A DNA stretch of 30,457 nt, taken from the IMG/VR virus record IMGVR_UViG_3300031772_008885, positions 1 through 30,457 of that record, one strand, 5' to 3'. This stretch comes from a virus. This document shows positions 1 to 30,457 of the stretch, in pieces; position 1 is the first letter of the stretch, and each line of letters begins with the position of its first letter. Made by a program: the position numbers and the translations under genes. Under the pieces are notes generated by a model that ran no database searches, was not told where the DNA came from, and saw nothing but the letters and a program-made list of their open reading frames with translations.

Positions 1-1703
1 TTGAATTTGACGGTATCGACAGAAATTATACCTTGATGTGCGAATATCGTTGATATTATGTCAGACATAATTATTGGTTGACCGATATGAAGTTTTGTAA
101 TTTCAAACTGTGCTTTTAGATCACGAATAACACTTTGAATGAGCACACTCTTGTTCATAGAAGGATCTACAACTACTTGAAAAAATAGTTCTAAATTGAT
201 GATTCCTGCGTCTTGTATGTCAATAGCGTCTGAAATCATTCGATAGCTGTTAAGATAACGCTTAAGATTAAGCTTTAACTTGTCTGAAGATGTAATCAGT
301 TGTCCGTCTATATTGCGCGAGACTATAAAAAGTCTAGATGCAAGCGGATTATTTGGATTTTTTGTGGTTGCTACACGAAACACTCTACCAAAGTTACTTG
401 GCATCGTGTATACCCTTGCAAGAAGATCTTCTTTTGTTACGATGCGTTCTTGTGAATTCTTTATCGTTGGAACTAAAGCCATCAACTCATCTGTTGTTAG
501 TGGATCTTCGCCGCCGCTAGCATCAAATGGATTAGTTACTGCAAGTGTATTTCTAATCTGTGATTGCTGACCTGCAGAAGGATTTTGCGGAAATGTCATA
601 GAAAGCGTCGAGACGCTACGGATTGTTCCTGGTTTTGCGTTATGATTTAGACCGCCGCCATATCGATAAGTGACTGTCAATGTAGTATTTGCGCCGGCGA
701 CACCCAGCGTTGTTCCTTGAAGCATTTTCTGTGGATTGATTGGAATTTTGGAAAATGTCTGAGAGTATGGCAAAGGAATAGAAAATTCCGACGGATCTGG
801 TATTATATCATCTTCGATGACATCGGCATTTCCGCCTCCAAATAACAACGTCGATGTTCTATTGCTAAGTGAAGTTTCCTTTACGAATCTATACGGTGCA
901 GGAATCACTTTTAATATGTCTTTGACGAGAACATCCTTTTCTACAGTGTTAAGAACGTTCTTGTATACTACGTCATGTGTCAAATTTCCAACTTCATAAT
1001 AGACGTTACCAAGAGAATCAGACACACTAATGATTTGTGTAACATCGCTTTGTGAAAGTGTTAGTCTTCTGAATTGTACAAAATCACCAACTGAGAAAGT
1101 CTCAGTTGTTTGATTGCCACTGCCGCAAGTTCCCTTCTTTTTGAGAATCTTTGATACGATGTTACCAGAAAGTCTTCTTCCATTTGTAACTTCAACATCG
1201 TCAGCAATGCTTATTTGACCTGATATTGGATCAGACTTCCAAAAATCTATATTTTCAAGAAGATTAAAGCTGATACCTGTCGATGACTGAATGATCGATC
1301 CTTCATTTACTGTAGGAAGAAGTGTACTATCCGGTGTCAGTGTTCCATCTGAAAGAACTGGGACTTCGATGTAAAAGTCTGCGTCTACTACTGCTGCTGC
1401 GGCGCCATGTATTGGTACGCCTGCTGATCTAAGGATACGTTCTATATTTGCTGTCTCAACTACTGTCTCTGAATTTAGCTCTCCATACAGATGATCCATG
1501 TAATATGACATGTTGTCGCCAACATATGCTGCCATATCAAGTAAGAGGCCGCCCAGTGATGATTCTGAAAAGTCTTGAATCTGTTCAGGATAATACTGTC
1601 TGGCATAATCTAGAAGAACTGTTCTGAAACCATCGAAGTCTCTGGCAAGATAATTTCGTTGCCGAACAGTTTTTAGTGCCACGCTGTTGTCTGAGATTGC
1701 CAT
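1..1703 (-). CDS. Baseplate wedge protein, T4 gp6-like (3' end cut by window edge)
   Basis: The frame is open from the ATG at 1703 to the left edge, giving 567 codons with no stop, so the C-terminus lies outside the window. The N-terminus begins MAISDNSVALKTVRQRNYLA and continues with ARDFDGFRTVLLDYARQYYP and a segment GGLLLDMAAYVGDNMSYYMD. This pattern (open NY-ARDF start, FSESS, then an LLLDMAAYVGD helix) is typical of gp6 and J-type wedge proteins of marine T4-like phages. gp6 dimers form the inner ring of the baseplate wedge and are assembled with gp25 and gp53. The gp25-like gene lies 34 bases upstream in the same direction, which supports the call. An AGG lies about 12 bases before the ATG. 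I see no frameshift. The family call is strong; the exact gp6 name rests on the N-terminal pattern and the neighbours. Confidence 0.82.
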   Translation of the reverse strand, partial: MAISDNSVALKTVRQRNYLARDFDGFRTVLLDYARQYYPEQIQDFSESSLGGLLLDMAAYVGDNMSYYMDHLYGELNSETVVETANIERILRSAGVPIHGAAAAVVDADFYIEVPVLSDGTLTPDSTLLPTVNEGSIIQSSTGISFNLLENIDFWKSDPISGQISIADDVEVTNGRRLSGNIVSKILKKKGTCGSGNQTTETFSVGDFVQFRRLTLSQSDVTQIISVSDSLGNVYYEVGNLTHDVVYKNVLNTVEKDVLVKDILKVIPAPYRFVKETSLSNRTSTLLFGGGNADVIEDDIIPDPSEFSIPLPYSQTFSKIPINPQKMLQGTTLGVAGANTTLTVTYRYGGGLNHNAKPGTIRSVSTLSMTFPQNPSAGQQSQIRNTLAVTNPFDASGGEDPLTTDELMALVPTIKNSQERIVTKEDLLARVYTMPSNFGRVFRVATTKNPNNPLASRLFIVSRNIDGQLITSSDKLKLNLKRYLNSYRMISDAIDIQDAGIINLELFFQVVVDPSMNKSVLIQSVIRDLKAQFEITKLHIGQPIIMSDIISTIFAHQGIISVDTVKF

Positions 1704-1737
1704 TTCTGTTATTACCTGATGATAAATAGATACACAA

Positions 1738-2211
1738 TCAGATTACGTACAAAACAATTTGAAGACCTTTGCCCGTGACGTCAAGTGCAGGTATATTGTA
1801 TGTTATATTGATCGTGAGAATACCTGTATTTTTGTTATTTGTTCGATCTACTGCTGATGTAAATGTTTCAAGATCTATAAATGGCATCCATTGTTCTACT
1901 GCAGAACGAATTCTTCCAATTGCCTGAGAATCAAAGTTATCTAGACTGACAAATTCTGTTGTAAGTGGTCTCAGATTTGCACCAAATTTATACAAGCCGA
2001 GACGTTCTCCCCAATTAGTCAGTAATAGATTTCTTAAATTATCTGCAAATTGATCTTCAAGTTCAAAGTTCATGGCATATAACCTGTCGCCATCTCCAAG
2101 TTGTAGAGGCGTCTTTATTCCATACGGAGTTTTTGATGCAATGACTGCAGCATCTTCGTCTGAAATTTGATCTTGTGTCTGACCTGAACTTTTGAAGCTA
2201 TATGACGACAT
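1738..2211 (-). CDS. Baseplate wedge protein, gp25/GPW family
   Basis: A 157-residue protein, close to the usual 130-160 for gp25. The family signature is clear at about residues 63-82: LLTNWGERLGLYKFGANLRP, which fits the LLxxxGERxxxPxFGxxL pattern of gp25/GPW lysozyme-like baseplate proteins. A conserved tail follows with an E-x-W segment (AVEQWMPFIDL) and a beta-rich C-terminus (GILTINITYNIP). In T4 gp25 sits in the wedge at the sheath-baseplate junction and seeds sheath polymerisation; despite old annotations it is not an active lysozyme. It lies between the gp6-like gene and the tail-peptidase gene, a normal baseplate context. The N-terminal 50 residues are less conserved. Confidence 0.88.
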   Translation of the reverse strand: MSSYSFKSSGQTQDQISDEDAAVIASKTPYGIKTPLQLGDGDRLYAMNFELEDQFADNLRNLLLTNWGERLGLYKFGANLRPLTTEFVSLDNFDSQAIGRIRSAVEQWMPFIDLETFTSAVDRTNNKNTGILTINITYNIPALDVTGKGLQIVLYVI

Positions 2212-2240
2212 GTCTGATCATATATATCAGAAACATAATC

Positions 2241-4013
2241 TTAGACAACAACAGTAATTGTTGATCCATCTTCTGGGTTAGGTGGCGATTTTGCTTCTTC
2301 TATTCCTCTATCATTTGGATATTTTCCTTCGATGCGCCAAGGAATTAAATAACGTATATCTTGATTGGGACTTTCTGGATTGCCTGAATCAGAGCGTGTT
2401 CGAGCAAATCTAAAATGCAAATGATCTTCATGCACTTTATTTGGATCCCAAATTGGACCAGAAGGAAGACTTTTTCCATTTGTCTTTAGCCAGTCTTTAT
2501 AAAAAGAAAATACTTGTTCACCAAGCGTGACAGAAATAAATACGTCACCAACAACAAGATTATGTTTTGCATAAATATTTTTTGGTGTTATCTTGTTTGA
2601 AGATATCAGTTCTCTAACATGACTTATTGACCATGTAAAAATCTCATGCATTACTTCAAAGTCATATTTTTCAGCCTTGAGAGGAGATAAAGGACTTGGT
2701 AGGTATGGAGATGTTCCTGGTGCGCCTTCTGCTTCGCCTGTAATGGCCTTTGCTTTAGGATTCATTCCCGAAATTCTTGAATTACCTGATCTTAACGGAT
2801 ATGCAAAATCGAATGCACTTCCAAAATGAGATGAAATAATCTTTCCATTCGATCTTTTTGTTGACCACTTCGACCATCTCCATCCGTGATCATCATCTTT
2901 GCCAGTAATATTTCCAACTTCAACAATATAATCAGGAACTTCAAAAGTTGTTGATTTTGTTTTCATATGTGCGCTTAGTTCATAAAGGTAGTCAACAACA
3001 AAAGGATCACCAAAAAAAGTATTTCTTGTGCTATCTCTAAATACCCAACGTGCTCCATCAGTAGTCTCATCAGGTTCAAAAGCTGATAGACCGTTCATTG
3101 CACCTTCTGCTATAAGTGTTGTATCTTCTTTTGCTGCTCGAGGCACGTAACCTTGCATTTCTGCTTCTTTTTGAACTATGAATCCTGCACCTACGACACA
3201 CCCAGTTGCTGCAAAAATTGCACAATCTGATGTTACAGACGCCAGTGCTCTTGCTGCTGCTAGCCCTGTGAGCGGTGGTGTAACAGTTTCTCCATCTGCA
3301 TCAGTTGCTGTTGAAAATGGTGCTGATATTGAGTCTGTAAATGTTTTACAACCAAGTTCAAACAAAGCTGGAAAAGAAAGTGGTGCCCAAAATGAAGGTG
3401 TAGCTAGATTCAAAAGTAATTTGGCAAATCCAAGCGGAATTGCCAAATTAAGCATTGCTTGTATTTGAAATGCACCCCACGGATATACCAAATTTATGTC
3501 TGGGAATTTGATATCTAGCGCAGGAATTTTTGGCGGTTCAATATTGATAAGCTTAAGCATTTCTGGGATTTTTAGCGGTAAATCTAGCGGCTTGATTCCA
3601 ATTAATTTCAATGCAAGTGGAATTGGTGCTGCTAAGCTCATTGTCACAGAAGGAAAGCTTAATTTTGGTGCTGGTAATTTAAGCGCGATTGCCAACGCTA
3701 GCGGATCAAATATGGGTATCATAAATTGAGATGGTACAGTATTGATAGCTTTTGCAATGCCGGTATATAAGCCATCTATCCAGAAATTATGAAAATCAGG
3801 AAATTTGTCACGATCATCAAGATCTAGATCTTTTGCTGCATCTAATGTCTGAAGTTTTTCTCCACAAGGAAATGGTAAGCCTAGTTCTCCATTGATCAAT
3901 GCATCTTTTGTTCGTTTTACAAATACTGCACGAGCTACATCTGTGATAACAAGATTTCCATTTTTGTCTTCTAGAACATTTGCTGCAACTTGTGCATGAG
4001 GAGGATCTGCCAT
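2241..4013 (-). CDS. Tail-tip protein with M15/VanY-like peptidoglycan peptidase domain
   Basis: 590 residues. The C-terminal third carries SSHFGSAFDFAY (residues 394-405; H396, D402) and EDHLHFRF (529-536; H531, H533). These match the SxHxxGxAxD and ExxHxH zinc-ligand motifs of the LAS/M15 D-Ala-D-Ala carboxypeptidase and endopeptidase group. The predicted role is to cut peptide cross-links in host peptidoglycan during tail penetration, the job of the gp5 lysozyme domain in T4. The first 250 residues are unusual: rich in Pro, Leu and Ile with repeated short units such as LPAPKLSFP and PLDLPLKIP, then a hydrophobic Ala/Cys/Gly segment near 255-280. I cannot assign that part. It lies 18 bases after the hub-like gene and just before gp25. 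The peptidase call is inferred from motifs; the tail role comes from context. Confidence 0.68.
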   Translation of the reverse strand: MADPPHAQVAANVLEDKNGNLVITDVARAVFVKRTKDALINGELGLPFPCGEKLQTLDAAKDLDLDDRDKFPDFHNFWIDGLYTGIAKAINTVPSQFMIPIFDPLALAIALKLPAPKLSFPSVTMSLAAPIPLALKLIGIKPLDLPLKIPEMLKLINIEPPKIPALDIKFPDINLVYPWGAFQIQAMLNLAIPLGFAKLLLNLATPSFWAPLSFPALFELGCKTFTDSISAPFSTATDADGETVTPPLTGLAAARALASVTSDCAIFAATGCVVGAGFIVQKEAEMQGYVPRAAKEDTTLIAEGAMNGLSAFEPDETTDGARWVFRDSTRNTFFGDPFVVDYLYELSAHMKTKSTTFEVPDYIVEVGNITGKDDDHGWRWSKWSTKRSNGKIISSHFGSAFDFAYPLRSGNSRISGMNPKAKAITGEAEGAPGTSPYLPSPLSPLKAEKYDFEVMHEIFTWSISHVRELISSNKITPKNIYAKHNLVVGDVFISVTLGEQVFSFYKDWLKTNGKSLPSGPIWDPNKVHEDHLHFRFARTRSDSGNPESPNQDIRYLIPWRIEGKYPNDRGIEEAKSPPNPEDGSTITVVV

Positions 4014-4031
4014 TTTTATATTCAGTCTTTG

Positions 4032-5540
4032 CTAATCTACAAGAATCTTTTTTGCCCATGTACCTTGTCCTGGTGCAGACGTTCCAATAAATCCAACAGA
4101 TGTATCGGTAATTGGACTAGCATGTACTGTGCCTAAAACAGGTTTTGCTGGTTTATCTGTACAAAGTAGTGCCTTATCTGCATTTTCACTGCCTAGCTTG
4201 ATATACCCTTCTTGGCTAGGCTTGAAAATAATATCTCCATTCATGATTGTAATTGATGCCCACTTTGATGCATCTGATTCATCAATTGCAATGGGTGCAC
4301 CATCTGGTGTTTTTCCTGCAGTAAAATTTGTAACAAGAAATTGAACATCATTTCTTGCAATGAGACGTACCTTGTCCGTCTTGATTACAATTGCAGCATC
4401 ACCAGTAATAGAATCTGACATCTTCTCATCTATTGTTGTATTGTAAGAAGTAAGATCAAAGTTTCTATCAACTCTAGTCCGTTGTGAAACAAGTATGCGA
4501 CTTCTGTCATTTACATAGTCAGGATCGCCTTCTGATGCAGAAATAATCGCAGGCGATTTATTTAGTTCCTTCTTTATGCTAGTCCCTTTTGTCTTGCCTT
4601 TGGCATCGCGTATACTAGTCGTAGATGCAGACTTTCCAAATGTAGCTTCTGTTTGTCCTCTTCCTACTACAATATCAATTGTGCCGGCATCATTAAGAAA
4701 ATCAGATTCAGGATATGATGTAGTTTTAGTCCAAAGTGATTTTTCTAATTCTGTGACAGGATCATTATAAGCAGCAATTGAACTTTCACGATCAGTTCCT
4801 AAAACAATGAGAGAATTATTTGAACCCTCGAATGCGATATCGCCTGGTCGCTTTCGAAATCTTGCGACTGGTTCAAATGACATCAATTTTGAAGCATCTG
4901 ATTCTGTAATAAGACGTTCGAAGATATCTTCTGGTTCACCTCTAAGCAATGATCCTTCATAGGCAGTTGTTCTGTCATCATTTACATTAACAACAGGTCC
5001 ATTACGAAGTTCATGCCATACATCTTCTCCTGACTCTGCTTTTCCAGATTTTTCATTTTCTGCAATCTTTACAGTGTCAGGATTCATTGTGACTTCAAAA
5101 GATCTGCCTGGATGTGAATGATTAACATCATCTGAAAGATGTGGTTCAATTATGCGTGTCATCCAAAATGCAGCATCTGAGTGTCCGGCGGGATTTTCTA
5201 TCATCACCCAAAGACATTCGCCTGGTTTGCATGGCAACGAAAGATGTGATGCAAAGAAAGGAAAGACAAACATTGGCGGTTCGTCTGAACTCATTTTTCT
5301 TGCAATGATTGAATTTCTTGGCAATATGTCTGCATACGTCATATTTGAGACGCCAAGACCTTGCCATCTTGCTTTCTTTTTTTCGTCAGTTAGATCATAA
5401 TTTGGATCTGAAATGACTTCAAGAACAATCATTCTTAAGAATTGAGATTTTTCTGGTTCTCGATGTTTACTTTGCGTTATTGAAGAATTGCTTCTGCCTT
5501 CAGCAAAATCACGCATATTGTCGCTAGTGTTGTTAGGCAT
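4032..5540 (-). CDS. Baseplate hub/spike protein, gp5 OB-fold-like
   Basis: 502 residues. After a polar N-terminus of about 60 residues comes a segment with RNSIIARK, then a hydrophobic strand (FVFPFFASHLSLPCKPGECL) and WVMIENPAG...FWMTRI. This resembles the OB-fold part of gp5/VgrG-type hub proteins, with a PGE-x-V/LWV turn. Around 240-255 it has DIAFEGSNNSLIVLGTDR, the kind of GDxxxxGRxGNSIxxG turn found before the beta helix in these spike proteins. The C-terminal part is beta-rich and Gly/Ser/Asp-rich (ITIMNGDIIFKPSQEGYIKL), as expected for a spike stalk. There is no lysozyme domain here; the next gene supplies a peptidase instead, so hub and lytic activity appear split between two proteins. 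The start is ATG and no competing start is nearby. Confidence 0.66.
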   Translation of the reverse strand: MPNNTSDNMRDFAEGRSNSSITQSKHREPEKSQFLRMIVLEVISDPNYDLTDEKKKARWQGLGVSNMTYADILPRNSIIARKMSSDEPPMFVFPFFASHLSLPCKPGECLWVMIENPAGHSDAAFWMTRIIEPHLSDDVNHSHPGRSFEVTMNPDTVKIAENEKSGKAESGEDVWHELRNGPVVNVNDDRTTAYEGSLLRGEPEDIFERLITESDASKLMSFEPVARFRKRPGDIAFEGSNNSLIVLGTDRESSIAAYNDPVTELEKSLWTKTTSYPESDFLNDAGTIDIVVGRGQTEATFGKSASTTSIRDAKGKTKGTSIKKELNKSPAIISASEGDPDYVNDRSRILVSQRTRVDRNFDLTSYNTTIDEKMSDSITGDAAIVIKTDKVRLIARNDVQFLVTNFTAGKTPDGAPIAIDESDASKWASITIMNGDIIFKPSQEGYIKLGSENADKALLCTDKPAKPVLGTVHASPITDTSVGFIGTSAPGQGTWAKKILVD

Positions 5541-5543
5541 GTA

Positions 5544-5906
5544 TTATTTCTGATTTCTGATCTTGTTAAACATGTCTTCTGGGTCAATTGATGCTGTAGG
5601 TGATTCTGCCTTTGATATAAGCTCCGCGAGTCTGATTATCTGATCATTTGCTTTACTCATTCGTTCAATATATGATGACAAAGATTTGCCATGAACTGCA
5701 TGTTCTGTACTTTTGTCTTTGACTATTTCAGTAAGCTGCATAAAAAGCTCATAAGAATTCTGTCGATCTGTCACGGCATTTTCATAGATTTCTTTCCATA
5801 GCTTTTGTTTTTTGTCGGGTACACTATCGATTTGAGAAAGCAGATCAGAAAAAGCCTTGATCTTTGCTTCTATCTGCAATGTATTGTTTGAAATCTTATT
5901 AGACAT
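5544..5906 (-). CDS. Small helical protein of unknown function
   Basis: 120 residues, mostly predicted helix with heptad-like spacing (IEAKIKAFSDLLSQID, YIERMSKANDQIIRLAELIS). It ends with DPEDMFNKIRNQK. There is no signal peptide or membrane segment. It lies between the sigma-factor gene (gap 11 bases) and the hub gene (gap 3 bases), so it is translated with the tail module and may be a small tail chaperone or structural partner. That is position-based inference only; I do not recognise the family. Confidence 0.7.
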   Translation of the reverse strand: MSNKISNNTLQIEAKIKAFSDLLSQIDSVPDKKQKLWKEIYENAVTDRQNSYELFMQLTEIVKDKSTEHAVHGKSLSSYIERMSKANDQIIRLAELISKAESPTASIDPEDMFNKIRNQK

Positions 5907-5917
5907 GGAATGATATA

Positions 5918-6748
5918 TCAGTCATCACAAAATATGAATTTCGTTTTTTTGTAGTGACGCTTGATTGACTGCATCGCAGTTGTCAATTGTTTTGGTGTTA
6001 AACCTGATAACTCTCGCATGTATAACAACACTGCACCCTTGTTGAGTAAATCAATTTCATCTATGTTTTCAAATATAGTGATGATTGCATTAATGCAAGT
6101 TAGCTCATTCTCAGACTTTGCTTTTGATCTGATCTCATATAACATACTGATCGTTGCAATTGAAGTGTCAGCATTGTCCAATATGGCATCTTGTGGCGGG
6201 ATGATGTTGTGTTCTTCAACTGCCAGCATCTCGTGTGCAGATAATGAAGTAGGATCGTCAAGCGAAACACTTCTTCTTGCTCTCTGTAATCTTTGTTTTG
6301 TCTTTATTATCAACCAATTTTTTGCAACAACGTTGAAGTATGAAAAAGCATTTGTTCCTCTTGCAGCATCAAATTTATGAATTGTTTCAAATAGAAAATT
6401 GACACAATCATTCTTTAGCTCTTCATACGTGTCATGCATGCCTGCGAACTTGTGTATGTTGATTAGATTTTCTACTAGCTTTTCAAATGCCGGCATGATT
6501 GAACTAACGTAAAGTGCATCTCTTGCTTTCTTTAATTCCTCAGACTGGAACTCTACTATTGCATCCTGTGTGCCTGAATTGAAATAAAGTTTTGGATTTG
6601 GAGCAGGCTTTGTAACGACTACTACTCCATCAACAATTGTCTGAGTTTCTACTGCAGCCTTTGGTGTTCGTGGCTTTCGAGTTTTCTTTTTCGTTTTCTC
6701 AATTTGATGTGATTGCAATGGAAGTGGCGACTTGATTTTTTTTGTCAT
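5918..6748 (-). CDS. Late-transcription sigma factor, T4 gp55-like
   Basis: 276 residues. Residues 111-146 look like sigma-70 region 2.2-2.4: a helix LKNDCVNFLFETIHKFD, then AARGTNAFSYFNVVAKNWLI. The F-D-x-x-R/K-G-x-x-F-x-Y-F motif is the hallmark of gp55 proteins in T4-like phages. A basic stretch follows (KTKQRLQRARRSVSLDD). In T4, gp55 replaces sigma-70 region 2 and, with the sliding clamp and gp33, starts transcription at late promoters of TATAAATA type. The C-terminus (GLTPKQLTTAMQSIKRHYKK) is helical and may be a helix-turn-helix-like part. The N-terminal 35 residues are very basic (Lys/Arg/Pro), an extension not in T4 gp55. The ATG overlaps the previous stop by 4 bases (ATGA at 6745-6748). 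Confidence 0.75.
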   Translation of the reverse strand: MTKKIKSPLPLQSHQIEKTKKKTRKPRTPKAAVETQTIVDGVVVVTKPAPNPKLYFNSGTQDAIVEFQSEELKKARDALYVSSIMPAFEKLVENLINIHKFAGMHDTYEELKNDCVNFLFETIHKFDAARGTNAFSYFNVVAKNWLIIKTKQRLQRARRSVSLDDPTSLSAHEMLAVEEHNIIPPQDAILDNADTSIATISMLYEIRSKAKSENELTCINAIITIFENIDEIDLLNKGAVLLYMRELSGLTPKQLTTAMQSIKRHYKKTKFIFCDD

Positions 6749-7038
6749 GCTGATTCCTCATACACATCGTCATCGCCATTGATGATTTTTGCAATCTTTA
6801 ATACAGAGTCTCTAGCTTCATTTATGTCACTAACGAGTTCACGAATGACAGGTTCATCTGAAAAAATCTCCAATTTTGTTTTATTATCGATTCTTCGATG
6901 AATTTTATCAAGCGTTACTAAACAAACATCAATGCCAGAATCAATTTCATCTATCCTTGAAAGCATTTCAAGATTTTTTCTTATACTTTTGTAAAGCCCA
7001 ATGCTAAGAATAGAAAGAATAAGAAACAAGAAACTCAT
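6745..7038 (-). CDS. Small membrane-anchored protein, unknown function
   Basis: 97 residues. An N-terminal hydrophobic helix (SFLFLILSILSIGLY, residues 2-16) is followed by a positively charged turn (KSIRKN) and a long soluble, mostly helical part (KTKLEIFSDEPVIRELVSDI and a second helix EARDSVLKIAKII). This looks like a single-pass protein with its helical domain in the cytoplasm. Small proteins of this shape, with a D-E/D-P-V-I/V-R-E/D-L motif, recur in T4-like phage genomes, but I know of no function. It overlaps both neighbours by 4 bases, so it is translationally coupled to the first glycosyltransferase and to the sigma factor. Confidence 0.78.
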   Translation of the reverse strand: MSFLFLILSILSIGLYKSIRKNLEMLSRIDEIDSGIDVCLVTLDKIHRRIDNKTKLEIFSDEPVIRELVSDINEARDSVLKIAKIINGDDDVYEESA

Positions 7039-8210
7039 ATGCTGTCCTTGAATGCTTCTTGATATCTTGCAGTAATCGATGAAAGTGAATGAGAAGATCT
7101 AAGTTTTTCTGAAAGTGAAACTGCCCACTGTTTTGGTATATCAGGACTAGCTCTGAATTTTAGTAACTTTTTCTTTACATCAGATTCATCAACAGCAGCC
7201 CATTTGCTGCCCTTCATGAAGATTTTATCATCGATTCTAGACTGATGTATTTCATCAAGCTTATAGCTGATATCAATGTATTTTCCTTGCGAAAGATATT
7301 CTACATGTCCCGACCAGCCAGTAGCAATTACTGGTAGCTCACATACAGCTGCTTCAAGCAGCGGCAAGCCAAAACCTTCTCCGCGTGTAAGTGATAACAA
7401 TGCTTTTACACTTTTGTGTCGATACAAAGAACCAACTTCTTCATCAGAAAGATTTCCATGAACGATGTGTATACGAGGTATCAATGAATTCTTTCTAGAT
7501 TCACCGACGACATTTGACATTAGGCTAGTGATATTTCTTCGATCAAATGTAGAATTTCGACCACCATTTGTCTTTATAATGAGACCAACAGACGGATCTG
7601 ACTTAAATGCCTCACAAAACCATTTAACAGTGTAGAACATGTTCTTTCTGTCATTTTCAGGGTTATTTCCAGTAATCTGGCCGAATACAAGAAAATTGAA
7701 TGGAGTAGAAAAATCGAGACTGTCGATTTTGTTATCAGGTCTGTCGTGTTTTATGATCTGATCGTTGTATGCTTCTGGTATTACTCTTATTGGCACGCGT
7801 AAGTCGCCAGATGCAGCAAGACACCTGCGGGCATGATCTGACGGAACAACAATAGACGTCATCTTATTACAAGAATGAATCCAATCAGGATTGCATCTAT
7901 CTGTTTCTACTGCTGCTGTAATGCCTATATTCACCTTGCCCAATTTTTCATCCCATTCATTAGGCAGCTGTAGCTGTACAGTTACATCGTAGACCTTGCC
8001 AGATGGATCAGAAGTTTTTTCTAGAATTCGTCCAATAAAACCGTCATGTGATTTTTCATCAATTAACCAGGGTGTGTCTCCCCACGGAAGTGCTTGAAAT
8101 TCTACATCAAGATCATCTCTGTTTAATAGCCATGATGCTACTTGGCGCGCATGAACGCCATAGCCTGATTGTGTGAGAACAGGGCCTCGTAATAGGACTT
8201 TCTTTTTCAT
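7035..8210 (-). CDS. Glycosyltransferase, GT-B fold (GT4-like)
   Basis: 391 residues from the ATG at 8210. An upstream ATG at 8252 is in frame, but the 8210 start forms an ATGA overlap with the previous gene and has GGAAG nine to ten bases before it; it also puts the first beta strand (KKKVLLRGPVL) at the N-terminus. The glycine-rich turn QSGYGVHAR follows, as in GT4 enzymes. The C-terminal donor-binding motif is RGEGFGLPLLEAAVCELPVI, matching E-x-F-G-L-P-x-L-E-A. The reaction is probably transfer of a sugar from a nucleotide-sugar to a growing glycan; donor and acceptor cannot be read. Its left neighbour is the small membrane protein, and its right neighbour is a paralogous glycosyltransferase interrupted by an intron. 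Confidence 0.88.
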   Translation of the reverse strand: MKKKVLLRGPVLTQSGYGVHARQVASWLLNRDDLDVEFQALPWGDTPWLIDEKSHDGFIGRILEKTSDPSGKVYDVTVQLQLPNEWDEKLGKVNIGITAAVETDRCNPDWIHSCNKMTSIVVPSDHARRCLAASGDLRVPIRVIPEAYNDQIIKHDRPDNKIDSLDFSTPFNFLVFGQITGNNPENDRKNMFYTVKWFCEAFKSDPSVGLIIKTNGGRNSTFDRRNITSLMSNVVGESRKNSLIPRIHIVHGNLSDEEVGSLYRHKSVKALLSLTRGEGFGLPLLEAAVCELPVIATGWSGHVEYLSQGKYIDISYKLDEIHQSRIDDKIFMKGSKWAAVDESDVKKKLLKFRASPDIPKQWAVSLSEKLRSSHSLSSITARYQEAFKDSI

Positions 8211-9722
8211 AGTGTTATCATCTTCCACTGATCTGGCTTTTTGCTCGGCCACTCGTCTATTAGTTTAGCTAATGACGTGTCCCAGTCTGAGATTACTTTG
8301 TCAATGTTATATTCTGACTGCGCGCGAGCCATGGCTCTGTGACCCATAATTTCTCTTTCTTCTGGTGTAAGCTTGTACATCTGCATGAATGCCTTCATCA
8401 GCGTCTCATGTGAGATATAATCTTCAGCAATGAACGGAACTTGATGATTTCCCATAAGTGTCTTTACTTCTGGTTCTATTGCAATACCAAATTGTTCTTT
8501 TGTAATTGAATCTTCAACCTGATTTGTAAGACCACCTGTCTTTATTGCAATAATAGGTTTACCGCACATCATTGCTTCTAGCGTTGGTAGACCAAATCCT
8601 TCTGCACAGCTTCGATTTACGATCGTATCGCATACACTGTACAGTGACCTCATTTCATTGAAGTCTATTCGTTCTCTTGAAAACATCACATTATTTTTCA
8701 GATCAAATAAATCGACAAGCTGATAAAGATTTGTTCCCTCTTGATCGAGCGGATCAGTATGCATAATGAGCGTTGCTTTTCGATGACCAAAGTTCTTTTC
8801 AAGTTCGTCAAGAAAAAGCTTCCATGACATTAGAATGTCAGACGGCATCTTTCGTCTTGCATTTCTGGAAACGAAGAGACACGTAAAATGATCACTTCTT
8901 TCGGGACCAAGCAATGACAATTTGAATTTACCAATTTCCTCTTTTGAAAGTGGATAGTAAAGATCTTTTGGAACTGCATGCGGAATGTAATTTGTCTTCT
9001 CTGGAAAACGTTCCTTAACCATCTCATAAGTCGGCTTGTTAATGCAATTTATTAGATCAGAAGCTTCATAAATTGGCCTGTTGAATTCGGGCCAAGGAAG
9101 ATTATCCCAAAGATGCCAATATGAAATTGGACAGATTTGATGAATTTCATCTTCCATCTCAAATAAATATGTGAAAAATCGAGGATCGGTAAACAGCAAC
9201 AAAGCATCTGGTCTTACTTGGGCAATTGTCTTTCGAAGTAAAGCTTTATCGCCAAAACCATTCGTTGGTTTGATTATGAAGTCTGGGTTTACTGCAATTG
9301 TTTCATAGCTATCATGACGAATTGCACCACCGAAACAACGGAACGTGTATTTACCCGTTGCAATAAGACCGCTGATTAACCACCTTGCTTGAGTCCCTAC
9401 GCCAGAAGTGCTCACTTCATAAAAATTCATTTGTTGGACTATATCATCACTAGTTAGTGCTGGGCGCTGTCGGATCATTGTCGTATCTACAAATTTATAG
9501 ACTTAGACTGACCGTAGTCTCTGAACCTTCTCCAAAATTTCTTTACAGGAGCTAGGCTGCTGATTATCGTAAAGTAAAACTTTTTAGACCGTCGCGCTCG
9601 CCGTTTCCAGCCACGCTGTGGTGTTGTCCCACGACTTCCCAGCAATTCACCCAGTTTTACATCCGCTGAGCTGTAGTTGTTCACGGATGATCTGATAGCA
9701 TCAGGATTGTTTTTTTATTCAT
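8207..9722 (-). CDS. Glycosyltransferase (GT4-like), split by a group I intron: join of 9722-9683 and 9414-8207
   Basis: Exon 1 is 9722-9683 (40 nt, ATG start, GGAG about 10 bases before it) and exon 2 is 9414-8207. Splicing out 9682-9415 gives a 415-residue protein starting MNKKTILMLSDHPLSTSGVG. That restores a hydrophobic first beta strand (TILMLSD) and the glycine turn SGVGTQAR that GT4 enzymes need. Without splicing, the frame can only begin at ATG 9478 or 9430, lacks this strand, and its first codons are intron sequence. The donor-site motif AEGFGLPTLEAMMCGKPIIA is intact. The codon over the junction is T|TG, Leu14. The stop at 8207 overlaps the next start (ATGA). The transferase family is clear; the splice sites are inferred from intron pairings (see the intron entry). 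Donor and acceptor sugars are unknown. Confidence 0.82.
9415..9682 (-). ncRNA. Group I intron (268 nt, no internal endonuclease gene) inside a glycosyltransferase gene
   Basis: Read on the minus strand. P element AATTGCTGGGAA at 9647-9636; Q element AATCAGCAGCC at 9565-9555, giving P4 (TGCTG with CAGCA). R element GGTTCAGAGACTA at 9527-9515 and S element GATATAGTCC at 9445-9436, giving P7 (GACTA 9519-9515 with TAGTC 9441-9437). P1: the end of exon 1, CATCCGT (9689-9683), pairs with the guide GCGGATG (9666-9660) over seven pairs, with the required U-G wobble at the splice site. P10: the first exon 2 bases TGAGC (9414-9410) pair with GCTCA (9671-9667), directly beside the guide. The intron ends in G (9415). 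P6 (CTCC/GGAG) and a short P8 (TCTA/TAGA) are also visible; P3 (ACTGG/TCAGT) is weaker. The core is more GC-rich than its surroundings. Everything needed for self-splicing seems present. Confidence 0.9.
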
Positions 9723-9837
9723 GCTTTGTGCACTCCATTAAATAATCGATTTTTGTTAACCACTTTTTTGACTTGAATTCTGTTTCCCATATCTCAATCA
9801 TTATATACCCAAGAGATTCAATCGTTTCTTTTCTTTT
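9715..9837 (-). pseudogene. Probable remnant of a Vsr-like (EDxHD-type) endonuclease C-terminus
   Basis: Between the stop of the nuclease gene (9838-9840) and the start of the intron-bearing glycosyltransferase, one minus frame stays open for 40 codons. It encodes ETIESLGYIMIEIWETEFK, then SKKWLTKIDYLMECTKHE and TAA. The shape 'helix - LGYxxIxIWExEF - helix' is what the C-terminal end of Vsr-like and related phage homing endonucleases looks like. There is no start codon before the conserved part, and the catalytic N-terminal portion is absent; the frame runs straight back into the TGA of the upstream nuclease. The stop overlaps the first codons of the glycosyltransferase, whose GGAG ribosome site lies inside this stretch. 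I read it as a stump of a free-standing homing endonuclease next to an intron. A chance open frame is the alternative. Confidence 0.4.
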
Positions 9838-10653
9838 TCAAATACAATGTTCTGTCTTGTGAAATTCACACCACTTACACGAATCTCTATTTTTGATATT
9901 TACACCCTTTTTCACTGATGTAATCATGTTACTTACAACTTTAAGTGCCCGCTTGATTGGAACATCGCCAAGAGAAACTGTAAATAATTCACAATGATCG
10001 CCTACGGGAGCTTTCTTTTTGAGAATCACAAAGCCACATCGAACATCCTTGAATGGAACTGTAGGATTCTTCTGGCACCAATAATTTTTATAGAGTGCTA
10101 GCTGAGACTTAATCATATCATCAGAGCGCTTATCACGAAACCAACCACGTGCACTAGTCTTGTGATCAAGCACCCAATATATGTCCTCACCATTTTTACC
10201 TTTGACTTTGATAACACCATCTATGAATCCCTTGAAAGCATTTTTATGACCTTCAATGTTCTCATAGAGTTGATGTTCTGCATCAACAATTTCCCAACCT
10301 GGGAATTGTTTATCGAAGAAAGCTGGGAACTCTGATAGAATTAATGTTGCAGCTTCTTTTGCTTCGATCAGTGCCTTGGGAGTGAAATCTTCGTTTGTGT
10401 TATTTTCAACCCATGATTTGTCAAGTATATCAAAACAAACCTGTTGATTCATTTCTCGTGTGAGAAGATATTTTTCAGCAGCAGAATGAATTGCAGTACC
10501 AAATGCAAGAACTGGCGATGGCTTAAAAATGCTTATCTTCTTGACGTGAGTTAGGAAATGACGGTATGAACATTCTTTCCAAAGCTTGACTTCAGAGAAT
10601 GAGACGTGAGGTTTCCCAGTTGGGAGTAGTTGAAATTCTGTCTGCTCGGGCAT
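9838..10653 (-). CDS. PD-(D/E)XK nuclease with Fe-S cysteines, Cas4/RecB-like
   Basis: 271 residues. Motifs of the RecB/Cas4 nuclease family are in order: FGTAIH (residues 51-56, metal ligand H56), KGFIDGVIK with D145, and VLDHKT with D163 and K165 (the D-x-K of PD-(D/E)XK). A downstream helix DDMIKSQLALYKNYW carries the usual Q-x-x-x-Y. Cysteines C28 (KECSYR) and C259, C262, C270 (CKWCEFHKTEHC) are placed as in Cas4/AddB-type enzymes that hold a 4Fe-4S cluster. It probably acts as a DNA exonuclease in recombination or replication. It is out of place between glycan genes; the stump of a second nuclease follows it. The protein ends one residue after C270, a normal end, so I do not think the frame downstream of the TGA belongs to it. 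Confidence 0.85.
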   Translation of the reverse strand: MPEQTEFQLLPTGKPHVSFSEVKLWKECSYRHFLTHVKKISIFKPSPVLAFGTAIHSAAEKYLLTREMNQQVCFDILDKSWVENNTNEDFTPKALIEAKEAATLILSEFPAFFDKQFPGWEIVDAEHQLYENIEGHKNAFKGFIDGVIKVKGKNGEDIYWVLDHKTSARGWFRDKRSDDMIKSQLALYKNYWCQKNPTVPFKDVRCGFVILKKKAPVGDHCELFTVSLGDVPIKRALKVVSNMITSVKKGVNIKNRDSCKWCEFHKTEHCI

Positions 10654-10690
10654 GTTCCAATAATAACATGCTCATGCACATCAGTTCAAA

Positions 10691-11344
10691 TTACAGCTTT
10701 CTTATGATGCTAGTTACGCTAATGTTCAAATTCCTTGGATCTTTTTGAAAAATTTCAACATGCTTGATAGACTTTTGATATTCACTATGCAGAGCTGCAG
10801 GCAAATATAAGCTATCAAATGGTTTGTTGTCTCTAAGTGCGACAATCATATCATACGTTGTTGGATCTAGATATTGATTGTGTGTAGGTATACGCTGCGC
10901 ATCTGTGCTTGTATGAAGATCTTCCATTATAAAAAACCCGCCAGATTTGACTTTGGGCCATAGGAATCTAAATGCCAGCTGTTGTTGTCTCATTGTATGA
11001 CCACCATCATCTACGATAAGATCCCATTCAAATTCCTTAGAAAGGCGTTCTACGACGCTGACACAATCCATATCAGCTTTATACAATTCATGCACACCAG
11101 GAATTTGTTTTGCAAGTTCAATGCTTTCTGAAGCTATATCAACAGCATTAATAATCGCGTTTGGGAAAAACTCATTCCACATTTTTAGACTACGACCATT
11201 ATCAATGCCAATCTCAAGAATTCGAATCTGATCATATCGCATATGTTCAAGATGAGATTCATAGAAATCACAAAAACAATGACCGCCTGCTTTGTCTGTA
11301 TTATGTTTTAGACCGATATTCTGTAATGATTCCAATTTCTTCAT
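10691..11344 (-). CDS. SAM-dependent methyltransferase (macrocin/MycE-like class I)
   Basis: 217 residues. The N-terminus LQNIGLKHNTDKAGGHCFCD followed by FYESHLEHMR matches the 'G-x-K-H-x-T-D-K...Y-E-x-x-L' lead-in of macrocin-O-methyltransferase-like enzymes. The SAM-binding motif I is RILEIGIDNGRSLKMW (about 41-56), then NAVDIA (acidic end of strand 2). WDLIVDDGGHTMRQQQLAF carries the D-D-G-x-H metal/catalytic motif, and GGFFIMEDLHTS follows. Such enzymes O-methylate sugars, often metal dependent. It shares a 4-base overlap with the dehydrogenase gene, so the two are co-translated. The acceptor is unknown; a hexose or uronic acid of the phage-made glycan is a reasonable guess. Confidence 0.8.
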   Translation of the reverse strand: MKKLESLQNIGLKHNTDKAGGHCFCDFYESHLEHMRYDQIRILEIGIDNGRSLKMWNEFFPNAIINAVDIASESIELAKQIPGVHELYKADMDCVSVVERLSKEFEWDLIVDDGGHTMRQQQLAFRFLWPKVKSGGFFIMEDLHTSTDAQRIPTHNQYLDPTTYDMIVALRDNKPFDSLYLPAALHSEYQKSIKHVEIFQKDPRNLNISVTSIIRKL

Positions 11345-12315
11345 TTGCTTGTCTTTTTTGAAACAGCTCTACCCGTCATTTTTTCCCAATCTCTATATTC
11401 AGATGGAATCAACTCGAGATTTTTTTGCCATATTGCTTTCATTACAGCGGGATTGACATTATTTTTTGATGCAATGTCAATGAATGCGTTAAGGTCTTTT
11501 GGAAAACAATGTCCGCGCGCTCCTGATATACCATCATTGCCAGGTACATTCATATGTGTGTTGCCGAGACGTTGATCGTATTTTGCGTACTCAAGCACCT
11601 TGTCATAATCAACATCAAGGCCTTTAGAATCTAATGCATCACAAACCTGTTTAAATTCGCAGCTTAATACTACACGTGCAGCGAGTTGAATATTCGTGAA
11701 GTATTTTATGCATTCTGCATTTGTTGATGAAGTCTTAATGATTGGAACGTTTGGAAAAGTAGATTGAAAAATTTGTTTAACTTTATTGATCCATGGCCTC
11801 GGACCGCCGAGAATAATACGATTCTGATTTCTCATGTCATCTAACGCATTAGCTTCTGTTAAAAATTCTGGAGAGAAAACAACACGCAGACCAGTTCCTT
11901 CAAACTTTTTATTCCATGCATCTGTAGAACCGGGAGGAACAGTTGATTTTATTACGGCAATTCTGTCACCAGGTACACTTGCCATTTCTGTTAAAACACT
12001 ATCGACTATTGATATGTCTGCAGATCCATCTTCATACATTGGCGTCGGAACACATACAAAATAAACACCAGAAAAATGTTTTGTATCGGGCGCGCCCCCA
12101 ATCATTCCGTTGAATTCTACATTTTCACATGCTATAATTAGTTCTGTAATAGATTTTGGTGCTCTTGGGCCCGGCCATATTGATCCTCTATAACTTCCAA
12201 TAGGAAGCCGACCAATCTTATCATATGTAAAAACCGTCGCATCTCTTTCTGCAAATACAGAAGCAAGTGATCCTCCAACAAATCCACAACCAATTATTGC
12301 AATCGAGCTCTTCAT
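11341..12315 (-). CDS. UDP-glucose/GDP-mannose dehydrogenase family protein, short form
   Basis: 324 residues. The Rossmann motif AIIGCGFVGGSLA is at 6-18; VPTPMYEDGSAD (89-100), STVPPGST (124-131), FSPEFLTEANALDD (147-160) and ECIKYFTN (201-208; K204, N208) follow in family order. The catalytic cysteine is C270 in GHCFPKDL. The reaction is two-step NAD-dependent oxidation of C6 of a nucleotide sugar to a uronic acid. Usual family length is about 390-450. Here the protein ends about 50 residues after the active-site Cys, so the C-terminal sugar-nucleotide-binding domain is essentially missing. It could still form the substrate site differently, or depend on a partner. It overlaps the next gene by 4 bases. 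It would supply activated uronic acid to the neighbouring transferases. Confidence 0.85.
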   Translation of the reverse strand: MKSSIAIIGCGFVGGSLASVFAERDATVFTYDKIGRLPIGSYRGSIWPGPRAPKSITELIIACENVEFNGMIGGAPDTKHFSGVYFVCVPTPMYEDGSADISIVDSVLTEMASVPGDRIAVIKSTVPPGSTDAWNKKFEGTGLRVVFSPEFLTEANALDDMRNQNRIILGGPRPWINKVKQIFQSTFPNVPIIKTSSTNAECIKYFTNIQLAARVVLSCEFKQVCDALDSKGLDVDYDKVLEYAKYDQRLGNTHMNVPGNDGISGARGHCFPKDLNAFIDIASKNNVNPAVMKAIWQKNLELIPSEYRDWEKMTGRAVSKKTSK

Positions 12316-12328
12316 GATGATTACAACA

Positions 12329-13342
12329 CTACATCATCTTTGCTGCATTGTTAATTTGTGTGACATACTTGTCATATGAATGATCCATGTGAAACATTTC
12401 GCCAATATCATGAAACAGTGAACGACTTTCCATGTAGTAGTCGTAGTCTTGAACAAGTCTTAAGATAATTGACTTTGCATGTTCGATGTCTTGCGTAATA
12501 TAATTCTTGAAATCAGGAAATCGTTGGATAATATCGTCAAAGGCTCTTTGGTATGAACATACAACTGGAATATCATATGACGAGTAACCGGTTACTTTCG
12601 TTGATGGCTTCTCATTTAGCCTGTCGTAATTAAGATGCTCTTGAACAAAAAGTGATAATCCGATATGAATTCCATCATAACATTCGAATAGATTGTTAAC
12701 TCTGATGTTTTCAACATCTAGGCTGAGCGGTATCTTTTCGTAGTCGACATTCTTGAGATCAAATTTATTCTTTTTTGAAAACTGTACCAAGTCTTCATAA
12801 ATGTCAGTGCGCAGAAATGCACTTGGGCCAGGATTGACAGCACCAACAACAGGTTGTTGATTGCGCGCCCGAGCTTTTACTTTTTCTCTATTAACATTTG
12901 TGTGCAGAATATCAATTATTACAATCTTTTTCAAATCGATCTCGTGACGTTTAGACAAGATCTCAGCATGCTTTGCAGAATTTGCAATTATTATATCAAA
13001 TTTTCCATTTGCATTGAACTGTTTGCATCCGTCGATATTGTCGTATACAGTGATGCATCCTCGATTTTTTGCTTCTTGTATACCTGGATGATCGCAGTCT
13101 CGAACAAAAATGACTATGTCTCCCGCAGAGGCGTCATCAGGAAGAGTTCTTTTATAACATACTTGTATTTTGTCTGAAAAATGTTCTTTCATAAATGCGT
13201 AAGGAACGCAAGCTCTCATTAGTGAAGAGCCGACTGTATCAGAATGATCGATCATCTCATAAGATGATTTACCGTCTGCACCGGTGCACCGTTGCTGACC
13301 CCATGGCGACTTTTGATTCGGTATGAAGATAATCTTTTGCAT
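12329..13342 (-). CDS. Probable glycosyltransferase, GT-B-like
   Basis: 337 residues from the ATG at 13342, one base after the previous stop (TAA C ATG). A longer frame reaches 13411, but that part overlaps the methyltransferase gene, and the 13342 start begins with a clean beta strand (MQKIIFIPNQ). Residues about 80-160 alternate strands and helices (DIVIFVRDCDHPG; ITVYDNIDG; FDIIIANSAKH), as in the N-terminal half of GT-B enzymes. The C-terminal half has NEKPSTKVTGYSSYDIPVVC, the 'K-P-x-x-K-x-x-x-x-x-x-x-G/D-I-P-V' donor-side pattern seen in GT4-like proteins. There is no clear E-x7-E motif, so the assignment is weaker than for the others. Confidence 0.6.
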   Translation of the reverse strand: MQKIIFIPNQKSPWGQQRCTGADGKSSYEMIDHSDTVGSSLMRACVPYAFMKEHFSDKIQVCYKRTLPDDASAGDIVIFVRDCDHPGIQEAKNRGCITVYDNIDGCKQFNANGKFDIIIANSAKHAEILSKRHEIDLKKIVIIDILHTNVNREKVKARARNQQPVVGAVNPGPSAFLRTDIYEDLVQFSKKNKFDLKNVDYEKIPLSLDVENIRVNNLFECYDGIHIGLSLFVQEHLNYDRLNEKPSTKVTGYSSYDIPVVCSYQRAFDDIIQRFPDFKNYITQDIEHAKSIILRLVQDYDYYMESRSLFHDIGEMFHMDHSYDKYVTQINNAAKMM

Positions 13343-13343
13343 G

Positions 13344-13913
13344 TTATCGCTTAATTCCCCAAAAGTATAAATCACAATGTTCGAGGTTGACTGAAAAATT
13401 GTAACGTACAAATGCTGTATCAGTATTAATCACTTCTCGAATGTCTTTTTCTGTAAGATTTTTATAGTACTCATTGTCCCAATCGGCTCGCGATACGTTT
13501 GGCATTGTCTTCCATTCTGTATGATTTTTTTTTGATTGATATTCCAGACTAGCAATACCATGCACGGGTCGTCCTGTTGTAGCACATGTGAAAATAAAGA
13601 GACCGCCGGGTCTAAGCATTCTTATAGCATTCCTAATGCTTTCTGTGTAACAAGGATTGTGTTCCCAGCATTCACATGAAATTATTGTATCAAAAGTTCC
13701 ATCAGGTGCATCATAGTCCTGTGCAGGACAAACAATATCTACTCCCTTGCCCGGACCTATATCAAGTCCTGTGAAGTCTGAATTTTCAAACAAGAAAGCT
13801 TCATTTCCATTGACGTCATATGATCCGATATCTAATACTTTTACGTTCTTGAAATAATCAGGTAACATAGACTTGACGCTGTGACAGAAATCCCACTGTT
13901 GTTTATGTGCCAT
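13344..13913 (-). CDS. Class I SAM-dependent methyltransferase
   Basis: 189 residues. SAM-binding motif I VKVLDIGSYDVNGNE lies near residues 24-38, the acidic second-strand motif is DFTGLDIGPGKGVD, and FDTIISCECWEHNP (motif IV region) and MLRPGGLFIFTCAT (motif VI) follow. This is the Methyltransf_11/23 layout. GGAA lies seven to eight bases before the ATG. The target is probably a sugar or other small group in the glycan pathway, inferred only from its neighbours. 55 bases separate it from the FkbM gene upstream; nothing else is seen there. Confidence 0.82.
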   Translation of the reverse strand: MAHKQQWDFCHSVKSMLPDYFKNVKVLDIGSYDVNGNEAFLFENSDFTGLDIGPGKGVDIVCPAQDYDAPDGTFDTIISCECWEHNPCYTESIRNAIRMLRPGGLFIFTCATTGRPVHGIASLEYQSKKNHTEWKTMPNVSRADWDNEYYKNLTEKDIREVINTDTAFVRYNFSVNLEHCDLYFWGIKR

Positions 13914-13968
13914 TTCATTTTTCCAATATAACTAAAGTTAATCTACAAAGCCTTTGCATTGAGAATCT

Positions 13969-14580
13969 CTAAAACCATGGTGTAATTTCTACAGAATTGT
14001 CTCTAAAGACTTTTTCTATGTAACTTCTAGCAGAATGCGGATCAAAATGGCTGATGAATCTTTCATGCCATTCAACAAAAATGTCTTTCAGCACATGCCA
14101 GTGTTTGAAATTTTCACACATATCTAGAAGCACAAGAAATTCTGATCCTTCAATATCGATTTTGATTATGAGTTCGTCGCCTGTTGTCAATTGCAAGTCA
14201 TCAATAAATTTCGTTAAACGCGTTGTTGTTACTTCAACATCAACGCCACCAATTTTTTGAAATCTTTGTGTCTCACTATTGCCGATATTTTGAAGACATG
14301 TTGCAACATGATTTTTTTCATCATCTCGTACGAATATACTTGACACTCCGTCCCTGTCTAAAATTGCAGTTTGATAAAAAAAGATCTTATTACAAGATGC
14401 AAGACCTTCTTCTATAGCTATTGCTTTTAGCCTAGTCACATCAATTTCACAGAATGGATTTGGTTCGAAGCAATGGATTTCTGTATCATTGACTATCTTA
14501 CCAGCTTTTATGAATTGACGAAATCCTTGACCGATATTCGTGCCACAATCCAAAAAGATCTTTCTATGCTGTGTAGTCAT
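13969..14580 (-). CDS. FkbM-family methyltransferase (first of two)
   Basis: 203 residues. FkbM hallmarks: N-terminal KIFLDCGTNIGQGFRQF (SAM motif I), IHCFEPNPFC (E-P-N), FFYQTAILDRDG, and the strongly conserved IIKIDIEGSEFLVL (K-x-D-I-E-G-x-E). FkbM enzymes O-methylate sugars or polyketides. The start ATG at 14580 forms a 4-base overlap with the stop of the WbqC-like gene. A second FkbM protein is encoded at 21907-22500; the two differ clearly in sequence, so they are not a recent duplication. Confidence 0.85.
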   Translation of the reverse strand: MTTQHRKIFLDCGTNIGQGFRQFIKAGKIVNDTEIHCFEPNPFCEIDVTRLKAIAIEEGLASCNKIFFYQTAILDRDGVSSIFVRDDEKNHVATCLQNIGNSETQRFQKIGGVDVEVTTTRLTKFIDDLQLTTGDELIIKIDIEGSEFLVLLDMCENFKHWHVLKDIFVEWHERFISHFDPHSARSYIEKVFRDNSVEITPWF

Positions 14581-15155
14581 TGTGCTTTATTTACCAATTT
14601 CAGCTTGTCAATAGTATGAATCTTATCATATGAATTCAAGTTCTGATATTGAACATCTATTGATTCTTTGTCAAACAAAGTAGTATCAAGATATTTTTTA
14701 CCGCCTGTGCCTGCAATATACTTTGTTGCTCCGAGATCCTTACAAATTTGTACAAGACGCTCAGTCGAACGAAGTGTTGTCGGTTCGTCAAGAATTATCT
14801 TAGTATTGATTCCAAGTTGTAATGCAATTCGCTTGATAACGTTGTAATTTGTTTGCCATAGACTTTCTTCAATGTCTTGATCAAAATCATCAAGAAACTT
14901 ATTACATTGGCCTGTAATTTTTCGCTTGATCTTTGCCCAACCGTCATGTGGATTTACATAGCGTTTATCGTAAATTGATTCAATTCCTTGTTTGATAGGC
15001 ATTGTCATCCACTTGTCTTCATACTGAAAACGATTCTGGAATCCATTTTTCTCAAATTGACAGTGTCGTAGAATTACAAAAACATCGGCATCATTCATTT
15101 TCATGAAAAATGGCCACCATGGAAAGAAAGCTGGTTGGTGTATTGTAACGATCAT
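14577..15155 (-). CDS. WbqC-like protein of glycan biosynthesis
   Basis: 192 residues. The start MIVTIHQPAFFPWWPFFMKM plus DADVFVILRHCQFEKNGFQN matches WbqC family proteins (IHQPxFxPWxGFFxKIxxSDVFVxLDxVQF). These occur in O-antigen and other surface-glycan clusters, usually beside aminosugar or methyltransferase genes. The family's chemistry is not firmly established; acyl or amino-acid transfer to a sugar has been suggested. It is coupled to the FkbM gene (ATGA overlap) and lies 6 bases after the PIG-L deacetylase gene. The deacetylase-then-WbqC order would fit N-deacetylation followed by N-modification, which is inference. Confidence 0.8.
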   Translation of the reverse strand: MIVTIHQPAFFPWWPFFMKMNDADVFVILRHCQFEKNGFQNRFQYEDKWMTMPIKQGIESIYDKRYVNPHDGWAKIKRKITGQCNKFLDDFDQDIEESLWQTNYNVIKRIALQLGINTKIILDEPTTLRSTERLVQICKDLGATKYIAGTGGKKYLDTTLFDKESIDVQYQNLNSYDKIHTIDKLKLVNKAQ

Positions 15156-15161
15156 ATTGTC

Positions 15162-15842
15162 CTAGAATATAGATGTAGATCTAATCAGCATAAATGATTC
15201 AGCGTATTCTTGAGAACTTTCAATTCCCCTGTATCTTGCATGTGCCCTAATGCCTTTTTCACCAAGGAGATTTCTTTTTTCTTCTGTGTGCTGAACTTTG
15301 TATATATTTTTGAAGATGTCAATTTTGCTATCGATCTGTTTAGATATATCAACGTAGATATTCGGCTTGTAAATCAGATCAGGTCCACCCCATGTGCTAG
15401 TTGGAATTTCATATAGCAGTACATCTTGCATAGCTCTGTCACCATATGTTGGTCGGCATGCTGCAATTGATGTTTTATACACAATTTGATGCTCCTGATG
15501 ATAAGATGGTTCTGGGATGAAAATTGTAGTTGGCTTGAATCTCATTATTAATTTGTCAAGCCAGCGAATCACTTCATATGTTGGTTCTTGTTCAAGCCGC
15601 TTGTTTTCTGATGTTTGATACCATTCAGGTGATTCTGTTGAAAGAATGTTCGCAGAGTTAGCAAATTCTGCCCACTGTTCTTCTGAAGATACGACTCTAT
15701 TCAAATGAAATAAAAATCGAGGTGTACATGACATCACAGCTAGTTTAATCTGATCGCCGCGCTCTTTAAGTTTTAAAAGTGTTCCACCACAACCAAATAG
15801 TTCATCATCTGTATGTGGAGAAATTACTAATATTCTGCGCAT
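15162..15842 (-). CDS. PIG-L (LmbE-like) N-deacetylase
   Basis: 226 residues. MRRILVISPHTDDELFGCGG (residues 1-20) contains the P-H-x-D-D zinc and catalytic motif (H10, D12, D13) and the C-G-G-T that follows it. A second ligand region lies at PSYHQEHQIVYK, corresponding to the H-P-D-H of other family members. LmbE/PIG-L enzymes remove an acetyl group from GlcNAc-type sugars, on lipid carriers, mycothiol precursors or nucleotide sugars. The gene overlaps the upstream glycosyltransferase by 16 bases. In this cassette it would expose an amine on an amino sugar, perhaps for the WbqC-like protein. Family sure; substrate inferred. Confidence 0.88.
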   Translation of the reverse strand: MRRILVISPHTDDELFGCGGTLLKLKERGDQIKLAVMSCTPRFLFHLNRVVSSEEQWAEFANSANILSTESPEWYQTSENKRLEQEPTYEVIRWLDKLIMRFKPTTIFIPEPSYHQEHQIVYKTSIAACRPTYGDRAMQDVLLYEIPTSTWGGPDLIYKPNIYVDISKQIDSKIDIFKNIYKVQHTEEKRNLLGEKGIRAHARYRGIESSQEYAESFMLIRSTSIF

Positions 15843-16783
15843 CTAATGCCATCATAGATTGAATTCTGAATCTTGTATAAGACGTCTTTTGTTTTTGAGA
15901 TATCGAACGTCTTCATTGCTTCTCTATATTGTGCAATACGTCTATCAAGTTCGCTAGAATCAGACAAAATAGAATCTATTTGTTTTATTAAGACGTCATC
16001 TGAATCGTGTCTATTGATCACAATCATTGATTTAATTGCGTTGCTCGGCATATTTGAAGGATAATCACCAACAGGTAGAATGCCTGCATTTGCAAATTCA
16101 AGATATTTCATAACTAGCGAATCATCATCACCCGTACAGACAACACCGAGTTTAGCTTTTGATGCGAGCTCAATATATTTGTCTCCAAAATATTGATGGC
16201 TAGCATGCTGTTTAGAATGACCCGGATGTTGTATTTGACATATTCTGTATTTTGATCGATTAGCAATCAAGACTTCTGCCAATTTTGTTCTTGTGGGATA
16301 TGAATGATTTGACATTTGCCCACTAATGAACACATCATATGACTTACTTTCTGTAGGAACGTTAAACTCATTACTGAAGTCAATAAGATGTGGGTAATCT
16401 ATGCTGTTGATACCTTTTTCTGATAAGAACGATTTGTTAAATTCAGTGCAGTATGTTACAAGAATTGCTTCGAAACCCACACGCCCAAATATCTCTTGTT
16501 CTCGCTTGAATAAGATCCTGTCAGATTTACAACTGTCGATATTTCTCAGGAACTTTCTGCACTTTAACTCACTGAGAAGATCTAACCATACTTCATTTCT
16601 CGTGCCTATCCAGACGATAACAATGTCATCACGTTGAACAGTTGAATAGAATTTCTCGAAAAAATCACCTTGTGAACTACAAATCACTCCAAGCTTTTGT
16701 AGTGCTTGTGATGGTTTTTCCATCGTATGCACTGACATACTCTTCATATAAGCATCATCAGGAAATATTGCGTATATTGTCAT
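15827..16783 (-). CDS. Glycosyltransferase-like protein, CgeB/GT-B type
   Basis: 318 residues. The N-terminal half has alternating strands and helices (DIVIVWIGTRNEVW; RKFLRNIDS; AILVTYCTEF). The middle has SYDVFISGQMSNHSYPTRTK, the 'D-V-x-x-x-G-x...Y-P-x-R' segment of CgeB-like GT-B proteins. The C-terminal half has SKAKLGVVCTG and LVMKYLEFANAGILPVGDYP, the donor-side 'K-x-x-E-x-x-x-x-G-x-x-P-x-x' motif. The family (Glyco_trans_1_2/CgeB) transfers sugars; specificity is unknown. It is separated by 10 bases from the gene upstream and overlaps the deacetylase start by 16 bases. Confidence 0.72.
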   Translation of the reverse strand: MTIYAIFPDDAYMKSMSVHTMEKPSQALQKLGVICSSQGDFFEKFYSTVQRDDIVIVWIGTRNEVWLDLLSELKCRKFLRNIDSCKSDRILFKREQEIFGRVGFEAILVTYCTEFNKSFLSEKGINSIDYPHLIDFSNEFNVPTESKSYDVFISGQMSNHSYPTRTKLAEVLIANRSKYRICQIQHPGHSKQHASHQYFGDKYIELASKAKLGVVCTGDDDSLVMKYLEFANAGILPVGDYPSNMPSNAIKSMIVINRHDSDDVLIKQIDSILSDSSELDRRIAQYREAMKTFDISKTKDVLYKIQNSIYDGIRCAEY

Positions 16784-16793
16784 GGCTAGTTCT

Positions 16794-17984
16794 TTATCTG
16801 ATACATTCTACGAACTGATGCCATTTTTTCCAATAGTCAGTAGTAAAAAAGTCATCTTGCAATTGTTGAATACCTGTGCTAGCTTGATTAAAGAATTCAT
16901 TGTCTGTAATAAGACGAAATATTGCATCTCTCATTTGAGGAATCGTGTCACAGATAAATGTTCCTGGGCGCTTGATGTGATACTTGGTATAGTTGGAATT
17001 ATTTAAATAGGGTGACGTTGTTATGAATGGTGTTCCTGTCATCTGTGCATGAGCTGGTACTCCGCCTGCCCAGTCTAAGCCCTTAAGATGAACTACAGCA
17101 ATAGATTCGAGATACTTTTCACATGATCGTTTTGGACTTAATGTTTCAAAGTTTGATCCAGACGGACCTATACCTGTCGGTCCTCCTCGGCTAAAACGTA
17201 AATCTGCACCTACTCTGCGAATATTTCCACCATAATTAGTCAAAGTAATCCCTGCAGAAGAAAGCTCGCGCTGTAGAATCATGAAGAGCTCATAATAACC
17301 AGGATCTCTAACATGAAAATTATGCATGAAAGATGAAACCATCATGGGATTCCGCTTTATGTCGCGTCGGACATTTAAAAGATCAAGTTCAAAACTATTT
17401 CTGAACATGTGAAAGATGTTCTTTGATGTATCAGAAAACATGTTTTCGCATGGAGACGGAACAGATATACAGATATTCTCGGGATTCCACGGTGCCACAT
17501 GACATCGCTTTGGTGCATCTGCAGGATTTACACTTGATGTTACCCATTTTGCATTTGGCAATGTTTCTGCCGCCCATGGTAATAGGATGGGAAGCGCGTC
17601 TCGACAAAATTCTGTCGTGTGATAAACATCAATGTCTTTTCCAAGCGTCTTTAGGTCTTTCTCTGTGACTAATGTAACATGAGCAGGTCCTACGTAAGAT
17701 GATCCGATCAGTTCTTCTCGTTCTGATACAAGAAAATGATCTTCGCCAAATAAGACATCTTCTTCTTTCATTACATAGTCATCAAGATTTCTACATGTTG
17801 CTTCTGGGTGTGGCTTAAACAATAATCTCGTCCACATTGGCATTCTTGACCAATCATGCGATTCCTTAAATTCGCCCTGTTTAAGCATATACACATTACA
17901 GCCTGATGCTGCATAATGAAATGGCAGATTCATCGACTGTGATCTATTTGCATGATCATCAATAAGAATATTACGATTTTTCAT
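16794..17984 (-). CDS. Probable glycosyltransferase, GT-B-like, large
   Basis: 396 residues. It begins MKNRNILIDDHANRSQSMNL. The central part has MMVSSFMHNFHVRDPGYYEL. The C-terminal half has SIAVVHLKGLDWAGGVPAHA and QMTGTPFITTSPYLNNSNY: a helix and strand bearing G-G-V-P...G-T-P-F, which resembles the donor-binding loop of GT-B enzymes where a sequestered site precedes 'G-x-P-x-I/V'. There is no classic E-x7-E motif. Length and position between a methyltransferase and a transferase fit a glycosyltransferase, but the family is not certain. Its start (17984) overlaps the preceding stop (17981) by 4 bases. Confidence 0.62.
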   Translation of the reverse strand: MKNRNILIDDHANRSQSMNLPFHYAASGCNVYMLKQGEFKESHDWSRMPMWTRLLFKPHPEATCRNLDDYVMKEEDVLFGEDHFLVSEREELIGSSYVGPAHVTLVTEKDLKTLGKDIDVYHTTEFCRDALPILLPWAAETLPNAKWVTSSVNPADAPKRCHVAPWNPENICISVPSPCENMFSDTSKNIFHMFRNSFELDLLNVRRDIKRNPMMVSSFMHNFHVRDPGYYELFMILQRELSSAGITLTNYGGNIRRVGADLRFSRGGPTGIGPSGSNFETLSPKRSCEKYLESIAVVHLKGLDWAGGVPAHAQMTGTPFITTSPYLNNSNYTKYHIKRPGTFICDTIPQMRDAIFRLITDNEFFNQASTGIQQLQDDFFTTDYWKKWHQFVECIR

Positions 17985-18775
17985 TTCTTAATTGCAGAAA
18001 TTCTTTCAATTTCTGAGCCTCCAGGATGTGTTTGTGTTGAAATTGATTGAGGTTCAAATCCACTAAGAAGAAGCATTTGAAGTAAATCACCCTTTTCAAG
18101 TGCAATCAAATGACCGTAATTTAGTCTAGGCTGCCCTGGTTCAATTGGAATCTCTATGTGAATGAGACCGCCGGAATTCATTGATTCGCTAATATTTTTT
18201 AATGAATTTACTGGGTCATATGTGTGTTCGAGAACATGGTAGCAAATGACAATATCATGCTTTGATTCATTCTTGTGTTTGACATCATTTATGTCCCAAA
18301 TGCGACAGTCATACCCAAGTGATTTTCCAATTTGCACATTAATGTCAGAAATATCGTATCCGACAACTTGTTGAAACTTCAACTGATCAAGATAGTATTG
18401 AAGTAGATGAGGATTTCGAAATCCAATCTCGCAAAGAGAATCAGTCTTTACTCGAATTCCAATTTCTCCTAGACTTTTAATGATCGAATCGAGTTCATTG
18501 ATTCTCAATCTATCAGGAGCATCAATCTCAACAGCTGCCTGCTTAATTGATGATATATATGTTTCAAATGTTTGACCATCAGAGATTCCATTTCCTCTAG
18601 AATCCTGAAGATTCTTGTTAAATTCAATGTCGATTGGGACGTATGTATTACGTGTGCCAAATTGATATTGAATTGGCTTTAATTCAAAATTAGTTGTTGA
18701 ACGTATGTCTGACCAATTATTTGCGCCACGAAGCACAACTAGCTTTTCATATTCATTTTTGATTTCTTGATTCAT
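17981..18775 (-). CDS. SAM-dependent methyltransferase
   Basis: 264 residues from ATG 18775. A TTG at 18793 is in frame and would add six residues, but it overlaps the previous stop and has no ribosome site, so I prefer the ATG. Residues about 125-235 hold a class I methyltransferase core: SLCEIGFRNPHLL (motif I, a variant without the usual GxGxG), VVGYDISDIN, YDCRIWDIND, HDIVICYHVLEHTYDPVNSL (motif IV with H-V-L-E-H) and MNSGGLIHIEIPIE. The N-terminal 120 residues are mainly helical and not recognised. The H-V-L-E-H-x-x-D/N-P signature is common in sugar methyltransferases of surface-glycan clusters. Confidence 0.75.
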   Translation of the reverse strand: MNQEIKNEYEKLVVLRGANNWSDIRSTTNFELKPIQYQFGTRNTYVPIDIEFNKNLQDSRGNGISDGQTFETYISSIKQAAVEIDAPDRLRINELDSIIKSLGEIGIRVKTDSLCEIGFRNPHLLQYYLDQLKFQQVVGYDISDINVQIGKSLGYDCRIWDINDVKHKNESKHDIVICYHVLEHTYDPVNSLKNISESMNSGGLIHIEIPIEPGQPRLNYGHLIALEKGDLLQMLLLSGFEPQSISTQTHPGGSEIERISAIKK

Positions 18776-18779
18776 GATT

Positions 18780-19697
18780 TCAGATTCTTTCAAATAATTG
18801 TCGATATTGTTTGTAACCTAGAGGAAGCTTCAGATGATCTACATTTGGTATTTCTGGTATTGCATCAAAGACATTGTTACTGATTGCTGTCTGAGACAGA
18901 ACTTGATCTGCAATTCCAATGTTACGAGAAACAGTACGAATTCCAAGAAGTCCGCATTCAATAAGCGATTGTGGGCCACCTTCATAACGTGACGTTACAG
19001 GATAGATGTCTAAACACTGATACAATTCATTGATCGTAGTTTGTGTTGGTAATTCTATGTAAGTGTATGAAACACCAAGACACTTCAAGCCCTCAATTAC
19101 ATACTGACGACGCCAACCAGAAAGTAGCACATGTATTGGTAATTCATTATACCCGAAAAGTGAAGCACGATCTACGAAATCCAAGAAGAGATCAGGACCC
19201 TTTTCAAGCTTTGGGCTTTTTAAGTCATAGCCCTCTGTATCACGTTGAAAAGATCCGATTATGAATGAATCATTAGGAACATTATACTTGTTACGAAAAT
19301 CTTCTTTTTTCCCAGTCTTGTGCCATATTGAATCATTTGCCCAATACGGTATCATGTATATTGGTTTGTTAGTCAAGTTTTGAATTGATTCATGTGTGTA
19401 TTTATTTGGCACATGATATGCTGTTGTGAAAGAATCTCTTGCCCGAAAATCATCAAGTTCTGCAGAACCAAATTTCTCTGGGACAATGTGATGAACAGTT
19501 GTTATAACTTTCTTGTTGTCTAATAGACCTCGTGATGCAAGTTCTTTCCAGCACCAATCAGCATAAATCCAAATGATATCTGCAGTACGAGCATCTGTCG
19601 TGTTAATATCAGTGTTGTCGGCTCGCCACTCGTTGACAAAGCGGTCAACGATCCAACCTTCACCGGGTGGGTGAGCATAAACCAGCTTCTGTGACAT
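18780..19697 (-). CDS. Glycosyltransferase, GT4-like
   Basis: 305 residues. N-terminal half: KLVYAHPPGEGWIVDRF, DIIWIYADWCWKEL, VITTVHHIVPEKFG, then TAYHVPNKYT. The donor half begins FIIGSFQRDTEG and contains KGPDLFLDFV, and the donor motif is DIYPVTSRYEGGPQSLIECG, where E-G-G-P-x-x-x-x-E matches the GT4 E-x7-E pattern. It therefore binds a nucleotide-sugar donor as a retaining GT-B enzyme. It is coupled by overlap to the gene upstream (stop and start share a base at 19697). Acceptor unknown. Confidence 0.82.
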   Translation of the reverse strand: MSQKLVYAHPPGEGWIVDRFVNEWRADNTDINTTDARTADIIWIYADWCWKELASRGLLDNKKVITTVHHIVPEKFGSAELDDFRARDSFTTAYHVPNKYTHESIQNLTNKPIYMIPYWANDSIWHKTGKKEDFRNKYNVPNDSFIIGSFQRDTEGYDLKSPKLEKGPDLFLDFVDRASLFGYNELPIHVLLSGWRRQYVIEGLKCLGVSYTYIELPTQTTINELYQCLDIYPVTSRYEGGPQSLIECGLLGIRTVSRNIGIADQVLSQTAISNNVFDAIPEIPNVDHLKLPLGYKQYRQLFERI

Positions 19698-20641
19698 CAG
19701 ACTGTGTCTCCAATAATCTTTCTAAAAACGCTAAGGTAATCTGCAGCACATTTTTCAATAGATAAATCTGGATGTATTCCTAGCATTGCTCTGTTTGGCA
19801 GTGCAGAGACTATCTGATCAACATCTATCAATGGTGGATTATCGTAAAATGCAAGCTGAAAATCATACGGCACTGTTTCATTAAGAATGATTCCGTAGTC
19901 TCCGACGATTTCCTTTGTTCCTCCATCTGAGCTACAGATGACAGGAAGATCACAAGACAATGCTTCAACGACAGAATTTGGACAATGATCAAGCCATGCT
20001 GAATGAATCATCCAATCACTTGATTCAAATAATTGAAAACAAACATCATGCGGTTGATTTCCGACATTAAATATATGTTTATCTGTCGTTGGTGGTGTTC
20101 CCGCCCCTAAAATGAAAAGACACGAATTCGTGTAAAATTTACGAAGTTTCGTAAATATTCTGATGTTGTCACTAAGCCGTTTTTGTGGATGCCAATTTGC
20201 AGACGATACAAAAATTGTGTTGTATTTATTTCTAATTTCTGAGATTTGTTTTTCAATTACTTGTGATTTTTTGTAAGTCTTTGATGAACCGTTGCTGATC
20301 ACTGATCCTGCAACTGGATCGCCCCACCATTTTGTTATCATTTCACGATCAAAGTTTGATTGCCATATGACATGGTCTGCAGTAGAATATTGCTTTTTAA
20401 TCTCTAAGTTCCTACGATGAAAATCATCTGGGGAAAACCATATGCCGTCCAAGCGTTGTACAACTTTTTTTGCAAGACGATTGCCAGAAGCGCTTATGAA
20501 GACAAGTGAAATATCAGCAGAGCCTCCACTCCCTGTAAAAATTTCATGTCCTAATCTAGCAAATTCGTTTGACAACCTTGTTGCAAAGGTATTGGGTCCT
20601 GTTTGACTCAATAAGTTTACATTATCAAAGTGAATCTTCAT
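19697..20641 (-). CDS. Glycosyltransferase, GT4-like
   Basis: 314 residues. It starts MKIHFDNVNLLSQTGPNTFA, a clean strand plus the glycine-containing turn TGPNTFATRL of GT4 enzymes. VIWQSNFDREMI and VISNGSS mark the end of the first domain (the 'V-I-x-N-G' linker), followed by FVSSANWHPQKRL. The donor motif is HSAWLDHCPNSVVEALSCDL, then PVICSSDGGTKEIV, including C-P-N-S-x-x-E-A and the G-G-x-x-E/D loop. All expected parts are present, at a typical length for a short GT4. The upstream start overlaps a small unknown gene by 4 bases. Confidence 0.87.
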   Translation of the reverse strand: MKIHFDNVNLLSQTGPNTFATRLSNEFARLGHEIFTGSGGSADISLVFISASGNRLAKKVVQRLDGIWFSPDDFHRRNLEIKKQYSTADHVIWQSNFDREMITKWWGDPVAGSVISNGSSKTYKKSQVIEKQISEIRNKYNTIFVSSANWHPQKRLSDNIRIFTKLRKFYTNSCLFILGAGTPPTTDKHIFNVGNQPHDVCFQLFESSDWMIHSAWLDHCPNSVVEALSCDLPVICSSDGGTKEIVGDYGIILNETVPYDFQLAFYDNPPLIDVDQIVSALPNRAMLGIHPDLSIEKCAADYLSVFRKIIGDTV

Positions 20642-20997
20642 GATCTTTTCTTGATTTCAGACACAAAAAACGGCGCGAAAGGGGTGCCATTCATCATTGT
20701 TGCCATGAGGCCAAGTTCTTCTGTAGGAATGTTTCCTAGTGATGCTAGCTGTGTAAAAATATTTGGATCTAATTGCTGATTTGCATTAATAGTAACTGAG
20801 TCATAGTACATTTGAGACAGAAGATTAATTGATTCATTGCCAAGTGGAATTGACGATGTCTGTATTACTTCTTGAAGAGTACTAAAAATTTCACGATAGA
20901 TCGCTATGCAAGTTTGTGAATCTAATATCTCTTGTTTGTATTTTTTCAATCGATCTAAGAGAAGCTTTGTGATTGATTCATGGACATTTTTTATCAT
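20638..20997 (-). CDS. Small helical protein of unknown function inside the glycan cassette
   Basis: 119 residues, mainly helical with no membrane segment. It begins MIKNVHESITKLLLDRLKKY and ends NGTPFAPFFVSEIKKRS. A segment LDPNIFTQLASLGNIPTEEL followed by GLMATMM looks conserved. It overlaps the genes on both sides (4 bases downstream, 20 bases upstream), so it belongs to the same transcript. I do not recognise the family and see no catalytic motif; it may bridge or regulate the enzymes, or be an unrelated insertion. Confidence 0.72.
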   Translation of the reverse strand: MIKNVHESITKLLLDRLKKYKQEILDSQTCIAIYREIFSTLQEVIQTSSIPLGNESINLLSQMYYDSVTINANQQLDPNIFTQLASLGNIPTEELGLMATMMNGTPFAPFFVSEIKKRS

Positions 20998-21910
20998 ATG
21001 CTGTTACCTTTAGAAGATTGGCAAATTGATTGACACAATCTTCCCATGACACCAAGTATGACGTGTCGTTTGGAACATACGACTTTGACATGATTATGTT
21101 TAATAGTTCTTTAAAATTTGAATATGAATGTTCAATTCCTGCAAATTCAACACAACCTCCGCCTTCAGCGTGTACATATGTTGGAAGTCTAGTAGACATT
21201 GCTTCTAAGCAATGATTGGGTCCTGGGTCATGTCTGGAAGCTGAGATGTACACGTCGTACTTGCTCAATTCTAAACCTAGTGCTTTGCCAAAAAGTGGAG
21301 CTACTACTTTTGTATTTTTGAATGTACCTCTTTCACGCCCTATATACGTGAAAGAATAGTCAGGATTTGATCCGATCCAGCGATCAAGTTCATCATAGAT
21401 ATCGAAGCCTTTTTTTTCGTTATTTGACCAATGATGAGCTACAAGATTAATCTTGCCATTGTTAAGTTTCATTTCAGGTCGAGATTTATAAATGTCGAAA
21501 TCAACACCATTTCGAATGATATGAGATTTGAGATTGTCAGTTTTCTTGAAATATTGACTCAGCCAGCGAGAAACGTAGACAACAGAATCACAATGCTCAG
21601 CGATATTCAACACTTGAATATCTACGCCTGATGTTCCTTTGCGTGCATCATTTTCATTAACACGATATACAACAGGAATTTGTCGACTGAAGTTGTGGAA
21701 TATGTAATTTCGATATTCCAGCACATCATGAGCAGATGCACAGATTCCTTCTCTGCCAAGCCCAGCAATCATGATTATATCTGGCATATCAGTAAGGTCT
21801 GTTACTGGGTGAATATTGTGAGAAGGCAAAAAATCATACATGGCCTTAACCCATGCATTGCCTCCTCCCCACGGGCCATTTACAACTTGACGATTGATGT
21901 AGACTTTCAG
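20978..21910 (-). CDS. Glycosyltransferase, GT4-like, apparently starting at CTG
   Basis: 310 residues if the start is CTG at 21910. The first in-frame ATG is at 21841, but translation in frame upstream gives LKVYINRQVVNGPWGGGNAW and then VKA, which is the expected first strand and glycine-rich turn of this GT4 group (K-V-Y-x-N-R...G-P-W-G-G-G-N). The frame is closed by TAG four codons before the CTG, and no ATG, GTG or TTG lies in between. The CTG overlaps the stop of the FkbM gene (CTGA), mimicking the ATGA overlaps used elsewhere here. Later motifs: VVYRVNENDARKGTSGVD, HIIRNGVDFD, SRHDPGPNHCLEAMSTRLPT (E-A motif). The family is solid; the start is inferred. Confidence 0.78.
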   Translation of the reverse strand: MKVYINRQVVNGPWGGGNAWVKAMYDFLPSHNIHPVTDLTDMPDIIMIAGLGREGICASAHDVLEYRNYIFHNFSRQIPVVYRVNENDARKGTSGVDIQVLNIAEHCDSVVYVSRWLSQYFKKTDNLKSHIIRNGVDFDIYKSRPEMKLNNGKINLVAHHWSNNEKKGFDIYDELDRWIGSNPDYSFTYIGRERGTFKNTKVVAPLFGKALGLELSKYDVYISASRHDPGPNHCLEAMSTRLPTYVHAEGGGCVEFAGIEHSYSNFKELLNIIMSKSYVPNDTSYLVSWEDCVNQFANLLKVTAYDKKCP

Positions 21911-22500
21911 GGTAGAATCTTTCTAACCTCGTCAAAGACGTCGTTCTGCACCCAATCTGGGTTTAAGATAAGCAGACCTGCAAAATTACCCAATGATTTA
22001 TCCAAATCATAGTTATATTTTTTCCACACGTCAGCAGGCAAACAGAGCTTATTGTTCGGATGAGTGTCAAGCAACAAGACGTCTATCAATGAAAGCGAAC
22101 CGGCAGAGTCCATCTTACGAATGACTTCATACTCGGCACCCTCTATGTCGACTTTGAGTATCACAAAATCATCAGCACATACATTTTGTAATAGCCAAGT
22201 CGAAATGTCAATGCACGGTGTCATGACGATCTTTTCAAATTTTCCGGTCGTTTTTGTTAATATGCACGAGGAGCTATAGCCGGTAGATCCTGAATCAAAC
22301 TTGAATGCAAGTTCTCCATCGTCAATCCACACTAATACTTTGTTATGCTGCACAGCATAGTGCTTCGTTGCTAGATCATGATCGAATCTATCATTAGGTT
22401 CAAAACTGATGACCTCGAATCCATTGTCGGGCACGAGTTCAAAAAATCGATCTGTGATCTCTCCTTTGTTGGCGCCTAAATCAACAAATACTTTTCTCAT
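21907..22500 (-). CDS. FkbM-family methyltransferase (second of two)
   Basis: 197 residues. Signature parts: MRKVFVDLGANKGEITDRFF (SAM motif I), VISFEPNDRFD (E-P-N), and FVILKVDIEGAEYEVIRKM (K-x-D-I-E-G-x-E). The C-terminus LIDVLLLDTHPNNK replaces the E-x-H seen in other FkbM proteins with D-T-H. The gene starts with an ATGA overlap after the GT2 gene and ends in a CTGA overlap with the next gene. The predicted role is O-methylation of a sugar in the glycan, inferred from the family. Confidence 0.86.
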   Translation of the reverse strand: MRKVFVDLGANKGEITDRFFELVPDNGFEVISFEPNDRFDHDLATKHYAVQHNKVLVWIDDGELAFKFDSGSTGYSSSCILTKTTGKFEKIVMTPCIDISTWLLQNVCADDFVILKVDIEGAEYEVIRKMDSAGSLSLIDVLLLDTHPNNKLCLPADVWKKYNYDLDKSLGNFAGLLILNPDWVQNDVFDEVRKILP

Positions 22501-23246
22501 TGTACAAATCCTCGAGATCTAAGAAATAAAGCTTCATCACGTTGAAAGACTGCATCATTTGTTTGATATGTCTCCGGAACGTCTTTGATTGTATAGTGAT
22601 ACATGCAGCGAGGTAGAAAAGCTCTTCTTTTTGCTTTGTGCAACACTGGAAGATATATAGCCTGATCTCCGGCCCTTCTTATGTAGTTTCCGTCTTCACC
22701 TCTAAAATTTTCATCTTTCACACCATTGATCAGATGTTTTCGAAATGTCTTCAGGTGACTTGCTACCCATGGATGTCGATAAGGATCTGCATTATCGTCC
22801 ATTGGGCCGCTGATGTTTTTATCGGAGAATGACCACCTATGCATCGTCCAGAGAGCATCACATTGTAGTTGCTCATATGATGCATCTAATATTGGCAGTG
22901 TATCAATATCAGTCAACCAGTCATCTGCATCAATTCTACAAATGATATCATCGTCTTCACACTGTGATATTCCATGCAGAACATTTGAGACTTCCCATTG
23001 CTTGCCTCTTCCCTCATCTTCATTCCATACAATGCTTATCTTATTAGGATTTTTATCTGTACGATCAAGCAATTCCTGAAATCCGTGTATGATTCGTTTG
23101 CTCTTTTCAACTTCTTCAGGTGATGAGACATCATCAATCAATATCAGACGCCAATTTTCATAAGATTGACCACAAATTGAGTGCAACATTCGACTCAAGT
23201 GTTGTGAAGCATTATACATTGGAGCAACGAATACGAATTTACTCAT
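22497..23246 (-). CDS. Glycosyltransferase family 2 (GT-A)
   Basis: 249 residues. It begins MSKFVFVAPMYNASQHLSRM, then LHSICGQSYENWRLILIDDV: the GT2 start, with Q-S-Y-x-N-W/x-E and a strand ending in I-D-D (D38-D39). The metal-binding D-x-D is RIDADDW at residues 104-110, with D106 and D108/D109. The C-terminal region has FRGEDGNYIRRAGDQAIYLP, likely the acceptor side with the E-D-x-x catalytic base. Full-length GT-A. It overlaps both neighbours by 4 bases. Confidence 0.86.
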   Translation of the reverse strand: MSKFVFVAPMYNASQHLSRMLHSICGQSYENWRLILIDDVSSPEEVEKSKRIIHGFQELLDRTDKNPNKISIVWNEDEGRGKQWEVSNVLHGISQCEDDDIICRIDADDWLTDIDTLPILDASYEQLQCDALWTMHRWSFSDKNISGPMDDNADPYRHPWVASHLKTFRKHLINGVKDENFRGEDGNYIRRAGDQAIYLPVLHKAKRRAFLPRCMYHYTIKDVPETYQTNDAVFQRDEALFLRSRGFVQ

Positions 23247-24148
23247 ATGACTTCTGCTACTGGGCCCTCCTGAATAATAGATGATTGTGGATACTTCATC
23301 TGATCGCCATTTAGATCTGTCTTATAGCTCCAACCAAGTGGTTTGGCAACATTAATAAATCCAGAAGGCCCATTAGAACTTTGTAGTTTATTGTAAACAT
23401 CAGATGACATATGTTCATAATATGTGTCATATCCGTGCATGACAGGAAGATAATGACCATATCGTTTGTTTGCTCGCAAGAATGAATAGTGGCCGCGTGG
23501 ATCATTCCACACACCTACAAAAACGGGAGTGTGAACAAAACCTGCAATATTATGGTTCTTTCCATAATGTCTAATCACTCGTTCATGGTAATCATCCTCT
23601 CCTCTACCCCAATACTCCTTTGTGATAGGATACGATTGAGAATATGGGCCAATGATATCAAACACTTCTTTTCTATGAATTCCAATTGTTCCGAAATGAT
23701 TGTCTCGAACCTGCCAGATATTTTTGACTCTAAATCCTGAAAGTTGCGATTGAAGTGTAGACATTCTGACACCGGTGATTGCTACATTCAAAAATCCCGA
23801 TTCATTGACATCATCGACAACAGACTTAAGATAACCTGCAGGGCCTACATATTGTAGATCATCCTGAAGGAAGATATATGACTGACAGTTGTACTTGTCG
23901 GCGCAATGTGAGATAAATGCATTTTTTGCCTTGTATTCGTCATTTATCCAATCGCCACCAGGCAGGCGGAGGATTGTAATTTCCGCAAACTTCTCCCATT
24001 TTTCGAGAACAGAAGCCATGTTTTGTTCAGTTGATCCATTATCACAAACGATAATATCAAAATCGATCAATTCATATTGTAGTGACGCAAGTAAAGAATC
24101 AAGATAGAATGATCTATTGTATGAGATGATGCAGATTGGCGTCTTCAT
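23243..24148 (-). CDS. Glycosyltransferase, GT2-like (GT-A)
   Basis: 301 residues. It starts MKTPICIISYNRSFYLDSLL, with DIIVCDNGST in the second strand region (GT2 D-N-G/S-S pattern). The metal site is YIFLQDDLQYVGP (D96, D97). The C-terminal part has GRGEDDYHERVIRHYG, a likely acceptor or base motif (G-E-D-D). It ends shortly after PQSSIIQEGPVAEVI. The gene lies 10 bases downstream of the fusion transferase and overlaps the next GT2 by 4 bases. Donor unknown. Confidence 0.8.
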   Translation of the reverse strand: MKTPICIISYNRSFYLDSLLASLQYELIDFDIIVCDNGSTEQNMASVLEKWEKFAEITILRLPGGDWINDEYKAKNAFISHCADKYNCQSYIFLQDDLQYVGPAGYLKSVVDDVNESGFLNVAITGVRMSTLQSQLSGFRVKNIWQVRDNHFGTIGIHRKEVFDIIGPYSQSYPITKEYWGRGEDDYHERVIRHYGKNHNIAGFVHTPVFVGVWNDPRGHYSFLRANKRYGHYLPVMHGYDTYYEHMSSDVYNKLQSSNGPSGFINVAKPLGWSYKTDLNGDQMKYPQSSIIQEGPVAEVI

Positions 24149-24158
24149 TTGATTAATC

Positions 24159-26165
24159 TTACAGCATTATTGCCGGCTGTGTTTTTCTTATTGACATGTG
24201 AGGAATTCGCTGACCTTTCCATTTAGAATGCCAGATCCAGCCACCTGTTTCGGCTTTTAGTTTTTTTGCAAGATCAGAAATCATATCTTCGCTAACTTGT
24301 GACCACGGAAGATCAAACATCATATTAGATTCTGCCGTATCAGCCTGTGATTTATTATGCAAAGAATTCCAGTGCTTTGTCCAATAATCTCGATACAAGC
24401 GAATTTTTCTTGTCATATCGAACCATGAATAATGATAAACACCGGGTAATTGTTCAATTGCAGCATTGAACCAAGCTTGATAATCTTCTGTAGAAGAAGC
24501 ACCTGTAATAGCAGCTCTTCTTAGATTTTCTGTTTCTTCTGTATGAAAAGTTATATGAGGTAACCTTTCAAAAGTTTCATTGTGAATCATGTCACATCCG
24601 TCAGTTCCTTCTGAAGCGTATAGCAATCCATTCTCATCAGATCTACGAAGATCTCTAGGTATGCCGTGTGTTATATATGGAAGATTTCTGCTTAGACGCC
24701 ATTTCCACGGCTGAATATCGATTCGAATCTTTTCTTGTCCTCCCCAATATTCTACTACTGGTAATGCGAGTATTGTGACGTCTTTTGGCAATTTAGAACA
24801 GAGTGACAAGATCTTATTCGCATCATCTTCATGAACAATTTCGTCGCTGTCCATTTGCCAACAAAACTCTGACGTGCACATTAATCTAGCTGCTGCCTTT
24901 TGCATGCCATCAAAAACTGCATGTCTTGGATGCGACCAATCACGTTTAATAAATTGAAGTTTAACTTTTGTTTTTTCAAGCTTAGACTGATGTGGTGAAC
25001 AACCAATAGCACGAAGATCTTCTATTAACGCAATGTGTTCAGCGTAAGAAAGCTTTTGTTCTGCATCAGGATATGCCAAATCGACAAGTTTATCCCACGT
25101 TTTATCTGTTGATCCTCCGTCGACAATGCATACTTCATCACAAAATGTCAGCATTGACTTTATCGATTGTATGTATGGATAATGTTGATTGATGCAATTG
25201 TAAGTCGTTAAATAACCTGATATTTTTGGCTTGTATTCCATGATGTGTCTTATGCCATTCCAAAATACACTTGGAACTGTAAAAAGATAATCATAGATTG
25301 AATCGATTGAGCCTGTAAACCATTCCTCATCTTTGTGCTGTACATTGCTATTTATGATTAGATCACAACCTAACAATTTAGCTTCTATAATCATTCTTGG
25401 GCATGTATCAGCGCCTGGAGGTAAGTAAATTAGACCTGTAGCAAGTGACAATTTTTCTAGGAATTGTTTATACGAGAGATTTCCTACAAGCTCATAATCT
25501 TTGTTGTTATCAACACACCATTTTATTGCCTGAGCAGTTCCCTTGATCCAAGAATGTGAGCTAAAAATCAACCACTTGCCTAGTTCGTTTCCTGATGAGA
25601 TGAATTTCTGCCTGGCAGCAGAAAATAATCGTAATGTTCCTAGCGTTTCCTTGTCAAAAACGCTGGATAGGACTATGTTATCTTTTTCCCTAAGAAATGG
25701 GAACATAGTCATGTAGCGTTCTTTTTGTTTCTCTGACATCCACCAAAGAGATGTTGCTCTGTAGTAAAATGCTGATATCATCTTCCCTGTCATATCCTCA
25801 TGACAGTCACACGGAGAACCAGAAGCAGAGGCATGTTTTTCTGGTGATCTATACTTGCAGAACTTATAGTCGTACTCTAGAACAGCATATTTTAGATTGC
25901 CAATGATCGATGGAATTAGTTCTGCATTTAGTTGAGAAAAATTTCCAAATATCCAAAATTTATCAGCTCCCTGCATAAGTGTTGAGAGATTTACATCTGC
26001 AGATAAAATTTTCTGGATCTTATATGGTGATTCTTTGATTAACGCTTCTGTAGTTAGTTCAGCTCCCCCGCCGTACTGTTCTACAAATGCGTCTGCTACA
26101 AAAATTATTTGTGCGTCTGCTACTGTCTGTATGGGATTAAAAAATACTTTGTCGCTATGATTCAT
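24159..26165 (-). CDS. Two-domain glycosyltransferase: N-terminal GT-B-like, C-terminal GT2-like
   Basis: 668 residues, first gene of the leftward unit. N-terminal domain (about 18-305): IIFVADAFVEQYGGGAELTT is the opening strand plus glycine turn of GT4-type enzymes, WLIFSSHSWIKGTAQAIKW starts the donor half, and YLPPGADTCPRMIIEAKLLG gives the E-A donor motif. C-terminal domain (about 313-560): KISGYLTTYNCINQHYPYIQ, CDEVCIVDGGSTDKTWDKL (V-D-G-G-S-T-D-x-T) and QMDSDEIVHEDD (D-x-D at 439-441) mark a GT-A/GT2 fold. It could add two sugars in sequence. GAGG lies four bases before the ATG. No stop or frameshift divides the domains. Confidence 0.82.
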   Translation of the reverse strand: MNHSDKVFFNPIQTVADAQIIFVADAFVEQYGGGAELTTEALIKESPYKIQKILSADVNLSTLMQGADKFWIFGNFSQLNAELIPSIIGNLKYAVLEYDYKFCKYRSPEKHASASGSPCDCHEDMTGKMISAFYYRATSLWWMSEKQKERYMTMFPFLREKDNIVLSSVFDKETLGTLRLFSAARQKFISSGNELGKWLIFSSHSWIKGTAQAIKWCVDNNKDYELVGNLSYKQFLEKLSLATGLIYLPPGADTCPRMIIEAKLLGCDLIINSNVQHKDEEWFTGSIDSIYDYLFTVPSVFWNGIRHIMEYKPKISGYLTTYNCINQHYPYIQSIKSMLTFCDEVCIVDGGSTDKTWDKLVDLAYPDAEQKLSYAEHIALIEDLRAIGCSPHQSKLEKTKVKLQFIKRDWSHPRHAVFDGMQKAAARLMCTSEFCWQMDSDEIVHEDDANKILSLCSKLPKDVTILALPVVEYWGGQEKIRIDIQPWKWRLSRNLPYITHGIPRDLRRSDENGLLYASEGTDGCDMIHNETFERLPHITFHTEETENLRRAAITGASSTEDYQAWFNAAIEQLPGVYHYSWFDMTRKIRLYRDYWTKHWNSLHNKSQADTAESNMMFDLPWSQVSEDMISDLAKKLKAETGGWIWHSKWKGQRIPHMSIRKTQPAIML

Positions 26166-26320
26166 ATTCCTCTGTGATATACTTCTTAAATTTGTCTGCT
26201 AGACCTATTTAGAATAGTATAAGCTTAATTTGAAATTGTTCTTTAGTTCTTTAGCTCTTTAACTTCTTTTTTATTTGGGAAGCTCAGAACTCATTATAAA
26301 GTCACTATTTGGAGATGTAC
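26166..26320. promoter_or_regulatory. Divergent intergenic control region between the leftward and rightward gene units
   Basis: 155 bases, the only place where transcription direction changes. It must hold the start signals for at least the plus unit and probably the minus unit. A TATACT (-10-like) lies on the minus strand at 26221-26216 without a good -35. On the plus strand TTATAAAG at 26294-26301 resembles a T4-type late or -10 element but sits very close to the GGAG ribosome site at 26311. Short tandem TTCTTTAG units lie in the middle. I cannot name the exact promoters. Confidence 0.45.
26239..26262 (+). repeat. Three tandem 8-base units (TTCTTTAG, TTCTTTAG, CTCTTTAA)
   Basis: Two exact copies and one with two changes, head to tail, in the middle of the divergent region. 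On the opposite strand they read CTAAAGAA. Regular 8-base spacing in a promoter region could make an operator or activator site (T4 MotA boxes have a similar CTTTA core), but a simple repeat is equally possible. Confidence 0.5.
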
Positions 26321-26836
26321 ATGAAAAAAAGCATTCCCGGTTCAGCCCAGAAACGTTTGTCAAAACCTACAGTGCCTAATGAAAACATTTCTGACATGTT
26401 TCACAAGCTACAAAAATCTTCTATACTGGATGGAGGATTTGATATTCTTCTTCATAAAATTGACAATATTGAACAGAGTCAGGGTCAGCTTGTTGCTAAA
26501 GTAGATAAAATTCATGATGCAATTTATGACGTCGACACAGGTTTATTTTCTAAATTAACAGAACACAAAATCGAATCACTTGAACGACTTAACACACTTT
26601 CTCAGAATATTACTTCACTTTCAGAATGGAAAAAACATCGCGAAAATGCAGAGACAAAAAATGACAGTGAAATTGAATCAGCAACAAACAAAATAGTTGT
26701 GATAGAAAAAACAATTGAGCATCTAGAAAGATATAAAAATACTGTGTGGTCGATCATAAAATGGATTTCTGCTGCAGCAGCAGGCGGTGCCTTGACGTTT
26801 TTATTCAAATGGCTTGAAGTTTCTTTTAAATTTTGA
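26321..26836 (+). CDS. Coiled-coil protein with C-terminal membrane anchor (holin/XhlA-like shape)
   Basis: 171 residues from the ATG at 26321, which has GGAG six bases before it; earlier in-frame codons (TTG 26309, ATG 26315) overlap that site and are less likely. A long helical, heptad-rich middle (HKIDNIEQSQGQLVAKVDKI; ATNKIVVIEKTIEHLERYKN) leads to a hydrophobic C-terminal helix (IIKWISAAAAGGALTFLF) and a short charged tail. Coiled coil plus C-terminal membrane helix is the shape of XhlA-type and similar phage membrane proteins linked to lysis, but also of envelope tethers. There are no lysis genes nearby to settle it. It is the first gene of the rightward unit and overlaps the next frame by 23 bases. 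Confidence 0.72.
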   Translation: MKKSIPGSAQKRLSKPTVPNENISDMFHKLQKSSILDGGFDILLHKIDNIEQSQGQLVAKVDKIHDAIYDVDTGLFSKLTEHKIESLERLNTLSQNITSLSEWKKHRENAETKNDSEIESATNKIVVIEKTIEHLERYKNTVWSIIKWISAAAAGGALTFLFKWLEVSFKF

Positions 26837-28013
26837 CTTGTATGAAATTTCGTTTTATTATCACAGAGTGAATCATCTAGACGTTACATTCATCGAAACA
26901 CAAAATTTTATCAAATCCAACTTACCAGTGAAATTATCGTTGGATGTTTCAATGCGTCTTAAGCGCGGCTTGCAACATTTTCTAAGCATTCAACCGCAAG
27001 AAGACAAAATACGAGCGTTGTACAAGCTTGTTATAGTTCATGCAACAAAATCTGAAGTTGCATGTCCTACATCAGGTTTGATTTTTTTGAAATTATTCGC
27101 AGGTAACAGCTTAGAAACATCAGATCAGGCAACATTGAGTAGCAAAATGATTTTAGAATCATTTCGAAAGTCTGACTACGATCGAAAGATAATCGATATT
27201 CTAACAACAACGTTGTTATTAGTGTCAGCTAGCACAAAAATATCAATCAAAAAATCGACTTCGAACAAGTCTTACATTGAATTAGTTGACGGTTACAGTT
27301 TCAATTGTAAGCCTTTGATGTTTATCAAACCAACTGAACTATCACGAGCAAAAGTAGTTTGCATAGATGGCTTTATAGAATCTGTTTCAGAAATTCATCA
27401 TCTTTTAGAACACTTGGCTTTAACAAAAATACCGTGTCTCTTATTCTCAAGAGGAATGTCCAATGATGTCTTACACACATTGAAAGTAAATAACGACAGA
27501 CAATCGTTAATTGCACTGCCCTATGTAGTACCATTTGACCCAGAAAATGTAAATGTGCTTGTTGATTTGGCAGTCGTATGTGGAACTGACGTATCATCCA
27601 GTCATAAGGGCAGTTTGATTTCTTCGATACAGCTGGATGACGTACCATTTGTTGATAAAATCACATTGTCTGGTACTTCGATTAGCATAAAAAATGAATC
27701 AACAAAAAAACGGACTCATGATCACATTAAGCATCTGAATGAAGTTCTAATTGAAAGACCAGAAATAGATTCAATTTTGTCTTCGAGGCTTAAATCATTG
27801 TCTTCTTCATGTATAGACATAGCAATCCCAGATGATATTGATTTTTTTCGGTTATCAAGTCAGCTCGATGAGGGCCTTAGAATAATCCGAACACTTTCTT
27901 CATCAGCTTATGATCCTTTTAAAACTGCATCTGATTTTCTAGATTCATTTATGAAGCTATGTAAAGAACTTTCGCTATCTACATTTATTTACTCTTCTTG
28001 TCAATCAGTGTAG
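26814..28013 (+). CDS. Divergent GroEL/Cpn60-like protein (intermediate and apical domains recognisable)
   Basis: Up to 399 residues from a TTG at 26814; GTG at 26868 (residue 19) is another possible start. Residues 143-230 follow the GroEL order: ISIKKSTSNKSYIELVDGYS fits 'I-T-V-E-D-x...E-L-x-x-V-E-G', MFIKPTE fits 'Y-F-I-x-x-P-E', AKVVCIDGFIESVSEI fits the 'LLxDKKIxxIxEM' helix, and KIPCLLFSRGMSNDVLHTL fits 'K-P-L-L-I-I-A-E-D-V-E-x-E-A-L-x-T-L'. Residues 299-365 match the second intermediate segment (helix, RLKSLSSSCIDIAIP, then LDEGLRIIRTL like 'R-x-E-D-A-L-x-A-T-R'). The GDGTTT nucleotide motif is absent and the protein is about 150 residues shorter than GroEL, so ATP use is doubtful. Assignment is by pattern; a structure comparison is needed. 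Confidence 0.5.
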   Translation: MKFLLNFDLYEISFYYHRVNHLDVTFIETQNFIKSNLPVKLSLDVSMRLKRGLQHFLSIQPQEDKIRALYKLVIVHATKSEVACPTSGLIFLKLFAGNSLETSDQATLSSKMILESFRKSDYDRKIIDILTTTLLLVSASTKISIKKSTSNKSYIELVDGYSFNCKPLMFIKPTELSRAKVVCIDGFIESVSEIHHLLEHLALTKIPCLLFSRGMSNDVLHTLKVNNDRQSLIALPYVVPFDPENVNVLVDLAVVCGTDVSSSHKGSLISSIQLDDVPFVDKITLSGTSISIKNESTKKRTHDHIKHLNEVLIERPEIDSILSSRLKSLSSSCIDIAIPDDIDFFRLSSQLDEGLRIIRTLSSSAYDPFKTASDFLDSFMKLCKELSLSTFIYSSCQSV

Positions 28014-28038
28014 AGTAAAGTTAGGAGCCACACAGAAA

Positions 28039-28263
28039 ATGAATTTAGTAGATAAAGTTACTCAAAGCACAAGAATATTGCTTGATAGTATGAAAGATAC
28101 AATTGAAAAGAACATCATGGATGCTGCAAAGACTGGTATTGTCGAAATAACATCAGAACACATGCGACGTCTACTGATTCTTGTATCAACATCTGCTGAA
28201 GATGGATACCAGCGATCATTACCTACTTTTCAAACAAAAATAAAGACTCATGTCGGACAGTGA
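28039..28263 (+). CDS. Small hypothetical protein
   Basis: 74 residues, mostly helical: MNLVDKVTQSTRILLDSMKD, then EITSEHMRRLLILVSTSAED. There is no cysteine pair, signal or membrane segment. AGGAG lies about 11 bases before the ATG and supports the start. Its end overlaps the next gene by 14 bases. Function unknown. Confidence 0.65.
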   Translation: MNLVDKVTQSTRILLDSMKDTIEKNIMDAAKTGIVEITSEHMRRLLILVSTSAEDGYQRSLPTFQTKIKTHVGQ

Positions 28264-28741
28264 TGAGACATTTCAAAATGGGCAAAAGCATCTAGTAAAA
28301 TGTAGATGTGTATTACAACAGTATAAGAGTCTTCTAAATCCTCCTCAACATCAGTTTGTTGTTTTTTCCAAGATGTTTAATGAAGATACTGTAGTTTCAA
28401 AATATGCTCAATGTAACAACTGTGGTATTATTCACAAAGTTACCAATATTTGTACTTCAGAGATCATTGCTGGAAAAGAATCTATGCAATCGATTGTGTC
28501 TATTGATGACATACGTGCAACTTTGCCGCCAAATCTTGCAAATATTCTAGATAGAAACAATGTCGATCTTCCAACATGGGAACAGGCACAATTCATACTA
28601 GAAAACAAACAGTGGGGAAATTTTGTAATCTTAAGTCAAGATGAAGACGCAGGGACGAAACAGGGTAAATATCTTAGGATATTAGGAGAAACACTGTTCA
28701 ATATCGAAACGTATTCTAGAGAAGATATTCTTAGAGGTTAA
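28250..28741 (+). CDS. Hypothetical protein with a CxC...CxxC zinc-binding motif
   Basis: 163 residues. C18-R-C20 (KCRCVLQQYK) and C55-N-N-C58 (YAQCNNCGIIHKV) make a four-cysteine set typical of a zinc ribbon. Between them is a strand pair (HQFVVFSKMFNE). The C-terminal half (IDDIRATLPPNLANIL; WEQAQFILENKQWGNFVILS) is not recognised. It may bind nucleic acid or RNA polymerase, but that rests on the zinc motif alone. It is followed after one base by the next gene. Confidence 0.7.
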   Translation: MSDSDETFQNGQKHLVKCRCVLQQYKSLLNPPQHQFVVFSKMFNEDTVVSKYAQCNNCGIIHKVTNICTSEIIAGKESMQSIVSIDDIRATLPPNLANILDRNNVDLPTWEQAQFILENKQWGNFVILSQDEDAGTKQGKYLRILGETLFNIETYSREDILRG

Positions 28742-28742
28742 T

Positions 28743-28994
28743 ATGGAAGATACTAAACTTTACGGAAATTTGAAATCAGAGAAGCTTGTTGAAGAGAGCA
28801 TACGTGCACATCAAATAGTAAGTGAGATTGGAAACTTTGGAATAAATGATAGACAGCGTTGGCTTGTAATCTACTATCTTGCACTTGAATTAGAGAATAT
28901 TGATAAGATGCAAGAGCTTACTAGCTGCATAAAAGAACTCAATGGAAATGATCTTTTCGTATCAAAAATTTTTAGTAACGAAACGGAGGCATAA
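28743..28994 (+). CDS. Small hypothetical protein
   Basis: 83 residues, helical and acidic (KLVEESIRAHQIVSEIGNFG; QRWLVIYYLALELENIDKMQ). No motif recognised. The stop shares a base with the ATG of the ClpP gene (TAATG), so the two are probably translated together; a role as ClpP partner is conceivable but unsupported. Confidence 0.65.
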   Translation: MEDTKLYGNLKSEKLVEESIRAHQIVSEIGNFGINDRQRWLVIYYLALELENIDKMQELTSCIKELNGNDLFVSKIFSNETEA

Positions 28995-29602
28995 TGGGAC
29001 GTTCAACAGCACGATATGAGGCTAGTGATAATACAAACAAATCATCTCAAATGCATTCTTCTGAAGCTCAATCACATACATCAGGAGATGTTCGTCTTAT
29101 AATTTTGAATGGTGATGTTACTGAAGATTCAATTTCAATGATAGTTGGTCAGATGTTACATTTAGCTTCAGTCAATCACGATCCTATTAATTTGATTATA
29201 TCGACATACGGTGGTTCAGTTGACGAAATGTTTGCATTATATGATACGATCAAATTTTTACCATGCCCAGTACATACTGTAGCAATAGGCAAAGTAATGT
29301 CAGCTGGTGTGCTTCTTCTCGCTGCAGGCAAGAAGGGAAAACGTATGATAGGAAAGTCTGCTCGTATCATGATACATCCGGTATCAGGAGGTGCATACGG
29401 CAATGTTTTTCAAATGGTAAATGATGCTAGCGAACATAATCGCCTTCAGAATCAGATGGTAGATGCAATCGTAAGAGAATCAAAAGCTTCAAAGGATCAA
29501 CTTTTGAAGATTATGAAAACAGGACATGATGTGTATATTTTGCCTGAAGAAGCACTTCGTTTAGGTTTAGTAGACAAGATTATGGGTGATATCGTAAAGT
29601 AA
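28994..29602 (+). CDS. clpP: ClpP-like serine protease
   Basis: 202 residues, the usual ClpP length. The core begins LIILNGDVTEDSISMIVGQM. LIISTYGGSVDEMFALYDTI has the G-G-S-V oxyanion region. The catalytic triad is Ser103 (GKVMSAGVLLLAAG), His128 (ARIMIHPVSGG) and probably Asp179 (GHDVYILPEEALRLGLVDKI). The first 30 residues are polar and rich in Ser, with no recognisable propeptide cut site. ClpP forms a 14-subunit chamber and needs a Clp ATPase to unfold substrates; none is encoded in this window, so it may use the host's ClpX/ClpA or act as a virion maturation protease. GGAGG-like GGAG lies seven to eight bases before the ATG (CGGAGGCATAATG). Confidence 0.92.
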   Translation: MGRSTARYEASDNTNKSSQMHSSEAQSHTSGDVRLIILNGDVTEDSISMIVGQMLHLASVNHDPINLIISTYGGSVDEMFALYDTIKFLPCPVHTVAIGKVMSAGVLLLAAGKKGKRMIGKSARIMIHPVSGGAYGNVFQMVNDASEHNRLQNQMVDAIVRESKASKDQLLKIMKTGHDVYILPEEALRLGLVDKIMGDIVK

Positions 29603-29644
29603 AATCGTGCAAAACTTAGATTTTACGAATTACAACTTGACACT

Positions 29645-30457
29645 ATGCCTTTACATGAATATGTGAAATATTTTCCTTTTCCAAAGATCAGAGATGAACA
29701 AAGGCGAGCAATTGAATTTGCTTTAGATTCATACGAATCAGGAAAAAAGATCGTTCTTCTAGAAATGGGGACGGGTACAGGGAAATCCGCCACAGCAATT
29801 GCAATTGCTAGATATATGGAGGCACATGCGCCTCCAATCAAAGATGAAGATACCGGACTTCAGTTTTCTGGTGCTTACATTCTTACAACACAAAAATTAT
29901 TGCAAAATCAATATTTTAATGATTTTGGACCTCCTTCAGGTAAGAATCTTCTTAGGACAATAAAGTCGTCTACGAACTATAAGTGTAAATTCTATGAAGA
30001 TCAGACATGTGCAGAGTCAAAAAGGATGCTTTCAAAGCTTGGTAAGGCGCTTAATGGCACAGAGTTCCAAAAGCAGTGTAAGAGCAGCTGCACGTATTCA
30101 TTAGAAAAACAGGATTTTATTGAATCACCTATCTCTATAACGAATTTTTCGTATTTTCTGGCAGAAACCACGTATGCTGGCAAGCTTGAACCAAGAGCAC
30201 TTCTTGTAGTTGATGAGTGTCTTCGTGACGATGCAAAGATATTAATTGATATTGGACTAGAATGTTCAATAGGTGAGATTTACAAAAATCACAATATCAC
30301 ACATGTCATGTCATATAATCAAGAAAACGATTCTTATGAAAGAAAAAGAATCGTCCGTCGTGTTAGAATGCCTTATGAAAAAGATACTGTGTGGTATGAA
30401 ATAACAGCTTCTTCTAGCAATTTTGAAACTAAGATTACTGTTACAGATAATCATAAA
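29645..30457 (+). CDS. XPD/DinG-type SF2 DNA helicase with Fe-S cysteines, interrupted by an intein (3' end cut by window edge)
   Basis: 271 codons visible from ATG 29645; the host helicase part is residues 1-191. FPFPKIRDEQRRAIEFALDS is the Q-motif region (YFPxPxIRxxQ). GTGTGKS (42-48) is Walker A. Four cysteines C114, C122, C145 and C149 (YKCKFYEDQTC; QCKSSC) are spaced like the Fe-S cluster ligands of XPD, DinG and Rad3. VISITNFSYFL-type strand SPISITNFSYFLAE leads to LLVVDE (186-191), motif II, where an intein begins at Cys192. Helicases of this group unwind 5'-3' using ATP. The remaining motifs III-VI and the second half of the intein lie beyond the right edge. A gap of 42 bases after clpP holds nothing I can name. 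Confidence 0.85.
   Translation, partial: MPLHEYVKYFPFPKIRDEQRRAIEFALDSYESGKKIVLLEMGTGTGKSATAIAIARYMEAHAPPIKDEDTGLQFSGAYILTTQKLLQNQYFNDFGPPSGKNLLRTIKSSTNYKCKFYEDQTCAESKRMLSKLGKALNGTEFQKQCKSSCTYSLEKQDFIESPISITNFSYFLAETTYAGKLEPRALLVVDECLRDDAKILIDIGLECSIGEIYKNHNITHVMSYNQENDSYERKRIVRRVRMPYEKDTVWYEITASSSNFETKITVTDNHK
30218..30457 (+). other. Intein N-terminal region, inserted at helicase motif II (incomplete)
   Basis: 80 residues, starting at Cys192 of the reading frame. Block A reads CLRDDAKILIDIGLECSIGE, matching C-L-x-x-D-T/A-x-I/V...G-x-x-x-x-I-G/x-E. Next comes VMSYNQENDSYERKRIVRR, the 'V-x-S-Y-D/N-x-E-x' strand found after block A. Block B is KITVTDNHK with the T-x-x-H pair (T76, H79 of the intein). 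The first residue is Cys, a class 1 nucleophile. The helicase sequence LLVVDE breaks off exactly where the C/A/G-H of the D-E-x-H box should follow, and the new sequence has no helicase likeness. Whether a homing endonuclease domain is present cannot be seen. Confidence 0.85.

What the first reader, a model, noticed from the sequence alone, without database searches (positions are those of the whole stretch)
30218..30457. Intein at the DEAH-box of an Fe-S helicase
The sequence switches from helicase (LLVVDE) to clear intein blocks A and B. Insertion right after the D-E of motif II breaks the ATPase centre, so the helicase is dead until the intein is removed. Inteins at ATP-binding motifs are a known theme, but a case in an XPD/DinG-like phage helicase is worth recording. 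With the group I intron it gives two different self-removing elements within 21 kb.
Basis: partly seen in the sequence, partly recalled or inferred. Interest (0 to 1): 0.75.

Follow-up and report, generated by a model that had tools for sequence, protein, structure and literature searches.

The report
Intein in a phage helicase DECH-box
A self-removing protein segment (intein) sits exactly in the ATP-hydrolysis motif of a giant-phage DNA helicase; the window holds only its first 80 residues, but a second contig, probably from the same phage, holds its end with an endonuclease-like domain of a kind seldom reported inside inteins.

Summary
Window 29645-30217 encodes the first 191 residues of an XPD/DinG-like Fe-S helicase. 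At 30218 the frame passes, without a break, into 80 residues that score above the curated cut-off of the intein N-terminal model TIGR01445 (Cys1, block B TDNH), and the record ends there. About 73 intein-free relatives show the empty site: DE|CHN in 32 and DE|AHN in 41. The host motif here is therefore almost certainly DECH, with Cys as the +1 nucleophile, not DEAH. The C-terminal half is absent from the window. However, an IMG/VR contig (L048) begins inside an intein at the same junction: ...NHNYFANSILVSN|CHNTE. Its base composition and co-divergence fit the window better than any other relative, so it is probably the right-hand neighbour. Its intein contains a zinc-ribbon-plus-Vsr/EDxHD-like endonuclease domain, not LAGLIDADG; no HNH family matched. 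Inteins at ATPase centres, including Walker B and helicase RecA domains, are known. The same motif II junction also carries an apparently split intein in Bacillus phage G. I rate this a new member of a known kind. The possible new variant is the Vsr-like endonuclease fused in frame within the intein. Splicing and homing are inferred, not shown.

The parts
29645..30217 (+). N-extein: first 191 residues of an XPD/DinG-like Fe-S helicase (Walker A GTGTGKS, four Fe-S cysteines C114, C122, C145, C149, motif II LLVVDE)
   Evidence: phrog_2488 E 9e-33; rad3 TIGR00604 weak match; 66-81% identity to intein-free relatives with all four cysteines invariant; a relative matches XPD structures
30218..30457 (+). 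N-terminal 80 residues of an intein: block A CLRDDAKILIDIG with Cys1, block B ITVTDNH; cut off by the end of the record
   Evidence: TIGR01445 27.3 bits over cut-off 24.5, profile positions 1-80 of 83; absent from all relatives that span the site except L048; G+C 30.8% against 37.9% for the N-extein
30209..30220 (+). insertion junction V-D-E|C; empty site DE|CHN or DE|AHN in relatives
28994..29602 (+). ClpP-like protease gene directly upstream; conserved neighbour of this helicase in relatives
   Evidence: PF00574 E 7.6e-38; tblastn next to the helicase in the relatives

Best explanation
It is a class 1 cis-splicing intein inserted between Glu and Cys of the DECH-box (motif II, Walker B) of a giant-phage XPD/DinG-like Fe-S helicase. 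Its N-terminal 80 residues close the window. Its C-terminal 252 residues are most likely those at the start of contig IMGVR_UViG_3300037137_003002 (L048), or those of a close allele. Inferred mechanism: Cys1 attacks the peptide bond after Glu191 with help from the block B TxxH motif; Cys+1 of CHN takes over the acyl group; the terminal Asn of ...LVSN cyclises; and the exteins join as LLVVDECHN, restoring the helicase. The endonuclease domain in L048 would cut intein-free DECHN alleles and drive homing. Shown by sequence: insertion point, intein N-terminal blocks, empty sites, and a same-site C-terminal intein end in a second contig. Inferred: that L048 and the window are one genome, splicing activity, endonuclease activity, and silence of the helicase before splicing.
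For: TIGR01445 above cut-off on the window. TIGR01443 intein_Cterm 28.2 bits against cut-off 15.6 on L048. The L048 frame is continuous from contig base 1 through ...HNYFANSILVSN|CHNTEAELGKF. About 73 distinct contigs have the intact motif. Linkage of L048 to the window: highest tetranucleotide correlation of 117 loci (0.908; next 0.825); 0.94 for the whole 20 kb record, against 0.90-0.91 for 10 kb hold-out pieces of the window; best match for the window's N-extein divergence profile among 41 C-exteins (0.790 against 0.783); best downstream partner in a matched 5.4 kb test; near-equal intein G+C (30.8% and 30.3%).
Against: The window ends in block B, so blocks F and G and the +1 residue of this copy are not seen. 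No contig bridges the window end and L048, and the sample of the window is unknown. In controls the composition test ranks the true partner first in only 30 of 53 cases. The co-divergence margin over the second-best contig is very small. L048 has Ser, not His, before the terminal Asn, which may slow Asn cyclisation. AlphaFold models of both halves failed (pLDDT 42 and 37), so there is no structural support.
Confidence: 0.9

Rival explanations
1. It is a split (trans-splicing) intein: the helicase gene is fractured and the window carries only the IntN half with a stop soon after the record ends, as in Bacillus phage G gp221/gp223.
For: Phage G has two separate ORFs, gp221 ending in an intein N-half after ...MIMFDE|CLSYDS and gp223 starting with an intein C-half ...ENTLVHN|CHHLPS, at the same motif II junction of a different helicase.
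Against: The L048 frame runs unbroken through endonuclease, IntC and C-extein from contig base 1, so at least its last 252 intein residues are fused in cis; the window frame has no stop.
Confidence: 0.07
2. The window and L048 are different phages that carry unrelated inteins at the same site; the window intein may be a mini-intein or have another endonuclease.
For: No overlap between the two contigs; this family has many members and the site is a natural hotspot.
Against: Composition and co-divergence both single out L048; apart from L048 none of about 73 contigs has an intein there.
Confidence: 0.25
3. Assembly chimera or decayed intein: the intein sequence was joined to the helicase by misassembly, or no longer splices.
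For: Both known copies end or begin at contig edges inside the intein, and no intact copy was seen.
Against: The junction is exactly at a legal site (E|C, +1 Cys in the nearest clade), in frame, with intact Cys1 and TxxH, and is mirrored independently by the L048 C-terminal junction.
Confidence: 0.04

Closest known systems
Inteins in ATPase centres of phage proteins: TerL inteins of mycobacteriophages, including TerL1-e in Walker B (PMC5050341)
   Same: Phage intein in the catalytic motif of a P-loop ATPase; TerL1-e also lies in Walker B
   Different: Terminase, not an SF2 Fe-S helicase
Intein in aLhr2 helicases of archaea (PMC8301817)
   Same: SF2 helicase RecA domains interrupted by inteins
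   Different: Archaeal Lhr-type helicases, LAGLIDADG endonuclease; position relative to motif II not stated in the passages read
Bacillus phage G gp221/gp223 intein (JN638751)
   Same: Inserted after DE of motif II, DE|CHH, in a giant-phage SF2 helicase
   Different: Different helicase (ResIII, XPB-like C-terminal domain), apparently split in two genes, 29% identity over IntN with E 0.2
EDxHD/Vsr-like homing endonucleases (I-Bth0305I; outgroup described in phage group II introns, PMC12350094)
   Same: The L048 intein endonuclease has the LEQ...PDF...WH pattern and aligns with such a protein of LR745208 (hhalign score 42.1, shuffle maximum 23.6)
   Different: Those known to me lie in introns, free-standing genes or, from memory of Dassa et al. 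2009, between split-gene halves; here it is fused in frame within an intein

Membership tests
Intein (class 1) | In-frame interruption of a conserved protein whose relatives lack it | tested here: met
   About 73 relatives uninterrupted at DE|CHN or DE|AHN
Intein (class 1) | Block A with Cys/Ser at position 1 | tested here: met
   Cys192, TIGR01445 from profile position 1
Intein (class 1) | Block B TxxH | tested here: met
   TDNH at the end of the window
Intein (class 1) | Blocks F/G ending (H)N followed by Cys/Ser/Thr | tested here: inconclusive
   Not in the window. Met in contig L048 with ...VSN|C, Ser in place of His; TIGR01443 28.2 bits
Intein (class 1) | Self-splicing activity | not testable with these tools
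   Needs expression
XPD/DinG-like Fe-S helicase (host) | SF2 motifs and four Fe-S cysteines | tested here: met
   C114, C122, C145, C149 invariant in A1; the intact relative L001 matches XPD chains, E about 1e-4
EDxHD/Vsr-like homing endonuclease (L048 intein) | E-D-x-H-D residues in a Vsr-like fold | tested here: inconclusive
   E (LEQ), D (PDF) and H (WH) present, last D replaced by E in the alignment with LR745208. Direct match to E. coli Vsr not above shuffles (8 of 120 reach it); match to the LR745208 protein far above shuffles, and that protein scores 34.7 against Vsr (no shuffle control). No Pfam match; fold model failed
LAGLIDADG or HNH homing endonuclease | Family profile match in the intein | tested here: not met
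   No Pfam, NCBIfam or PHROGs endonuclease match in L048 1-756; cannot be tested in the window itself

The most novel reading that the evidence does not exclude
The intein that begins in this window is a large cis intein whose embedded homing endonuclease is a zinc-ribbon plus Vsr/EDxHD-like nuclease fused in frame between the splicing halves, a third endonuclease type in inteins beside LAGLIDADG and HNH. The motif II E|C junction of SF2 helicases would also be a recurrent intein target across unrelated giant-phage helicases.
Probability: 0.5. Interest if true: 0.6.

Novelty: new member of a known kind. Interest (0 to 1): 0.42.

Why it matters
It puts an intein exactly in the DECH-box of an XPD-type Fe-S helicase, where protein splicing would act as an on-switch for the ATPase. 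The family offers a natural experiment: relatives with DECH can accept a Cys+1 intein, and relatives with DEAH cannot. If the endonuclease reading holds, it widens the set of endonucleases known to ride in inteins.

Tried and rejected
Extension of the record: impossible, the window is the whole record. Close relatives of the 80-residue intein in viral contigs: none. Relatives of the L048 intein: only itself. Exact-match bridging of the two contig ends: none. Relatives of the helicase in bacterial and archaeal genomes: none. PDB sequence search with the intein N-part: none. AlphaFold models of both intein halves: too poor to use, so no fold search was made. L041 first looked like a near-identical neighbour (98% over 40 residues), but its site is intact. 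Considered and rejected: helicase continuing in another frame.

Full report
What is in the sequence. The window is one complete viral record of 30457 bases, so it cannot be extended. The last ORF, 29645-30457 on the + strand, is open at its 3' end. Its first 191 residues match the phage DNA helicase family phrog_2488 (E 9e-33, match ends at residue 192), with weaker matches to ResIII and rad3. The alignment with relatives at 66-81% identity keeps Walker A and four cysteines (C114, C122, C145, C149) invariant. An intact relative matches XPD chains in the PDB. This supports an XPD/DinG-like Fe-S helicase.

The switch. After LLVVDE the frame goes on as CLRDDAKILIDIGLECSIGEIYKN...FETKITVTDNHK. These 80 residues match TIGR01445 (intein N-terminal splicing region), positions 1-80 of 83, at 27.3 bits against a curated cut-off of 24.5. 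Cys1 and the block B TxxH motif are present. No other frame continues the helicase. G+C drops from 37.9% in the N-extein to 30.8% in the intein, and at third positions from 29.8% to 20%.

Empty sites. Scans of IMG/VR with the N-extein and with the C-extein gave about 73 distinct contigs in which the same gene runs through the site unbroken. My count is 32 with DE|CHN and 41 with DE|AHN or DE|AHT. The nearest relatives (L001, L012, L013, L014) are all DECHN. So the intein lies between Glu and the residue that becomes +1, and in this clade that residue is Cys, the required kind of nucleophile. 'DEAH-box' in the finding should read DECH-box. The ClpP gene upstream is a conserved neighbour.

The other half. 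One contig of the C-extein scan, IMGVR_UViG_3300037137_003002 (L048, 20129 bases), starts inside an intein and runs without a stop through ...TDHYKYNIEVEDNHNYFANSILVSN into CHNTEAELGKFIEVTFSEKF. TIGR01443 (intein C-terminal region) scores 28.2 bits, cut-off 15.6. The penultimate residue is Ser, not the usual His. There is no overlap with the window.

Are they one phage? L048 has the highest tetranucleotide correlation with the window of 117 loci (0.908; next 0.825). The whole L048 record gives 0.94, compared with 0.90-0.91 for 10 kb hold-out pieces of the window itself. Among 41 C-exteins its divergence profile is the best match to that of the window's N-extein, though only just (0.790 against 0.783). 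In controls the true partner ranked first in 26 of 40 cases. In a matched 5.4 kb test it again ranks first; controls put the true partner first in 30 of 53 cases. Intein G+C is 30.8% and 30.3%. I take it as probable (about 0.7) that they are two pieces of the same or a very close genome, with a gap in the middle of the intein. It is not proved.

The endonuclease. L048 residues 1-252 have no Pfam or PHROGs endonuclease match. A stretch KVPNTLEQSV...LVFTG...KNPDFIIEGTNKVVEVGDVYFWHTEQEIEETIKLYSEIGYECLYLTNKEIEE aligns with a 487-residue ORF of a metagenomic phage (LR745208; hhalign score 42.1, E 5e-6; best of 120 shuffles 23.6). That ORF scores 34.7 against E. coli Vsr (no shuffle control run for that pair), whereas the L048 stretch alone does not rise above shuffles against Vsr. 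Upstream lie a CxxxxC...CxxxC ribbon and an NPMF motif that look like NUMOD-type DNA-binding parts (by eye). EDxHD/Vsr-like homing endonucleases are known in phage introns (PMC3943268, PMC12350094). In the searches made here I found no report of one embedded in an intein, but the library lacks most subscription papers, so this is a lead, not a claim.

Mechanism. Inferred from intein chemistry: N-S acyl shift at Cys1, transfer to Cys+1, Asn cyclisation, and ligation to LLVVDECHN. Motif II Asp-Glu coordinate Mg and activate water, so the unspliced precursor should lack ATPase activity. Endonuclease-driven homing into DECHN alleles would explain a sporadic distribution (L048 and the window among about 75 contigs).

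Known context. Inteins favour ATPase centres; mycobacteriophage terminase inteins include one in Walker B (PMC5050341), and archaeal aLhr2 helicases carry inteins in RecA domains (PMC8301817). Bacillus phage G shows the same junction, DE|CHH, in another SF2 helicase, with intein halves on two ORFs, gp221 and gp223. The finding is thus a new member of a known kind. Its possible extra value is the endonuclease type and the recurrence of the site.

Noticed in passing
window 9418-9749 (-): Group I intron (RF00028, 62 bits) without a large ORF. It appears to interrupt a glycosyltransferase near its start: MNKKTILMLSDHP upstream and STSGVGTQARW downstream.
   Followed up: partly
L010 2371-5003 (Bacillus phage G gp221-gp223): Apparently split intein at DE|CHH of a ResIII/XPB-like helicase, IntN on gp221 and IntC on gp223, with gp222 between; annotated only as helicase pieces.
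   Followed up: partly
L009 1141-3954 (Salicola phage SCTP-2 gp4): A contiguous mini-intein (about 155 residues, Pfam Intein_splicing) inside a tail-fibre-like protein annotated as hypothetical.
   Followed up: partly
L122 14524-15396 and 17548-18660: Two free-standing homing-endonuclease-like genes downstream in the L048 record: GIY-YIG with NUMOD3, and a zinc-ribbon protein with a TnsA-like PD-(D/E)XK domain.
   Followed up: partly
L012 about 2670-3990: An extra ORF between ClpP and the helicase in this relative; its start looks like an ADP-ribosyltransferase/RNA phosphotransferase fold by eye.
   Followed up: no
window 7035-26165 (-): Long run of glycosyltransferases and methyltransferases (capsule-like sugar genes) in a phage record, plus a GroEL-like ORF at 26814-28013 (+) (phrog_5725).
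   Followed up: no
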